Positions 1-48,979 of a stretch of DNA of 48,979 bases are shown in pieces. A model generated the notes under the pieces. That model searched no databases. It saw only the letters and a program-made list of their open reading frames with translations, and was not told where the DNA came from. Made by a program: the position numbers and the translations under genes. Positions within the stretch are counted from its first letter, which is position 1, and each line of letters begins with the position of its first letter. Source of the DNA: a virus; the IMG/VR virus record IMGVR_UViG_3300002228_000021, positions 1 through 48,979 of that record, one strand, 5' to 3'.

Positions 1-293
1 TAAGATCGAAGTTGATGTGTATGTCCGATAAGGATAGTCCCGGGCCGACGGCGACGGACAAGAGACCTGGGGACAGGTCCACTGCACAATCCAATCAACG
101 AGATCCGAATACTAACGTGTAGGATAGAGTCTGATGCTTCGCGGCAGAAGGCAAAGTCCATCACAAGCGAAGAAGGGTGAGAAGCCCGGAAACGCGAAGT
201 GAGGCTTAGTATCCCGCAAGGAGAAAAGCAGGAGGTGTGTTGTATTCCGTATCTAACAAGGTGCGGAGCAACTGGAGCAGCACATCTTAGTAG

Positions 294-367
294 GTTTGCA
301 TAGCTCAACTGGAAAGAGCAATCGCCTTCTACGCGATGGGTTTCAGGTTCAACTCCTGATGCACATA
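294..367 (+). tRNA. tRNA-Arg(UCU)-like domain inside the large RNA
   Basis: The cloverleaf has an acceptor 294-300/360-366 with a G-T pair and one T-C mismatch, D stem 303-306/316-319, anticodon stem 321-325/333-337 with loop 326-332 and anticodon TCT at 328-330, and T stem 343-347/355-359 with loop TTCAACT. Unlike the other tRNAs in this window it does not encode CCA; ACA follows the discriminator. It lies between the two strands of the 268-280/382-394 helix, so it may be processed out or may be a fixed structural domain. AGA codons would be its targets if it is functional. Confidence 0.75.
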
Positions 368-815
368 ACAAAATGCAAAGACTGCTCCGGTTGCGTGTTA
401 AAGATGCCTAATGCCAAGACCTTCGGGTAACTTGGCGCACTGGAGGTCGCAAGCCAAAGGTGTTCGTTGGGAACGAAGACGTAGACTCTTAGCGGGGTCG
501 AACTGCTCGCAAGGCAGGCGGAAGAGTGAACGACGAGTAGCACGTAACGACAGGTGAAAAGCCACACCTCAAAAAAGGCGGCATTGAGTGATACTAGGAT
601 AGCTGCAAGGCGCCTAGTGGATAACGGATTAACTTGGCTCGCAAGGCTAAAGGTACGGTCCAAAGGCACTCACTTCAACGTGTAATCTCAGCGTTGGTAT
701 AGATTTTGAAGATTTAAGCGAGCGCCAGACGGAGAAGGCGCTGTTGGCTTGAAACCGCCCGTATCGATAGTGTACTATCAAGCTACCCACACATGGCGTT
801 CACTTAAATCTTTGA

Positions 816-823
816 GATAAATA
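816..823 (+). promoter_or_regulatory. late-type promoter box GATAAATA before tRNA-Ala
   Basis: GATAAATA resembles the T4 late promoter TATAAATA. The implied start (about 6 nt past the box) is near 829, immediately upstream of tRNA-Ala at 834 and just after the last helix of the large RNA. Confidence 0.45.
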
Positions 824-833
824 ATCAGTTAAC

Positions 834-909
834 GGGGCCTTAGCTCATCTGGGAGAGCGTCTGCTTTGCACGCAGAAGGTGATCGGTTCGAGTCCGATAG
901 GCTCCACCA
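834..909 (+). tRNA. tRNA-Ala(UGC)
   Basis: Acceptor GGGGCCT 834-840 pairs with 899-905, with one G-T. The D stem is 843-846/855-858. The anticodon loop TTTGCAC at 865-871 gives anticodon TGC. The T stem ATCGG/CCGAT flanks loop TTCGAGT. Discriminator A906 and an encoded CCA at 907-909 complete a canonical tRNA. Confidence 0.95.
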
Positions 910-1472
910 ACAATAGTAAAGGCACAGGAAGATACAGATGTGCTAAGAGTGCTAACAGTTGTCCTGCCAATAAAGCAAAGAATAGCAAAGGCTTAAAGAA
1001 AGCCCACGCCGAAGGAAGAATACCTGTCTTTACAGACGAAATGCGTAAGAAATCGCATATTAGTCATAGACGTAAGTTAGTAGAAGATAAACCTTTTGAA
1101 GAACTTGGACACATATTGCGTAAAAAGATTGTAATGGAGGAGCAAGACTATAAATGCTCACATTGCGGACTTAACGAATGGATGGGTTTGCGTATAACAT
1201 TAGAGTTGGATCATATAGATGGAAACAACAAAAATAATGTTAGAAGCAATTTAAGATGCCTTTGTCCTAACTGTCACAGTATTACAGATACTTGGAAGAT
1301 AGGACAAATTAAAGGTAAAAAAGAACGAAAGCGTAGCGACGAAGAAATTATTGCTGCCTTTGAAAAATGTGGTAGTATAAATGCTACATTGAAAGAGTTA
1401 GGATATAATTGGGGTAGTGCTACTACTGTTAAAAAAGTGTTATCCCAATATAAACTAATCGATTCAATATAG
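879..1472 (+). CDS. HNH homing endonuclease in the tRNA cluster
   Basis: An HNH nuclease that probably nicks or cuts DNA and mobilises itself. Visible: a CxxC pair (CSHC), then LELDHIDGNN, then RSNLRCLCPNCH, which is the classic zinc-bound ββα-metal HNH core. The N-terminal part is Lys/Asn-rich and resembles the DNA-recognition segments of phage homing enzymes. The open frame starts at an ATG inside the T-arm of tRNA-Ala, so its first 10 codons read tRNA sequence. The first downstream in-frame ATG is at 1041; the real start is unresolved and the 5' end may be lost. The gene is far more AT-rich than its neighbours and sits exactly between two tRNAs, both signs of mobile insertion. Its stop abuts tRNA-Leu(UAG). 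Confidence 0.8.
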   Translation: MIGSSPIGSTNNSKGTGRYRCAKSANSCPANKAKNSKGLKKAHAEGRIPVFTDEMRKKSHISHRRKLVEDKPFEELGHILRKKIVMEEQDYKCSHCGLNEWMGLRITLELDHIDGNNKNNVRSNLRCLCPNCHSITDTWKIGQIKGKKERKRSDEEIIAAFEKCGSINATLKELGYNWGSATTVKKVLSQYKLIDSI

Positions 1473-1548
1473 CCCCTGTGGGCAAATTGGTAAAGTCGCC
1501 CGGTTTAGGTCCGGTAGTTTGGGGGTTCGAGTCCCTCCAGGGGCACCA
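1472..1548 (+). tRNA. tRNA-Leu(UAG) with an unusually short variable arm
   Basis: Acceptor GCCCCTG 1472-1478 pairs perfectly with 1538-1544, followed by A1545 and encoded CCA. The D region (GGGCAAATTGGTAAAG) and anticodon loop TTTAGGT are leucine-like and give anticodon TAG. The T stem is GGGGG/CCCTC with loop TTCGAGT. Between anticodon stem and T stem only about 5 nt remain, where bacterial tRNA-Leu normally has a long paired variable arm; total length is 77 nt. Confidence 0.85.
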
Positions 1549-1593
1549 ATTATACTACTGTGTAGAAGTTTTATAAAAAAATCTATCGATAGT

Positions 1594-1746
1594 TTGCTTC
1601 AAAAGAATGAAAATCCTTCTAAGGATGATGTACAAAAGAATTTAATAGATTTAGGACTTGAAGATTCTGAGATTAAAGAATATATGCCAATGATCATAGA
1701 TTATATTAAAAAGTTTAAATTAAAACTTGACACAAAAGACAAATAG
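1594..1746 (+). CDS. small AT-rich hypothetical ORF between two tRNA-Leu genes
   Basis: An unrecognised, acidic and lysine-rich, probably helical peptide (KDDVQKNLIDLGLEDSEIKEY is typical of its composition). The frame is open from inside tRNA-Leu(UAG) at 1519, but the first 10 residues of that longer frame merely translate the tRNA T-arm. No ATG lies between the tRNA and the body of the ORF; TTG at 1594 is the best available start and has no clear Shine-Dalgarno. Base composition matches the HNH gene rather than the phage backbone, so it may be the broken 3' end of another insertion. Coding status is uncertain. Confidence 0.35.
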   Translation: MLQKNENPSKDDVQKNLIDLGLEDSEIKEYMPMIIDYIKKFKLKLDTKDK

Positions 1747-1757
1747 TGCTATAAATA
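1727..1757 (+). promoter_or_regulatory. promoter for tRNA-Leu(UAA): TTGACA-17-TATAAA overlapping a TATAAATA late box
   Basis: TTGACA at 1727-1732 and TATAAA at 1750-1755 are separated by 17 bp. The -10 is also a perfect T4 late-type TATAAATA (1750-1757). tRNA-Leu(UAA) starts 17 nt downstream. One site therefore satisfies both promoter classes. Confidence 0.5.
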
Positions 1758-1774
1758 AATTAAATATAACTAAT

Positions 1775-1859
1775 GCCCGCTTGGTGGAATTGGTAGACAC
1801 ATGAGACTTAAAATCTCAAGCCTTCGAGCGTGCCGGTTCGAGTCCGGCAGCGGGTACCA
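1775..1859 (+). tRNA. tRNA-Leu(UAA)
   Basis: Acceptor GCCCGCT/AGCGGGT (one G-T), D loop with GG, anticodon loop CTTAAAA giving TAA, a normal long class II variable arm around CCTTCGAGCG, T stem GCCGG/CCGGC, and encoded CCA at 1857-1859. At 85 nt it is a regular bacterial-type tRNA-Leu and a useful contrast to the short tRNA-Leu(UAG) upstream. Confidence 0.95.
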
Positions 1860-1884
1860 AACTTAGTAGTCGAAAGAGACAAAA

Positions 1885-2349
1885 ATGAAGACCACAGTTT
1901 TAGCAGCGACATTGGTCGCAGCAGTTGCATTAGGCGGCTGTCAGATGAATAAGCAAACAGGCGGTACGCTTGTTGGCGCTGGACTAGGTGGTCTGGCAGG
2001 TTCCCAGATTGGCGGCGGCACGGGCAAGCTCGTCGCAGTTGGTGCAGGTGTATTGCTTGGATCGCTGATCGGTTCGTCCGTTGGACAGAGCCTTGATCGT
2101 GCGGATCAGCAACACATCCACTATACGACACAAGAGGCTCTTGAATACGAGCCGGATCGCAACAAGCGACAGTGGAGAAATCCAAACTCTAACAATGCAG
2201 GGTGGGTAGAGCCACAGCGCACGTATCAGACTGCACAAGGGCAATACTGCCGTGAGTTCACGCAGAACGTCACTGTCGCAGGAAAGACACAACAGGCCTA
2301 TGGCACGGCATGTCGCCAGCCAGACGGTACCTGGAAGATCGTTCAATAA
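1885..2349 (+). CDS. 17-kDa surface antigen-type glycine-zipper lipoprotein
   Basis: A 154-aa secreted lipoprotein: hydrophobic signal with lipobox LGGC, so Cys19 would be acylated, followed by a glycine-zipper 2TM segment (about residues 27-68, repeated GxxxG such as GGLAGSQIGGGTGK). The C-terminal domain contains two cysteines and ends in DGTWKIVQ, as in the Rickettsia 17-kDa antigen/COG4520 family. Family knowledge: these are outer-membrane-associated lipoproteins common in Alphaproteobacteria, with no settled activity. The gene sits between two tRNAs, directly before tRNA-Arg, and was probably taken from a host. Inference: it alters the envelope of the infected cell, for instance superinfection exclusion or envelope stabilisation. 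Confidence 0.85.
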   Translation: MKTTVLAATLVAAVALGGCQMNKQTGGTLVGAGLGGLAGSQIGGGTGKLVAVGAGVLLGSLIGSSVGQSLDRADQQHIHYTTQEALEYEPDRNKRQWRNPNSNNAGWVEPQRTYQTAQGQYCREFTQNVTVAGKTQQAYGTACRQPDGTWKIVQ

Positions 2350-2352
2350 ATT

Positions 2353-2429
2353 GTTCTCGTAGCTCAGCTGGACAGAGCATCGCCCTCCGAAGGCGAAGGT
2401 CGCAGGTTCGAATCCTGCCGAGAACGCCA
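2353..2429 (+). tRNA. tRNA-Arg(CCG)
   Basis: Acceptor GTTCTCG 2353-2359 pairs perfectly with 2419-2425. The anticodon loop CTCCGAA gives CCG, the T stem GCAGG/CCTGC carries loop TTCGAAT, and G2426 is followed by encoded CCA. It reads CGG codons, which are frequent in the G+C-rich cassette that follows. The gene begins 4 nt after the lipoprotein stop codon. Confidence 0.95.
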
Positions 2430-2476
2430 AGGCCGGCCCGGCGAGCGAAGGCGCACCAATAACGGTGGATTGCAGC

Positions 2477-2519
2477 TACGGTATGGGCCAGGTGATAAAA
2501 TCCTCGCCGTAAAATCACC
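2477..2519 (+). other. possible H-type pseudoknot between tRNA-Arg and terminator
   Basis: TACGG (2477-2481) can pair with CCGTA (2507-2511), and GGTGAT (2491-2496) with ATCACC (2514-2519). The two helices interleave, which is the order of an H-type pseudoknot. The segment has no reading frame and lies between tRNA-Arg and a terminator; it may be a small RNA or a 3' trailer that protects the tRNA transcript. Confidence 0.35.
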
Positions 2520-2520
2520 G

Positions 2521-2568
2521 ATGGGTGGACGGGTAAGCATCTAATGCTTATTGCGTCCACCCATTTTT
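2521..2568 (+). terminator. strong bipartite intrinsic terminator
   Basis: An outer stem of 11 bp (2521-2531/2554-2564) stacks on an inner stem of 7 bp (2534-2540/2544-2550) and is followed by TTTTT. It ends the tRNA/lipoprotein transcript and isolates it from the TelA cassette. Confidence 0.85.
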
Positions 2569-2572
2569 GTGA

Positions 2573-2601
2573 TTGACAGTTCAACTAGGCTTTGCTATTA
2601 T
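2573..2601 (+). promoter_or_regulatory. sigma70-like promoter of the TelA cassette
   Basis: TTGACA at 2573-2578, a 17-bp spacer and TATTAT at 2596-2601 (an alternative TATAAT lies at 2599-2604). It directly follows the terminator. The leader contains a small hairpin, GTAGA 2608-2612 with TCTAC 2619-2623, and the ribosome site AGAAGGAG. Confidence 0.75.
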
Positions 2602-2649
2602 AATGTCGTAGAGAGATGTCTACACCAACCTAGAGAAGGAGATTCAAAC

Positions 2650-4362
2650 GTGAAGACTGTTTCCGCAACTCTCGGCGCCGTCGCGCTTGCCCTCGCAGTG
2701 AGTGGCACCGCCTCCGCGGCCGACTACGTTAACAGCCCTCCGCTCCGTGATGTGGTGAACACTTCGGTGTCCGATTGCCGTGCGCAGTCGACGTTGAACG
2801 TTCCCATGATTGCATGGGGCGGCGACATTCCGACTCTCGTCGCGAATGGCAACTCGCTCACCACACAATCGGACAGCCTGTTCGAGTTGGTGGGCATCAA
2901 CGCCGAGCTGGAGCGCCAGGACGTGTTCAGTGAGCAGGTGGAAGACTACCTGTCTTGCAAGAGCCCGTTCCTGCGTGGAACGCAAGGCATGCTGAACATG
3001 GCCGCGGACATCACCGAGGCCGACGACCGCACCAAGATGGTCGCCATCTATCAGCTCAGCTGGTCCAACGGCGGTGACGCACTGGTCGTCAAGCCGGGCA
3101 TCGGTACCGTCTCGGATCTGAAGGGCAAGACCATCGCCCTGCAGGCATACGGTCCGCATGTCGACTACATGGCAACCGTGCTGGCTGACGCCGGCCTGTC
3201 CATGAACGACGTCAACATCAAATGGGTCAAGGAACTCACGGCAGCAGACAGCTCGCCGCTGAACGTGTTCGCTTCTGACTCTTCCATCGATGCTGCATTC
3301 ATGATCATTCCTGACGCCCTGGCACTGACCTCGGGTGGCGGAATTGGCACCGGCGCCGAAGGCTCCGTCAAGGGTGCTTCGATCATGCTGTCGACCAAGT
3401 CGGCTAACCGCATCATCTCGGACGTGTATGTCGTCCGAAAGGACTACTTCGAAGCCAACAAGGACCAGGTTCGCAACTTCGTCCATGGTCTGATGCTGGC
3501 TGAAGAGTCTACTCGCGAGCAGCTGAAGGCTGGTGGCACGGCGGCTGACGCGATCTATGCTGCGGCATCTGAGTACCTGCTGGGTGTCGCTGGCGACATC
3601 GAAGGTGCGAAGGGTCTGTGGCTGGATGCTGAGACTACCGGCTTCCGCGGTAACGTGAAGTGGGTGTCCAGCGGAGAGCCGCGTTCTTGGCTCAGTGTCA
3701 ACAACGACGCACAGCCGCTCCTGAAGGCACTTGGGCTGATGTCCAAGCCGTACACCCTGGCACACGCTGGCTGGGACTACGAAGTCTTCAAGGATGGCCT
3801 GAATGATACTGCCGGCGTCGAGAAGCCGAAGTTCAATCAGGCAGAGCTCGCCAAGGTCGTTGACAAGCTGGACAAGACTGGTCAGCTTGGTGACAACTCG
3901 CTCTTCGAGTTTCCGATCTACTTCGAGCCGAACCAGCAGACCTTTGAGGCACTCAACTATCAGGAAGAGTTCCGCAAGGTGATCGGACTGGCTTTGCGCT
4001 ACGGTGGTGCCGTGATCACGGTTGAGGGTCACTCCGATCCGCTCGGCTACCTCCAGAAGAAGAAGGACGGCGCCTCGAACATCGTACTGGCACGTGCCGC
4101 ACAGGCTGCGAAGAACCTGAGCATGGGACGCGCTATCGCGGTGCAGCAGGCTCTGATCAGCTACGCTGATGCTGGTGGCATCACGATGGATGCTTCGCAG
4201 TTCGCTACTCTCGGCAAGGGCATCACTGATCCGGCAACCGGCAAGGATTGCGGTGGTCCGTGTGCTCCGAAGACCGAAGCAGAGTGGCGGTCCAACATGC
4301 GGGTGGTCTTCCGTATCGTCAACGTCGAGGCTGAAGCCAGCGTCTTCACGCCGCTGAACTAA
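2650..4362 (+). CDS. periplasmic substrate-binding protein fused to an OmpA domain
   Basis: A GTG start at 2650 is chosen over the upstream ATG at 2551 because AGAAGGAG lies 7 nt before it and a clean signal peptide follows (cleavage near ASA|ADY, residue 23). Of 570 residues, the first roughly 400 look like an ABC-transporter periplasmic binding protein of the phosphate/phosphonate/NMT1 type (ADITEADDRTKMVAI; VSDLKGKTIALQAYGPH). The last roughly 170 form an OmpA peptidoglycan-binding domain (FPIYFEPNQQTF; VITVEGHSDPLGY; final arginine-rich strand SNMRVVFRI). The protein would be periplasmic and tethered to the cell wall. No permease or ATPase is nearby, so a sensor or scaffold role is more likely than transport. 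First gene of a cassette with VWA, OmpA, XpaC and TelA. Confidence 0.8.
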   Translation: MKTVSATLGAVALALAVSGTASAADYVNSPPLRDVVNTSVSDCRAQSTLNVPMIAWGGDIPTLVANGNSLTTQSDSLFELVGINAELERQDVFSEQVEDYLSCKSPFLRGTQGMLNMAADITEADDRTKMVAIYQLSWSNGGDALVVKPGIGTVSDLKGKTIALQAYGPHVDYMATVLADAGLSMNDVNIKWVKELTAADSSPLNVFASDSSIDAAFMIIPDALALTSGGGIGTGAEGSVKGASIMLSTKSANRIISDVYVVRKDYFEANKDQVRNFVHGLMLAEESTREQLKAGGTAADAIYAAASEYLLGVAGDIEGAKGLWLDAETTGFRGNVKWVSSGEPRSWLSVNNDAQPLLKALGLMSKPYTLAHAGWDYEVFKDGLNDTAGVEKPKFNQAELAKVVDKLDKTGQLGDNSLFEFPIYFEPNQQTFEALNYQEEFRKVIGLALRYGGAVITVEGHSDPLGYLQKKKDGASNIVLARAAQAAKNLSMGRAIAVQQALISYADAGGITMDASQFATLGKGITDPATGKDCGGPCAPKTEAEWRSNMRVVFRIVNVEAEASVFTPLN

Positions 4363-4373
4363 GGAGAGCAACG

Positions 4374-5150
4374 ATGAGAAGCACTCTAGCAGCCCTGGCA
4401 GTGGCGGTACTAGCCCTCACTGCCTGCGAAGAGCAGAACAGCAGCAGCAACGTAGGCAGCAGCAACAGCAGCAGCTCGCAGGGCGCTGCAAGCACGGCGT
4501 CAGTTGATCCTACGAAGCTCAACTGGCCGCCACAGCCCGACAACGAAGTCGCTCTCGCGACTGATTACTTCGAGGAGAACCTCGTGGTGATCCTGGACAT
4601 GTCGGGCAGCATGGCAGAAAGCACCTGCAAGGATTCGTCGACCACCAAGTATGCTGCAAGCATTGCGGCGATCGACTCGTTCTTGAACCAGGTACCGGAC
4701 ACCATGAACGTCGGCTTCGTGGTGTTCGAGGATGGCTCCAGCAAGGTGCGCACACCGCTCGGCAAGGACAACCGCAACAACATCCGACAGGTGTTGCAGC
4801 AGGTCCGTCCGGATGGTGGCACTCCGCTCGGCGGAGCCGTCTACGACGCCTACAACATGCTCACCGCCCAGGCCCAGGCACAGCTTGGTTACGGGCAGTA
4901 CCGCATGTTGATCGTGACCGATGGTGCGGCTTCGGATGAAGGGACACTGGACAAGAACATCAAGTTCATCACGTCTCAGACTCCGATCGAAGTCTTCACC
5001 GCCGGCTTCTGCATCGACAAAGGCCACACGCTGTACCAGCCGGGCATCACTGAGTTCCGCACCGCCGGTAACATCAATGAGCTCAAGGACAGTATGCAGG
5101 CGGTCCTTGCAGAGAGTAACGCCTTCACGCAGGCGTTGACTTTTCAGTAA
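4374..5150 (+). CDS. VWA-domain lipoprotein
   Basis: A 258-aa lipoprotein with lipobox LTAC (Cys18), then a long Ser/Asn linker (residues 22-44) and a von Willebrand factor A domain. The metal-ion-dependent adhesion site is intact: DMSGS at 75-79, the TPLGGAVYDA region supplying the threonine, and LIVTDG supplying the aspartate. VWA domains bind protein partners through a divalent metal. The start has AAGGAG 7 nt upstream, 11 nt after the previous stop. The linker would let the domain reach from the outer-membrane anchor into the periplasm, near the OmpA-fused binding protein. No catalytic function is expected. The end of the gene contains the next promoter. Confidence 0.85.
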   Translation: MRSTLAALAVAVLALTACEEQNSSSNVGSSNSSSSQGAASTASVDPTKLNWPPQPDNEVALATDYFEENLVVILDMSGSMAESTCKDSSTTKYAASIAAIDSFLNQVPDTMNVGFVVFEDGSSKVRTPLGKDNRNNIRQVLQQVRPDGGTPLGGAVYDAYNMLTAQAQAQLGYGQYRMLIVTDGAASDEGTLDKNIKFITSQTPIEVFTAGFCIDKGHTLYQPGITEFRTAGNINELKDSMQAVLAESNAFTQALTFQ

Positions 5151-5190
5151 GACGTGTTATACTAGGAGTGTGAGAGATCACACTCCTAGT
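5136..5190 (+). promoter_or_regulatory. internal promoter with a 13-bp perfect palindrome over the -10/start
   Basis: TTGACT (5136-5141), 16 bp, TATACT (5158-5163) lies across the end of the VWA gene. A perfect inverted repeat, 5161-5173 with 5178-5190 separated by GAGA, begins inside the -10 and covers the predicted start (about 5170). No T-run follows. It could be a repressor operator, or a hairpin ending upstream transcription. Confidence 0.6.
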
Positions 5191-5210
5191 CACACGCAGA
5201 GGAACAGAAC

Positions 5211-5669
5211 ATGTCATTGAGAGAGCAAAAACTCGTCCTCCGTCCGATCAACTTCCTTGGTGCAGCCATCGTGGTTGGCACCGTGTTGTCGGGCGTTTGG
5301 CTGCACACGATTGGTAGCGCCAACGAGGACTACGCATTCAACATCAACTTCAGCAGGGGCGTTGCCGTTGACACTCGTGACATGGCAAAGATCAACGAGA
5401 TCGTCACCCTTGCTGTGACCAACAGCAGCTACGAGATCGTCATCACCGGTCATACCGGTACCACAGGTGATCCGGCTGCAAACAAGGAACTCAGCACCAA
5501 TCGTGCTAAGGAGATCGAACAGCTCTTGCGCGATGCTGGTGTGACCAATCCAATCGTGGTGGTCGGCGCCGGCGGCACCGAGCCGTTGGAGAAGCTCAAC
5601 AACGAATCCGATCGCGACTTCCAAGCTCGTCTGAGCCGTGCGACGGTCAGCGTGGAGAGTGATCTATGA
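5211..5669 (+). CDS. membrane-anchored OmpA-family protein
   Basis: 152 aa with one N-terminal membrane segment (about residues 15-35) and a periplasmic OmpA/MotB-like domain: FNINFSRGVAVDTRDMAKI, then VITGHTGTTGDPAANKELSTNRAKEIEQLL with the conserved NRA..I signature that binds diaminopimelate in peptidoglycan. It would link the inner membrane to the cell wall. Its own promoter and palindrome lie immediately upstream, so it may be regulated separately from the first two genes; the next gene overlaps its stop by 4 nt. MotB-like topology is suggestive, but no MotA-like partner is present. Confidence 0.8.
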   Translation: MSLREQKLVLRPINFLGAAIVVGTVLSGVWLHTIGSANEDYAFNINFSRGVAVDTRDMAKINEIVTLAVTNSSYEIVITGHTGTTGDPAANKELSTNRAKEIEQLLRDAGVTNPIVVVGAGGTEPLEKLNNESDRDFQARLSRATVSVESDL

Positions 5670-6319
5670 TCGGTCACAGCTGGCAAAAGATCGAGCAGAC
5701 GGTCAGCTGGAAAGACTGGAACCCTGGTCTTGACAACGGGCATCTTACGCTAGGCGAAGTGCTCGCGACGCTGCCGGCAAGCGATCCGACGGACATTCCA
5801 TGGATCGTTCGTCTCTTCGAGAATCCAAATCCGCCCATCCGTTTTCCAGACCTGTTCCCCTTGCCGGGTGCGATCAGCCTGGAACGGCACGATGCGATCC
5901 ACTGCCTTCTTGGGCGAGGATTGATGCCACAGGATGAGGCGTTCGTGATCGGATTCACGATGGGAGCCACGAAGAACTGCATGCCTTGGCACTTCACGTT
6001 CTTCCGGTTCATCGCGAAGTACCTGTATCCAAAGCATTACAAGTTCAACGACGAGCACTTGCTTTCGTTGGACCTGGGTTACAACAAGGGCAAGGAATCA
6101 CTCGCAAGCGATCTCGGGCATTTCCCTTTCGAGCGCTTCAAGGATTTCACCCTTGATCAACTACGTGATCGGCTTGGCATCAGCAAGCAAAAGCTCTATG
6201 CGATCTATCGCGTCGAGCGCATGATGCTGCCGCACACAAAAGAAAGTGGACGCCTTGACTATCAATGGATGGCGTCCGACCCGAGCTACATCGAACCGAA
6301 GGAGACTGCAAATGCCTAA
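5666..6319 (+). CDS. Coq4-like protein with intact HDxxHx11E motif
   Basis: 217 aa. The stretch RHDAIHCLLGRG carries H75-D76-x-x-H79 and, exactly 11 residues later, E91. This is the metal motif HDxxH-x11-E that defines Coq4, and the surrounding HALLG-like sequence also fits. Family knowledge: Coq4 binds a divalent metal and acts in ubiquinone biosynthesis (C1 decarboxylation/hydroxylation and complex organisation). Nothing else of the ubiquinone pathway is present here, so a lipid- or quinone-binding role inside the TelA cassette is only inference. No signal peptide, so it should be cytosolic or membrane-peripheral. ATG overlaps the previous stop (ATGA). Confidence 0.6.
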   Translation: MIGHSWQKIEQTVSWKDWNPGLDNGHLTLGEVLATLPASDPTDIPWIVRLFENPNPPIRFPDLFPLPGAISLERHDAIHCLLGRGLMPQDEAFVIGFTMGATKNCMPWHFTFFRFIAKYLYPKHYKFNDEHLLSLDLGYNKGKESLASDLGHFPFERFKDFTLDQLRDRLGISKQKLYAIYRVERMMLPHTKESGRLDYQWMASDPSYIEPKETANA

Positions 6320-6938
6320 CATCCTGCGACTCGGCGGCGGAGCAATGGGCCTGTTCTTGGGCTTGGTGCTCTTCTCGTTCATGAACTCACCCGACGTGTT
6401 TCCGTTCGCGGATACCGTCATTCCGATCGTGCAGGCTGTCCTGTTGGGCGTCGGCATGTTCATGATGCTGCCGCGGCAGATGACCACTGCTGAGATGCTA
6501 CTCCGTGAGTTCAGCGGATCGAAGGTCAGCGCGGAAGAGCTGGACAATGTGATCAAGAAGGGCATGGAGAAAGTTGATGCCTTGCTCGCAGCGGCTGATC
6601 AGATCGAGGACGCTGCCGTGTCACTCAAGATCGAGAAGATCGCCCGCGTTGCGGACCGCATCTTCGAAGGATTCATTGAGGATCCAGACGACATCCGTCG
6701 CTCGCGAGACTTTCTCGATCTGTACCTAGGCAAGACTGTTGACATTGTCAGCAGTTATGCTAAACTAGAATCAAAGGGCGACGCCGCAGGCGCGACCCTA
6801 CAGCAAGTGAAGGAACTCCTCGACACCATCGAGGACGCCTTCGAAGCGCAATACGAGAAGAACCTAGAGGACGATCTTCTCGACCTTAGCGTACAATCCT
6901 CGGTCCTCGAGAAGAAGATCAAACTGAGTGGAATCTAA
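6312..6938 (+). CDS. xpaC: XpaC-like membrane protein (5-bromo-4-chloroindolyl phosphate hydrolysis family)
   Basis: 208 aa. ATG at 6312 is preferred to 6246 because AAGGAGA precedes it by 8 nt. Two N-terminal hydrophobic segments (about residues 8-22 and 32-53) are followed by a soluble, highly charged helical domain with coiled-coil character. This architecture and the position directly before telA match the XpaC family; in many bacteria xpaC and telA are neighbours. The historical name refers to a phosphatase phenotype and does not establish catalysis. Likely an inner-membrane partner of TelA. It overlaps the Coq4-like gene by 8 nt, so translation is probably coupled. Confidence 0.7.
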   Translation: MPNILRLGGGAMGLFLGLVLFSFMNSPDVFPFADTVIPIVQAVLLGVGMFMMLPRQMTTAEMLLREFSGSKVSAEELDNVIKKGMEKVDALLAAADQIEDAAVSLKIEKIARVADRIFEGFIEDPDDIRRSRDFLDLYLGKTVDIVSSYAKLESKGDAAGATLQQVKELLDTIEDAFEAQYEKNLEDDLLDLSVQSSVLEKKIKLSGI

Positions 6939-6948
6939 GGAGACAGAC

Positions 6949-8094
6949 ATGACCACAGCAGTAGCTACCCCGACCGTTGATATGATCGTGGCTGAGGCCG
7001 AGAAGAAGACGATCAATGCACCGGCGGTCATTCCGAGCACCGAAGGCCAGGAGCTCATCGTCGCTCCAGTTGACGGTGAAGTCCAGAAGGACTATGACGG
7101 CCTCATGAAGGCGTTCGAAGGATCCGACACCAACGGCATCCTGATGTACGCAAGCGAGAAGCAGCGCGCTTCGACTGCGGCAGCAGAATCACTGCTCGAC
7201 GGCGTTCGCAACAAGGACCTCGGGCCGGTCGGCACCGGCCTGAACAACATCGCACTGAGCATCAAGGGTTTCGACCTTTCCATGCTCAAGGGCGAACAGG
7301 GCGAGCCGGGATTCTTCGGCAAGCTGATGGGCAAGGTCTCGCCGGTGGCAAAGTGGCTCGAAAGCTACTCCACCGTCGAAGGTCAGATCGATGCCATCGT
7401 CAAGAAGCTGAACGAAGACCAACTCAAGATGATGGAAGACGTTGAGAAGCTCGACCGCATGTTCAACGCCCAGGTCGATCATTTCCGCGGTCTTGAGGCG
7501 GCGATCGAAGCTGGCGATCGTGCCATCGCAGAGATCAACAACAACCTCCTACCGAAACTCCAGAAGAAGGCCGAGGCGTCCACCGACGCGATGGCCGGCG
7601 CCATGTTCGCCGACAAGAAGGACATGCGCGACAAGATCGAGCGTCGAATCCATGACCTTCGCCTGACGCGCGAGATCATCCGGCAGAACCTGCCGGGCAT
7701 CCGTACCACGCAGCAGAGCGATGCCGGCCTCGTCGAGAAGATCGAGACGATCAAGGTCAACACCATTCCGCTGTGGAAGCAGCAGATGGCGATCCTGGTT
7801 GCCGCGGCTCGTACCAAGGGCGTCGCCCAGGCCGTGAACGAAGTGACCGACGTGACCAACGACCTGCTTCGCAGCGGTGCTGAGCTGGTCAAGGACGCCA
7901 ACGTCGAAGCGCGTCGTGCGCTGGAGCGTGGCATCGTCTCGGTTGAGACGATCGAGTACGCGAACGGTCAGATGATCGCGATGATCGAAGAGACGCAGGC
8001 GATCTACGAAGAAGCGAAGACCATGCGTGCTGACGCTGTCGGTCGCCTGGATGCTGCGGCCGCTGCACTGAAGCAGGCGCAGCTGGTCAAGTAA
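6949..8094 (+). CDS. telA: TelA/KlaA toxic-anion-resistance family protein
   Basis: 381 aa, almost wholly helical. Hallmarks of the family are present in order: IVKKLNEDQLKMMEDVEKLD, a run KKDMRDKIERRIHDLRLTREI, then VEKIETIKVNTIPLWKQQM and the closing EVTDVTNDLLR / ERGIVSVETI segment. TelA proteins are associated with tellurite, bacteriocin and envelope-stress resistance; the mechanism is not settled. ATG 6949 follows TAAGGAGACAG, 10 nt after xpaC stops, and is preferred to 6928 inside xpaC. Last gene of the cassette, followed by a stable hairpin. A phage copy is unusual and suggests that infected cells are armoured against envelope stress or competitors. Confidence 0.9.
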   Translation: MTTAVATPTVDMIVAEAEKKTINAPAVIPSTEGQELIVAPVDGEVQKDYDGLMKAFEGSDTNGILMYASEKQRASTAAAESLLDGVRNKDLGPVGTGLNNIALSIKGFDLSMLKGEQGEPGFFGKLMGKVSPVAKWLESYSTVEGQIDAIVKKLNEDQLKMMEDVEKLDRMFNAQVDHFRGLEAAIEAGDRAIAEINNNLLPKLQKKAEASTDAMAGAMFADKKDMRDKIERRIHDLRLTREIIRQNLPGIRTTQQSDAGLVEKIETIKVNTIPLWKQQMAILVAAARTKGVAQAVNEVTDVTNDLLRSGAELVKDANVEARRALERGIVSVETIEYANGQMIAMIEETQAIYEEAKTMRADAVGRLDAAAAALKQAQLVK

Positions 8095-8099
8095 TCAAC

Positions 8100-8123
8100 T
8101 TGGGTGGGCTACGGCCCACCCAA
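8100..8123 (+). terminator. hairpin closing the TelA cassette, without U-tract
   Basis: A perfect 10-bp stem (8100-8109/8114-8123) with the very stable C(TACG)G loop. It starts 5 nt after the telA stop. There is no T-run, so it may act as an mRNA 3'-end stabiliser or a factor-dependent terminator. Confidence 0.55.
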
Positions 8124-8140
8124 TACCATTGGAGAAACAA

Positions 8141-8383
8141 ATGTTCGGTATCGAACCCTTCATCGCAGCTGGCGGCATCATGTTCTGGGAATGCTCCTGT
8201 TCATCACGAGTGTAGGTACTCTAACCAACTTGACAGTAAGCGGCACAGGATCATTTACTACCTTCACTGATAAATATGACCGAAATGTTAGAAACTTAGG
8301 TGTTATCACTGACGCCACTGTAGTTACCGTTGACTTTGCTACAGATGCTATTATCGTATTTGAATGGGATAATGGCTTTACTA
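8141..8383 (+). pseudogene. fused remnants: membrane peptide start joined to fibre-like fragment
   Basis: ATG 8141 has a good ribosome site (GGAGAAAC) and opens MFGIEPFIAAGGIMFW, like a small membrane protein, but the frame stops at 8215 after 24 codons. In another frame, from about 8191, a fibre-like stretch appears (VGTLTNLTVSGTGSFTTF) that continues without its own start toward 8457. Base composition becomes AT-rich from about 8215. I read this as debris of two genes joined by a deletion or insertion. A GATAAATA box at 8269-8276 lies inside. No intact gene is visible between 8095 and 8440. Confidence 0.4.
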
Positions 8384-8411
8384 TTGACAAAGCATATAAA
8401 GATGCTATACT
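8384..8411 (+). promoter_or_regulatory. sigma70-like promoter of the nucleotidyltransferase gene
   Basis: TTGACA at 8384-8389, 16-bp spacer, TATACT at 8406-8411. Predicted start is near 8418, with ribosome site AGGGAGAG about 7 nt before ATG 8441. Confidence 0.75.
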
Positions 8412-8440
8412 ACAGACAATAAGACACAGGGAGAGCAATC

Positions 8441-9331
8441 ATGGCAAGCGTAATTAACAGGCTTGATAAACTGAAACTGATCAATCCGCCGGCATGGCTT
8501 CCGAACAACACGATGTTCGAAGGTTGGACCGGTTCGGTTGCCTATGGCGCATCAAGCGACAACAGCGACATGGATGTGATCGGCTTCTGTATGCCTCCCA
8601 AGGATTTCGTGTTTCCGCACCTTACGGGTGAGATCGCAGGCTTTGGCCAGCAGATCCAGAGGTTCGAGCAATTTCAAACTCATCATGTAAAAGACAAGAG
8701 CACGGGCAAGGAATATGACATCACGGTGTTCAGCATCGTGAAGTTCTTCCAACTCGCGATGGAAAACAACCCAAACATGGTGGACAACTTGTTCCTGCCA
8801 CGTCGGTGTGTGCTCCATTCCACGGCGATCTACGAGCATGTTCGGAACAACCGTCGGTTGTTCCTGCACAAGGGATCGTACCACAAGTTCCGTGGTTACT
8901 CGATGTCACAGATGTCGAAGATCAACAAGGGATCAAATCGGTCAAATCCGAAGCGTCAGGCGTCAATCGACGAGTTCGGATTTGACGTGAAGTTCGCCTC
9001 CCATGTCGTGCGCCTGCTTCTTGAAGCAGAGCAGATCATGGCGACCGGAGATTTGGTCCTCGACCGTGACTCGGAAGTCTACAAGGCGATCCGTAGAGGC
9101 GAATGGAGCCTCGAACAGATCAACAAGTGGGCTGAAGAGAAGGAACGGTCGTTGGAAACTCTCTACGCGGAGAGCAAGCTGCCGGAACGGCCTGACGAAG
9201 AGGCCATCAAGCAGGTGCTCGTCGAGTGCATGGAGATGCACTATGGTAGCCTTGAAGCTGCCGTAGTCGAGCAGGATAAGCACGGTCGCCTCGTGCGTGA
9301 GCTCCAGGAGCTCGTGAAAAGGCATCAGTAA
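8441..9331 (+). CDS. RlaP-type nucleotidyltransferase
   Basis: 296 aa with the DNA-polymerase-beta-superfamily signature GSVAYGASSDNSDMDVIGF at 31-49: the GS pair plus D43 and D45 that would coordinate metal for nucleotide transfer. The longer helical C-terminal region and a third acidic position (EYDITVF near residue 91) match the predicted nucleotidyltransferases often associated with RNA ligases (RlaP). These are common in T4-like phages and may add or repair nucleotides at RNA ends after host anticodon-nuclease attack. No RNA ligase or polynucleotide kinase is in this window, so that role rests on family association. Expressed from its own promoter and followed by a hairpin. Confidence 0.8.
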   Translation: MASVINRLDKLKLINPPAWLPNNTMFEGWTGSVAYGASSDNSDMDVIGFCMPPKDFVFPHLTGEIAGFGQQIQRFEQFQTHHVKDKSTGKEYDITVFSIVKFFQLAMENNPNMVDNLFLPRRCVLHSTAIYEHVRNNRRLFLHKGSYHKFRGYSMSQMSKINKGSNRSNPKRQASIDEFGFDVKFASHVVRLLLEAEQIMATGDLVLDRDSEVYKAIRRGEWSLEQINKWAEEKERSLETLYAESKLPERPDEEAIKQVLVECMEMHYGSLEAAVVEQDKHGRLVRELQELVKRHQ

Positions 9332-9337
9332 CAGGAA

Positions 9338-9372
9338 CCGCATGGGGATCAGTTTTGGTGGTCCCCATGCGG
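9338..9372 (+). terminator. hairpin after the nucleotidyltransferase gene
   Basis: Perfect 11-bp stem, 9338-9348 with 9362-9372, and a 13-nt loop, starting 6 nt after the stop codon. There is no U-tract, so termination may be factor-dependent. Confidence 0.5.
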
Positions 9373-9405
9373 CTTGTAGATACATAATGCGTCATCAAAA
9401 AGCAC

Positions 9406-9434
9406 TTGACTTTTATAGATACTCTCGTTATTAT
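9406..9434 (+). promoter_or_regulatory. sigma70-like promoter for the small exported protein
   Basis: TTGACT at 9406-9411, 17 bp, TATTAT at 9429-9434. The predicted start near 9441 gives a long leader of about 117 nt. Confidence 0.7.
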
Positions 9435-9446
9435 CTACAACGTACA

Positions 9447-9548
9447 ACTTAGCAACCAAGAAGCAACAAAAACGCTAAGTCTGCCGCACCATGCGGCACG
9501 GGGCTGAATTCCCAAACCAGGCCTCTAAAATCCATATATGCTAAGAGG
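9447..9548 (+). promoter_or_regulatory. foldable 5' leader with alternative pairings that involve the ribosome site
   Basis: CTTAGC (9448-9453) can pair either with GCTAAG at 9474-9479 (7 bp counting the flanking A-T) or with a second GCTAAG at 9540-9545, which runs into the Shine-Dalgarno AAGAGG (9543-9548). A stable hairpin TGCCGCA/TGCGGCA (9482-9488/9492-9498) lies between. CCTCT (9522-9526) can in addition pair with AGAGG (9544-9548) and hide the ribosome site. This mutually exclusive arrangement is what a translational switch would need; no ligand is evident. Confidence 0.4.
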
Positions 9549-9557
9549 TTCAATAGC

Positions 9558-9746
9558 ATGAACAGAGCACTACTTGGTGCAGCACTATTCGCTGGCATGG
9601 TAGGACTCGCAGCGCCGGCTTCGGCACAGCAAGTCCAGCCAAATTGCGATTGGAATTGCAACTGGGGTTTCTCCAGTTTCCGTGACCTCCGCGACCAGGC
9701 TGTCATCATTGACATGAAAGAAGGTCGTGTTTCGGAACTTCGGTGA
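9558..9746 (+). CDS. small exported protein, probably truncated
   Basis: 62 aa beginning with a textbook signal peptide (MNRALLGAALFAGMVGLAAPASA, cleavage after ASA near residue 23). The mature part contains a Cys/Trp-rich CDWNCNW motif and then FRDLRDQAVIIDMKEGR. I do not recognise the family. AAGAGG lies 9 nt before the ATG. The frame ends at 9746, but a protein-like continuation exists in another frame up to 9859, immediately before tandem hairpins, so the gene may once have been about 100 aa. It would act in the periplasm or outside the cell. Confidence 0.65.
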   Translation: MNRALLGAALFAGMVGLAAPASAQQVQPNCDWNCNWGFSSFRDLRDQAVIIDMKEGRVSELR

Positions 9747-9859
9747 ACTCCACATCCACCTAGAGCGTCATCTGCGAAGCCGGTTTCGGCGGCAAGGCAG
9801 TACAATCGGTTGGTGCCGTTGGCACATCGGTTGGCGTGAGCCAGATCAACCGTAACTAA
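9747..9859 (+). pseudogene. out-of-frame C-terminal continuation of the exported protein
   Basis: In another reading frame the text after the small gene reads FGTSVNSTST, a stop, then a Gly/Val/Ser-rich stretch (GFGGKAVQSVGAVGTSVGVS) ending in INRN and a TAA that touches the terminator hairpins. The placement of that stop and the structural-protein-like composition suggest a lost or frameshifted tail rather than random sequence. A small hairpin, 9854-9861/9868-9875, overlaps the stop. Confidence 0.35.
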
Positions 9860-9882
9860 TCTACCCAGATTAGTTAAGTTGG

Positions 9883-9913
9883 AAGGAGTGGGCCTTTTTG
9901 GCCCATTCCTTTT
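9883..9913 (+). terminator. intrinsic terminator
   Basis: A 12-bp stem with one G-T (9883-9894/9900-9911) and a TTTTT loop, followed by TT. It separates the exported-protein transcript from the gene at 9935. Confidence 0.7.
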
Positions 9914-9921
9914 GACTGGAT

Positions 9922-9929
9922 GATAAATA
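9922..9929 (+). promoter_or_regulatory. late-type box GATAAATA, leaderless arrangement
   Basis: Five bases separate the box from ATG 9935. If the start lies 6 nt past the box, as in T4 late promoters, transcription begins on the A of the ATG. No Shine-Dalgarno is present. Confidence 0.6.
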
Positions 9930-9934
9930 ATAGC

Positions 9935-10489
9935 ATGAAACAGTACATCGCAGGATTGGTTGACGAGACTCGCTTCAAAGCAGCCAAGGCAACACTTGAA
10001 GAAAACGGCGCTAAGAACGTCAGGCAGCACGAGTTCATGAAGACTCTCGTGTACTTTGACACGGCTCCTCAACGCAAGAACCTCGGTGGTGTTCCGATCA
10101 CGGAATACTCCAACGAAGACATCAAGGGCATCTCGGATGCACACGTATCAGGTGTCCTCGCAGCATGGCTCGAGTCACGTACTGATCCAATGACGACGCT
10201 CGAAGACGTGCGTGAAGTCGTTGGATCGTTCCTGTCAAATGCTACGCAAGAGACAGTGAACACCCAGGGTAAAGACCATAACAGAAGGTTCCTGGATGCT
10301 TCCTCAATCCTGTATGGCGATGACACACCTATCCAAGACGTCCCTGAAGACGACGCTCCAATCAACATGCCAGAGGAAGAATACAAAGGTGGTTCTGGCA
10401 AAATCTTTAGCAACAAAAAGGTATTGATTGGAGCAGGTGTCGCAGGACTACTAGCGGTAGCTGGGTTCTTCATATTCTTACAACTGTAG
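9935..10489 (+). CDS. tail-anchored membrane protein of unknown function
   Basis: 184 aa, soluble and charged for about 155 residues, then a single hydrophobic segment at the extreme C-terminus (VLIGAGVAGLLAVAGFFIFL) preceded by lysines: a tail-anchored protein with its bulk in the cytosol. The middle contains VREVVGSFLSNATQETVN and an acidic stretch DDTPIQDVPEDDAP. I do not recognise the family. ATG 9935 is chosen over ATG 9920 because the latter overlaps the late promoter box; this would be a leaderless message. A two-part hairpin follows the stop. Confidence 0.7.
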   Translation: MKQYIAGLVDETRFKAAKATLEENGAKNVRQHEFMKTLVYFDTAPQRKNLGGVPITEYSNEDIKGISDAHVSGVLAAWLESRTDPMTTLEDVREVVGSFLSNATQETVNTQGKDHNRRFLDASSILYGDDTPIQDVPEDDAPINMPEEEYKGGSGKIFSNKKVLIGAGVAGLLAVAGFFIFLQL

Positions 10490-10501
10490 GATAAACATGA
10501 T

Positions 10502-10536
10502 AGCCCAATACCGCACGAATGCTGCGGAGTTGGGCT
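10502..10536 (+). terminator. two-tier hairpin after the tail-anchored protein gene
   Basis: AGCCCAA (10502-10508) pairs with TTGGGCT (10530-10536), and CCGCA (10511-10515) with TGCGG (10523-10527). No U-run follows. Between here and 10668 I see no gene; a weak late-like TCTAAATA occurs at about 10562. Confidence 0.5.
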
Positions 10537-10668
10537 TCCAAATTCCAAAGCATAGACAGATCTAAATAGTGCTTAACAACTAAATTGTTATGCGCTATCT
10601 TGTATGCACGTTCAACAAGAGCGTAATACAAGTAACAGGAGAAGGACCTTATGTAGAGGAGAAATAAC

Positions 10669-11265
10669 ATGTTGACAGGACTTCGTACTCTAGTGCTAAA
10701 CGCGAATTACATGCCGGTTTCGGTATTTCCGCTGGAATCAATCCCAGCAGAAGATGCAGTCACACGCATCCTTAACGGGACGTGTCACGCCGTGTTTGAG
10801 TACGATCGCAAGATCCTGACCCCTAACCTCGAGATGTGCTGGCCGTCGGTCATTGCGCGTAACGATTTGGACAAGATCAATAACAAGGCGGTTAAGCTCA
10901 AGCGTGAGACTCTTTTCTATCGTGACCATGGACTTTGCGCATACTGTGAAAAGCCTCTGGTACTCGGAGAAGTGACATATGACCACATCCGCCCGCAGTC
11001 CATGGGTGGCCCTCACACTTGGGAAAACGTGGTCGCGTCTTGTGGCGCATGTAACTCGAGGAAAGGTAGCCACCTGCCGGTCGGCCAATGGAAGCCGAAG
11101 CACCGTGCTTACAAGCCGGATTACTGGCAGCTAGTTTCCCTCCGTAAGAAGTTCCCGATCACCATCCCAAACGAGGACTGGGTTCAGTTCTTGGGTGACT
11201 GGGACGCAGAAGTAAGGGTTGCGGCTTATGCCGCAACCCACCTTGCCCGAGTGGCGGAACGGTAG
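10669..11265 (+). CDS. HNH endonuclease, free-standing four-cysteine type
   Basis: 198 aa with a complete HNH core: C90-x2-C93, TYDHIRPQSMGG with D105-H106, N120, and C125-x2-C128 for the structural zinc. The N-terminal 80 residues (LVLNANYMPVSVFPLESI) match the broad bacterial/phage HNH family that resembles McrA-like nucleases rather than intron-borne enzymes. The composition is like the neighbouring phage genes, so unlike the 879-1472 HNH gene it looks resident. It may cut host DNA or serve recombination/packaging; the role is not determined. AGAGGAG precedes the ATG. The last 7 codons lie inside the tRNA-Leu(CAA) gene. Confidence 0.85.
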   Translation: MLTGLRTLVLNANYMPVSVFPLESIPAEDAVTRILNGTCHAVFEYDRKILTPNLEMCWPSVIARNDLDKINNKAVKLKRETLFYRDHGLCAYCEKPLVLGEVTYDHIRPQSMGGPHTWENVVASCGACNSRKGSHLPVGQWKPKHRAYKPDYWQLVSLRKKFPITIPNEDWVQFLGDWDAEVRVAAYAATHLARVAER

Positions 11266-11332
11266 ACGCAGCAGGCTCAAACCCTGTGGTCCTTGACTGG
11301 GCGTGGGAGTTTGAATCTCCCCTCGGGCACCA
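11245..11332 (+). tRNA. tRNA-Leu(CAA)
   Basis: Acceptor GCCCGAG 11245-11251 pairs with CTCGGGC 11322-11328, followed by A and encoded CCA. The anticodon loop CTCAAAC gives CAA. A long class II variable arm (around GGTCCTTGACTGGGCG) and T stem GGGAG/CTCCC follow. The 5' end is shared with the 3' end of the HNH gene (21 nt). Confidence 0.95.
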
Positions 11333-11341
11333 AACTCCTCA

Positions 11342-11369
11342 TTGACATTCTAAGCAATCATGCTATACT
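11342..11369 (+). promoter_or_regulatory. sigma70-like promoter, start codon at the transcription start
   Basis: TTGACA 11342-11347, 16 bp, TATACT 11364-11369. ATG 11376 follows after only 6 nt, so the mRNA should be leaderless or nearly so. This promoter would drive the ligase gene cluster. Confidence 0.75.
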
Positions 11370-11375
11370 AATAAC

Positions 11376-11663
11376 ATGAATACGCAACTAGAAGAACGCT
11401 TCGGCTGGTTCTCTTCAAAACAGGCCGAAGTTAGTGGAACCTTTATCTACGAAGACATGGACGGCAACGAAGTCGAAGTCACCGAGGTCACGGAGTGGAC
11501 ACGATGTGAGCCAAATCCTGGTCCCATATGGGATGACTACGTCTGCCTAGGTCCAGTAGGACGGTATGTCAAGGACGGCCGAAGAGGTGCGTTCTACGAC
11601 ATGGAAAAGAGGCTAGAGAAATATGTTCGGTTGGATGAAATCAAAGCCAAGAGAAGATCGTGA
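11376..11663 (+). CDS. hypothetical acidic protein upstream of DNA ligase
   Basis: 95 aa, acidic in the middle (YEDMDGNEVEVTEVTEW) and basic at the end. It looks like a small beta-rich domain. No family recognised. First gene of the ligase transcript, with an apparently leaderless start. Its 3' end overlaps the next gene by 41 nt in another frame. Confidence 0.7.
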   Translation: MNTQLEERFGWFSSKQAEVSGTFIYEDMDGNEVEVTEVTEWTRCEPNPGPIWDDYVCLGPVGRYVKDGRRGAFYDMEKRLEKYVRLDEIKAKRRS

Positions 11664-11922
11664 GCTCGTGGGTTTTTACACCCATATAGTCATCTGGGCC
11701 GATCTCAATAATCTAGAAGAACGGGTCATCATGAACTTCTATCGAACGAACCCTTCGGGCGTCCGCTCGGTAGAAATTGACTACGAAGGAACTCTCGTGA
11801 GAGATTACAAGAAGGGCAACGATCTCGATCATCTCCGGCGCTTGTGGATTGATGCTAACACCCTTCAGCCGAACACGAAATTCGTTGGCAAATACAAGCG
11901 TCTAATGGAGGAAAAACGATGA
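11623..11922 (+). CDS. hypothetical protein overlapping the ligase start
   Basis: 99 aa: MFGWMKSKPREDRELVGFY, then alternating hydrophobic strands and HLRRLWIDANTLQPN, ending in a lysine-rich tail. No recognised family. The start lies within the preceding gene (41-nt overlap) and the stop overlaps the ligase ATG (ATGA), so it is translationally coupled at both ends. The composition agrees with the neighbours and no alternative start exists after the upstream stop. Confidence 0.65.
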   Translation: MFGWMKSKPREDRELVGFYTHIVIWADLNNLEERVIMNFYRTNPSGVRSVEIDYEGTLVRDYKKGNDLDHLRRLWIDANTLQPNTKFVGKYKRLMEEKR

Positions 11923-13241
11923 GGACACAACCGCAAGAAATCATTGCGCTGCTAGAGGGCACAGACTCCAAGCTGGAAAAGCAAGCCATCCTTGAAGCTG
12001 CAATCGACGATGGGCTGGAAGAGTTTTTCGATGGCTTAAGGATGGCTCTGAATCCACTCCATACTTTTGGTGTCAAACAGGTACCAATCAAGAAGGGTGA
12101 CGGGCAAGGACTTCCGTGGACAGCATTCGTTGAGCTACAGGGCAAGCTGGCGACACGAGAGCTCACCGGACATGCCGCACGAGATGCGATCCAGCTTGCG
12201 ATGGATGTCGCAACCGAAGAACAATGGAACGGTTGGTACCGTCGCATCCTGATCAAGGACATGCGGGCCGGCTTTTCCGAGAGCACCGTCAACAAGGTGG
12301 TCAAGAAGAAAGACAAGGCACACTGGGGCATTCCTCTCTTTGAGTGCCAGCTCGCACATCCCAGCGAGAAGTACGAGAAGAAATTGGTCGGCAAGAAGCT
12401 GATCGAAGTCAAGCTCGATGGTGTGCGTGTGGTGACCATCGTCCGCACAGACGGCCGGGTTGAGATGTTCAGCCGGAATGGTCGTAGGTTTGAGAATTTC
12501 GGACACATCGAGGATCAGATCAGTAAAGTCGTCACGGAGGTTCCTCCTCCGTACGACATGGTACTTGATGGTGAGATCATGAGCGACAGCTTCCAGGATC
12601 TCATGACGCAGGTCCATCGCCGTTCTAACGTCAAGGCAGATGACTCCATCCTGTATCTGTTCGACTGTCTTCCGTATCACGACTGGAAGAACGGCGGCTG
12701 CAAGACCACGCAGCTAGTACGTTCGCAAATGACACAAGCCTGGGTCAACACTCACAAGACAAGCCTGCCCAACGTTGATACGCTTGCTTACGAGATGGTT
12801 GACCTTGATACTGATGCCGGCCAAGCACGCTTCAAGGAGATCAACAAGACGGCGATCGAAGGCGGCTACGAAGGCATCATGATCAAGGATACCCAGGCGC
12901 AGTACAAGAACAAGCGCTCAGACGCATGGCTCAAGCTCAAGCCCTTTATCGAGGTTACGCTTGAGGTCAAAGGAACCGAGGAAGGAACGGGCAAAAACGA
13001 AGGCAAGCTCGGAGCCCTGATCTGTGCAGGCACAGACGAAGGCAAACACATCTTCGTGAACTGCGGCGGAGGTTTTTCCGACGAACAACGCGAAGGCTTC
13101 TGGGAAAAGCGTGAATCTCTGATCGGGATGCTGGCTGAGGTCCGTGCCGACGCCATCACGCAAAACCAGGACGGGACGTATAGCTTGCGATTCCCGCGGT
13201 TCAAAGGCTTCCGCGGGTTCGTGCCCGGCGAGAAGATATGA
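11919..13241 (+). CDS. ATP-dependent DNA ligase, T4 gp30 type
   Basis: 440 aa. Nucleotidyltransferase motif I is EVKLDGVR with the AMP-accepting lysine at residue 165. Further motifs are FSRNGRRF (motif Ia/III region), MVLDGEIM (motif III), EGIMIKD (motif IV) and WLKLKP (motif V), followed by an OB-fold C-terminal domain. The protein seals nicks with ATP by way of a ligase-adenylate. Its length and the helical N-terminal domain of about 135 residues match the T4-type ligase that joins Okazaki fragments and serves repair. It overlaps both neighbours by 4 nt. Confidence 0.95.
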   Translation: MRTQPQEIIALLEGTDSKLEKQAILEAAIDDGLEEFFDGLRMALNPLHTFGVKQVPIKKGDGQGLPWTAFVELQGKLATRELTGHAARDAIQLAMDVATEEQWNGWYRRILIKDMRAGFSESTVNKVVKKKDKAHWGIPLFECQLAHPSEKYEKKLVGKKLIEVKLDGVRVVTIVRTDGRVEMFSRNGRRFENFGHIEDQISKVVTEVPPPYDMVLDGEIMSDSFQDLMTQVHRRSNVKADDSILYLFDCLPYHDWKNGGCKTTQLVRSQMTQAWVNTHKTSLPNVDTLAYEMVDLDTDAGQARFKEINKTAIEGGYEGIMIKDTQAQYKNKRSDAWLKLKPFIEVTLEVKGTEEGTGKNEGKLGALICAGTDEGKHIFVNCGGGFSDEQREGFWEKRESLIGMLAEVRADAITQNQDGTYSLRFPRFKGFRGFVPGEKI

Positions 13242-13666
13242 CCGTTCATGATGAACAAGCAAAAGGCCAAAAGATACTAGAAGACCTATACCGCGCAAAG
13301 GTCTCCGAAGGTAGGACACGTTATTCTCTACCTCGGAAAATCGACATCGATTACGTCGCGGGAGAAAAACACAAGATTGATCTGCACCCCATAAAGGTTT
13401 ACCATGGGGTGCAGCTTGATCTTCCTCCCTGGGACTATGCAAAGCTGACGTCACAGATTTCTTATTTGCACAGTGATATGTGGGGTCGTGATCCGATGAA
13501 TCCTTCGTCGGTCGCAGAGCAGCATTATTCCAAAGTCTACCAGAGAGAGTTTGAAGAAGAAGAGCTCCGTCGTAAATACCCAATGTTGCAGCAATTTTGG
13601 GATCGATACCAATCTCTCAAGATACTGCTCCAAACCGGCGAAGCAAAAGGAAATGAGGATGGCTAG
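13238..13666 (+). CDS. hypothetical protein downstream of ligase
   Basis: 142 aa with a basic first third (KGQKILEDLYRAKVSEGRTRYSLPRK) and a helical, acidic region EFEEEELRRKYPMLQQFWDRYQ. The segment YAKLTSQISYLHSDMWGRD may form a compact core. I do not recognise it. It is coupled to the ligase by an ATGA overlap and its stop overlaps the start of the next gene, so it should be co-expressed with them. Confidence 0.7.
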   Translation: MTVHDEQAKGQKILEDLYRAKVSEGRTRYSLPRKIDIDYVAGEKHKIDLHPIKVYHGVQLDLPPWDYAKLTSQISYLHSDMWGRDPMNPSSVAEQHYSKVYQREFEEEELRRKYPMLQQFWDRYQSLKILLQTGEAKGNEDG

Positions 13667-14975
13667 ATCAGCTATAAAAACACCAAAGAGGAAGAAGCCT
13701 AGGGCAGCACCAACGATACGACGCGGTAGGAAACTACCTGATTACGACTGGACCGGCTGGGAGACATGGAGTGGTGCGAAGTATCATCATCAGCGACGTG
13801 TTGCTTTTGACTTCTATTACCAGAATTACAAGGCAGCTGATCTAACTAAGTTCGTCTTTGAATGGATGAAGTCTGATGGCGGATACAAGAAGCCAGAGAT
13901 CGACGCCATCAAAGCCATTCCTACTTGGAAGGTAAACGTAAACACCTGCATCCTTGCCAAGTGTTTGCTGTCTGGAATGCCAGACGTCAACGAAGCATGG
14001 AACGAATACTGGATCGCATTGCCAGGCACGAGTGACGAGGCGCCACGGCCTGTTTCAGAAACGCTAAAAGCAAGGATAGACGAGCTGCTCGAAGAGGGCA
14101 AAGAGCTGCTCAAGGAAAAGAAGAAAGAAGCAAGGAAAAAAGAAAAGGCAGAAGCACTGCCTAAGCCTACCATCCAGGATCGAATCAAGGAACAGGCAGT
14201 CGTCGCATACGAAGAGATCGACGACTGGCTTGAGAGCTTCGTCCAAGACCCAAAGTCCTTCAAACCAGACGGGTTTGATTTTGCTGCACACTTCTGCAAG
14301 GTAAAAGTGACCCAGGCACACGCAAGGAAGATGAAAGCATTCTTCCAAGGTGAGCTCGAAGAGTTCCGTGTCATCTCACAAATGCCTACTCCAGCAAAGA
14401 TGAAAGGCATCAAGGATGCCAAGGAGAAAGACGAGTGGGATCAGATCAAGGAAGGCTACGCACATCTCAAGCGTGCCGAAGTGAAGAACTTCCTCACTGC
14501 ACTTGAATCCCTTGATGGCGCGCTTGACATGATCATCGAGGAAAGCAAAGCCAATCGCAAGAGCCCGACCCGCAAGCCAAAGAGTGCTGACAAGGTGGTC
14601 GCCAAGATGAAATACAAGGTCAAGGACGACAAGTACCAATTGGTCGGTGTCAATCCTACGCAGATCATCGGCGCCTCAGAGCTTTGGGTATTCAACACCA
14701 AGACGCGCAAGCTCGGAAAATACATCGCAGCCAATCCCGATCCTACCGGACAGGCAAGAGAAGGCAGTGGGTTGAGCATCAAGGGTACCACGGTCCAAGG
14801 ATATGTGGAAGATACCAGCGTCCAAAAGACCCTACGTAAACCCGAAGAACAGCTCAAAGAATTCAAGGCTGCTGGCAAGGTGAAATTGCGCAAATTCATG
14901 GACGAGATACCTACCGTTGACACCAAACTAAATGGTAGGATCAACGCCGAGACCATCCTGCTGAAGGTTGCTTAA
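13659..14975 (+). CDS. large conserved-type phage protein, lysine-rich, unknown
   Basis: 438 aa. ATG 13659 is preferred to 13653 because AAAAGG sits about 8 nt upstream; the longer frame from 13551 overlaps the previous gene needlessly. The N-terminus is strongly basic (RSAIKTPKRKKPRAAP). A long charged coiled coil (about 137-165, KARIDELLEEGKELLKEKKKEA) follows, then helical domains and a final beta-rich part (YQLVGVNPTQIIGASELWVFN). A DNA- or RNA-associated virion or transcription-related role is possible from charge alone, but I do not recognise the family. It ends the ligase transcript; the late promoter of the next gene begins 10 nt later. Confidence 0.7.
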   Translation: MARSAIKTPKRKKPRAAPTIRRGRKLPDYDWTGWETWSGAKYHHQRRVAFDFYYQNYKAADLTKFVFEWMKSDGGYKKPEIDAIKAIPTWKVNVNTCILAKCLLSGMPDVNEAWNEYWIALPGTSDEAPRPVSETLKARIDELLEEGKELLKEKKKEARKKEKAEALPKPTIQDRIKEQAVVAYEEIDDWLESFVQDPKSFKPDGFDFAAHFCKVKVTQAHARKMKAFFQGELEEFRVISQMPTPAKMKGIKDAKEKDEWDQIKEGYAHLKRAEVKNFLTALESLDGALDMIIEESKANRKSPTRKPKSADKVVAKMKYKVKDDKYQLVGVNPTQIIGASELWVFNTKTRKLGKYIAANPDPTGQAREGSGLSIKGTTVQGYVEDTSVQKTLRKPEEQLKEFKAAGKVKLRKFMDEIPTVDTKLNGRINAETILLKVA

Positions 14976-14984
14976 ATGCTCGTA

Positions 14985-14992
14985 GATAAATA
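14985..14992 (+). promoter_or_regulatory. late-type box GATAAATA, leaderless arrangement
   Basis: The box is followed by TGAGC and ATG 14998, so the predicted start coincides with the A of the ATG, as at 9935 and 48075. Confidence 0.6.
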
Positions 14993-14997
14993 TGAGC

Positions 14998-15609
14998 ATG
15001 GACGACGATAGCAACAAAGTAAAATCAGCTCTTGCCCAGCTCGGCACGGTGATCGAAGATCTCTCTAAGAGAGAGGTTCCTTCGGCCGGTGCGATCGCGA
15101 AACGAGTGTTGGAGCATCTCTGGGACTCAGAAACCAGACGCCTTGGTATCGGAACCAAGGCACCAAATGCCATCTTGAGCATTGCAAGCCTTGAAGCAGA
15201 ATTCATCGTCGATGTGGATCAAGAAGCAGTACATGTAGGAACGTGGACTACAGACGACCTGCACATTATCACCGACGATACAGCGCGTATAAGCGTCACA
15301 CGCGCGGGGAAGATAACGCTAGGCACACGTAGCAAGCCTACAGAAACCACCGTGTACGGCGCGTTAAACGTGAATGTAAACAACCCTACCGGTGACGTTG
15401 ATATCGAGACTGCCGGCCCCATCAGGATCGCAGGACGGAAATTCTCAGTCGGATCCGATGCTCCAAAGGCAGGTTCATATCGCCAAGGAGACATAGTGTG
15501 GAATGACATAAGCCCACTCGATGGGCTGGATGGATCTGTGTACAAACTGGTACTCCCAGTATTTGGAAAACGTTCGGTCAGATCGGATCATGATAAAAGC
15601 ACTGTTTGA
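14998..15609 (+). CDS. fibre- or neck-like structural protein
   Basis: 203 aa. ATG 14998 is chosen, not 14992, because the latter is inside the late box. The N-terminal 60 residues are helical. The rest is a repetitive beta-strand region (ISVTRAGKITLGTRSKPTE; VDIETAGPIRIAGRKFSVG) ending in SYRQGDIVWNDISP, the style of T4-like tail-fibre or whisker proteins, in which triple-stranded beta structure trimerises. Expression from a late promoter agrees with a virion role. The 3' end overlaps the next gene by 20 nt. Confidence 0.65.
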   Translation: MDDDSNKVKSALAQLGTVIEDLSKREVPSAGAIAKRVLEHLWDSETRRLGIGTKAPNAILSIASLEAEFIVDVDQEAVHVGTWTTDDLHIITDDTARISVTRAGKITLGTRSKPTETTVYGALNVNVNNPTGDVDIETAGPIRIAGRKFSVGSDAPKAGSYRQGDIVWNDISPLDGLDGSVYKLVLPVFGKRSVRSDHDKSTV

Positions 15610-15985
15610 TATATTGAATGATAGCACCACTAGGAGATTCACGCTCTGGCAATGGATTGGACATCTGTGTCCATTGACGGCATTGTTCATTGCTGTCATC
15701 ATACACTTCATGGGTCCAAAAGAATGGCACGATTGGACCATGATCGGAATCGCCACCGGTTTTGCATTCACCACTTTCATATTTTGGTGGTGGGTAGTTT
15801 ATTCCGTCGTTTATACCTACCAGCAATACAAAGAGATAACGGTAGAACTAAGGAAGGTTACCGAATTGCTTGCTGATACACAAGCGATCGTCTTGACACA
15901 GGCAGAAGACATTGACGCCATACACCGTTTTGGGGAACGGACAGAGCAGGCTGCTAACGAATCTCCATTCCATAAAAAATCCTAA
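15590..15985 (+). CDS. two-TM membrane protein, holin-like topology
   Basis: 131 aa when started at ATG 15590; the longer frame from 15521 would overlap the fibre gene by 89 nt. Two hydrophobic segments (about 24-40 and 50-72, the second Trp/Phe/Tyr-rich: FTTFIFWWWVVYSVVY) are joined by a short charged loop, followed by a cytoplasmic coiled coil (ITVELRKVTELLADTQ). A class II holin or a membrane anchor are both possible. It is not next to the endolysin, which lies near 41-42 kb, so I do not assign lysis. The following gene overlaps by 74 nt. Confidence 0.6.
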   Translation: MIKALFDILNDSTTRRFTLWQWIGHLCPLTALFIAVIIHFMGPKEWHDWTMIGIATGFAFTTFIFWWWVVYSVVYTYQQYKEITVELRKVTELLADTQAIVLTQAEDIDAIHRFGERTEQAANESPFHKKS

Positions 15986-16484
15986 GATCGGCTGCAATGC
16001 TATCGTACGAGATCATCCCGTAGATCATCTCGTATGCGTGGATCGCAAGATGGTCCGTGAAGCCGTGGCATTAGGCCATCCTCGAATATACACGAGACCT
16101 AACTGGTCAGCAGCGTTTACAGGTGTCAACACTGTACCTCAGCTTCCATACAATGGCACGGAACGATATGATGACCCGTTCCATTGGGGAAGCGGCCCTT
16201 ATGCAGTTTTACTTGCCTGTACTTTAACCGATGACATACATTTACTTGGGTTTGACTTGATCGGCGATTCAGGCAAGATCAACAATGTTTACAAGGGAAC
16301 ACAGAACTATAACGACGCAAGTCATCGTGCAGTAGATCCACGTTACTGGATAGCACAGATTGGACGTCTACTTGATCTATACCCCGACAAGACTTTCACT
16401 ATACATCAACCAGAAGGTTGGGTACTTCCCGAAGCATGGAATCGTCCAAACGTTTCACTTGACTTTCGGTCTTACTTCGTGTAG
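15912..16484 (+). CDS. Maf/Cst-like (DUF115-type) putative sugar transferase
   Basis: 190 aa read from TTG 15912, chosen because the family-like N-terminus (MTPYTVLGNGQSR) begins there; no ATG is available. Rossmann-type features are VLGNGQS (nucleotide-binding loop), VDHLVCVDRKMV, and SGPYAVLLACTL followed by IHLLGFDL. The last pair closely resembles the SG...A...G...I.L.G.D element of Maf flagellin glycosyltransferases and CMP-sialic-acid transferases (GT42). The protein might attach or recognise an acidic sugar on the host surface or virion. A DHxxD-like metal site is not obvious. It overlaps the previous gene by 74 nt, and its end carries the next promoter. Confidence 0.55.
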   Translation: MTPYTVLGNGQSRLLTNLHSIKNPKIGCNAIVRDHPVDHLVCVDRKMVREAVALGHPRIYTRPNWSAAFTGVNTVPQLPYNGTERYDDPFHWGSGPYAVLLACTLTDDIHLLGFDLIGDSGKINNVYKGTQNYNDASHRAVDPRYWIAQIGRLLDLYPDKTFTIHQPEGWVLPEAWNRPNVSLDFRSYFV

Positions 16485-16487
16485 TAT
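16459..16487 (+). promoter_or_regulatory. sigma70-like promoter at the end of the Maf-like gene
   Basis: TTGACT 16459-16464, 17 bp, TAGTAT 16482-16487. The predicted start is about 16494, only about 3 nt before ATG 16497, so again an almost leaderless mRNA. Confidence 0.55.
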
Positions 16488-16496
16488 AAGTAGACT

Positions 16497-16763
16497 ATGA
16501 AGAAGCTGATCCATATTAACAGAAACATCATTCAGTACAACGCGAAGCATGGAACCAATCTTCCTGTTTGTAGGATACAAGACGGCAGCATGACGAGATA
16601 CGGTATGGCTGTTGACATCCTCGGACCAAGCAGGATGGTGTACGATCCCGAAAATCCATTGAAATGCGGAGCCAAGCTATGGATCGAGACAGACGCCGAT
16701 ATTGAAATCGACGGCGAATGCACATACCAAGAAATACAAGGTATGAAGGCTGAATTGGCATAA
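16497..16763 (+). CDS. hypothetical protein, PTPS-gene neighbour
   Basis: 88 aa, a compact beta-rich protein (CRIQDGSMTRYGMAVDILGPSRMVY; AKLWIETDADIEIDG). No recognised family. The first gene of a transcript that continues with the QueD-like enzyme; the stop is followed at once by the AGGGG ribosome site of that gene. Confidence 0.65.
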   Translation: MKKLIHINRNIIQYNAKHGTNLPVCRIQDGSMTRYGMAVDILGPSRMVYDPENPLKCGAKLWIETDADIEIDGECTYQEIQGMKAELA

Positions 16764-16773
16764 GGGGATAAAA

Positions 16774-17235
16774 TTGAAATACCGTTCAACCAAGACATAT
16801 GAATCACTAGGACCAGTCGCATACAGGCAGTGGCGCGCAGACTCACACTGCAACCTAATCCACGGATACGCTCTGAGCTTCCATTTTGAGTTTGAGAGTG
16901 ATACGCTTGATGTTCGTAATTGGTGTATGGACTTCGGCGGATTGCGTCCGCTGAAGGAAAAGCTAGAAGAATGGTTTGACCACACTTTGCTGGTAGCAGA
17001 AGATGATCCACATTTTGATGAACTCATGAAACTACAAGAGCTAGGACTAGCTAAATGCACGGTCGTCGAGAAGACCGGCTGCGAAGGGCTTGCGACTTTC
17101 CTATACGAGTATGTGAACACGATCTTCCTTCCATCATATGGTGAACACGATCGCGTTTGGTGTACCAAGGTAGAGGTACGCGAGACAGAGAAGAACATGG
17201 CTATGGTGGTAGGTGAACGCGGCGATGTCACATGA
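16774..17235 (+). CDS. queD: 6-carboxytetrahydropterin synthase-like protein (QueD/PTPS family)
   Basis: 153 aa from TTG 16774 (AAGGGG 6 nt upstream; no ATG available). PTPS-fold features: SHCNLIHGYALSF with His25, Cys26 and His30, the FDHTLLV motif (D69-H70), and EKTGCEGLA with the conserved glutamate. The enzyme class converts dihydroneopterin triphosphate to 6-carboxytetrahydropterin, the second step toward preQ0/queuosine. Anomaly: the usual HGH zinc pair is HGY here, and the first histidine sits right beside the cysteine, as in a phage-specific branch of the family. No queC, queE or folE is in the window, so the product may feed DNA modification genes elsewhere or the activity may have changed. 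Confidence 0.75.
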   Translation: MKYRSTKTYESLGPVAYRQWRADSHCNLIHGYALSFHFEFESDTLDVRNWCMDFGGLRPLKEKLEEWFDHTLLVAEDDPHFDELMKLQELGLAKCTVVEKTGCEGLATFLYEYVNTIFLPSYGEHDRVWCTKVEVRETEKNMAMVVGERGDVT

Positions 17236-17386
17236 GATGACATTTGATATCGAGAAGATAACCGTGCAAGCGAGAACCCGTGTGTTGAAAGCAGAATGGA
17301 CCATAGAGCGTACCGACTTTAACAAGATCTTTCAAGAAGTCCGTTGGGGAAAGATGAAGAAGGCGTTCCTTCCGGATAAGGAATGA
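17225..17386 (+). CDS. small hypothetical protein (53 aa)
   Basis: Begins ATG at 17225 inside the 3' end of the QueD-like gene and stops at TGA 17384-17386. Sequence begins MSHEMTFDIEKITVQARTR and continues LKAEWTIERTDF, which is reminiscent of short N-terminal modules seen in T4-like virion and capsid-associated proteins, but too short to assign. The AT-poor, regular codon use and tight packing between genes support coding. Confidence 0.55.
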   Translation: MSHEMTFDIEKITVQARTRVLKAEWTIERTDFNKIFQEVRWGKMKKAFLPDKE

Positions 17387-17389
17387 CTA

Positions 17390-18277
17390 TTGACAAAAAC
17401 CTACGTACCTGGAGAGACCAAGGAGCAACGGAGATCGAGGAAAGAACAGGAGAGTACGTCAAGATCGCTTACAAAGGAAAAAGCGATCTTGACGCCGTTA
17501 CCTACTACGCCCCATACATCCCAAGCATCTGGGACATTGCCACAAAAACAGAACAAGAACGAAGATGGCGAGAAGCGGTTCGTAGTTTGCCTCAAGCACG
17601 GAAACAAGTACGGTCCGGAGTACGTGAACACCCTTCATCGGATGGTCAAGAGGAATCTAACTCTTGAACACGAGTTCGTGTGTTTTACCGAAGATCGTAG
17701 GGGCATCGATCCCGAAGTAAGGATCATGCCCCTACCACAACTACCAGTCACAGGCTGGTGGTATAAACCGATGTTCTTCAACCCTAAGCTAGGGCTGAAT
17801 GGAACCATACTCTACCTTGATCTTGATCTGATCATCTTCCGTAACATCGATAACTTGTTTGAATATGAACCAGGGAAGTTCTGCATCATACGCGATTTCA
17901 ACAGGATACATGTCCGGAACTACCAGAAGATGAACTCTAGCATCTTCCGTTTACAAACAGGACAACATCGGCACGTATATGATAACTTCGTAGAAGATCC
18001 AAAGCACAGCAGCCGGAGATATCACGGAGACCAAGACTGGATCCATGCACAAATACGGCACAAAGATGGATGGGCATTCTGGCCTGAAGAATGGATCCAG
18101 AGCTATAAATGGGAAATGCGGGGAAAACCACGAATGACTCGAGATAGCCGAGGGAAGAGGAATTTCGAGAGACCAGGACAACCACGCGTCCTGCCGAGCA
18201 CATCTGTCGCCGTCTTCCATGGGGATCCAAATCCGCATAATTGCGTAGATCCATGGTGCAAAGAGCACTGGCGATAA
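17390..18277 (+). CDS. putative glycosyltransferase (GT8-like fold)
   Basis: 295 aa from TTG 17390, which has AAGGA at a good 7-nt spacing; ATG 17383 in another frame has its ribosome site at zero distance. The first roughly 65 residues form a charged, Thr-rich linker. From KRFVVCLKHGNKYGPEYVN on, it looks like a GT-A transferase: FVCFTEDRRGI, WWYKPMFF, then LYLDLDLIIF with the DxD metal/UDP-sugar motif, and a late HGDQDWI and VAVFHGDPNPH histidine motif. It likely transfers a sugar to a virion, DNA or cell-surface acceptor. It works in the same block as the Maf-like gene. Confidence 0.7.
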   Translation: MTKTYVPGETKEQRRSRKEQESTSRSLTKEKAILTPLPTTPHTSQASGTLPQKQNKNEDGEKRFVVCLKHGNKYGPEYVNTLHRMVKRNLTLEHEFVCFTEDRRGIDPEVRIMPLPQLPVTGWWYKPMFFNPKLGLNGTILYLDLDLIIFRNIDNLFEYEPGKFCIIRDFNRIHVRNYQKMNSSIFRLQTGQHRHVYDNFVEDPKHSSRRYHGDQDWIHAQIRHKDGWAFWPEEWIQSYKWEMRGKPRMTRDSRGKRNFERPGQPRVLPSTSVAVFHGDPNPHNCVDPWCKEHWR

Positions 18278-18280
18278 ATA
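18273..18280 (+). promoter_or_regulatory. late-type box GATAAATA
   Basis: The box overlaps the glycosyltransferase stop codon. ATG 18297 follows with its own GAGGTGA ribosome site, so this late message has a normal short leader. Confidence 0.6.
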
Positions 18281-18296
18281 CCAATGAGGTGAAAAC

Positions 18297-18590
18297 ATGT
18301 CCATGATAAATCGCATGTATGGCAAATCGGCTGTACCAACTACTACCAATGACAAGAACCCTAATCGGGTAGCAGGCGGCCTTAGAGGTCAAGGCGCAGA
18401 TCACTATGTCATGCTAGGAGAGGATGGCATGGAGAAGTCAGTTCCTACCCATCGTTACGTCCAGAGCCTGGAAGAACAGATTCGCGTACAAAAAGCACAG
18501 CTCGAGGGGCTACAGAAACGTCTTAACAGGATCAATAAGACCCTGGAGGAACACGCCAAAGCAATGCTTAACATGAACAGGTATCAATGA
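18297..18590 (+). CDS. small coiled-coil protein
   Basis: 97 aa. Unstructured, Gly/Asn-rich N-terminal half and a long heptad-rich helix from about residue 50 (RYVQSLEEQIRVQKAQLEGL and on), likely dimeric or trimeric. Known from similar phages as a short conserved hypothetical; no function. Behind a late promoter, hence probably a virion component or assembly factor. Confidence 0.7.
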   Translation: MSMINRMYGKSAVPTTTNDKNPNRVAGGLRGQGADHYVMLGEDGMEKSVPTHRYVQSLEEQIRVQKAQLEGLQKRLNRINKTLEEHAKAMLNMNRYQ

Positions 18591-18611
18591 CCTCTAAATT
18601 AGGAGAATGAA

Positions 18612-18806
18612 ATGGAATTTCTAAATGGACTATGGGCCTGGATCGTAGCACGCCTCGGCGAGCCAACAACATGGGACGGTTTCGTCCTAGTAGGTGTCGC
18701 GCTCGTCATCCTACTGTTCAAGCCGCTGCTCAACATCGTTGCATGGGCAGCACTCGCATACGGTGCATACCGTATCTTCAAGAAAGAAGTTGAACCTCGA
18801 CTATAA
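18612..18806 (+). CDS. small membrane protein (64 aa)
   Basis: One or two hydrophobic stretches (GFVLVGVALVILLFKPLL, then IVAWAALAYGAYRIF) and a basic C-terminus FKKEVEPRL. TTAGGAGAATGAA places AGGAG 7-8 nt before the ATG. A small inner-membrane protein, co-transcribed with the coiled-coil gene. Its last bases overlap the convergent zinc-ribbon gene by 6 nt. Confidence 0.65.
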   Translation: MEFLNGLWAWIVARLGEPTTWDGFVLVGVALVILLFKPLLNIVAWAALAYGAYRIFKKEVEPRL

Positions 18807-19088
18807 CTTTCCGATAGGGATGTTGGATGAAGCACGCAAGTCCCAGACCTTCTTCTTTTCAACTCCACGCTTTTGAGCGAATCTCTTCGCATCACAGTTG
18901 GAGCAGACATGGAAGTAATTGTTAGACAAGCGTTTTGGATCCATCTCACGGCGCTCGCGCTCAAAGTCATCCCCACAAGAATCACAACGTAACATGACTA
19001 TGGTCATGTTACGATAATACTCATGCTCACGTCCGTTCTTACTCGTGCGGGCGTGAGTTCTTTTTTGTATTCGTTGGCCTAATATCAT
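18801..19088 (-). CDS. zinc-ribbon protein on the minus strand
   Basis: 95 aa from ATG 19088, or 68 aa from an internal ATG at 19007. Two CxxC pairs (LRCDSCGDDF and VCSNCDAKRF) spaced 22-24 residues apart form a zinc ribbon, with a basic tail. The long start is favoured because a late-like TGTAAATA box ends 4 nt before it, matching the leaderless layout seen elsewhere; the short start lacks a clear ribosome site. Probably nucleic-acid binding. One of only two minus-strand genes in the window. Confidence 0.6.
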   Translation of the reverse strand: MILGQRIQKRTHARTSKNGREHEYYRNMTIVMLRCDSCGDDFERERREMDPKRLSNNYFHVCSNCDAKRFAQKRGVEKKKVWDLRASSNIPIGKL

Positions 19089-19092
19089 ACTG

Positions 19093-19100
19093 TATTTACA
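19093..19100 (-). promoter_or_regulatory. minus-strand late-like box TGTAAATA
   Basis: On the minus strand TGTAAATA is followed by CAGT and ATG 19088. It differs from the plus-strand consensus at its second base, as does the box before phoH. Confidence 0.45.
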
Positions 19101-19120
19101 TTAGGCTTACAAACGATACA

Positions 19121-19128
19121 TATAAATA
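19121..19128 (+). promoter_or_regulatory. late-type box TATAAATA before the Fe-S carrier gene
   Basis: Perfect match to the T4 late -10. The predicted start (about 19134) falls inside the AGGAGG ribosome site (19130-19135) before ATG 19145, which leaves only part of it in the mRNA. It is back-to-back with the minus-strand box 21 bp away. Confidence 0.6.
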
Positions 19129-19144
19129 CAGGAGGAAGAATGAA

Positions 19145-19501
19145 ATGATCGTACAAATCACCGAAAAAGCAGCAAACAGGATCGCGACACTATGCGAAAA
19201 TGAAGGCAAGTATGCCGTATCGCTCAATATCAAGGGCGGTGGATGCGCTGGTTTTGAATATGAATGGGGCTTCATGGATGAAGCAGAAGTAGACGAGATG
19301 GACGACGTCAACGAAGCCGGCACAGGAAGACTGGTCGTCGGCAAGGAAAGCGTCATGTTCTTGTTTGGTTCAAAGGTCGACTTCAAGGACGACATGTTTG
19401 GATCAATGTTCACCGTTGAAAACCCAGGTGCAGCTAGTTCCTGCGGATGCGGAACCAGTTTTAGTTACGACTTTGATAGGATGGATGGTCCTTGGGACTA
19501 A
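19145..19501 (+). CDS. A-type iron-sulfur carrier (IscA/ErpA/HesB family)
   Basis: 118 aa, full length for the family. The three ligand cysteines are present: C34 in GGGCAGFEY, and C100 and C102 in SSCGCGTSF. The protein binds a [2Fe-2S] or [4Fe-4S] cluster, usually as a homodimer, and hands it to apoproteins. T4-like phages of aquatic bacteria often carry this gene; targets may be phage-encoded Fe-S proteins or tail-tip structures. Start ATG 19145 is used because ATG 19140 runs into a stop after two codons. Ten bases separate it from the giant fibre gene, so it is expressed late with structural genes. Confidence 0.9.
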   Translation: MIVQITEKAANRIATLCENEGKYAVSLNIKGGGCAGFEYEWGFMDEAEVDEMDDVNEAGTGRLVVGKESVMFLFGSKVDFKDDMFGSMFTVENPGAASSCGCGTSFSYDFDRMDGPWD

Positions 19502-19512
19502 CGGAGATATAA

Positions 19513-22500
19513 ATGGCAAGGCAAATTGTTGATATTGGCGTAGAGGGTAATGACGGTACTGGTGATGCAATCCGCGAATCGTTCCGCAAAACTAATGAGA
19601 ACTTCCAGGAACTGTACGCAGCATTTGGTATCGAAGGTACGCTCACATTTGAGAGCCTAAGCGACACTCCAGAAAACTACGACGACGCTGAGAACAAGGT
19701 CGCAGTAGTCAATTCTACTGGTGATGCTATAGTTTTCAGAGAGCTAGTATCTAACGGTTTCCTTACTGATGATGCGGACGACGACACGGTGCGTTTTGAC
19801 TTCACGTCAGAAGGCAAGATCGTCGTCACCACACGTAACTCCAAGCTGGTACAAGACACTTCACCTGTCGCAGGCGGTCCTCTAAACGCAGCAGGATTTG
19901 CCATCGGCAACGTTGGAACAGATCCAGCTGATGCGACTGCTTTCGTGACCAAGCACGGCGGCACTTTTGAAGTCCAGGACATGGTTCCGGACATCAAGTA
20001 CGCAGATGAGAATTATACCGCTCGTGGCAATCCAGGCGAATACGTCAACACACGAGACGAGCCATTGGATGCTACGGAATACACCCTGACGATTTCTAGC
20101 TATTCTAGCGGTAACGCTGTCGTCACAGGACATGGGTTGACCCGTGCGTCGACTGGTGGCGCTTATACCTACACCAGCACTGGCGCCGCAGCAACAAACT
20201 TGACCTCTGGAAACACCTATTACATCAGGCGTTCCAACACCAATCAGATCTCGCTATATCCGAGCGCATCAGACGCTCGTTCCAACACCAACAAGATCAC
20301 AGCATCTGGTGGTTCAGGTACGCAGACCCTGGTTAACAACAATTACGATTCAGACCTCATGGGTTACTGGATGGACACAGAAGCTCTTCCAAGGAAGAGC
20401 TCAGTCCGTAGGCAGGGCGATCGCATGGATGGTCCACTTTACCTAGAAGATCATCCAGGTGAACTAGAGGGCGTAGTAGGAGCAGGTGGTCTCGAAGACT
20501 ACAAGGCCGCTACCAAGTATTACGTCGACCAGAACAGCTATTTCTCTCCAACGAACCTATTCGTCACTACGCAAGGTGACGACATCCAGGATGGCACTCC
20601 TATCGCTACGCAAGGTCGTTCGAACCGTGCATCGTTTAGGTCCATCAATCGCGCTTGCCAGAAAGCAGAAGAGATAATGATGTCGGCTCCGATCGAGCCG
20701 GGTCCATACATGCAGACGATCGTCTATGATGATGCTACAGGCAACTCACTAACGACAGGAGTTGGTATCAAATCTCCTGTCGCAGGACGTGATGCCGTAC
20801 AGAACTTGATCTCATACAACCGTGATTTCATCATCGAAGAAACGATCTTCTATATCAACATCAACTATCCAAACTTCACATACGATGAGACGCTTTACCG
20901 ACGTGACGTCGGATTGATCCTAGACGCCGTTGTGCTTGACGTGCTGTCAGGCAACAACGCTAACTATCTGTCGCGTGCAGCAGGTTTGCGCTACTACAGC
21001 AACCCTAGTGCGCAGCGTGCTATCACAGAGCAAGCAACAGAGACTCTCGCTGCTATAGCCTACGTTAAAACGCTTGTAAGCGACGTTCTACAGAACAATG
21101 CTATCACTACTTTGCAGACAGGTGATGGACTCATCACGCAGACCATCGATCTCGGCGAGGTCGTTGACGGGACCTCACTATCGGCCGTCGCAGCTAAATT
21201 TGACATCATCACTGACATCATCACCGATGGTCCTCTAGAGGCTCCGAACGTAGTTGACGGCTCTCTTTATCAGCTGTCATTCACCAACGGTGGAATCGGA
21301 TATGTCGACCAGGGTGCTGAGAACCAAGTTGACTTGCTTCCGGGCAAGATCATCCGAGGACGATCCTCGGGTGCTCTTGGTATCATCGTTGAGTACCGCC
21401 GAGAAGATGACCCAACTACTTCGACCCCGGCAGGAAACGACCAGCTAGATGTCATCCTAACAGAACCAGTTGAGTTCGAAGTAGGTGAAGAACTAGAATA
21501 CGGTAATCGCGTTCGTGAAGAGCAGATCAGCATACGTGTTGAATCTGGTATCTATTATGAAGACTTCCCGATCAAGGTTCCGGAAAATGTATCCATCAAG
21601 GGTGACGAATTTAGGCGAGTCATCGTCCGTCCTGCAGATCGCATATCACAATCTCGTTGGGCTAACACATACTTCTACCGTGATCTTGAGTTTGACGGCC
21701 TGACGGGTGACTCAAGCTCAGTTACAGGCATCCCAGATACTAACCTACCGACCGCAGGTGTCGCTTACATCAATCCACTCACCGGCGAGCAGGATGGTTG
21801 GTTCGGACACCACTACCTATACGATCCGACTACGGACGTCAATGTCTCCAACTTCGGTAATTCCAATAGCGGTGGTTACGAAGACGCGGCAGAGCTACTA
21901 AACCGCAACCGTGCATTCATCGCAGAAGAGATCGTTGAGTACATCGACGCTACCTATCCGGCATTGACTTACAACAAGGAAGTTTGCCGCAGAGACGTTG
22001 GATTGATCGTTGACGCGATCGTATCCGATCTCATCAATGGTGGCCGCGTGCAGACATTGCGTGCTCAGGGTGCTTATTTCTACCAGACGGCTGCAGCGGT
22101 GCTCGCAATACAAGCAACAGAAACAGCGGCAGGAATCAATTACATCAAGACGGTCGCAGCCAGCGTGATAGCAAACACTGCCTTTGGCGCGAAGCTTGGC
22201 TCGGTCGACCAGGTGATTGATACTGACTTTACGGCAGAATCAGGATCCGACACACAAGTCAACGCTCTCGTTAACCTTGTCGCATATGCGTTCGATCCGA
22301 GTTACAATCCACCGAGACATAACCGTGAACTAGACTGCTTCATGATGGGAGATGCGACCATCATCCGTAACCTCACAGTGCAAGGACACGGAGGTTTCAT
22401 GATGGTGCTGGATCCAGACGGGCAGGTCCTTACCAAGTCTCCGTACTGCCAGACCGGATCTTCCTTCGCGCAGAGCTTAAACAGGCAAGCGTTCCGAGGC

Positions 22501-25500
22501 GGTATGCTCGTCGACGCATTCTGTGCTAACATTCCAGTCTCAGTCACATCAAAGACGAGTGCATTCCAGATTGATGTTGAGAGTGATGCAGATACCGGAC
22601 TCTACATTAGGCGTCCGCAGGTTCCGGCACCATTCTACATCGATGGTAAGAGATTCCAGGTCAATGCAGTCATTGACTATGATCAGGCGTCAGGTACAGC
22701 AACGTTCCTCCTGGATAAGTCATCCAACGAAGGCAATGGCTTCACTGGTGTGACCAGTCTGTTGCCAACAGGTGTAGACCTTGATTCGCTTCCGGTTGAT
22801 ATCACGGTACAAACAGCAGGCAACAGGTCCATGCTTGGTAACGACTTCACCCAGATCAACGACCTCGGTTATGGTCTGGTCACGATCAACGGTGGTCTTA
22901 GCGAGATGGTCTCGCAGTTTACCTACTATTGCTGGACTGCATACTACTCCAAGAACGGTTCCGAGATACGCTCGCTCAACGGTTCTAACGCATATGGCGA
23001 ATATGGTTTGGTCGCAGAAGGTTCAGATCCAAACGAGATTCCAGATGCCGTGCAGTTGCGTGACAACATGGTCATGCCATTCAAGACATTCAAATCAGAA
23101 GTCACCTTGAAGCTGACCGGTACGGTTTCTGTCGTAGCCGGAGAGACGCTGACACAGGCTACTTCAGGTGCTACCGGCGACGTCGTCTTTGATACCGATT
23201 CAAATCAGATCTACCTTGAGAACACGGCTGGAACTTTTGATACTTCAAACCAGATAACTGGTTCAACTTCAGGTGCACTTGGTGCACCAAGTGTTCCGAC
23301 TAGTGTTTCAATAGACGCTTACAATAATGCAATCACAACGGTTTCAGTATATGCTTATGATTTTGATCATAATCCACAGAATACTGGTGAAATCGATATT
23401 CTCCATGATAGCGGTACATTGTCGCGTTATGAAGTTACAAATGTTGGACTAGTAGCCAACAGAATAGTTGGGGGCATCATTGCTCCTTCTTACACAGGTG
23501 GTTTAGGCTCAAGTGCTATCTTTAATGTTAAGAAAACAGTTGATAATGGTTATTTGGTTGATCTAAGCTCGGGTGGTACAGGTTACGTAGTATCGGATGT
23601 TCTAAGCTTTTTAGGTACTGACCTAGGTGGCGCTTCTCCGGCGAACGACTTAACTGTTACAGTTACTGAAGTTTCAGATAGTGGTGTTATATTAGATTAT
23701 ACCTCTGCTGGTACTGTTCCGACAAATACAGATACACCGAACAAAGACGGACAGGTTTACAAGCTAAACTTTACAACTGGTGACACTTCGTTTGCTGATA
23801 ACGGATTAACCGAAGCTACTGACGGTAAGATTCCAGGAACATATAGGCACAACCAGACTTTCGTCTTCACAGACGTTGCCAATCGCGAACGTTTTACCAT
23901 CCGTCCTTCGACCGCTATCGTGTTCGACTCCGAACCAGATGATATATATCGTTCTATCGCGTTTGGTGTCACGGAATCAACCGGTGAAGATCATGTCGAT
24001 GGTTCATCGACAGTCACGTTTGATGTGACTTATGACTACGTCCGAATGATCGTAAGCTCTTCAAACGCAGCACTATCAGATGTTCGCGGCGGTGGTGGCA
24101 CCATGGGTGACAGCATAGGCGATACGATCATTGCGATCGAACCGATCGCAGAAGATGCAGAAATCAACAGGATCAATTCCAATTCGTACATCTTCGGTTG
24201 GGACGGTAAGGTGCACCAGCTATCCAACTATGTGGATCGTGGAACCTATGCAACCGTTGAGATCACGGACCTTGAAGGCTCTGACATCGTCAATGCAGCA
24301 TCATCTTCAAGCGGACTCATCACTCCTGTGGTATTAGGTGGCGGACAGACTGTCACCTTACGCGCAGGACAAAAAGCGGCAGTTGATGCTACCATCACGG
24401 TCAACATCTCAACGTGTCGTGCAACAGGCCACGACTTCCTAGATATCGGCACCGGTGGCTTCAACACTTCTAACTTCCCTAACGTATTGCTTGGTTCACC
24501 ACGTGATCCGCAGCAAGCAAACGAAGTCGAAGAGCGCAATAAAGGACGTGTCTTCTATGTCTCAACGGACCAAGATGGTTTCTTCCGAGTAGGACGCTTC
24601 TTCACAGTCGACCAAGGAACGGGTAGGGTCACGTTCGCAGCAAGCATCGCACTCTCCAACCTTGATGGTATCGGATTCAAGCGCGGTGTCGTCGTTGCTG
24701 AGTTCAGCACAGATACAGCGATGAGCGAAAACGCCACGGATATCGTTCCTACCCAGAGCGCAGTCCGAGGATATGTGAACAGGCGACTCGGATTCGATCA
24801 CTCAGGCGATGCTGTCAGCAACGTCATTGGTTCAGGTGTCGTCGCAGCAGTCGGTGGACAGCTTGGCGGTGACTTAAATGCTGCATCCAACAAGATCACG
24901 AATCTAGCCGCACCAAGCACAGATTCAGATGCAGCAACCAAGGCGTATGTTGATGGTGCGATTGAAGATTACGACACGTTCGAAGAGCTACGCAACACCT
25001 ATGCGAACACGTTCGCAGAAGGTCAGATCGTTGTAGCAACCGGCAAGAAGAAGATTTATGTCAACAACGTAGCTAATGGTCCGTTCACAGCCGGCGACAA
25101 CATCACTAATGGTTCAGGCGGCACAGGTACCCTAGTTGAAGTTGAGAACGTAGCATCAGATATCGTATACGGTACGAGCGTCCTTCTCACTTACACAGTG
25201 ACCGCTGGTTCCATAAGCGATGGTGATTCGATCAGTTCAGGTATCAAGACAGCAGATGTCATCTCTGACCCACTCGATGAGATTACCAACGCAGACGTCC
25301 CGGGTACATCAGACATCTCAATCAGTATCACCCGCACATCAGGAACAGCCGAAGCAGAACTGACCATCGCAACAGGCGCGATCGTCAACGCTAACGTGAA
25401 TGCAAGTGCAGCCATCTCTCAGAGCAAGCTGTCGATGAACGCAGCTACGACACGTGCCAATGCCACTGGTATCTCGCAGGTCGACCTTGGACTTGCAAGT

Positions 25501-26730
25501 TTTGATTCTGCAACCTTTACTGCAACCAATGGATGGATTGAGATCGCAGACGGCGCGCTAGAAGTAGCAAAGATCGAAGACATCTCAAACAACCGTGTGC
25601 TTGGTAACATCAGTGGAAGCTCTGGTCCGGTAACAGAAGTTCCTGTCACGACAGGATCCGGTGTCAATAGCGTCGTGCTTACACAAGGTGATGGATCCAT
25701 ACGTGTCGAAAGCCTAAGGCTCGGCGGTAACAACACCTATGAGATCTTGAGCCTGACTGGAACGCAGCTAAACGTCAAGACTCCAGCACAAGGTGTCGTC
25801 TTCACAGCATCCGGTGCAACCGATCCAACCGCATCATTCACTGGTAACATTGAGATTGATGGGATTGGTGCAAGTGAATCCGTACTGCATGGAAATTCTT
25901 TACTAACAGGAAACAAAGGACTTGGTGCTTCTTGGATCTATTCGAGCTTCATTGAAGCACCGCAAGAAAAGGGCGCTGCATCAACCGGTATAGCAATCGG
26001 CGCTGACACCGGTGTTACGACGACCGGACAGGTTGCTATCTTGGTTGCCAACACTGTTGGTTCAACTACTCTTATGCCGTTTAAATTTGATAAGACTGGT
26101 GTGATTCCAGATGTTGATAATTCTTATAATATCGGCAGTGCATCATTTAAATATAATACGATTTACGCCAGTACGTTTAGTGGCAATGCAACCACATCGA
26201 CTACAGCTACTCAAGCAGATACATTAAAAGTTGATGGCGGTAGTTATCGAGCTGCGGCGACCGCAGCAACGGCAAATACCGTTGCTGCACGAGATGCATC
26301 TGGTAATTTGACTGCCAATGTGTTTAACGGAGTTGCAACATCGGCGCGTTATGCTGACTTGGCAGAGAAGTACATGGCAGACGAAGCATACGAGCCAGGT
26401 ACGGTCCTAGTCTTTGGTGGTGAGAATGAAGTCACTGTTGGACATAGCAAGGGTGATACAAAGGTCGCAGGTGTCGTGTCCGCGAACCCAGCACACTTGA
26501 TGAACAGCCAGCTAGAGGGCGATACGGTCGTTGCTCTTGCCCTACAAGGAAGGGTTCCGACCAAGGTACTTGGACGCATCAAGAAGGGTGATTTGATGGT
26601 GACTAGCCCAGTCAAGGGGTATGCTTGTGTTGACAATAACGCAAAGTCAGGAACGATCATTGGTAAAGCCCTAGAAAACAAGGATGATGACGGTTATGGA
26701 ATCATCGAAGTAGTCGTAGGAAGGGTATAA
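19513..26730 (+). CDS. giant tail-fibre/structural protein (2405 aa) with C-terminal chaperone-like domain
   Basis: Begins with a module shared with the next two fibre proteins (VDIGVEGNDGTGDAIRESFR, then KTNENFQELY), probably the virion attachment domain. The body is repetitive beta-strand/collagen-like fibre sequence with two copies of a helical module (residues about 433-545 and 795-901). Toward the end come fibre phrases such as LGGDLNAASNKITNLAAPST. The C-terminus (YADLAEKYMADEAYEPGTVL onward, last 130 residues) resembles the peptidase-G2/intramolecular-chaperone type fibre tips that fold or are released after trimerisation. Patches near 23.3-23.8 and 25.9-26.3 kb are AT-rich, consistent with swapped receptor-binding domains. 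Probable host-recognition fibre. Confidence 0.85.
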   Translation: MARQIVDIGVEGNDGTGDAIRESFRKTNENFQELYAAFGIEGTLTFESLSDTPENYDDAENKVAVVNSTGDAIVFRELVSNGFLTDDADDDTVRFDFTSEGKIVVTTRNSKLVQDTSPVAGGPLNAAGFAIGNVGTDPADATAFVTKHGGTFEVQDMVPDIKYADENYTARGNPGEYVNTRDEPLDATEYTLTISSYSSGNAVVTGHGLTRASTGGAYTYTSTGAAATNLTSGNTYYIRRSNTNQISLYPSASDARSNTNKITASGGSGTQTLVNNNYDSDLMGYWMDTEALPRKSSVRRQGDRMDGPLYLEDHPGELEGVVGAGGLEDYKAATKYYVDQNSYFSPTNLFVTTQGDDIQDGTPIATQGRSNRASFRSINRACQKAEEIMMSAPIEPGPYMQTIVYDDATGNSLTTGVGIKSPVAGRDAVQNLISYNRDFIIEETIFYININYPNFTYDETLYRRDVGLILDAVVLDVLSGNNANYLSRAAGLRYYSNPSAQRAITEQATETLAAIAYVKTLVSDVLQNNAITTLQTGDGLITQTIDLGEVVDGTSLSAVAAKFDIITDIITDGPLEAPNVVDGSLYQLSFTNGGIGYVDQGAENQVDLLPGKIIRGRSSGALGIIVEYRREDDPTTSTPAGNDQLDVILTEPVEFEVGEELEYGNRVREEQISIRVESGIYYEDFPIKVPENVSIKGDEFRRVIVRPADRISQSRWANTYFYRDLEFDGLTGDSSSVTGIPDTNLPTAGVAYINPLTGEQDGWFGHHYLYDPTTDVNVSNFGNSNSGGYEDAAELLNRNRAFIAEEIVEYIDATYPALTYNKEVCRRDVGLIVDAIVSDLINGGRVQTLRAQGAYFYQTAAAVLAIQATETAAGINYIKTVAASVIANTAFGAKLGSVDQVIDTDFTAESGSDTQVNALVNLVAYAFDPSYNPPRHNRELDCFMMGDATIIRNLTVQGHGGFMMVLDPDGQVLTKSPYCQTGSSFAQSLNRQAFRGGMLVDAFCANIPVSVTSKTSAFQIDVESDADTGLYIRRPQVPAPFYIDGKRFQVNAVIDYDQASGTATFLLDKSSNEGNGFTGVTSLLPTGVDLDSLPVDITVQTAGNRSMLGNDFTQINDLGYGLVTINGGLSEMVSQFTYYCWTAYYSKNGSEIRSLNGSNAYGEYGLVAEGSDPNEIPDAVQLRDNMVMPFKTFKSEVTLKLTGTVSVVAGETLTQATSGATGDVVFDTDSNQIYLENTAGTFDTSNQITGSTSGALGAPSVPTSVSIDAYNNAITTVSVYAYDFDHNPQNTGEIDILHDSGTLSRYEVTNVGLVANRIVGGIIAPSYTGGLGSSAIFNVKKTVDNGYLVDLSSGGTGYVVSDVLSFLGTDLGGASPANDLTVTVTEVSDSGVILDYTSAGTVPTNTDTPNKDGQVYKLNFTTGDTSFADNGLTEATDGKIPGTYRHNQTFVFTDVANRERFTIRPSTAIVFDSEPDDIYRSIAFGVTESTGEDHVDGSSTVTFDVTYDYVRMIVSSSNAALSDVRGGGGTMGDSIGDTIIAIEPIAEDAEINRINSNSYIFGWDGKVHQLSNYVDRGTYATVEITDLEGSDIVNAASSSSGLITPVVLGGGQTVTLRAGQKAAVDATITVNISTCRATGHDFLDIGTGGFNTSNFPNVLLGSPRDPQQANEVEERNKGRVFYVSTDQDGFFRVGRFFTVDQGTGRVTFAASIALSNLDGIGFKRGVVVAEFSTDTAMSENATDIVPTQSAVRGYVNRRLGFDHSGDAVSNVIGSGVVAAVGGQLGGDLNAASNKITNLAAPSTDSDAATKAYVDGAIEDYDTFEELRNTYANTFAEGQIVVATGKKKIYVNNVANGPFTAGDNITNGSGGTGTLVEVENVASDIVYGTSVLLTYTVTAGSISDGDSISSGIKTADVISDPLDEITNADVPGTSDISISITRTSGTAEAELTIATGAIVNANVNASAAISQSKLSMNAATTRANATGISQVDLGLASFDSATFTATNGWIEIADGALEVAKIEDISNNRVLGNISGSSGPVTEVPVTTGSGVNSVVLTQGDGSIRVESLRLGGNNTYEILSLTGTQLNVKTPAQGVVFTASGATDPTASFTGNIEIDGIGASESVLHGNSLLTGNKGLGASWIYSSFIEAPQEKGAASTGIAIGADTGVTTTGQVAILVANTVGSTTLMPFKFDKTGVIPDVDNSYNIGSASFKYNTIYASTFSGNATTSTTATQADTLKVDGGSYRAAATAATANTVAARDASGNLTANVFNGVATSARYADLAEKYMADEAYEPGTVLVFGGENEVTVGHSKGDTKVAGVVSANPAHLMNSQLEGDTVVALALQGRVPTKVLGRIKKGDLMVTSPVKGYACVDNNAKSGTIIGKALENKDDDGYGIIEVVVGRV
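20809..22215 (+). repeat. internal duplication in the giant fibre gene (copies 20809-21146 and 21895-22215)
   Basis: Both copies encode a helical module: NRDFIIEETIFYI / RRDVGLILDAVVLDVLSG / EQATETLAAIAYVKTLV in copy 1, and NRAFIAEEIVEYI / RRDVGLIVDAIVSDLINGG / IQATETAAGINYIKTV in copy 2. DNA has diverged, so the duplication is old. Confidence 0.75.
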
Positions 26731-27518
26731 TGGCACAGCAAACCATCAACATCGGCAGCGCACCTAATGCAGGTGACGGTGATCAAACTAGATCGGCCTT
26801 CAGCAAGGTCAACTCAAACTTTACGGAAGTTTATAGCCGCATCGAAACTCTCGAAGAAGGGCCAGGCACAGGTGCAACCGTCGTGCAGAACATCATCGGT
26901 AACGTATATGCCGAAGATTCAACACTACTTGTCGATGCACAGAATGGACAGATAAGCTGGAACAACATCGTAAATGCTCCTGCATTCCTCACAGAAGTAG
27001 GTGACATCAACGGATCGGTATTTGCAGATGACAGCACACTACTCGTTGATGCGGTAAACGGATCCATTCCGTTTAGTGTCATAAGCGACGTACAGGTCAC
27101 CGAGGCACAGCTACTCGTCGATTTTGGCGCTGTCGTTTCTACACAGATTACGAACAACGGATTGCCAATCAACACTAGACTGACCGGCGATCTTGATGCA
27201 GATGATAATCGGCTACAAGATGTATACAGTATCACCGCCAGTGATACTGGCGCCTTCAGCATCGTTGGCCCAACCAATTCAAACATCGTTTTCAGCACAA
27301 CGACGAACGGTAGTTCTTTTGTAAACTCATTCATATCGCCCGACGGAGGGTTCAGCATTGCTGGAGGATACGCTACGTTGCAACCGCGAGGTTCGGAACC
27401 AGGCACTCCGGTCCCAGGCATGATTGCGGTGGCTGACGGATCTAGCTGGGATCCTGGATCGGTTGGAAACGAACATCTAGTAATTTACTTGAACGGCGCA
27501 TGGGTGCAAATAGCATAA
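26730..27518 (+). CDS. fibre protein paralog 2 (262 aa)
   Basis: The N-terminus INIGSAPNAGDGDQTRSAFS plus KVNSNFTEVYSRIE is a clear relative of the giant fibre's first 40 residues. The remainder is beta-rich with an internal tandem (VYAEDSTLLVDAQNGQI and VFADDSTLLVDAVNGSI) and ends in a compact domain HLVIYLNGAWVQIA. ATG overlaps the stop of the giant gene (TAATG), so translation is coupled. Likely a short fibre, or an adaptor that joins the fibre to the baseplate. Confidence 0.8.
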   Translation: MAQQTINIGSAPNAGDGDQTRSAFSKVNSNFTEVYSRIETLEEGPGTGATVVQNIIGNVYAEDSTLLVDAQNGQISWNNIVNAPAFLTEVGDINGSVFADDSTLLVDAVNGSIPFSVISDVQVTEAQLLVDFGAVVSTQITNNGLPINTRLTGDLDADDNRLQDVYSITASDTGAFSIVGPTNSNIVFSTTTNGSSFVNSFISPDGGFSIAGGYATLQPRGSEPGTPVPGMIAVADGSSWDPGSVGNEHLVIYLNGAWVQIA

Positions 27519-27521
27519 ATA
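27514..27521 (+). promoter_or_regulatory. late-type box CATAAATA
   Basis: Overlaps the stop codon of the preceding fibre gene. AAGGAGGG lies between the predicted start and ATG 27538, so this message has an ordinary leader. Confidence 0.55.
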
Positions 27522-27537
27522 TGGTAAGGAGGGCAAC

Positions 27538-28230
27538 ATGGCCGTAGAACTCATTAATCTTGGACTGATAGCTAACGATGGAACTGGTGACGATCTACGT
27601 GAAGCCTTCCGTAAAGTCAACAACAATTTCGAAGAGCTGGATCTACGCCAGCCAGAGCAGACCACCGCCTCTAACCTAGGATCTGGTGCAGGAATATTCG
27701 CACAGAAATCCGGATACGATCTGAAGTTCAAGAGCCTCGTGCAAGGTGATAACATCACCATCACATCAACCGATAACGCGCTCACGATCAGCGCAGTCGG
27801 CGGACTACAAGATTTGCTCATCAGTGCAGACGGCGGCAGCATCATACTTGCAGATGGTGATTCTCTCACCATAGCCGGTGGAACTGATATCACGACGACG
27901 ATCTCAGGCAGCACACTCACGATTGATTACACCGGTTTTGCTTCACTCGTTGAGGATACATCACCGCAACTAGGTGCTGATCTAGAAGCAGATCAAAACG
28001 ATATCACCAATGCTAACCTAATCCAAGCGAACAACTTCCAAGGTTCCTTGGACGGTCTCGTCTATGGCATTGACGTTCGAGTACTCAATTCATACTTCGA
28101 AGACTTTGACTTTGGTGAGATACTTCCAGACATCTCAAGCGCATTCGAATACATCATCCTCACACAGGATGTTGACATGGGAACGTTTGTATCACCTAAC
28201 GAACTTAACATCGATTTTGGCACCTTGTAA
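27538..28230 (+). CDS. fibre protein paralog 3 (230 aa)
   Basis: Starts with the same attachment module (INLGLIANDGTGDDLREAFR, KVNNNFEELDLRQ). A repetitive acidic beta region follows (ADGGSIILADGDSLTIAGGT; SPQLGADLEADQNDITNANL), the latter a common phrase in tail-fibre knobs. It ends in a mixed domain with FDFGEILPDISSAFEYI. Structural role by homology of the N-terminal module to its neighbours; receptor unknown. Excellent ribosome site AAGGAGGG. Confidence 0.8.
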   Translation: MAVELINLGLIANDGTGDDLREAFRKVNNNFEELDLRQPEQTTASNLGSGAGIFAQKSGYDLKFKSLVQGDNITITSTDNALTISAVGGLQDLLISADGGSIILADGDSLTIAGGTDITTTISGSTLTIDYTGFASLVEDTSPQLGADLEADQNDITNANLIQANNFQGSLDGLVYGIDVRVLNSYFEDFDFGEILPDISSAFEYIILTQDVDMGTFVSPNELNIDFGTL

Positions 28231-28236
28231 CCTCCG

Positions 28237-28244
28237 GATAAATA
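28237..28244 (+). promoter_or_regulatory. late-type box GATAAATA
   Basis: Located in the 35-nt gap before ATG 28266; CGAGGGG provides the ribosome site. Confidence 0.6.
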
Positions 28245-28265
28245 TGATATACGAGGGGATTTAGT

Positions 28266-31200
28266 ATGTCAAACATCTGGAACCTACCTTCGGGTTCGAC
28301 GCTCAGCACATTGATTGAACGTGTCACCGTATCGTTAGAGCTACCGCTCGCGAACGGAGTCGTCAATCCAACCATCGTCCGCATCAGTGGATCATTACCA
28401 CGCGGACTTCGCTTGAATGGAACCAAGATAGAAGGGACGCCATTCCAAGTAGCACGAGATGAGATCTCAACTTTCGTGCTACGATGCACGCTCCCTGATA
28501 ACTTATTTGAAGATCGTACTTTCAAGATAACGGTTGCAGGCCCAGATTCTCCGATATGGCTAACGCCAGAAGACTTGCTTCCAATCGGAAACAATGGTCT
28601 CTACTTCATCGTTGACAGCTCTCTAGTTAATTTCCAGTTACAGGCCATTGACGAAGACTTACCTGCAGGCGACGAACTAGAATACTATATCGCAGACGGC
28701 GACGGAGAACTCCCACCGGGACTATCGCTATCCGCAGATGGTCGGATAACCGGAGTGGTTGATCCAATCCTAGCACTTGATCGTGCAGCAGGATCGGGCC
28801 ACTTTGACAGCAATGGCTATGACGGGTATCCATATGACTTTGGTGTGCTATCCGCAAGCGGCTATGATAGTTTCTTTTACGATTCTGGATTCTATGATGA
28901 TGCCATTCCGACACTTTCGCCAAAGAAACTGAATCGCTTCTATGAGTTCGCAGTGACCGTAGATGATGGCGACACGACAGCAAGACGGGTATTCCGCATC
29001 TATGTAGTAGGCGATGATTTCTTGCGCGCCGACAACACGATCATACAAGCCGGAACGGGCCTCTTCACAGCAGATAATACATATGTTCGCACACCAATCT
29101 GGCTCACACCAGCAGATCTTGGATACCGGAGAGCCGATAACTACCTAACCATCTTCCTGGACACGCTTGACACCAGCACGACGGCAGGTGTGATACGTTA
29201 CACCTTGGTTCCAGAAAACGATGACGGTAGCTTGAGTAAGCTTCCACCTGGAACACAGCTAGATACGATCAGCGGAGAGATATACGGACGAGTTCCATAT
29301 CAACTAGCAGTCACGATTCCTTACAAGTTTACCGTACGGGCAACGCGATTCACAGGCGACATCAACCAAGTGGCGGTCACAGGTGTCGTATACGAAGATA
29401 CGCTGATTGGCAAGTCCACGCTCAAGATAGCCAAGCTGCCAACTGATGGCGATGACGGAGTAGACGATCTGGCTGAATTGGAAGGACGGTCCGTAAGGAT
29501 AGAAAATGAAGCTTATACCATCAGTTCAGTTAACGGAACGTTCACCGACTATGATTTGATTACCCTTTCGGATAGCTTGAGCCCTGCTTTCCCTGTCAAC
29601 TTAAACCAAGAAGCAAACAGCCCGCAGACCTACATCTTTGTGGAGACGCTTGCAGAAAGCCAGCGCGTAAGGCTACGTGGTAGCACGTTCCGGTTCACCT
29701 CAACAGAAGCATACGTGGTCAACTCGATCACACCATACACGACGTGGCGAATCAACAACTCCGATAACTCAGATGTCGAGATTGACCCTACTAACATCGG
29801 ACTTCCTGAAGTGATGGGCGAATCATTTGACGATGCAGTATTGCGCGTCTTCCCAACCGCTGTATTTGAAATCAACGATGACAATGAACTGATCCTGCGT
29901 GTCCCTTCCACTTCTGAGAATAGGAATGACACTCGCATCAAGTCCTTGTTTGCTCCTTCAGGAGTCGGAGTCACGCTAGAAGCAGGACTAATTGACTTCT
30001 ATGATCGTATTGACCTGGACGTTGGATTACAGCGCACACTAGAAGCTGGGCGTAACATTGGCATAGGAGCCTTCGAAGGCTCCTCGTTCTCAGTCGTCGT
30101 GTTCACAGGTGCAACGGACGAAACGACCCAGCCATTCAAGGACAAGACGTTCACAGTACAACTCCTTGGTGAAGTTGAATCAACCATCACTTGGCTTACG
30201 GACTCAGACCTTGGAACCATCAATGCAAACTTCTTGAGCACGTTCCGAGTACGAGCACAGACTTCTGTGCCAAATGCAAAGCTTCTCTATAGGCTCGTCA
30301 GTGGGCGCTTGCCTCCAGGATTGCAACTCGTGTTTGATGGCGAGATCATTGGAAAGGTCAAGCAGTTTGGCGAGCCTGGAGCTCTTGGACTTACAGTCTT
30401 TGATAGCGGAACGACCATTTTTGATGGTGCTGATACCAGTTTTGATCGTGAATACGAATTTACCGTTGAGGCACGAGATAGGTTCAATTTCTCTGCAACG
30501 ACTCGCACGTTCACTATCACAGTAATAGATCCAAATGATCTACTCTACAGCAACTTATATCTCAAGCCATTCTTGCCACTAACCCAACGCCAAGCATATA
30601 CCGAACTGATAGGTGATCCAGATATCTTCCCACCTGGGCTCATCTATCGTCCAAACGATCCAGCATTTGGATTGCAGAAGGATATACGTGTCTTGGCATA
30701 CGCCGGAATCGAGACCAAAGAACTCGCGAACTATGTCGCCGCTGCGGCGAAGAATCACAAGCGTCGCAAGTATCGGCTTGGAGACATCAAGACGGCTATA
30801 GCTAAAGAACCAGGTAGCAACGAGATCGTATATGAGATCGTCTATGTTGAGATCATTGATCCATATCAACCACGCTCCGGTTCTGTTAGACAGAGCTACA
30901 AGATCAAGAACAAAGACAAGATCACAGCTGACATGATGAAATATGATACACAGAAGGACGTCTTCCAAACCGACACCGGCCTTCCTGAGATGTACGTCAA
31001 TGGAGAACGTGTGACGACCGAACAACTGTATCATCGAACGATAGCCGATGACAACATCATCACGGTTGGCGATACGGATATCATAGACGAGAATGGTAAC
31101 CCGGTAACAGTCACCGCTTATACAGACCGTGAGCCGTTTAAGTTCCGTCCACGCAAGGGAGAGAACACGGTCACGGCTGATAGCGATGCAGTGAGAGTAG

Positions 31201-31532
31201 GCAATACCGGAGACCAAACACGACATATCGTCAACATCACCAACATGCAAGAACGCATAAGCGAGGTTGGTGACACGGAACGTAACTTCTTGCCACTATG
31301 GATGCGCACGGCGCAGGTAGGTGGCATACAAGAGATTGGTTATACGCTTGCGTTGCCGCTTTGCTATTGCATTGAAGGCGGCGCAGCACAGATCAAACTC
31401 AACCTAGAAAACAACGGATTCGATTTCAAGTCGCTCAACTTTGATGTCGACCGATACATCATTGACAGCACCACCGGTAATTCCAATGAGCAATATATCC
31501 TATTCGCGAATTATCAGTACAACGTAGCGTGA
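28266..31532 (+). CDS. multidomain Ig/cadherin-like structural protein (1088 aa)
   Basis: A chain of putative Ig (He-PIG/cadherin-like) domains recognisable by repeats of L-P-x-G-L followed by xGxIxG: SLPRGLRLNGTKIEGTP (near 41-57), LPPGLSLSADGRITG (near 151), LPPGTQLDTISGEIYG (near 326) and LPPGLQLVFDGEIIG (near 678). Each domain is introduced by IWLTP or ITWLTDSDLG. The last roughly 300 residues are a non-Ig globular region (NLYLKPFLPLTQRQAYTELI onward), probably the virion-binding part. No signal peptide. Such proteins occur in the tail/baseplate region of aquatic T4-like phages and may bind surface glycans. Behind a late promoter. Confidence 0.8.
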   Translation: MSNIWNLPSGSTLSTLIERVTVSLELPLANGVVNPTIVRISGSLPRGLRLNGTKIEGTPFQVARDEISTFVLRCTLPDNLFEDRTFKITVAGPDSPIWLTPEDLLPIGNNGLYFIVDSSLVNFQLQAIDEDLPAGDELEYYIADGDGELPPGLSLSADGRITGVVDPILALDRAAGSGHFDSNGYDGYPYDFGVLSASGYDSFFYDSGFYDDAIPTLSPKKLNRFYEFAVTVDDGDTTARRVFRIYVVGDDFLRADNTIIQAGTGLFTADNTYVRTPIWLTPADLGYRRADNYLTIFLDTLDTSTTAGVIRYTLVPENDDGSLSKLPPGTQLDTISGEIYGRVPYQLAVTIPYKFTVRATRFTGDINQVAVTGVVYEDTLIGKSTLKIAKLPTDGDDGVDDLAELEGRSVRIENEAYTISSVNGTFTDYDLITLSDSLSPAFPVNLNQEANSPQTYIFVETLAESQRVRLRGSTFRFTSTEAYVVNSITPYTTWRINNSDNSDVEIDPTNIGLPEVMGESFDDAVLRVFPTAVFEINDDNELILRVPSTSENRNDTRIKSLFAPSGVGVTLEAGLIDFYDRIDLDVGLQRTLEAGRNIGIGAFEGSSFSVVVFTGATDETTQPFKDKTFTVQLLGEVESTITWLTDSDLGTINANFLSTFRVRAQTSVPNAKLLYRLVSGRLPPGLQLVFDGEIIGKVKQFGEPGALGLTVFDSGTTIFDGADTSFDREYEFTVEARDRFNFSATTRTFTITVIDPNDLLYSNLYLKPFLPLTQRQAYTELIGDPDIFPPGLIYRPNDPAFGLQKDIRVLAYAGIETKELANYVAAAAKNHKRRKYRLGDIKTAIAKEPGSNEIVYEIVYVEIIDPYQPRSGSVRQSYKIKNKDKITADMMKYDTQKDVFQTDTGLPEMYVNGERVTTEQLYHRTIADDNIITVGDTDIIDENGNPVTVTAYTDREPFKFRPRKGENTVTADSDAVRVGNTGDQTRHIVNITNMQERISEVGDTERNFLPLWMRTAQVGGIQEIGYTLALPLCYCIEGGAAQIKLNLENNGFDFKSLNFDVDRYIIDSTTGNSNEQYILFANYQYNVA

Positions 31533-31533
31533 C

Positions 31534-31541
31534 GATAAATA
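31534..31541 (+). promoter_or_regulatory. late-type box GATAAATA
   Basis: Overlaps the end of the 1088-aa gene; ATG 31558 follows with ribosome site AGAGAGGAA. Confidence 0.6.
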
Positions 31542-31557
31542 TCAGAGAGGAAACAAC

Positions 31558-32118
31558 ATGTCGAGCAATATCGTAAGCGAAACAATTGATGCGGAATTCC
31601 CGGTAGCGGGTCAGGACAATGACTCCCAGGGGTTCCGTGACAACTTTTCAACCATCAAAGACAGTCTAGCAGCAGCTAAGACTGAGATTGAAGAATTGCA
31701 GGATGACACTGCAAAGCTGAACACCGGAAATAACTTTGCCGGAAATGATTTGAGCGATGCTAATTTCGTGCAGGTCACGGAAGAATTCCTCAACAACGGT
31801 ACAGCTATTGCCAACGTGAATGTCAGTTTCCTAAATGGACATTACCAAGTCTATACCATCGGTGACGCCATCAACATCAACTTCGCGGATTGGCCAGAAT
31901 CAAACAGGCTAGCGAAGATGCGGATCGAGCTGGTATCAAATGGTCCTACCATGTGGACTCTCACATTCTCATCCGAGGGCGGCGGAACCATCTTGTACTC
32001 AAACGATTTTCCTTCTCCTTTCTCTGTAGAGAATGCAACTGATCGTTACATCGTAGACGTTTGGACCTTCAACAACGGTAATACCGTCTACATGGACTAT
32101 GTTGGAATGTTTAGCTGA
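31558..32118 (+). CDS. fibre-associated structural protein paralog 4 (186 aa)
   Basis: The N-terminus (FPVAGQDNDSQGFRDNFSTI) followed by a short coiled coil (KTEIEELQDDTAKL) is a diverged version of the attachment module of the other fibre genes. The C-terminal part is a beta-sandwich-like domain with alternating strands (MRIELVSNGPTMWTLTFSSE; YIVDVWTFNNGNTVYMDYVG). Likely a small virion decoration or fibre-tip protein; late expression from its own box. Confidence 0.7.
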   Translation: MSSNIVSETIDAEFPVAGQDNDSQGFRDNFSTIKDSLAAAKTEIEELQDDTAKLNTGNNFAGNDLSDANFVQVTEEFLNNGTAIANVNVSFLNGHYQVYTIGDAININFADWPESNRLAKMRIELVSNGPTMWTLTFSSEGGGTILYSNDFPSPFSVENATDRYIVDVWTFNNGNTVYMDYVGMFS

Positions 32119-32348
32119 TGCACCCTTTGATTGGCGACTTATCAAAGCTATCAGATACAGACCTAGACGAAAAGACTAGAAATCTGCGGCGCAAGTATTT
32201 CATGGTCCGTAACCCAGAAGTACAAGCCCAGATCCTAGCAGCACTTCAAGACCACGAAGAAGAAACCAAGCGTCGTCAAGCACTTGCGTTCAAAAGAATG
32301 CAAGAAAAAGACGACGAAGGACTTGACGATTTAATCAATATAAGCTAA
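32118..32348 (+). CDS. small helical conserved-type phage protein (76 aa)
   Basis: Helical and highly charged: LSDTDLDEKTRNLRRKYFMV, then VQAQILAALQDHEEETKRRQ. Resembles a short protein found in the structural region of many T4-like phages, possibly an assembly factor. ATG overlaps the stop of the preceding gene (TGATG), giving coupled translation. Its 3' end carries the promoter of the DnaE-like gene. Confidence 0.7.
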   Translation: MHPLIGDLSKLSDTDLDEKTRNLRRKYFMVRNPEVQAQILAALQDHEEETKRRQALAFKRMQEKDDEGLDDLINIS

Positions 32349-32351
32349 AAT
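32323..32351 (+). promoter_or_regulatory. sigma70-like promoter, leaderless arrangement
   Basis: TTGACG 32323-32328, 17 bp, TAAAAT 32346-32351, then AAGAGC and ATG 32358. The predicted start is on the ATG. No Shine-Dalgarno is seen. Confidence 0.6.
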
Positions 32352-32357
32352 AAGAGC

Positions 32358-32873
32358 ATGAAGACTGACAAGTTCGGTGTTCCTCGTTTTTCTAGCACAG
32401 ACATCTTTGATGCCTTATACCAAGGCAAGATTGATGCGGTAGCAGACATGCTATGTGAGTCATGCGAGGAAATACAGAAATTCAACAAATCGGCAGAAGA
32501 ACTAGGCACAGACAAGATCCGTGTGTACGAACCTCTTGATTGTGGTGTGGAAGATTTTGATCACGCATTGCAATCAGAATGGTTCATGCCAGCTCAATAT
32601 CAAGATCTTGATGTGCTACAACTCTGCTTGGATCGGTGTGATTCAGACGAAGCGAGAGATCGCGTCCGTGATGAATACCGAGGATTTGAACAACGTGACA
32701 TGGTAAACCTGCTAAGGTTCCTTACCTATCTCGTGGACTTCATGCGCAAAGAAAAGATAGTCTGGGGTGTCGGAAGAGGCAGCTCGGTATCAAGCTACAT
32801 CCTATATCTCATAGGTGTGCATAAGATCGATCCAATTCAATATGGCCTAGACTGGCACGAATTCTTGAGATAA
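32358..32873 (+). CDS. stand-alone fragment-like relative of DNA polymerase III alpha
   Basis: 171 aa. Residues 136-171 (WGVGRGSSVSSYILYLIGVH, then KIDPIQYGLDWHEFLR) are the GRGS motif block of bacterial DnaE/PolC palm domains, which binds the incoming nucleotide's phosphates. In DnaE this block is followed by the catalytic PDxDxDF; here the protein ends right before it, so it cannot polymerise. The first 130 residues are helical and not recognised. Similar short proteins occur in T4-like phages of aquatic bacteria. It could compete with the host polymerase for clamp or accessory factors, or bind nucleotides; both are inference. It appears to be leaderless. Confidence 0.7.
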   Translation: MKTDKFGVPRFSSTDIFDALYQGKIDAVADMLCESCEEIQKFNKSAEELGTDKIRVYEPLDCGVEDFDHALQSEWFMPAQYQDLDVLQLCLDRCDSDEARDRVRDEYRGFEQRDMVNLLRFLTYLVDFMRKEKIVWGVGRGSSVSSYILYLIGVHKIDPIQYGLDWHEFLR

Positions 32874-32897
32874 GTAAAGGTACAGGAGGACATTATC

Positions 32898-33305
32898 ATG
32901 CCACTTAAACAAGCAAGACGCAAGACGCATCGCACGATGCAAGGCAAGCAGGTCGACATGGATCTGCTTCGCAAGAGGAACGAGCTAACGCTCGCAGTAG
33001 GAAACCAGCGCGTAAACGCACGCGGAGATGAACTCGGCCCGAATGGGAAGATCGTCCGCAAGCGTGAGGCGATCATGCATGATCATTACGCATCACAGGC
33101 TGGATCCGTGCCTGACGAGACCAAGCCACGCCAGACAAGAGGTTCACTCGTTGAAAGCCTCTCAGAAGGTGCCGACCTTGACGAAAAGCCAAAGCGTACA
33201 CGCAGCAAGAAAGAACCGGCTGTCGCAGAAACGGCCGATGCTCCCACAGCATCCGAACTAGCTGAATGGGAAGAAGACGACGACGGAAACTTCGTGAGGA
33301 AATAA
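32898..33305 (+). CDS. conserved-type T4-like phage protein, basic
   Basis: 135 aa. The first half (GKQVDMDLLRKRNELTLAVG, then NQRVNARGDELGPNGKIVRK) is the part I recognise as strongly conserved among T4-like phages of aquatic bacteria; the second half is an acidic, low-complexity linker. Function unknown; possibly a virion or transcription-associated protein. TACAGGAGG precedes the ATG. The stop overlaps the next ATG. Confidence 0.7.
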   Translation: MPLKQARRKTHRTMQGKQVDMDLLRKRNELTLAVGNQRVNARGDELGPNGKIVRKREAIMHDHYASQAGSVPDETKPRQTRGSLVESLSEGADLDEKPKRTRSKKEPAVAETADAPTASELAEWEEDDDGNFVRK

Positions 33306-33754
33306 TGAAGAAACAGTACGGTACATTACGTCCGGTACAGGACCGAGTTATCGTGAAAGATATGCACTTCGGTGAACGCAAGACTGCTGGAGGACTTATC
33401 ATACGCTCCGACGATGGGAAGGATTATGGTATCCGCCCTCGTTGGGGCAAGGTCTACGCAAAAGGACCGATGAACAAGGATGAATACCAAGTAGGTGATT
33501 GGGTCCTTGTTGAACACGGTCGTTGGACACGAGGAGTTGATTTCGTGGACGACGACGGTGAAGAAATCACCCTTCGGATGGTGGAAGCACAATCCATCTT
33601 GATGATGCAGCCAGGAGGGACGTGTCCCGAAGAACTATCACTCGGTGAAGATCTAATCGCCAAGAATAGGAACCCTGGGGAAGGCTTCATCAAGCCAACT
33701 CGGTACCTTCCAGGTGAACCAGGTTATATCGCAGAAATGAATGGTGAACTATGA
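33305..33754 (+). CDS. GroES-like cochaperonin
   Basis: 149 aa. Cpn10 features: LRPVQDRVIVKDM at the N-terminus, a mobile-loop region with ERKTAGGLII (the IIL/GLII tripeptide docks into GroEL), WGKVYAKGP, and EYQVGDWVLVEHGRW before a closing strand. This is the layout of T4 gp31, which replaces GroES so GroEL can fold the large capsid protein. It carries a C-terminal extension of about 45 residues with no known counterpart. ATG 33305 (TAATG overlap) is preferred to the longer frame from 33266. Confidence 0.8.
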   Translation: MKKQYGTLRPVQDRVIVKDMHFGERKTAGGLIIRSDDGKDYGIRPRWGKVYAKGPMNKDEYQVGDWVLVEHGRWTRGVDFVDDDGEEITLRMVEAQSILMMQPGGTCPEELSLGEDLIAKNRNPGEGFIKPTRYLPGEPGYIAEMNGEL

Positions 33755-34155
33755 GCCAGGCAGATCTGAATCGATATAAGGACTTCGTTGAAGCCGTCAC
33801 TTCTGAAGAGTCAAATGATCTCGAAGCATTGATTAAGAGGTTGCGAGAACTGGACGATAGTGTTAATATAGCACTGTTGTTAACTGCGGGCATCGGGCTC
33901 GCATCAGAAGGAGGCGAGTTTGATGAGATCGTCAAGAAGTGTTGTTTCCAAGGTAAGCCTTTGGATGACGAAACTATCTTCCATCTCAAGCGAGAACTGG
34001 GCGATATTGCCTGGTATTGGATTAGTGCTTGCCGAAGCTTGGGTCTTGACCCTAACGAGGTAATCGCCGAGAATGTCCGTAAGCTCGAGAAACGCTACCC
34101 AGGAGGACAGTTCGACGTCTACCGAAGCGAAAACAGAGAAGCAGGGGACCTCTAA
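33751..34155 (+). CDS. mazG: MazG-like nucleoside triphosphate pyrophosphohydrolase
   Basis: 134 aa. Helical MazG fold with acidic metal ligands: GIGLASEGGEFDEIVKKCC (ExxE type) and LKRELGDIAWYWISACRSLG (E and D), then NVRKLEKRYPGGQFD, a typical phage-subfamily ending. It hydrolyses (d)NTPs to monophosphates, and in phages is thought to adjust nucleotide or ppGpp pools. It is coupled to the cochaperonin by an ATGA overlap and stands upstream of the nucleotide-metabolism block. Confidence 0.85.
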   Translation: MSQADLNRYKDFVEAVTSEESNDLEALIKRLRELDDSVNIALLLTAGIGLASEGGEFDEIVKKCCFQGKPLDDETIFHLKRELGDIAWYWISACRSLGLDPNEVIAENVRKLEKRYPGGQFDVYRSENREAGDL

Positions 34156-34492
34156 GGAATGGGACGACTTTAACCAAGTCGTTGGAATCTTACAGAGATT
34201 CGTTCCGTCCGATGTCGGACTTCCAGCAGATCCAGATAGCTGGCATCTTGGCCAACAGATGGATCATCCGACTCTTAAGACATTTGCTCGTCGTGAGCAA
34301 TGGGATCATTACGAATCACACATGATCGTACTCGGGATCTCATATCATGCTTATCTCGCGCCTTACGCAAAGATGGCTTCTCTCTTTGATCCCAAGAAAC
34401 TAGCAGAAGAAATCATCGGAGTACAACCGATGAAACCTCCCAAGACGCTTCTAAATGCTCTCTACGGGAGATATGGAAAGGAACCAAAATGA
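34073..34492 (+). CDS. hypothetical protein overlapping mazG
   Basis: 139 aa. The first 30 residues are Ser/Thr/Lys-rich and lie in the 83-nt overlap with mazG; the only ATG is there. The remainder looks like a folded helical protein (WDDFNQVVGILQRFVPSDVG; WDHYESHMIVLGISYHAYLA). No family recognised. It is coupled to the BI-1 gene by an ATGA overlap. Confidence 0.6.
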   Translation: MSVSSRNATQEDSSTSTEAKTEKQGTSKEWDDFNQVVGILQRFVPSDVGLPADPDSWHLGQQMDHPTLKTFARREQWDHYESHMIVLGISYHAYLAPYAKMASLFDPKKLAEEIIGVQPMKPPKTLLNALYGRYGKEPK

Positions 34493-35178
34493 GTACAGCA
34501 ACACAAACCGCTACAAGTTATGACGAAGGTATGCGTCAGTTCATGCTCAGCCTTTTCAATCAGACCGCCGTTGGCGTCGGCATCACGGGTCTGGTTGCAT
34601 GGATCGTAGCGAGCGTACCGGCACTGTCTGCCGCAGTATTCGGAACCCCTCTAGTATGGGTTGCGATGTTCGCGCCGCTTGGAATGATCCTCTGGTATTC
34701 GTTTGCCGGCCGCGGCAAGATGAGCCTCAGCGGCATCCGAACGTTCTACTATGCGTTCGCAGCAGTCATGGGCATCTTCATGGCCAGCGTGTTCATGGTT
34801 TACACTGGAATGAGCATCGCAAGGGTGTTTTTCATCACCTCTGCCGTTTTTGGCGCAGCGAGCTTGTACGGGTATACCACGAAACGTGACTTGACGGCGA
34901 TGGGATCGTTCTTGATGATCGGTCTGATCGGCATCATCATCGCAGCCATCGTGAACATCTTCCTTGCATCATCCGCGCTGATGTTTGCTATCAGTGTCAT
35001 CGGCGTCGTAAGCTTCACTGGACTGACCGCGTATGACACACAGTATGCCAAGGAAGTCTACGGAAGGACGAGTGGCGAGGAACGAGACAAGGGCGTCTAT
35101 GACGTCGCGCTGAGCTTGTACCTCAATTTCATCAACCTGTTCAACATGCTGATGAGCTTGCTCGGACAACGCGATTGA
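34489..35178 (+). CDS. Bax inhibitor-1/YccA family membrane protein
   Basis: 229 aa with six to seven hydrophobic helices and the family's characteristic ends: an N-terminal YDEGMRQFMLSLFNQT and a C-terminal FTGLTAYDTQYAKEVYG followed by YDVALSLYLNFINLF. BI-1 proteins are pH-sensitive cation/calcium leak channels; bacterial YccA binds and inhibits the membrane protease FtsH. Phage copies are rare. By inference it could protect phage membrane proteins or regulators from FtsH, or keep the membrane intact until lysis. Host-type alphaproteobacterial sequence suggests capture. ATGA overlaps on both sides place it in the mazG transcript. Confidence 0.9.
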   Translation: MSTATQTATSYDEGMRQFMLSLFNQTAVGVGITGLVAWIVASVPALSAAVFGTPLVWVAMFAPLGMILWYSFAGRGKMSLSGIRTFYYAFAAVMGIFMASVFMVYTGMSIARVFFITSAVFGAASLYGYTTKRDLTAMGSFLMIGLIGIIIAAIVNIFLASSALMFAISVIGVVSFTGLTAYDTQYAKEVYGRTSGEERDKGVYDVALSLYLNFINLFNMLMSLLGQRD

Positions 35179-35705
35179 TGCGCGTCGTAAACCTCTGGGC
35201 TGGTCCGGGCGCTGGGAAATCCACTACAGCGTCCGGGCTGTTCTACCTGCTCAAGGCATCTGACCAAAACGTAGAATTGGTTACAGAGTATGCCAAGGAC
35301 ATGACCTGGGAAGGTCGCCATAACATCCTCAATGACCAACTTTACATCACGGCGAAGCAGAACCGCCGCCTAGCTCGGTTGATGGACCATGATATCTCTC
35401 TGGTCGTGACCGACAGTCCTCTGCTCCTAGGTATCCATTACGCACTGCCTGGTTACCTCTCCGGCAAATACGAGCCGATGCTCATGGAGCTCTGGAATCA
35501 ATATGAAAACATCAATTTTCTGATCACCCGCACCAAGCCCTATAATCCAGTGGGCCGTAATCAAGATGAAGCAGGTGCTTTGGAAATTGACCGTGCGCTC
35601 GTAGACTTTCTCAAGTCCCGAAATCTACCGTACGAGGAGATACCTGGCGATATCGATGCTCCGGCAAAGATCTACCAGCGTCTCAAGAACGAAAACATCA
35701 TATAA
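35178..35705 (+). CDS. P-loop NTPase/kinase-like protein
   Basis: 175 aa. Walker A GPGAGKST at 9-16; LVVTDSPLLLGI resembles the DxP/Walker-B region of small-molecule kinases; and INFLITRTKPYNPVGRNQDE is an arginine-bearing lid. This is the AAA_28/NadR-like phage kinase family, of unknown substrate (a nucleoside or NAD precursor is often proposed). ATG 35178 overlaps the BI-1 stop. The position beside DexA, clamp loader and DHFR suggests nucleotide or cofactor salvage. Confidence 0.8.
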   Translation: MRVVNLWAGPGAGKSTTASGLFYLLKASDQNVELVTEYAKDMTWEGRHNILNDQLYITAKQNRRLARLMDHDISLVVTDSPLLLGIHYALPGYLSGKYEPMLMELWNQYENINFLITRTKPYNPVGRNQDEAGALEIDRALVDFLKSRNLPYEEIPGDIDAPAKIYQRLKNENII

Positions 35706-35714
35706 GGAACCCTC

Positions 35715-36260
35715 ATGCCCTTACACGCAATGATCGACCTGGAAACGCTCGATACTAAGCCGTCTTGCACGGTGCTTACCCTAGGTGCGGTCAAGTTTGA
35801 TCCGTACTCCGACGCTGAACCGCACAGCGAGATCTACATGAAATTCGACATCGACGAGCAGGATCGGCTCGGCCGAACCGTGACAGACTCTACCCTTGAT
35901 TGGTGGAGCAAGCAGTCACAAGAGGCTCGGGATGCGGCATTCGATCCAAACGGCCGAATTTCACTCGAAGAAGGTCTTGACCAATTGTCGAGATGGGCGC
36001 ATAATGTTGACATCATATGGGGTCAGGGCTATGGCTTTGACATCACCATCCTGGAAGACATGCTGCGCCAGATTGGCAAGCCTATTCCGTGGCAATTCTA
36101 CAAGATCATGGATAGCCGCACGCTATTCAAGCTCGTCGACGTTGATCCACGGAAGGCCATGCAGACGAATGAGCACAATGCGCTCGCGGATGCTTACTTC
36201 CAAGCAAAAGGCGTGCAAATCGCCTTTGACAAGCTCGGGGTCAAGAAGGGTATAACGTAA
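35715..36260 (+). CDS. dexA: DEDDh 3'-5' exonuclease, DexA-like
   Basis: 181 aa. Exo I is MIDLETLDT with D8 and E10; Exo II is WGQGYGFDITILEDML; Exo III is HNALADAYFQA with the catalytic histidine and aspartate. All four acidic residues of the DEDDh family appear present. It resembles T4 DexA, an exonuclease on DNA ends with a proofreading-like fold. AAGGAACCC precedes the ATG. Part of the replication block. Confidence 0.85.
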   Translation: MPLHAMIDLETLDTKPSCTVLTLGAVKFDPYSDAEPHSEIYMKFDIDEQDRLGRTVTDSTLDWWSKQSQEARDAAFDPNGRISLEEGLDQLSRWAHNVDIIWGQGYGFDITILEDMLRQIGKPIPWQFYKIMDSRTLFKLVDVDPRKAMQTNEHNALADAYFQAKGVQIAFDKLGVKKGIT

Positions 36261-36288
36261 AACTAATATTAGATGGAGTAGAACATAA

Positions 36289-37215
36289 ATGGCAGTAAAG
36301 AGCCTCTGGACTGAAAAATACCGGCCAAAGACCGTAAAAGGTTACGTCTTCAGAGACGAGGCACAAAGGAAACAAGTTGAGACATGGATCAAGGACGGCA
36401 GCATTCCACATTTGCTGTTCTCTGGCCACGCCGGCATCGGCAAGACCACGCTCGCAAAGCTGCTTCTAAATGAGCTTAACGTAAACGATCTCGACATCCT
36501 TGAGATCAACGCTTCGCGCACCAACTCCGTTGATGACGTGCGCGATAAGATCGTTAACTTCGTGCAGATGATTCCGTTTGGTGATTTCAAAGTAGTGCTT
36601 CTAGACGAGGCAGACTACCTATCGCCAAACGCACAGGCTGCATTGCGTGGTGTCATGGAAGAATATCACACCACTGCACGTTTCATCCTTACGTGCAACT
36701 ATCCAAACAGGATCATTCCAGCACTGCATTCACGGTGCCAGGGTTTCCATATCGCTAAGATTGATCAGACTGAGTTCACTGCTCGCGTAGCTGAGATCCT
36801 GATCACCGAAGGAATCACTCCAAACCTCGACGTCCTAGACACGTATGTCAAGGCAACGTATCCTGATCTACGAAAGTGCATCAACATGGTGCAAATGAAT
36901 AGCCAGGATGGAACCCTGCTTTCGCCGTCAGAAAGCGATGCAGGAAGTGCTGACTGGATGGTAGAGATGGTCGAGCTCTTCAAGGATGGCAAGATCCACG
37001 AAGCACGCAAGATGCTCTGTGGCCGTGTGCGCCCAGAAGAGATGGAGAGCATCTATCGGTGGTTATATGATAACATCGAGATCTTCGGTGACGATGCTAC
37101 CCAAGACAAGGCAGTCTTGATCATCAAGCAGGGAATGGTAGATCACACGCTGGTCGTGGATCCTGAAATCAACCTTGCAGCTACTCTCATCAAGCTAGGA
37201 CGTCTAAGTGATTAG
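36289..37215 (+). CDS. 44: sliding-clamp loader ATPase, T4 gp44-like
   Basis: 308 aa AAA+ protein. It opens SLWTEKYRPKTVKGYVF like replication factor C subunits; Walker A GHAGIGKT at 46-53; Walker B/DEAD at 106-109 (LLDEADYL); SRC motif at 148-150 (ALHSRCQGF), supplying the trans-arginine; sensor 2 region DLRKCINMVQ. It loads the sliding clamp on primed DNA with a small gp62-type subunit, which is not in this window. The start has GATGGAG about 12 nt upstream and a weak TTGACA/TATAAC pair (36226/36251, 19-bp spacing). DHFR overlaps its end by 8 nt. Confidence 0.92.
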   Translation: MAVKSLWTEKYRPKTVKGYVFRDEAQRKQVETWIKDGSIPHLLFSGHAGIGKTTLAKLLLNELNVNDLDILEINASRTNSVDDVRDKIVNFVQMIPFGDFKVVLLDEADYLSPNAQAALRGVMEEYHTTARFILTCNYPNRIIPALHSRCQGFHIAKIDQTEFTARVAEILITEGITPNLDVLDTYVKATYPDLRKCINMVQMNSQDGTLLSPSESDAGSADWMVEMVELFKDGKIHEARKMLCGRVRPEEMESIYRWLYDNIEIFGDDATQDKAVLIIKQGMVDHTLVVDPEINLAATLIKLGRLSD

Positions 37216-37723
37216 GGCGATCTTAGCAGTAGACGAGAAGGGCGGCATAGGTAAGGATGGAACACTTCCGTGGCCGAAGAACAAGACTGACTTAGCCTGG
37301 TTCAAGAACAACACCGCAGGTCATGTCATCGTGATGGGTGCAAACACGTGGGAAGGCGGCAGTTTTAAGAAGCCGCTACCGCGCAGGATTAACGTCGTAG
37401 TGTCTGCACGCTCTCCTGAGCTGTTCGAGGGGGCACACGCTGTTATAAGCGGTGACATCCCCCAGGCAATGCTAGAACTAGAAGCACAGTATCCTAACCT
37501 CATCATCTGGGTGATAGGCGGTGCTCGGATCATCGGCGAAGCTTGGCCGGTCATACAGGAATTCTATCTCACTCGCATTCCCGGTGTGTGGGAATGCGAC
37601 ACCTTCTTGAGCATCCATTCCATCGAAAAGGATTTCAAGAACGAGTACACCTTGCACTCGCAAGAAGCAACTTTTGAGGTATGGCGACGTGGAACAGAAC
37701 CCACAACACCCCCTGTCATCTGA
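37208..37723 (+). CDS. dihydrofolate reductase
   Basis: 171 aa from GTG 37208, overlapping the gp44 stop. DHFR signature: AILAVDEKGGIGKDGTLPWP (substrate and NADPH loop), GHVIVMGANTWEGG, and IIWVIGGARIIGEAW with the GG cis-peptide and adenine-binding residues. It regenerates tetrahydrofolate consumed by the thymidylate synthase encoded just downstream. The family's usual acidic active-site residue is replaced by or shifted to the D28 region (NKTDLAWFK). It overlaps the next small ORF. Confidence 0.9.
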   Translation: MIRAILAVDEKGGIGKDGTLPWPKNKTDLAWFKNNTAGHVIVMGANTWEGGSFKKPLPRRINVVVSARSPELFEGAHAVISGDIPQAMLELEAQYPNLIIWVIGGARIIGEAWPVIQEFYLTRIPGVWECDTFLSIHSIEKDFKNEYTLHSQEATFEVWRRGTEPTTPPVI

Positions 37724-37925
37724 GCTTGAAAAGATAGCCACCGAACTTTACGAAGACGAGCCATGGCAATCTCCAGATACGTTCCTTGGAGAGATTGAGC
37801 AAGCATTATACGATGCGATAAATGAGCTCAATCGCATGTATCGAACGCCGGATAACTTACGGCTTGAGCGTGCCAAAGAGCTCGTAGAAGAAATGAGAAA
37901 AGTAATAAATGGACACATATCTTAA
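37689..37925 (+). CDS. small hypothetical protein between DHFR and ThyA
   Basis: 78 aa, helical and acidic (SSELEKIATELYEDEPWQSP; FLGEIEQALYDAINELNRMY; LRLERAKELVEEMRKVING). GTG 37689 is preferred to TTG 37674 because GAGG lies 9 nt upstream. It overlaps DHFR by 35 nt and ThyA by 17 nt. Not recognised; perhaps a small partner of the nucleotide-synthesis enzymes. Confidence 0.6.
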   Translation: MEQNPQHPLSSELEKIATELYEDEPWQSPDTFLGEIEQALYDAINELNRMYRTPDNLRLERAKELVEEMRKVINGHIS

Positions 37926-38775
37926 CGCATTACGACATATAATGGATAACGGCCGAGATCGCCAAAACCGAACAGGCATCCCGGCGCGCACGGTGTTTGG
38001 ACACCAGATGCGCTTCAACCTAAAAGAAGGCTTCCCTGCAACCACGACAAAGAAGCTTGCATGGAAGAGCGTGGTGAGTGAGCTACTCTGGATGCTTGAA
38101 GGCAGCACCGACGAACGGCGCCTTGCTGAGATCCACTATGGCAAACCACGCGAAGAACTCGTTGGCAAGACCACTATCTGGACGGCAAATGCCGACGAAC
38201 AAGGACGCAATCTCGGTTATCCAAACACGGATACGATCAAAGAACTTGGTCCTGTTTACGGACATCAATGGCGTCATTGGGATGCGAAGCTAGGATGGGT
38301 CGATCAGATCAACAAGCTGCTAGATCAGCTTGAGTTCTCCCCAGAGAGCCGGAGGCACATAGTCTCTGCATGGAACCCTGACATGGTTGATATCATGGCA
38401 CTTCCTCCATGTCATTGTCTTTTCCAGTTCCATGTGATTGACAATGAGATCTCATGCCAGCTCTATCAACGCTCTTGCGACATGTTCCTTGGAGTTCCAT
38501 TCAACATCGCAAGCTATAGCCTGCTGACGCATATCATCGCTCAGTTGGCCGGGATGGAAGTTGGTGAGTTCATCTGGGACGGCGGTGATGTCCATATCTA
38601 TCACAATCATTTCGAAGCAGTCGAAGAACAGCTCAAGAGAGAACCTCGTCCGCTACCAAAGCTAATCATGCCTGCGTTTGAGACTCTCGAAGATGTGGTT
38701 GCACTCACTCCGGCAGATTTCGTGCTTGAGGGTTATGATCCACATCCACCGATCAAAGCAGAGATGGCAGTCTGA
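37909..38775 (+). CDS. thyA: thymidylate synthase (ThyA)
   Basis: 288 aa, full length. Features: DRQNRTGIPARTVFGHQMRF (phosphate-binding arginine), ELLWMLEGSTDERRL, GPVYGHQWRHW, catalytic Cys168 in LPPCHCLFQF, the second arginine set YQRSCDMFLGVPFNIASYSL, and the C-terminal closing residue V. It converts dUMP and methylene-THF to dTMP and DHF, and pairs with the DHFR and dCMP deaminase encoded on either side. Confidence 0.97.
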   Translation: MDTYLNALRHIMDNGRDRQNRTGIPARTVFGHQMRFNLKEGFPATTTKKLAWKSVVSELLWMLEGSTDERRLAEIHYGKPREELVGKTTIWTANADEQGRNLGYPNTDTIKELGPVYGHQWRHWDAKLGWVDQINKLLDQLEFSPESRRHIVSAWNPDMVDIMALPPCHCLFQFHVIDNEISCQLYQRSCDMFLGVPFNIASYSLLTHIIAQLAGMEVGEFIWDGGDVHIYHNHFEAVEEQLKREPRPLPKLIMPAFETLEDVVALTPADFVLEGYDPHPPIKAEMAV

Positions 38776-39200
38776 TGAAGACTAAGTTCAAGGAGGCCTT
38801 CATGGATGTCGCTGTGAGATTTAGTGAGCTGTCTCATGGACGACGACTGAAGGTTGGCTGCATCATCGTCAAAGATAATCGCATAATCTCAATAGGTTAC
38901 AATGGGATGCCCGAAGGCTTTCCTAATGACTGCGAAGACGAGATAATCAAAGACGGAGAGGTTGAATTGGTTACCAAGCCCGAAGTCTTGCATGCCGAAA
39001 TGAACGCTCTAATGAAGTTAGCAAAGTCTGCAGAAAGCGGTGATAGAGCAACGATGTTCATAACACATCAGCCTTGCCTAGATTGTGCTAAGTTGATCCA
39101 CCAATCCGGCATAACAGAAGTTTACTACCGTCATCCTTATCGAACGAATGAAGGTATTGAATTCTTAAGTAAATGTCGCATACGACAAGGAAGAGTGTAG
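38775..39200 (+). CDS. deoxycytidylate (dCMP) deaminase
   Basis: 141 aa. Zinc site H73-A-E75 in VLHAEMNAL and C101-x2-C104 in HQPCLDCAKL; E75 is the proton shuttle. It deaminates dCMP to dUMP, the substrate of ThyA. ATG overlaps the ThyA stop (TGATG). The usual dCTP-regulatory insertions are short, so allosteric control may be reduced. The stop codon lies inside the hairpin shared with convergent phoH. Confidence 0.92.
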   Translation: MKTKFKEAFMDVAVRFSELSHGRRLKVGCIIVKDNRIISIGYNGMPEGFPNDCEDEIIKDGEVELVTKPEVLHAEMNALMKLAKSAESGDRATMFITHQPCLDCAKLIHQSGITEVYYRHPYRTNEGIEFLSKCRIRQGRV

Positions 39201-39220
39201 GGGAACTAAGTCCCCTACAC
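39195..39220. terminator. shared hairpin between convergent dCMP deaminase and phoH genes
   Basis: Perfect 10-bp stem, 39195-39204 with 39211-39220, loop of 6. It begins within the deaminase stop region and ends 2 nt before the phoH stop, and can serve both strands. No U-run. Confidence 0.6.
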
Positions 39221-39222
39221 CA

Positions 39223-39933
39223 TCAATCTCCGTATATGTCTAGCACTTCGGCAACTGCGTCGTGCCTCTCAATATCATTCTCTGTGAACTTGACTATGTC
39301 GATATGCTCTGTATGACGTCGGTTCATCAGGTTCATGAAGTGCATGAGTCCATTGTCAGACATCCTATCAGCCTGGGCTAGGTCACCAGTGACAGCCATC
39401 TCTGACCCCTCACCGATCCTCGTTAGCAACATCTTCATCTGATTTTGGGTTGCGTTCTGCATCTCATCCGCGATGATATACGCATCTTTGAAAGTACGTC
39501 CTCGCATGAAAGCGAGTGGTGCGATCTCTAGAACACCCTCTCGGAGCATTCCTTCGATTTCACTCGCGGTAAAGTAATCCCGAAGCACGTCAAAAATTGG
39601 ACGTGTCCACGGAGCCATTTTCTGCTCAAGTGTTCCAGGTAAGAAACCAATATCCTCGTCCGCGCTATGCGCTGGACGTGTCACGATGATTTTGTCAATC
39701 TCACGGTCCTTGAACTTCTTGATCGCTGCTAGTACGGCCAGCATGGTCTTACCGGTACCTGCTGGTCCGATTCCAAAGACGATACTACTTTCTGGATCAA
39801 GGAGCCTGAGGACATAGTCTTCCTGGTGTTTGCTTCTAGGTATGATCTTGACCTCTTTCTTGCGTTCAAAATCTACATTCACCACGTTTGAGAACTGACC
39901 GTTGCTACGACCAGTCTTCCTCTTTGCACCCAT
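39223..39933 (-). CDS. phoH: PhoH-like ATPase
   Basis: 236 aa from ATG 39933, which has AAGGAGGAAA upstream; the longer frame to 39981 would read through the leader hairpin. Walker A GPAGTGKT at 56-63; Walker B DAYIIADEMQNA; SAVTGDL-like sensor (EMAVTGDLAQAD). PhoH is an ATPase with helicase/RNase-like relatives, very common in aquatic phages; induction by phosphate limitation is known only for some hosts, and no pho box is visible here. It is transcribed against its neighbours from a late-like box and a leader that starts with a strong hairpin. Confidence 0.92.
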   Translation of the reverse strand: MGAKRKTGRSNGQFSNVVNVDFERKKEVKIIPRSKHQEDYVLRLLDPESSIVFGIGPAGTGKTMLAVLAAIKKFKDREIDKIIVTRPAHSADEDIGFLPGTLEQKMAPWTRPIFDVLRDYFTASEIEGMLREGVLEIAPLAFMRGRTFKDAYIIADEMQNATQNQMKMLLTRIGEGSEMAVTGDLAQADRMSDNGLMHFMNLMNRRHTEHIDIVKFTENDIERHDAVAEVLDIYGD

Positions 39934-39955
39934 ATATTTCCTCCTTATGGAAACA

Positions 39956-39992
39956 CAGGGCAGGACGATCCTGCCCTGCAATCATATTTACC
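39956..39992 (-). promoter_or_regulatory. phoH late-like box GGTAAATA plus 5'-terminal hairpin
   Basis: On the minus strand GGTAAATA (39992-39985) predicts a start near 39979. A perfect 10-bp hairpin (39978-39969/39965-39956, 3-nt loop) then forms the very 5' end of the mRNA, a layout that protects transcripts from 5'-dependent decay. The ribosome site follows. Confidence 0.5.
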
Positions 39993-40035
39993 GACCCTAT
40001 CATTTTGAAAAGCTAGAGTTTATAAGACGGCGGAC

Positions 40036-40043
40036 GATAAATA
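40036..40043 (+). promoter_or_regulatory. late-type box GATAAATA, near-leaderless
   Basis: Seven bases separate the box from ATG 40051, predicting a leader of about 2 nt. No Shine-Dalgarno. Confidence 0.55.
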
Positions 40044-40050
40044 CAGTACG

Positions 40051-40599
40051 ATGAAAGACATACTCGACATACTCAAGAATATTGAAACGATCACAGAAAC
40101 TCCGAACGCTTTTGAGGTCCTAAAGGATTTTGAGCGTGTCTTGGATGAACTAGACCTATACGTTTACGCTAACTGGGAAGATGGCGAGCTTGCGATGGGC
40201 CCGAAGATTGATCGCTATTGGGTCACATGTGGATTCATGTGGCCACGAAACAAGATGCCAGATCCAATGGGCGGAAAGCGTCTCCTGGATTATGACTGCA
40301 AGGTCCGGTATAAGAAGGAATCATTGATGGTTCCTCGGCAGATTGAGTCTCCAGACGACATTCGCCCTGGTACAAAGAAGGGCAAGCTAGATCGCGAGGA
40401 TGTATGGATCGTTGAGATCGAGATGCCAAAGAAACTCATGAAAGACATCTACGGTGGACACAAGGCAGAACTTGACCAGGGCATGCCGGGCATTAACAAG
40501 CCACCGCCTGTACCACAAGAAGCCGACATGGAAGCCGAATCAACACCTGACGTAGGTGGCGATGGAGGTGGTGATCAGAATGCCGGAGGCGGTCTATAA
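40051..40599 (+). CDS. conserved-type structural-region protein (182 aa)
   Basis: A folded N-terminal domain of about 135 residues (LKDFERVLDELDLYVYANWEDG; CGFMWPRNKMPDPMGGKRLL; REDVWIVEIEMPKKLMKDIY) and a disordered Pro/Gly-rich tail ending GGDGGGDQNAGGGL. It resembles conserved hypothetical proteins in the virion gene regions of T4-like aquatic phages. The stop overlaps the next ATG (TAATG); both should be made together, late. Confidence 0.65.
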   Translation: MKDILDILKNIETITETPNAFEVLKDFERVLDELDLYVYANWEDGELAMGPKIDRYWVTCGFMWPRNKMPDPMGGKRLLDYDCKVRYKKESLMVPRQIESPDDIRPGTKKGKLDREDVWIVEIEMPKKLMKDIYGGHKAELDQGMPGINKPPPVPQEADMEAESTPDVGGDGGGDQNAGGGL

Positions 40600-41312
40600 T
40601 GGGATTGAACGCAGGCGATCTCCGAAACCTAGTACATGATGTCTTTGAGGTTGACAACTATCGTTCAAAGATGGGCGATGACCGAGACATCATTACAGTC
40701 AGCTTTGTCGTAAATGATCGAGAGCCGGCCAATGATCTCGTGCAATTCATTGAGTCAGGATACGATTTCGTTCTGGATGCTGATGCTACCGAAGGTGAGC
40801 TAGAGAACGCGAAATATCGTGTGTTTGTTGAATTCCAGCGAGATCGCAAAGCTATTGAAAACATCAGTGAGCTACTTGACGGTGTGAGCAAGCTAGCGGA
40901 CATCGAGAAATGGCGTTTTCGATACCATAAGCAATTCCGTGGACATGAGGCTACCGTAGAGAATCTCGAAGGAGAGATCCCTATTGATCCAGATTCTTAT
41001 GACCTTGTCGTGAAAGAATCGAACCTAAACAACTATAAGCATTTCTTCAATCGTTCGTTTGTTGATAGTGTTGAGCTAATGGATGACATCCTAACCATCC
41101 GAAAGATCTATTCGCAGCCGGTGCAGTTCAAGGTGCTAGACTTTGGAGACGCAGTCGCAATGAACGAAACGATCACCGAAACGATCAACTTCAATGACTG
41201 GGCCGAAATCATCTTCCTTACCAAGTATATCGGCGATTATAACATCACTAAATACGGATCAAAGCTCGTCATCGAAAATGGCGATAAGAGTCTCATAGTA
41301 AAACGACTCTAA
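40599..41312 (+). CDS. conserved-type structural-region protein (237 aa)
   Basis: Mixed alpha/beta protein with several acidic stretches (DLVQFIESGYDFVLDADATE; NLEGEIPIDPDSYDLVVKES) and a closing GDYNITKYGSKLVIENGDKS. No enzyme motif. It is coupled to the previous gene and precedes the lysis cassette. Possibly baseplate or head-completion related, but I do not recognise it. A small hairpin with AGAGTC/GACTCT stems covers its stop. Confidence 0.6.
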   Translation: MGLNAGDLRNLVHDVFEVDNYRSKMGDDRDIITVSFVVNDREPANDLVQFIESGYDFVLDADATEGELENAKYRVFVEFQRDRKAIENISELLDGVSKLADIEKWRFRYHKQFRGHEATVENLEGEIPIDPDSYDLVVKESNLNNYKHFFNRSFVDSVELMDDILTIRKIYSQPVQFKVLDFGDAVAMNETITETINFNDWAEIIFLTKYIGDYNITKYGSKLVIENGDKSLIVKRL

Positions 41313-41328
41313 AAGATAGGAACGAAAC

Positions 41329-42168
41329 ATGATCTTTACATTCAATTTTTCTAGGGATCACGTGCGGGCTCTCCTTCCGAGCAATCCAGATCCTGATGGT
41401 TGGTACGACGCAATGATCGAAGTCTTGCCGCTCTGGGATATCAACACCCCAGAACGTGTAGCAGGATTCATTGCACAGACGGCACACGAGAGCGGAGAAT
41501 ATCGCCGCCTAAGTGAGAACCTTAACTACTCTGCGTCGCGCTTGAACGTAGTTTTTCCAAAATATTTCCAAAGGGCCGGGCGTGATGCCAACGCATATCA
41601 TCGTCAGCCAGAGAAGATCGCCAACGTGGTTTATGCTAATAGGATGGGCAACGGCAACACCGCAAGCGGCGACGGCTGGAAGTTCCGTGGACGCGGAATC
41701 ATGCAGCTGACTGGCAAGAACAATTACTCCGCTTTTGCTCGTGTCATGGACATGAGCCTAGACGAGGTCGTTGATTATGTTGAGACCAAGAAGGGTGCAG
41801 TTGACTCAGCTTGCTGGTTCTGGGATTCACGCAATCTAAATCGTGAAGCAGATGAGCTAGACATCGTAGAAATGACACGACTCATCAACGGCGGTACGCA
41901 TGGTCTAGATGATCGCGAGCGCCGGTGGCGTCATGCTCTCCAGCTTTTTACGGATGGAGTGCCAACAAGGGAGAACGTGCAACACCGGACGGTGAAGCGT
42001 GGCTCCCGGGGCCAGACGGTCCGCGCCGTCCAGGAAGCACTCGGTCTAAAAGCAGATGGAATCTTTGGCCCTGGAACAGAACTCGCGGTAGTGAATTGGC
42101 AGATCAAGAACGGCTTGAAGGGGGACGGAATAGTCGGTCCTCGTACATTGAGGGCAATGCTAGGATGA
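41329..42168 (+). CDS. endolysin: GH19 chitinase-type muramidase with peptidoglycan-binding domain
   Basis: 279 aa. The GH19 lysozyme/chitinase domain occupies about residues 1-200: FIAQTAHESGEYRRLSENLN with catalytic-acid candidate E54 and base candidate E63, WKFRGRGIMQLTGKNNY, and LINGGTHGLDDRERRWRHAL. A C-terminal PG_binding_1 domain follows (VKRGSRGQTVRAVQEALGLK ... DGIFGPGT ... DGIVGPRTL). It cleaves peptidoglycan glycan strands at lysis. No signal peptide, so it needs a holin. The spanin-type gene overlaps its stop. Confidence 0.92.
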   Translation: MIFTFNFSRDHVRALLPSNPDPDGWYDAMIEVLPLWDINTPERVAGFIAQTAHESGEYRRLSENLNYSASRLNVVFPKYFQRAGRDANAYHRQPEKIANVVYANRMGNGNTASGDGWKFRGRGIMQLTGKNNYSAFARVMDMSLDEVVDYVETKKGAVDSACWFWDSRNLNREADELDIVEMTRLINGGTHGLDDRERRWRHALQLFTDGVPTRENVQHRTVKRGSRGQTVRAVQEALGLKADGIFGPGTELAVVNWQIKNGLKGDGIVGPRTLRAMLG

Positions 42169-42635
42169 TTCCAGGACTCAGCTCATTGAAGATCGTTGGA
42201 GTCATGTTGATAATAATGGCCGTGATGGTTGGCGGATTCTACTGGTACTACAAGGATTCACAAGACACGATTGCTACGCTGAATGAAAACAATGCCAAGT
42301 TGGAGACGGCAGTAAGTATAAACGAAGAGACGATCTCCACCTTACAGGCTGACCAGCAGCGTATCACGGATGAATTGAGACGTGTGAATGCTGAGTTCCA
42401 GGAGATCCGCGCCCAGAATGCAGAACTGCGTGACAGGCTGTCAAAACATGACATCGGCACGCTCGGAAATGCAAAACCCGGACTGGTGGAGCGGGTGATC
42501 AACAACGCCAGCGACAAGGCAGCAAGATGCCTTGAACTGCTCAGTGGTGCACCACTGACAGATAAAGAAAGGAATGCAGACAGTGCTAGATCCTTTAACA
42601 GCGAGTGCCCGTGGCTATGGGAAGGTAATAGATGA
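42165..42635 (+). CDS. Rz-like inner-membrane spanin
   Basis: 156 aa from ATG 42165 (ATGA-type overlap with the endolysin gene); the longer frame from 41925 is an artefact over the endolysin. One N-terminal membrane helix (IVGVMLIIMAVMVGGFYWYY), then a long periplasmic coiled coil (TLNENNAKLETAVSINEETI and on) and a Cys-bearing C-terminus ECPWLWEGNR. This is the topology of i-spanins, which pair with an outer-membrane lipoprotein to fuse the membranes at the end of lysis. Its 3' end is part of an imperfect repeat flanking the inserted GIY-YIG gene, so the last residues may have been changed. Confidence 0.8.
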   Translation: MIPGLSSLKIVGVMLIIMAVMVGGFYWYYKDSQDTIATLNENNAKLETAVSINEETISTLQADQQRITDELRRVNAEFQEIRAQNAELRDRLSKHDIGTLGNAKPGLVERVINNASDKAARCLELLSGAPLTDKERNADSARSFNSECPWLWEGNR

Positions 42636-43352
42636 TATACCTTTACGTAAAGACACATAAAAAAACAGGCCTTAAGTACCTTGGTAAAACAACAGCAAAA
42701 GATCCTTATGCTTATAAAGGTTCCGGAAAACATTGGACGGCAAATATCAAAAAGCACGGCTATGACGTTGAAACAAAGATATTACTGAAAACCAATTCCG
42801 AAAAAGAACTCAAAGAAGCAGGACTTCATTATAGTAAAAAATGGAATATAGTTAAATCAAAGGAATGGGCTAATTTAACTGAAGAAACCGGAAACGGTAT
42901 TGGTTCGGATTTCTCAAAAAGATTACAAAAGAAAAGAATCAAAGACGGCACGCATCATTGGCTTAATGGATCTAAGACTCGAGAAAAGAATCTTCAAAAA
43001 TCTAAAGAAGGTACACATCCTTTCTTAGGTGGAAAATATGTTAAAGAAAATAATGAACGTATGCTCATCGACGGTACCCATCCGTTCTTAAACAAAGAAA
43101 AGATCAAGAATAATCGAAGACGTGTTAGTGAAACCCAAAAGAAGCTTGCTAAAGAAGGTAAACATAACTTCAAAGGAAAATTACCTGTTATTAATAAGGA
43201 AGGTAGAACATCTATTATTACCAAAGAAGCTTATTTAAAAAATCAAATTGGTAAACCTAGTGATTGGAATTATGTTTCGACTTCATCTAAAGAAGCAAGG
43301 AATCGTAGATTATGTCAAGAATAATAAATGCCCTTGGCTGTGGCCTGGTAAT
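42606..43352 (+). repeat. imperfect 24-bp direct repeats flanking the GIY-YIG gene (42606-42629 and 43329-43352)
   Basis: TGCCCgTGGCTaTGG...GGTAAT occurs at the end of the Rz-like gene and again just inside the Rz1-like gene; 19 of 24 bases agree. The repeats bracket the homing endonuclease gene and may mark its insertion site or the co-conversion tract. Confidence 0.55.
42632..43324 (+). CDS. GIY-YIG homing endonuclease
   Basis: 230 aa. The catalytic domain is at the N-terminus: YLYVKTHKKTGLKYLGKTTA (the GIY...YIG equivalents are LYV and YLG), YKGSGKHW, and the glutamate helix KELKEAGLHYSKKW. A DNA-recognition tail follows with four short repeats of the type DGTHPFL (near 108, 129, 148 and 173) and a helix-turn-helix-like end EAYLKNQIGKPSDWNYVS. 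It is much more AT-rich than both neighbours, sits between the two spanin genes, and overlaps both (4 nt and 13 nt). A mobile free-standing homing gene. Confidence 0.88.
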   Translation: MIYLYVKTHKKTGLKYLGKTTAKDPYAYKGSGKHWTANIKKHGYDVETKILLKTNSEKELKEAGLHYSKKWNIVKSKEWANLTEETGNGIGSDFSKRLQKKRIKDGTHHWLNGSKTREKNLQKSKEGTHPFLGGKYVKENNERMLIDGTHPFLNKEKIKNNRRRVSETQKKLAKEGKHNFKGKLPVINKEGRTSIITKEAYLKNQIGKPSDWNYVSTSSKEARNRRLCQE

Positions 43353-43758
43353 CCTGGCTCTAGCAGGTTGCGCTAATCCTTGCAAGCTAGAGATCTCAGC
43401 GAAGCCGGTTGAGCGCCCAGAGCTCGTATTACCATCTGCAGATCAACTCAACATGCGAGATGTGCAATGGGTCGTGATCACTCCTGAGAACTACGAAGAA
43501 GTTTTCGCACGCCTCAAGGGCGAAAACAAAGACCTTGTGCTGTTCGGTCTCACGGATGAAGGTTACGAACGACTAGCACTTAATCTCAGCGATGTGCGTG
43601 CTTATATCCAGCAGCAGCGCACGATCATAGCTGCCTACGAGCGTTACTACAAGCAAGCAGAGCAGGCACTCGACGATGCACAGAGTAACGCATCAGACGT
43701 CAATCGTCAAGTACAAGAAGAAAACGGAAGCTTCTGGAACAAGATCAAGCCCTTCTGA
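43312..43758 (+). CDS. Rz1-like outer-membrane spanin lipoprotein
   Basis: 148 aa with a signal peptide and lipobox LAGC (Cys20) and a helical periplasmic region (VRAYIQQQRTIIAAYERYYK) that could pair with the coiled coil of the Rz-like protein. The start lies inside the end of the homing gene, so the original start may have been replaced on insertion; an internal ATA-ATA-AAT-GCC context offers no better one. It is longer than typical Rz1 proteins. The stop overlaps a late promoter box. Confidence 0.75.
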   Translation: MSRIINALGCGLVILALAGCANPCKLEISAKPVERPELVLPSADQLNMRDVQWVVITPENYEEVFARLKGENKDLVLFGLTDEGYERLALNLSDVRAYIQQQRTIIAAYERYYKQAEQALDDAQSNASDVNRQVQEENGSFWNKIKPF

Positions 43759-43764
43759 TAAATA
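43757..43764 (+). promoter_or_regulatory. late-type box GATAAATA before the holin candidate
   Basis: Overlaps the stop of the Rz1-like gene. ATG 43784 has a strong GAGGGAGGG ribosome site. Confidence 0.6.
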
Positions 43765-43783
43765 TGATTAGAGGGAGGGTTCG

Positions 43784-44230
43784 ATGCCTAGGAGAAAACC
43801 AGAGGATGTCGAGCCGTACGAAGAGCCGACGCCGCGCAGGCGTCCGCGTCCAAGGGCCGACACCACGCCTGAAACTATCGTCTACGAAGATCACGATTAC
43901 GACGCAGGCGTCGTGGTTGAGATGGACGAACAAGGAGTTACCAAGAAAGTCAAGCTAGACCTTGAGGTAGATACCTCTGTCAAGGATCTCGGTGTCAATC
44001 CTTTCAAGAACATCATACATCTTGCGCGTGCAGTTGATTCATGGCGCATATTTCCTCGTATCTTCATCTCCGTTTACATCTACCTATTGTACGAAGTCGT
44101 GCTATGGGCCATGGAAGTAGAGAATTTATCTCTTGAACAATCTGGATTAGTGTCTATAATAGTAGGTGCAGGCGCCGCCTGGTTCGGTCTTTACGTCGGC
44201 TCTGGAAGACGTAAGAACCCAGACGAATAA
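43784..44230 (+). CDS. holin candidate with two membrane segments
   Basis: 148 aa. A basic, Pro/Arg-rich N-terminus (residues 1-25), an acidic linker, then two hydrophobic segments (about 90-110, FPRIFISVYIYLLYEVVLWA; about 122-142, GLVSIIVGAGAAWFGLYVG) and a short basic tail RRKNPDE. The last segment resembles the conserved end of phage proteins often annotated as holins in T4-like aquatic phages. The position directly after endolysin and spanins supports it. The long N-terminal extension is unusual and might gate lysis timing. Confidence 0.65.
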   Translation: MPRRKPEDVEPYEEPTPRRRPRPRADTTPETIVYEDHDYDAGVVVEMDEQGVTKKVKLDLEVDTSVKDLGVNPFKNIIHLARAVDSWRIFPRIFISVYIYLLYEVVLWAMEVENLSLEQSGLVSIIVGAGAAWFGLYVGSGRRKNPDE

Positions 44231-44238
44231 GTAGCTAC

Positions 44239-45087
44239 ATGGACCATTACAAGACACTCGGAGTCTCGAAATCGGCCACGCAAGATGAGATCAAAGCAGC
44301 ATTCCGGAAACTAGCAGCTAAACATCATCCTGATGCCGGTGGCAATGAGGCAAAATTCAAGGAAATCGGCGAAGCTTACGATACGCTCAAAGATCCAAAA
44401 AAGAGAGCGGAGTACGACAACCCAAACCCTTTTGGTGGTGGTATAGGTGGTGGGCACCGTGGTGGCTTCCATTATGACATCTATACCCGCACCGTCAACA
44501 TAGACGATCTCTTTGCAGAGATGATGCGCGGCGCCGGAGGAGCACGTGGTCATGCCATGCGCAACCCCGACATAACCATCGCAGCAAGCATCAGCCTTGC
44601 AGAAGCAATAGAAGGCAAGGAACTGATTGCTAACTATCGCCTACGGACGGGTCGCACAGAGACAGTGAACATCCGGATACCACCTGGTGTGCATGAGAAC
44701 ACGACCATGCGTTACCCTGGTCTCGGAGATGAAGGAATACAAGGAGCGCAACGTGGTGACCTCTTCGTCAAGGTGGTCATCACACCAGAGCGCAACTGGG
44801 AGAGACAAGGAGACGACTTGATCACTTCAATCAACGTCGATGCTCTTGACATGATAACCGGGTGTGATGCTTACGTCACTACCCTTGAAAAGAAAAACGT
44901 GAAGATCAAGATACCTGTTGGTACCAAATCAGGCACTCTTTTTGGTGTGACCGGCCATGGCATGCCAAACGTAAATAATCAAGTACGAGGAAGATTGTTG
45001 GTTCGTGTCAATGCAGACATTCCAAAGATACAATCAACCGAGCTGCTTGAAAAATTACGTGCGCTTAAAGAAGAGTTAAGTCATTGA
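44239..45087 (+). CDS. dnaJ: DnaJ-family co-chaperone, CbpA type
   Basis: 282 aa. J-domain at 1-65 with H30-P31-D32 (AKHHPDAGG), then a Gly-rich linker (FGGGIGGGHRGGF) and the beta-sandwich substrate domains (ETVNIRIPPGVHENTTMRYP; GDLLVRVNADIP-type end). There is no cysteine zinc-finger region, as in CbpA-like proteins. It would stimulate host DnaK to help fold or disassemble phage proteins. Follows the holin candidate by 8 nt. Confidence 0.9.
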   Translation: MDHYKTLGVSKSATQDEIKAAFRKLAAKHHPDAGGNEAKFKEIGEAYDTLKDPKKRAEYDNPNPFGGGIGGGHRGGFHYDIYTRTVNIDDLFAEMMRGAGGARGHAMRNPDITIAASISLAEAIEGKELIANYRLRTGRTETVNIRIPPGVHENTTMRYPGLGDEGIQGAQRGDLFVKVVITPERNWERQGDDLITSINVDALDMITGCDAYVTTLEKKNVKIKIPVGTKSGTLFGVTGHGMPNVNNQVRGRLLVRVNADIPKIQSTELLEKLRALKEELSH

Positions 45088-45112
45088 CTTTACTGAGATC
45101 TTCACGTAAAAT
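45084..45112 (+). promoter_or_regulatory. sigma70-like promoter of clpA
   Basis: TTGACT 45084-45089 overlaps the dnaJ stop; 17 bp; TAAAAT 45107-45112. Predicted start is about 45119; AAAGGAG stands 8 nt before ATG 45142. Confidence 0.7.
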
Positions 45113-45141
45113 AAGTGCAACAATAACAAAGGAGTGCCTCC

Positions 45142-47394
45142 ATGGTAGAACCATCTAAAGAGCTATCTACGATATTTGAAAATGCAGTAGCTCTTGCAAA
45201 CAAGAACAGACACCAATACGTGACGCTAGAGCATTTGCTCTTCGCGATGCTAGAAGAGGAGAACTTTTCAAAGCTGCTCAAGGGCTATGGAGCAGAAGTC
45301 CAATACATCAAGACCAATCTCCAGCACATGCTGAAAGACAAGCTGGATGACATCAAGGTCGATCCAAGCATCAAGAAATATAAGCCAACGAAGACACAAA
45401 CGGTTGAGCGTGTACTCAACCGTGCGTTCACGCAGGTTCTGTTTAATGGTGGACGTACCATTGAGCTGACCGACGTGCTCATCAGCATGATGGCTGAGAA
45501 GAAGTCTATGTGCTACTACTTCCTGGAACAGGCAGGAGTTGACAAGAAATCATTCTCAGAATTCGTACATGCAGAAGTCGAGGAAGCGATCGAACAAGAA
45601 GAGATCACTCAGGGCGAGCAGAAAGCACTGAAGGCATTCACCGAGAACCTGAACCGCAAGGTCAAGCAAAAGAAGATCGATCCCGTCATCGCTCGCAATC
45701 CTGAGCTTGATAAGATCGCGCTTGCGCTCGGTCGACGTAACAAAAGCAACGTGATACTTGTTGGTGATCCAGGTGTCGGTAAGACGGCCATCGTTGAAGG
45801 TCTTGCCTTCAACATCGTGCAGGGCACAGTACCTGAGTTCCTCAAGGAATACGAAGTCTACAACTTGGACATCTCAGCAATGCTGGCAGGATCCAAGTAC
45901 CGAGGCGACTTTGAGGAGCGTTTCAAGGCGGTGCTCAATGCTATCGTGAAGAAAGGCAAGTGTGTCTTGTTCATCGACGAAGCACACATGATCAGTGGCG
46001 CTGGTTCGGGCTCATCTAACAATGCAAACGACCTAGCAAACATGCTGAAGCCTGCACTAGGCAAAGGTGATGTCAAGGTGGTCGCCTCTACGACTTGGGA
46101 AGAATATCGCAAGTATTTCGAGAAGGACCGTGCCTTGATGAGGCGCTTCCAGCGTGTCACGGTGGACGAACCGACTCCGGAACAGGCAGAAGAGATCCTA
46201 ATCTCAATCAAACCGTACTACGAAGAATACCACAACGCACAGATCACGGATGAGGCTGTACGAGAAGCTGTCAAGCTGTCTGTCAAGTATCAGCCTGACA
46301 AGAAGCTGCCTGACAAGGCAATTGATCTGATTGATGTGGCATGCGCTCGATTCAAGCTGATCAACCAGACTGAAGGAAAGTTCGTGGACCGAGAGAACAT
46401 CCAGTACGAACTCTCACAGATGGTACGCATGGATCCAACTCGTGTGGCCGAGAAGGAGAGTGAGAACCTCGCTAACCTGAACAAGAACATCAAAAGCAAG
46501 GTGTTTGGACAAGACGAGGCCGTTGATGCGCTGACCGACAAGGTTCACATCGCACAAGCAGGTCTGCAAGATGACGATAAGCCAATCGGCGCATTCGTCT
46601 TCATGGGTCCAACTGGCGTCGGTAAGACAGAAACGGCTAAGGCCCTTGCCGAAGAACTTGGTGCAAAGCTCATTCGTTTCGACATGTCTGAATACATGGA
46701 GAAACATGCTATCTCTAAGCTGATTGGTTCGCCTCCAGGGTATGTTGGCTTCGAAGATAATGGGGGCTTGCTGATCACGTCAGTGCAGGAACATCCAAAC
46801 TGTGTCTTGCTACTGGATGAGATTGAGAAAGCACACCCGGATATCGCACAGATCCTGTTGCAGATCATGGACAACGGCAAGCTGACCGGATCAAACGGCA
46901 AGGAAGCTGATTTCCGTAATGTCACGCTCATCATCACTACTAACCTCGGTGCTCAAGATTCCGAGAAGCATAACATCGGGTTTGGTGTCAGCCTTGAGAA
47001 GGAGCATACGACCGAAGAGCTCGACAAGTTCTTCCGTCCAGAGTTCCGTAACAGGCTAGATGGTATCATCACCTTTGGCAAGCTGCCTAAGGAGATCATG
47101 CTCAAGATCGTTGGTAAGTTCATGCGAGAACTGAAACTTAAAGTCGAGAGCAAGGGTGTGACGATCGAGATGACCGGAGAAGCATTTGACTACCTGGTCG
47201 AGAAAGGCTTCCATCCTAAGTTTGGCGCTCGTCCGTTGAAGCGTGTGATAAACGACGAGATCAAGAAGCCGCTTGCCAAGGAGATGCTGTTTGGCAATCT
47301 CAAGAACGGCGGCACGATTACCATCAATGCACATGATGGTAATCTAGAATTTGATGTGGTACACGAGGCTCCGTTTGAAGAAATACAAGACTAA
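45142..47394 (+). CDS. clpA: ClpA-like AAA+ unfoldase
   Basis: 750 aa, close to host ClpA length. A Clp-N domain (1-145; YVTLEHLLFAMLEE) is followed by D1 with Walker A GDPGVGKT at 208-215 and LFIDEAHMI, and D2 with Walker A GPTGVGKT at 489-496 and LLLDEIEKAHPDI. There is no long ClpB-type middle domain. The ClpP-docking tripeptide is retained as IGF at 612-614. Therefore the protein can probably unfold substrates and feed host ClpP; no clpP or clpS is nearby. Phage use could be degradation of host regulators or remodelling of complexes. It forms a chaperone set with DnaJ and the GroES-like protein. Confidence 0.93.
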   Translation: MVEPSKELSTIFENAVALANKNRHQYVTLEHLLFAMLEEENFSKLLKGYGAEVQYIKTNLQHMLKDKLDDIKVDPSIKKYKPTKTQTVERVLNRAFTQVLFNGGRTIELTDVLISMMAEKKSMCYYFLEQAGVDKKSFSEFVHAEVEEAIEQEEITQGEQKALKAFTENLNRKVKQKKIDPVIARNPELDKIALALGRRNKSNVILVGDPGVGKTAIVEGLAFNIVQGTVPEFLKEYEVYNLDISAMLAGSKYRGDFEERFKAVLNAIVKKGKCVLFIDEAHMISGAGSGSSNNANDLANMLKPALGKGDVKVVASTTWEEYRKYFEKDRALMRRFQRVTVDEPTPEQAEEILISIKPYYEEYHNAQITDEAVREAVKLSVKYQPDKKLPDKAIDLIDVACARFKLINQTEGKFVDRENIQYELSQMVRMDPTRVAEKESENLANLNKNIKSKVFGQDEAVDALTDKVHIAQAGLQDDDKPIGAFVFMGPTGVGKTETAKALAEELGAKLIRFDMSEYMEKHAISKLIGSPPGYVGFEDNGGLLITSVQEHPNCVLLLDEIEKAHPDIAQILLQIMDNGKLTGSNGKEADFRNVTLIITTNLGAQDSEKHNIGFGVSLEKEHTTEELDKFFRPEFRNRLDGIITFGKLPKEIMLKIVGKFMRELKLKVESKGVTIEMTGEAFDYLVEKGFHPKFGARPLKRVINDEIKKPLAKEMLFGNLKNGGTITINAHDGNLEFDVVHEAPFEEIQD

Positions 47395-48055
47395 GAAGCT
47401 CTATTACGAGAAATACCCGTATAGGCTTAACATTGACACTACCATGTCACGCTGGTTTGACTTTCCAAGACTCCGTGAGTTCAAAAAGCTCACGGAGGAA
47501 TTGGAGAATAAGTTCAAGAGGAAGAAACACCTTGACGTAGATAGCGTAGCCGTCATCAAACCTTATTGGCGAGAGATCGAGATATCATACGGTGAATATG
47601 TCGATGCTCTCGCCATCAAGGCAGTCCTACAAGAACACCTTAAGGAGGAACATACGATACGTCGTGAGCGCACCACTCTCATGGTGTATGACACCGATCG
47701 GAAAGTCATAGATGCCTTGATCAAAGCTGTTCCACACATCTGCGTCGATCTAACAGAACCAGATCTTGACGACATTGAAGCACTAATGGATGGAAAACTG
47801 ATCGTTTCTGAAAAGTATTCCAAGTTCCAGTACAAAGTGGTCTTGCGAGCAGTAAGAGATCCTGATTTTCCTGATTGGATCGCGGCCAACAAAGGTAAGC
47901 TAATGCTATCAGATTACGCAGCAAACAACCTACGCAAGGACAATTTCATGTTCAATCCACAACTGTATGTGTCCGATGAAAGGATGATGTTCTTGCTAAA
48001 CTTGCGCCTTTCGCCGGATCAGATCTACAAAGTGTATGAGCTGGAGCACAAGTGA
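47375..48055 (+). CDS. conserved-type phage protein (226 aa), unknown function
   Basis: TTG 47375 is preferred (GAGG 6 nt upstream, natural start LKKYKTKKLYYEKYPYRLNI) to ATG 47354; both overlap clpA. Alpha/beta protein with a basic N-terminus, an internal ferredoxin-like pattern (TLMVYDTDRKVIDALIKAVP) and a helical C-terminus. It resembles a conserved hypothetical of T4-like aquatic phages. No catalytic motif. Coupled to clpA. Confidence 0.7.
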   Translation: MKKYKTKKLYYEKYPYRLNIDTTMSRWFDFPRLREFKKLTEELENKFKRKKHLDVDSVAVIKPYWREIEISYGEYVDALAIKAVLQEHLKEEHTIRRERTTLMVYDTDRKVIDALIKAVPHICVDLTEPDLDDIEALMDGKLIVSEKYSKFQYKVVLRAVRDPDFPDWIAANKGKLMLSDYAANNLRKDNFMFNPQLYVSDERMMFLLNLRLSPDQIYKVYELEHK

Positions 48056-48061
48056 ATGTTT

Positions 48062-48069
48062 GATAAATA
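48062..48069 (+). promoter_or_regulatory. late-type box GATAAATA, leaderless arrangement
   Basis: The box is followed by TTTGC and ATG 48075, the same five-base spacing as at 9935 and 14998. No Shine-Dalgarno. Confidence 0.6.
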
Positions 48070-48074
48070 TTTGC

Positions 48075-48437
48075 ATGGAAAACAGCCAGACTATTCTAAC
48101 TAACCAAGTACACCCGGGTGACAGTTCAACAGAAACTGTGACAGGCACAGCCTACAAGGGTGACGGTTATTACGGACGAGCAGACGGTTTGCATACGGTC
48201 CAATACAACCTCACAGGGTTCAATGGAACCATCCAGATGCAAGCATCTTTGGCCTTGGCGCCAACTGATGATGATTGGTTTACCGTCTCTGGTCCGACAC
48301 ACACGAGCACAGACAGCGAAGGAAGCAATTCAACCGGTGGATTCATCTACAACTTCACCGGTAACTTTGTTTGGGTCCGTGTTTACGTGAGTGATTGGAC
48401 TGACGGTAGCATCCGAAACATATTGCTCAATCATTAA
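48075..48437 (+). CDS. small beta-rich structural protein (120 aa)
   Basis: ATG 48075 is chosen because it follows the late box at the leaderless distance; 48036 lies in the previous gene. Thr/Ser/Gly-rich beta-strand composition (YNLTGFNGTIQMQASLALAP; GGFIYNFTGNFVWVRVYVSD) typical of fibre-tip or decoration domains. Similar short proteins recur in structural regions of T4-like phages. Likely exposed on the virion. Confidence 0.65.
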   Translation: MENSQTILTNQVHPGDSSTETVTGTAYKGDGYYGRADGLHTVQYNLTGFNGTIQMQASLALAPTDDDWFTVSGPTHTSTDSEGSNSTGGFIYNFTGNFVWVRVYVSDWTDGSIRNILLNH

Positions 48438-48447
48438 GGACAGTCTA

Positions 48448-48979
48448 TGAAACATTTTGTCAGCGTAATTATACCTATTAAAACAGTAAATGAACAATCA
48501 GTGCAAGCGATGATGATCAATATATCATCACAAAAATTATTAGAAGGAGCAGGTCTTTTTGAAAGCGGAGTGACTAACGAAGGTGATTCAATCATACAAT
48601 TATCATTAAGACGTGAGCTAAACATCATAGAATCTGATAGGTTCGCTGAAGAACTTGCTAATAAACTATTTGATGCAGGCTACGAAAACTTTGATATCTA
48701 TACTTCATTCGACGAAGATGCTACCGAAGAAACATACGACGGTAATGATTTTTATGAGGCTTATGGAGAGTTGTGGTTCAACGAAGATGACGAAATTGAC
48801 GAAGCAGAATATCAAGGTCGTAAAGTTAAACTAGGCAAACCAATGCGTGGCGATGTTAAAAAGTTTAAAGTATATGTAAAGAATCCTAAAGGTAATGTCG
48901 TTAAAGTTAACTTTGGCGATCCTAACATGAAGATTAAAAAATCAAATCCTGCACGTAGACGCTCATTCCGTGCAAGACA
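48448..48979 (+). CDS. conserved-type phage protein, truncated by the window end
   Basis: Open from ATG 48448 (AAGGACAG upstream) to the last base, 177 codons. An N-terminal domain contains an acidic cluster (TSFDEDATEETYDGNDFYEA). The visible C-terminal part is basic, GKPMRGDVKKFKVYVKNPKG then VKVNFGDPNMKIKKSNPARR and SFRAR, a domain I recognise from T4-like aquatic phages in head/prohead-associated proteins; assignment is tentative. More AT-rich than its neighbours. Confidence 0.65.

Follow-up and report, generated by a model that had tools for sequence, protein, structure and literature searches.

A tRNA-like domain, probably a non-translating tRNA mimic, in the linker of a phage GOLLD RNA and its relatives

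The paper that first described GOLLD RNA reportedly dates from 2009. That paper is credited with a predicted tRNA, and mycobacterial GOLLD has been described as containing a pseudo-tRNA whose expression was undetectable (PMC6582537). By cryo-EM, the env-38 GOLLD, whose 5′ region measures 420 nt, is seen as a self-assembled 14-mer cage with an unresolved linker directed inward; the same 2025 paper states that GOLLD expression rises at lysis, still calls its function unknown, notes the occasional occurrence of phage tRNAs in the linker, and pictures covalently linked tRNAs (PMC12286853). The presence of a tRNA in a GOLLD linker is therefore not new. The word anticodon is absent from the accessible part of that paper (PMC12286853), loop exchange is not described in the GOLLD passages of PMC6582537 and PMC9569102, and no "decoy tRNA" was found among the matches listed from the phage anticodon defense literature. 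GOLLD, its cage and the tRNAs in its linker are thus already known, and the apparent clade-wide loss of the acceptor, the putative alternative helix and the apparent exchange of loops described below were not found in print within limited literature searches. A tRNA-like body within a larger RNA, as in the GOLLD linker, is also a feature of the bacterial Y RNA YrlA and of tmRNA; tmRNA keeps a chargeable acceptor, whereas the GOLLD-linker domain loses the acceptor and keeps the anticodon arm.

The DNA analyzed here (the window, 48,979 bases) is a linear virus record whose first base falls inside the RNA under study. The initial annotation had taken positions 1–830 as a single protein-free RNA, probably GOLLD-like, in a phage and beside tRNAs. 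Its central guess was borne out by the Rfam GOLLD covariance model (RF02032), which, run over the window, scored 180.4 bits against a gathering score of 150 and matched over its full length (positions 1–416 of 416), ending at window position 694 after a GUGUAAUCUCAGC hairpin loop; the same model matched 0 of 14 control genomes. ROOL, likewise described as a large phage cage RNA near tRNAs (PMC12286853), had no match in the window at the Rfam gathering score and none up to E 5, and a ROOL identity was rejected on this basis. No protein gene is apparent in 1–830, the longest listed frame being an antisense frame of 123 aa that runs off the window, and the predicted GNRA and C(UUCG)G loops are present as GCAA stretches and a C(UUCG)G at 421–426. 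Five further tRNAs lie in the window, four of them within 1.6 kb downstream. What had escaped notice was the tRNA embedded at 294–367 and the truncation of the RNA at its 5′ side by the start of the record. The call rests on the covariance model; folding energy would not by itself have revealed a GOLLD, z-scores of six sub-stretches against shuffles being −4.08, −2.85, −1.60, −0.89, 0.18 and 0.06. We regard it as practically certain that positions 1–694 are a phage GOLLD RNA with its 5′ end missing. Its main features are as follows.

1–231, + strand: GOLLD 5′ domain, incomplete, the record beginning within it (alignment to relatives; upstream blocks in relatives)
232–694, + strand: conserved GOLLD 3′ domain, complete (RF02032)
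272–280, + strand: 5′ strand of a conserved pairing with 382–390, mostly unpaired in the Rfam structure line
294–367, + strand: embedded tRNA-like domain, called as tRNA-Arg(TCT) by both ARAGORN and Rfam, without CCA
382–390, + strand: 3′ strand of the pairing with 272–280, with compensatory changes in relatives

The window resembles the Rfam GOLLD family and env-38 in its full-length model match, phage origin, tRNA cluster, variable linker and divergent 5′ domain. It differs in the linker itself, which is an A/U-rich stretch in the Rfam consensus and a tRNA-like domain here.

Relatives were collected without recourse to the tRNA, by means of a sequence pattern placed at the 3′ edge of the linker, where it opens with the final bases ahead of the conserved AGAYUG. 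In IMG/VR this gave 72 loci, and every one of them matches a GOLLD profile for which the window and seven phage loci supplied the eight sequences. Of 20 loci scanned with Rfam, 17 drawn from these 72 and three from elsewhere, 18 passed its cut-off (L017 and L036 fail), as did six of the seven earlier phage loci. Named phages with a GOLLD above the cut-off are Phaeobacter phage MD18, DSS3_MAL1, Mesorhizobium phage Cp1R7A-A1, Roseobacter phage DSS3P8, Caulobacter phages CcrMagneto, BL57 and phiCbK, and Sinorhizobium phage Phosso; the locus of Erythrobacter phage vB_EliS-L02 aligns with phage GOLLDs and scores under the cut-off. Scanning host genomes (genome_contigs) with the pattern gave three loci, two of them GOLLD by profile, and a Rhodobacteraceae MAG contig holds a GOLLD-like RNA just under the Rfam cut-off (L086:1573–2116, 146.3 bits). 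Under strict filters, Rfam GOLLD occurs in 1 of 385 genomes of one class, that one being the center genome itself, and patterns designed for other GOLLD branches gave five further loci (three, one and one), of which one is GOLLD by profile. The total set comprises 86 GOLLD loci from IMG/VR, named phages, two bacterial contigs and the window; 78 of these gave linkers, 63 of them distinct. Left out of the linker set were five loci with a different flank motif (L017, L028, L036, L086 and L090), all of which contain tRNA-like sequence by eye, and three with the linker cut off or not reached (L046, L062 and L074).

With respect to the 5′ domain, the fetched locus nearest to the window GOLLD (L014; 77% identity over 725 aligned positions) is 88% identical to it over 99–231. 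A similar 5′ block extends about 390–520 nt upstream of the site matching window position ~229 in seven informative pairs of relatives (of 12 compared, the other five being uninformative because the sequence ended or showed no difference anywhere). Since the window has ~229 nt at this place, its 5′ domain is partly missing: 231 nt of this less conserved domain of ~400 nt are present and similar to relatives, and the remainder lies past the record end. The GOLLD reading is further upheld by compensatory changes among relatives, shown for the pairing 272–280/382–390. At least 8 of its 9 pairs form in 62 of 63 distinct relatives (mean 48 and maximum 57 with shuffled partners), and pairs 4–6 vary on both strands. 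An energy fold of 290–395 also pairs 290–293 with 382–385, which competes with this helix; 272–280/382–390 is preferred because it covaries.

The embedded domain has the following parts in the window.

294–300/360–366, + strand: acceptor stem, with a U-C mismatch at pair 3 and a G-U at pair 1
303–306/316–319, + strand: D stem, 4 of 4 pairs
321–325/333–337, + strand: anticodon stem, 5 of 5 pairs
326–332, + strand: anticodon loop CUUCUAC (ARAGORN, arm parser)
343–347/355–359, + strand: T stem, 5 of 5 pairs

Thus, the D, anticodon and T arms expected of a functional tRNA are all present, the 7-bp acceptor stem has 6 of its 7 pairs, and AACA stands after it in place of an encoded CCA. The same three arms were found in 57 of the 63 distinct linkers (78 loci), the exceptions being five reduced linkers and one circularly permuted tRNA (L034). 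Within the 57, individual pairs of the D stem are kept in 56–57, of the anticodon stem in 54–57 and of the T stem in 56–57, with many compensatory changes (the middle anticodon pair, for instance, is AT in 17, TA in 17, CG in 14 and GC in 8), although this high pairing is partly selected because the parser demands at least 3/4 D, 4/5 anticodon and 4/5 T stem pairs, with a score above 15. In the acceptor, pairs 4–7 are kept in 54–56, whereas pairs 1, 2 and 3 are kept in only 34, 12 and 30.

For comparison, the free tRNAs found in these loci were parsed in the same way (512 distinct, 27 unparsed, 485 parsed). All seven acceptor pairs form in 2 of 57 embedded domains (L080 and L084) versus 401 of 485 free tRNAs, and CCA is encoded in 2 of 57 (L019 and L080) versus 461 of 485; L080 keeps both, L084 the acceptor only and L019 the CCA only. 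Fisher p-values for such contrasts overstate independence because the sequences are related, and when like bodies are grouped by hand into 27 clusters, 25 have no member with CCA. The Rfam tRNA model shows the acceptor loss less clearly: among 16 embedded domains, it matches only positions 4–67 of 71 in L006, L007 and L079 but 1–71 in the other 13.

These figures bear directly on the possibility that the linker holds an ordinary phage tRNA gene, released from the GOLLD transcript through RNase P and RNase Z cleavage and serving as an additional tRNA in translation. The ARAGORN and Rfam tRNA calls, the annotation of a tRNA in five of the seven named phage records fetched first, the mild damage to the window acceptor and the L086 linker, which lies outside the 57 and has an intact tRNA-Arg acceptor with TCCA by eye, are in keeping with such a gene. 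The L086 linker is perhaps an early stage; that of L028, also outside the 57, has 7 of 7 acceptor pairs and no CCA by eye. Against an ordinary tRNA stand the near absence of CCA and of perfect acceptors, anticodon loops of 8 and 9 nt, and Leu and Ser anticodons on embedded bodies with short variable regions. The tRNA of mycobacterial GOLLD, moreover, was called a pseudo-tRNA and its expression was undetected (PMC6582537). That tRNA-array GOLLD, which belongs to another clade and is likened here by description, shares with the window a predicted tRNA inside (called a pseudo-tRNA in the mycobacterial case) and, as neighbors, an HNH endonuclease and a tRNA cluster. We consider an ordinary tRNA gene very unlikely. 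Across the clade, the comparison with free tRNAs makes it highly likely that the linker is a tRNA-like domain and not an exported tRNA; for the window, where the acceptor is less damaged, the same reading is likely.

Simple decay, in which the domain would be a functionless tRNA pseudogene in a tolerant loop, would suit a variable linker, five examples of which have lost most of the tRNA, and a domain that evolves faster than the remaining GOLLD. Nonetheless, arms are near-perfect, with many compensatory changes over the 27 clusters (the parser favors paired arms), damage is limited to the acceptor tip, and 52 of 57 domains are closer to another embedded domain than to any free tRNA (a count inflated by close relatives). 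A decaying pseudogene is therefore highly improbable in our judgment. Loss of pairs throughout would be expected from decay, and an intact acceptor from a functioning tRNA; instead, the body persists, or the anticodon arm in reduced forms, and the amino-acid-bearing part is lost. For these reasons the domain is read as probably a tRNA mimic that does not translate, a reading against which stand the linkers that keep acceptor or CCA (L080, L084, L019 and L086) and the window acceptor itself.

The prevalence of embedded nearest neighbors suggests that the domain is mostly inherited, again with the caveat that close relatives inflate the count. Repeated capture of fresh tRNAs was rejected as the rule, only 5 of 57 domains being nearest to a free tRNA, though capture of free tRNAs seems to happen. 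The window domain is among those five and has a milder acceptor defect, and so may be a younger capture. In the permuted linker (L034:7592–7732), the order is T arm, acceptor 3′ strand, CCA, 8 nt, acceptor 5′ strand, D arm and anticodon arm; when the sequence is re-ordered, ARAGORN reads a tRNA-Ile(GAT) with a full acceptor. No other IMG/VR contig was found to have this exact arrangement, which may have arisen from two tandem tRNAs.

An unusual character of the domain is also seen in its anticodon loop. Loops of 8–9 nt occur in 9 of 57 embedded domains versus 3 of the 453 free tRNAs with a parse score of at least 19 (17 of all 485 parsed free tRNAs have a loop other than 7 nt). Among 7-nt loops, A32 starts 6 of 48 embedded versus 3 of 450 free loops, and UCU or CUU anticodons are found in 24 of 48 versus 14 of 450, many of the former sharing ancestry. 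Of 32 distinct embedded loops, 27 are missing from the 101 distinct free loops. The loop AUUGAUAA, present in four distinct linkers, would read four bases. Stop-reading anticodons were observed in L014:6492–6564 (CUA) and L045:1169–1239 (UCA).

Between close relatives, these loops appear to be exchanged on nearly constant GOLLD backgrounds. Specifically, outside the loop, 3 of 739 positions separate CcrMagneto from phiCbK, whose loops are CUCUUAA and CGUCCUA, respectively, and 4 of 659 separate L060 from L079, with the loops AUUGAUAA and AUUUUGA. In the phiCbK group (18 records, some duplicates, with 95.8–100% identity over 861 bases), the domain is annotated as Lys in 8 and Gly in 10. One body type spans ten distinct linkers with six loops and another thirteen linkers with four loops; overall, six of eight multi-member body clusters have more than one loop. 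Across 21 disjoint pairs of relatives, the loop differs in 13 and is shared in 8. Substitutions affect 33 of 160 loop positions (0.206) compared with 768 of 12,958 (0.059) in the GOLLD, 19 of 96 (0.198) in the variable region, 21 of 157 (0.134) in the D loop and 0.13–0.15 of stem positions. The whole tRNA-like domain thus evolves faster than GOLLD, and the loop is its fastest part by rate, though not clearly above the variable region or, at p = 0.10, the D loop.

The mobility of the loop is relevant to a structural role, in which the domain would be a folding element of the cage whose loop contacts a second subunit or some other stretch of GOLLD by base pairing. Kissing loops are the reported cage contacts (PMC12286853), and the position of the domain is fixed. 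A complement of at least 6 nt to the loop was found within the same GOLLD in 15 of 57 cases, however, with about 18.9 expected using the loops of other loci, and pairing within GOLLD was rejected for lack of any excess. Loops also change while GOLLD stays constant, and the published env-38 cage forms with its linker unresolved (PMC12286853). A structural role of this kind appears distinctly unlikely. The anticodon of the loop is also present among the free tRNAs of the locus in 13 of 48 cases, with about 15.6 expected; it neither avoids nor completes the locus set, and gap filling by the phage was rejected on these figures, which refer to loci that are partial records.

Further information comes from the five reduced linkers, which have lost the T arm and in some cases the D arm; four of the five keep an anticodon-like arm. 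In L005, L012, L050 and L078 this arm has a stem of five Watson-Crick pairs and a 7-nt loop that includes U33, a combination expected in 0.7–2.9% of shuffles for each; a strict arm of 5 bp and 7 nt was not found in the remaining reduced linker (L039/L057). This pattern speaks against the strongest rival to the reading given below, namely that an L-shaped body with an anticodon arm enters a tRNA site of the ribosome and holds or parks ribosomes late in infection. Docking of this type would explain that D and T arms are as strictly kept as the anticodon arm, but loops of 8–9 nt would not decode normally, and the citation for a pull-down could not be traced, reference 45 being an unrelated paper. 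We consider ribosome docking unlikely.

A putative alternative helix could compete with the acceptor stem of the domain. The strands concerned in the window are the following.

295–300, + strand: UUUGCA, able to form the acceptor stem or, alternatively, to pair with 374–379 (energy fold; helix classes in relatives)
374–379, + strand: GOLLD strand UGCAAA competing for 295–300 (energy fold; helix classes in relatives)

More generally, a GOLLD GCRAA strand that immediately precedes the conserved GACUG offers a possible partner for the acceptor 5′ strand (UUYGC...). At least four pairs between the two are possible in 53 of 57 linkers (56% with shuffled 3′ flanks) and at least five in 48 of 57 (25%), the helix being absent from L002, L003, L049 and L058. 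In a simple motif test, helix classes agree on both strands in all 57 classifiable linkers (39 C-G, 18 U-A and none mixed; six further linkers were unclassifiable). The energy fold of window 290–395 favors 295–300/374–379 over the acceptor stem, and that of L021 uses the GOLLD strands UCGC/GCGA; such folds are a weak guide because the latter misplaces the anticodon arm.

Downstream of the GOLLD model, two further features adjoin the RNA.

695–833, + strand: stable hairpin domain with a 10-bp helix (709–718/803–812), between GOLLD and tRNA-Ala and outside the GOLLD model
834–909, + strand: tRNA-Ala(TGC), the first tRNA gene downstream of GOLLD (ARAGORN)

The 10-bp helix reported in the initial annotation is indeed a perfect inverted repeat (aagatttaag at 709–718, cttaaatctt at 803–812), and 695–833 folds with z = −4.08 against 200 shuffles. 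Its inclusion in GOLLD did not hold up: the hairpin at 709–812 lies beyond the model end, the 84-nt domain has no match at E 1 in a collection of 50,697 phage records and none at E 0.01 among the fetched loci, and it was rejected as a GOLLD part on these grounds. No T run directly follows the hairpin, unlike in an intrinsic terminator; where the window has 695–833, two aligned Caulobacter phages have an apparent intrinsic terminator by eye.

Among neighboring genes, an HNH endonuclease (PHROGs; 879–1472) lies between tRNA-Ala and tRNA-Leu, and HNH, GOLLD and a tRNA cluster have been reported together in mycobacteria (PMC6582537). An RlaP nucleotidyltransferase of an RNA repair family (Pfam) is encoded at 8441–9331, and RlaP lies ~1–1.5 kb from GOLLD in MD18, DSS3_MAL1 and DSS3P8. 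As a GOLLD companion it shows no clear enrichment, occurring in 9 of 51 GOLLD records (drawn from the 84 or so at hand, mostly longer ones) versus 3 of 45 tRNA-bearing controls, a comparison in which record size differs and 4 of the 9 are large named phages; among the positives, the named phages account for 4 (of 7) and the IMG/VR records for 5 (of 44). The window further encodes a TelA-like protein (6928–8094), an ATP-dependent DNA ligase (11919–13241) and a Clp-type ATPase (45142–47394). Permuted tmRNA genes (Rfam RF04321) adjoin phage GOLLD in L002, L003, L005, L006, L007, L017 and L081, with ARAGORN calling tmRNA* in the first five.

Taken together, the kept body, the damaged acceptor and the changing loop suggest, as the preferred mechanism, that the mimic acts as bait. 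If the GOLLD of the window assembles into a cage, as env-38 does, and the tRNA-like domain sits inside it, each cage would hold up to 14 tRNA mimics that could not be aminoacylated. Their anticodon arms might bind and occupy host factors that recognize anticodon loops, such as anticodon nucleases directed against phages, and the loop would change fast as the target changes. Phage tRNAs have been proposed as an answer to anticodon nucleases, and those with altered anticodon loops resemble the GOLLD domains in their changed loops and in the conflict proposed for them; the published tRNAs are proposed to work and to evade cleavage, whereas the GOLLD domain is seemingly unchargeable (PMC10264068). 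Activated LshCas13a cuts tRNAs with U-rich anticodons, those for Lys and Gln being among the most cut (PMC11042736). Bait would require nuclease entry into a closed cage around the domain, and the loop is not clearly faster than the variable region or D loop and is shared by 8 of 21 pairs. The combined explanation, a GOLLD with a tRNA mimic acting as bait, is accordingly offered as a tentative one. Taken singly, the claim that the domain is bait for anticodon-reading factors is rather doubtful, and slightly more doubtful still is the specific picture of cages as bait stations, in which up to 14 acceptor-less mimics with exchangeable loops would trap anticodon nucleases of the host or different enzymes that read anticodons.

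If the linker domain is a mimic maintained for its anticodon arm, the purpose of the cage would become testable in phiCbK and CcrMagneto, which provide natural loop variants on near-identical GOLLDs, and tRNA genes annotated within a GOLLD would have to be left out when phage tRNAs that aid translation are tallied. Were the bait model true, it would give GOLLD its first function, as an anti-defense device made of RNA only.

Follow-up and report, generated by a model that had tools for sequence, protein, structure and literature searches.

What system is encoded by six consecutive open reading frames on the plus strand, at positions 2650-8094 of a 48,979-nt stretch of viral DNA (the window), and how did a phage come to own it? 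They specify a solute-binding protein (SBP)-OmpA fusion (P1), a VWA-domain lipoprotein (P2), a membrane-anchored OmpA protein (P3), a Coq4-like protein (P4), XpaC (P5) and TelA (P6) (Table 1). A preliminary description of this DNA had seen in them a possible trans-envelope assembly, undescribed as a phage-borne unit, with some parts known from bacterial stress-resistance loci. We confirm the six frames as real genes, chance open reading frames being excluded because the cassette is conserved in two phages, and show that it is a bacterial operon which the phage carries in a version without ABC genes, and not a phage invention.

Table 1. Features of the cassette and its flanks (positions in the window).
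Feature	Position	Strand	Description
tRNA-Arg(CCG)	2353..2429	+	directly upstream of cassette; same tRNA at same place in L002
Intrinsic terminator	2520..2568	+	fold z -6.9, T run; insulates cassette from tRNA cluster
Sigma-70-type promoter	2573..2601	+	TTGACA-17-TATTAT; 11/12 consensus positions
P1, SBP-OmpA fusion	2650..4362 (GTG)	+	Sec signal peptide, SsuA/TauA/NrtA-type solute-binding domain, C-terminal OmpA domain
P2, VWA-domain lipoprotein	4374..5150	+	VWA_2 5.9e-13 (Pfam); lipobox LTAC
Internal promoter	5136..5163	+	TTGACT-16-TATACT; end of VWA gene; conserved in L002
13-bp perfect hairpin	5161..5190	+	at -10/start region of internal promoter; z -5.1
P3, inner-membrane-anchored OmpA-domain protein	5211..5669	+	OmpA 3.3e-13 (Pfam); one N-terminal TM, residue 13
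P4, Coq4-like protein	5666..6319	+	HDxxH-x11-E putative metal site H75, D76, H79, E91
P5, XpaC / Halogen_Hydrol	6312..6938	+	PF10112 1.7e-25; two N-terminal TM segments, cytoplasmic helical part
P6, TelA, toxic anion resistance family	6949..8094	+	cytoplasmic helical protein; PF05816 1.5e-83; phrog_5890 3.8e-55
10-bp hairpin 3' of TelA	8100..8123	+	z -3.8
Remnant of seventh, membrane-protein gene	8141..8206	+	first ~22 codons; intact in L002 (7241-7840)

The family assignments made earlier for five of the six proteins are borne out by Pfam profiles, with the OmpA domain of P1 remaining below its cut-off (PF00691, 22.9 bits, cut-off 27.2). The solute-binding part of P1 exceeds the NMT1 threshold (25.3 bits, cut-off 20.5) and matches SsuA_fam at 4.4e-14. 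A profile search of the PDB with P1 retrieved a TauA structure (2.7e-6), a nitrate-binding protein and, for the OmpA domain, Omp38 (6e-4). The OmpA motifs carrying the peptidoglycan-binding Asp and Arg are present in P1 and in nearly all of its homologues (GHSD in 91/96, LSxxRA in 94/96). P2 has intact MIDAS metal-site residues (D-x-S-G-S, T, D) in DMSGSM, GGTPLGG and VTDG, and DxSGSM recurs in 90/94 of its homologues. P3 passes the OmpA cut-off (PF00691, 50.2 bits), shows a MotB-like topology and a weak match to the MotB-like ZorB in PADLOC (2.9e-5), and lacks the SBP domain of its usual bacterial counterpart; a Gly replaces the canonical Asp following GH(T/S), giving GHTG.

P5 scores 90.5 bits against PF10112 (cut-off 29.8), its two hydrophobic segments being visible by hydropathy, and P6 scores 281 bits against PF05816 (cut-off 30), covering profile positions 5-328 of 332. 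Pfam returned no PspA match for P6, TelA alone gave only chance coiled-coil matches among PDB sequences, and its structure model (pLDDT 54) is too poor for a comparison of the TelA and PspA folds. P4 had no match in Pfam, including Coq4 (PF05019), PHROGs, NCBIfam, PADLOC or PDB sequences. Its Coq4-like label, proposed in the preliminary description, is supported by the putative metal-site motif, invariant in all homologues found, by the Micavibrio homologue, which matches Pfam Coq4 below the threshold (16.8 bits, E 0.0042, cut-off 22.9), and by the three best PDB matches of a fold search, all of the Coq4 type (3msq, 6e12; probability 0.90/0.84/0.60) though weak (E 0.39-1.2, TM 0.33-0.39). Together the six products supply parts suited to every layer of the envelope, in agreement with the trans-envelope layout proposed before.

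The same six genes, in the same order and with the same regulatory skeleton, are present in a second phage contig, L002 (76 kb). Its terminator lies at the corresponding place with a different sequence, a hairpin with a different sequence likewise follows TelA (z -3.1), and the hairpin at the internal promoter is retained as a 12-bp counterpart with compensated base changes (z -5.9). The terminator, promoter and hairpin said to bound the block were found; with its two promoters, the block may give two overlapping transcripts. The remnant downstream of TelA is 71% identical to the L002 gene over 21 residues and is then lost; a subtilase gene is also truncated in the window phage.

All six frames are intact in both phages, with codon use adapted to each phage. 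The cassette proteins share 61-83% identity between window and L002, about as much as core phage genes (68-83%), and synonymous sites are saturated, for which reason dN/dS is not computable. The G+C richness remarked on earlier is real (0.54-0.60 in cassette genes, 0.48 outside). We considered a recent transfer on this ground and ruled it out: the nucleotidyltransferase and ligase genes adjoining the cassette also have a G+C of 0.53-0.54, and L002 carries the same cassette at the low G+C of its own A+T-rich phage, so that base composition does not point to a recent acquisition. The cassette has long been resident in the phage lineage.

Its bacterial origin is clear. The operon, widespread in bacteria and barely studied, was found in 80 loci from many phyla including Patescibacteria, and consists of eight or nine genes: SBP-OmpA, VWA, an OmpA protein that is usually another SBP fusion, a membrane coiled coil at the XpaC position, TelA or a PspA-like protein, an SBP lipoprotein, an ABC permease and an ABC ATPase, with or without a Coq4-like gene. 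Among the 52 of these loci that have at least 8 kb of downstream sequence, VWA is present in all 52, the second OmpA protein in 50, TelA or a PspA-like protein in 46, the SBP lipoprotein in 40 and the ABC genes in 39; ABC-less bacterial versions are exemplified by L105 and L071. In Verrucomicrobiota/Lentisphaerota, as in two huge phages, a PspA-like protein takes the TelA slot. Far from being unique to the phage, the combination of SBP-OmpA with VWA and either TelA or a PspA-like protein is conserved as an operon across many bacteria, in most cases together with the ABC importer that is missing here.

The gene order, whose occurrence elsewhere had been set as a test, is found again both in L002 and in Micavibrio sp. 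UBA1672. One Micavibrio contig of the L046/L106 pair holds the first five genes in the order of the window, and its partner opens with TelA and, unlike the window, runs on into an SBP lipoprotein, permease and ATPase; both contigs end at the XpaC-TelA junction and are unjoined in the assembly. The phage gene branches within the alphaproteobacterial-type clade to which the Micavibrio operon belongs. Related loci are rare near Micavibrio (1/142 genomes of the order, 3/385 of the class), and a plasmid search detected SBP-OmpA on Vibrio plasmids only and Coq4-like matches to P4 on two unrelated plasmids.

A relative of this operon has been published: PspA/Snf7 (ESCRT-III) operons of bacteria with an ABC ATPase, a permease and a PBPB+OmpA protein, for which the authors propose membrane remodelling linked to solute transport (Ravi et al. 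2024, mSystems, PMC11237479). Like the window, that operon places an SBP-OmpA fusion beside a membrane-associated coiled-coil protein. In the window, however, TelA and XpaC replace PspA and the TM coiled coil, with no PspA/Snf7-type protein, a short OmpA protein replaces the second SBP-OmpA, a Coq4-like protein is added, and ABC or AAA+ genes are lacking; TelA, XpaC, VWA and phages are not mentioned in that study (PMC11237479). Our literature search, in which coverage of subscription papers was thin, turned up no account of the TelA form and none of copies in phages. The xpaC-telA pairs of Firmicutes (lmo1966-1967; llmg_1115-1116) share the adjacency of the two families and their regulation by envelope stress, but SBP-OmpA, VWA, OmpA and Coq4-like partners are not described for them.

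Other large phages carry differing versions of the operon, with or without ABC genes, and these stem from at least two captures. ABC permease and ATPase genes lie alongside SBP-OmpA genes in L003, L012, L112, Bacillus phage G (gp249/gp250 locus) and Lak. Of these, L003 and L012, both from huge phages, come close to the PspA/ESCRT-III type. L112 (IMG/VR 3300035698_035310, 359 kb) resembles the window in uniting, within one large phage, TelA, SBP-OmpA (its frame split in the contig), VWA, a second SBP-OmpA and a membrane coiled coil; unlike the window it keeps the SBP lipoprotein, permease and ATPase, lacks the Coq4-like gene and has TelA first. Further phage TelA loci combine it with XpaC and OmpA (L114) or with flotillin and XpaC (Sinorhizobium phage Phosso).

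For the function, we favour at about even chances a phage-owned bacterial envelope operon whose six products would form one trans-envelope assembly. Its most likely job would be to maintain an intact, energised envelope in the infected cell, both over a prolonged infection and in the face of agents that attack the envelope. According to this model, the exported SBP-OmpA protein would grip peptidoglycan and use its solute-binding domain to sense or gather a small anion-like solute. The VWA lipoprotein would dock onto this protein via its metal site, and P3 would tether the inner membrane to the cell wall. Recruited by XpaC to the cytoplasmic face, TelA would fill the place of the PspA-like membrane-repair protein of sister operons, and at the same face the Coq4-like protein may act on a membrane lipid. 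Occupying one operon position does not by itself mean that TelA and PspA are equivalent. In Listeria, disruption of TelA raises nisin susceptibility (PMC12791056), and in Lactococcus xpaC-telA belongs to the CesSR envelope-stress regulon (PMC3139573); these links to nisin and cell-wall stress stem from Gram-positive bacteria. The shielding of the cell against toxins, competing phages or damage to its envelope, put forward in the preliminary description, is an inference.

Solute uptake would suit the SBP domain and its usual ABC partner no less than sensing would, and the cassette might instead scavenge nutrients, the wall-held SBP collecting sulfonate, nitrate or similar and passing this on to an ABC importer, encoded by host or phage, that the other parts merely organise and energise. 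The proximity of the domain to taurine, nitrate and sulfonate binders and the ABC genes accompanying SBP-OmpA in bacterial operons and in the five large phages named above speak for this reading, which we nonetheless regard as unlikely: no ABC permease or ATPase is present in the 49-kb window or the L002 contig, some bacterial versions also lack them, and TelA, XpaC, VWA and Coq4-like proteins have no known place in importers. Both contigs are fragments, and the ABC genes of the window phage could sit outside the window; their absence from this copy argues that import is not its main job. Quite improbable, in our view, is a wall-anchored armour for superinfection exclusion or against bacteriocins, blocking the DNA entry or pore formation of rivals. 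It would agree with the surface-layer topology, the nisin tolerance effect of TelA and the ZorB match of P3, as Zorya too has a MotB/OmpA-type protein bridging inner membrane and wall. The ZorA motor and ZorC/D/E are absent, however, and an operon found with an importer on the chromosomes of many phyla fits a dedicated exclusion system poorly.

We give very little credence to literal resistance to tellurite or toxic anions, as the TelA name implies, since the tellurite effect in the Listeria mutant was two-fold only and smaller than that on nisin (PMC12791056), and reductase, methyltransferase and TerC/TerD genes are absent here. Just as improbable is passenger cargo without benefit to the phage; it would suit the bacterial origin and the truncated seventh and subtilase genes, but is largely refuted by purifying selection, the frames having stayed intact across saturated synonymous sites with fitting codon use and with promoters and hairpins kept.

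From the versions of the operon in this and several other, very large phages, it would seem that such viruses maintain or strengthen the host envelope. Tentatively, and with somewhat less than even confidence, several unrelated lineages of large phages may each have captured the same bacterial trans-envelope system, consisting of SBP-OmpA, VWA and TelA or a PspA-like protein with an optional ABC importer, as a general strategy to keep the giant-phage factory cell intact; if true, this virus-encoded envelope-maintenance machine gives phages an equivalent of the phage-shock response. Our data tie a conserved, functionally blank bacterial operon to viruses keeping a reduced form of it under selection. 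The phage copies point to a possible core (SBP-OmpA, VWA, OmpA, XpaC and TelA) distinct from an optional ABC importer, and the swap of TelA and PspA-like proteins at one operon position hints at membrane maintenance as the role of the widespread, poorly named 'toxic anion resistance' proteins. To phage biology the cassette would add a virus-encoded envelope-stress system.

The cassette of the window consists of six closely packed plus-strand genes (2650-8094), and the family calls of the preliminary description hold for all six products, for the SBP-OmpA, VWA, OmpA, XpaC and TelA proteins by profile matches and, in OmpA and XpaC, membrane segments. The solute-binding domain (SBP) of the first product matches Pfam NMT1 (25.3 bits) and the NCBIfam SsuA family (4.4e-14), and its profile matches taurine- and nitrate-binding proteins in the PDB. 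For the Coq4-like protein, the hardest of the six, the HDxxH-x11-E motif is kept in every homologue found, the Micavibrio homologue gives a sub-threshold Pfam Coq4 match, and the three best PDB matches of an AlphaFold model (pLDDT 78) are Coq4-type structures, none being statistically significant. We term the protein Coq4-like and withhold the name Coq4 itself.

Features of the cassette and other genes of the window
Feature	Position	Strand	Remarks
HNH endonuclease	879-1472		between tRNA genes; phrog_10822 8.9e-26; A+T-rich; likely homing gene
17-kDa surface antigen/glycine-zipper lipoprotein	1885-2349		within tRNA cluster; PF16998 2.2e-9; further envelope gene
Terminator	2520-2568		strong; ends tRNA cluster
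Promoter	2573		near-consensus; after terminator
SBP-OmpA	2650-4362	+	Sec signal peptide, solute-binding domain, probable C-terminal OmpA domain
VWA lipoprotein	4374-5150	+	metal site intact
Second promoter	5136-5163		end of VWA gene; leads straight into hairpin
Hairpin	5161-5190		perfect, 13 bp; abuts second promoter
OmpA-domain protein	5211-5669	+	single N-terminal membrane segment as anchor
Coq4-like	5666-6319	+	HDxxH-x11-E; no database family matched
XpaC/Halogen_Hydrol	6312-6938	+	two membrane segments
TelA	6949-8094	+	family match
Hairpin 3' of TelA	8100-8123		also follows TelA in second phage
RlaP-type nucleotidyltransferase	8441-9331		directly downstream; PF10127 2.7e-20; conserved in second phage
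Subtilase copy	9920-10489		in frame, internal deletion
DNA polymerase III alpha piece	32358-32873		171 aa; bacterial match, PF07733 5.2e-11; small piece of enzyme only
GroES-like co-chaperonin	33266-33754		PF00166 5.8e-6
Bax1-I family membrane protein	34489-35178		PF01027 2.3e-52

The terminator, promoter and 3' hairpin proposed earlier as bounds of the block were all recovered. A second phage contig (L002; IMG/VR 3300012036_000220, 76 kb) has the same second promoter and, at the corresponding site, a hairpin of 12 bp both of whose arms have changed together. The hairpins have no T run on their 3' side, so that a role as 5'-end stabilisers or operators is more probable for them than one as terminators.

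L002 carries all six genes in the window's order at 61-83% protein identity, flanked in both phages by tRNA-Arg upstream and a nucleotidyltransferase gene downstream. Core phage genes diverge to a similar degree (68-83% identity) and synonymous sites are saturated, which marks the cassette as a long-standing resident under selection in this lineage. Third-position G+C tracks each phage: in the window it is 0.69-0.78 for the cassette and 0.69 for the nucleotidyltransferase gene, against 0.24-0.34 and 0.23 in L002, so the G+C-rich look is no mark of recent import.

A seventh gene, encoding a membrane protein, is intact in L002 (7241-7840); of the window's copy only the first 22 codons are left. 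In a 595-kb huge phage (L003, 5175-5828) a distant homologue of its product (23%, E 4e-5) is encoded upstream of the operon, despite the two operons deriving from different bacterial clades. The window's subtilase copy lacks the whole catalytic domain of its L002 counterpart (12163-13449, PF00082 7.5e-35), the ends joining between KGISDA and HVSGV, through either phage loss or an assembly artefact. The T4-like phage L002 also encodes a CsgG-type outer-membrane secretion lipoprotein (10286-11200, PF03783 1e-8) and, after it, a repetitive exported protein (11224-12102), curli subunit-like by eye; both are absent from the window phage.

The cassette is a variant of an already known bacterial operon type. 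Scanning one genome per species with an SBP-OmpA profile, we found the best 80 of 148 confirmed loci (35-53% identity) in Pseudomonadota, Thermodesulfobacteriota, Myxococcota, Bdellovibrionota, Spirochaetota, Bacteroidota, Elusimicrobiota, Verrucomicrobiota, Lentisphaerota and several Patescibacteria. Family HMMs built from the loci reveal a stereotyped operon of SBP-OmpA, VWA, second SBP-OmpA, membrane coiled coil, TelA or PspA-like protein, SBP lipoprotein, ABC permease and ABC ATPase, sometimes with a Coq4-like gene. Among the 52 listed loci whose downstream sequence extends for 8 kb or more, VWA is present in 52, a second OmpA protein in 50, TelA or a PspA-like protein in 46, the SBP lipoprotein in 40 and ABC genes in 39. 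A median of 14 bases separates SBP-OmpA end from VWA start. TelA-slot proteins of three gammaproteobacterial operons score 220-229 bits, far over the TelA cut-off; matches of the PspA-like slot proteins to PspA_IM30 (E 0.001-0.02) all stay under its cut-off. Operons in which PspA/Snf7 goes with AAA+, an ABC ATPase, a permease and a PBPB-OmpA protein have been described, and membrane remodelling was suggested to be coupled to transport there (Ravi et al. 2024, PMC11237479). TelA, XpaC, VWA and phage cases are all absent from that text, and the open-access literature searched reports no phage copies of the operon.

The closest bacterial form is that of Micavibrio sp. UBA1672, where the window's gene order recurs across two contigs: one ends after SBP-OmpA, VWA, OmpA, Coq4-like and XpaC, the other begins inside TelA and continues with SBP lipoprotein, permease and ATPase. 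In G228 the first five genes occur with neither TelA nor ABC genes; Planktomarina has five genes rearranged, with a TelA-XpaC pair elsewhere. The system is rare in Micavibrio's class (3 of 385 genomes), which we take to be Alphaproteobacteria from GTDB placement. In the SBP-OmpA tree, the window and L002 fall within a seven-row clade with these bacterial forms (SH-aLRT 98), whereas L003 and L012, both from huge phages, group with relatives in Verrucomicrobiota/Lentisphaerota (support 100); these separate positions indicate that phages took up the operon at least twice.

Related genes occur in further phages. LR756511 (595 kb) and IMG/VR 3300017388_000001 (436 kb) carry a full PspA-type operon with ABC genes, and IMG/VR 3300035698_035310 (359 kb) a TelA-type operon with ABC genes, its SBP-OmpA lying in two overlapping frames (9938-11691), which may reflect a frameshift, an error of assembly or a programmed shift. 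In Bacillus phage G, genes for an ABC permease and ATPase lie close to two SBP-OmpA genes (gp243, gp245, gp249, gp250). Lak phages have an SBP-OmpA together with ABC genes, IMG/VR 3300026302_000005 (376 kb) OmpA, XpaC and TelA, and Sinorhizobium phage Phosso flotillin, XpaC and TelA. Of four contigs checked for phage nature, three exceed the cut-off of a T4 capsid profile, L002 giving a weak partial match only. The window's clamp loader is closest (56%) to those of 285-kb Pseudomonas phages of PA5oct type, suggesting that this phage, too, may be a large one.

What is known of TelA and XpaC concerns envelope stress: disrupting a Listeria telA homologue raises susceptibility to nisin four-fold and to tellurite two-fold (PMC12791056), and xpaC-telA belong to the lactococcal CesSR regulon (PMC3139573). 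The Bax1-I gene of the same phage fits the envelope theme but does not prove it. Solute scavenging appears unlikely, and exclusion of rivals somewhat less probable still. The cassette encodes parts that belong to the wall, the outer membrane (the lipoprotein), the inner membrane and the cytoplasm; the linkage of the genes is conserved, one operon slot can be taken by either TelA or a PspA-like protein, and the importer is absent from the cassette in the window/L002 lineage. The products could form one trans-envelope assembly, in which SBP-OmpA and VWA proteins, held at the wall, would brace the periplasm or report on it and XpaC-TelA would act on the inner membrane. We give an even chance to a model according to which the cassette maintains the envelope of the infected cell.
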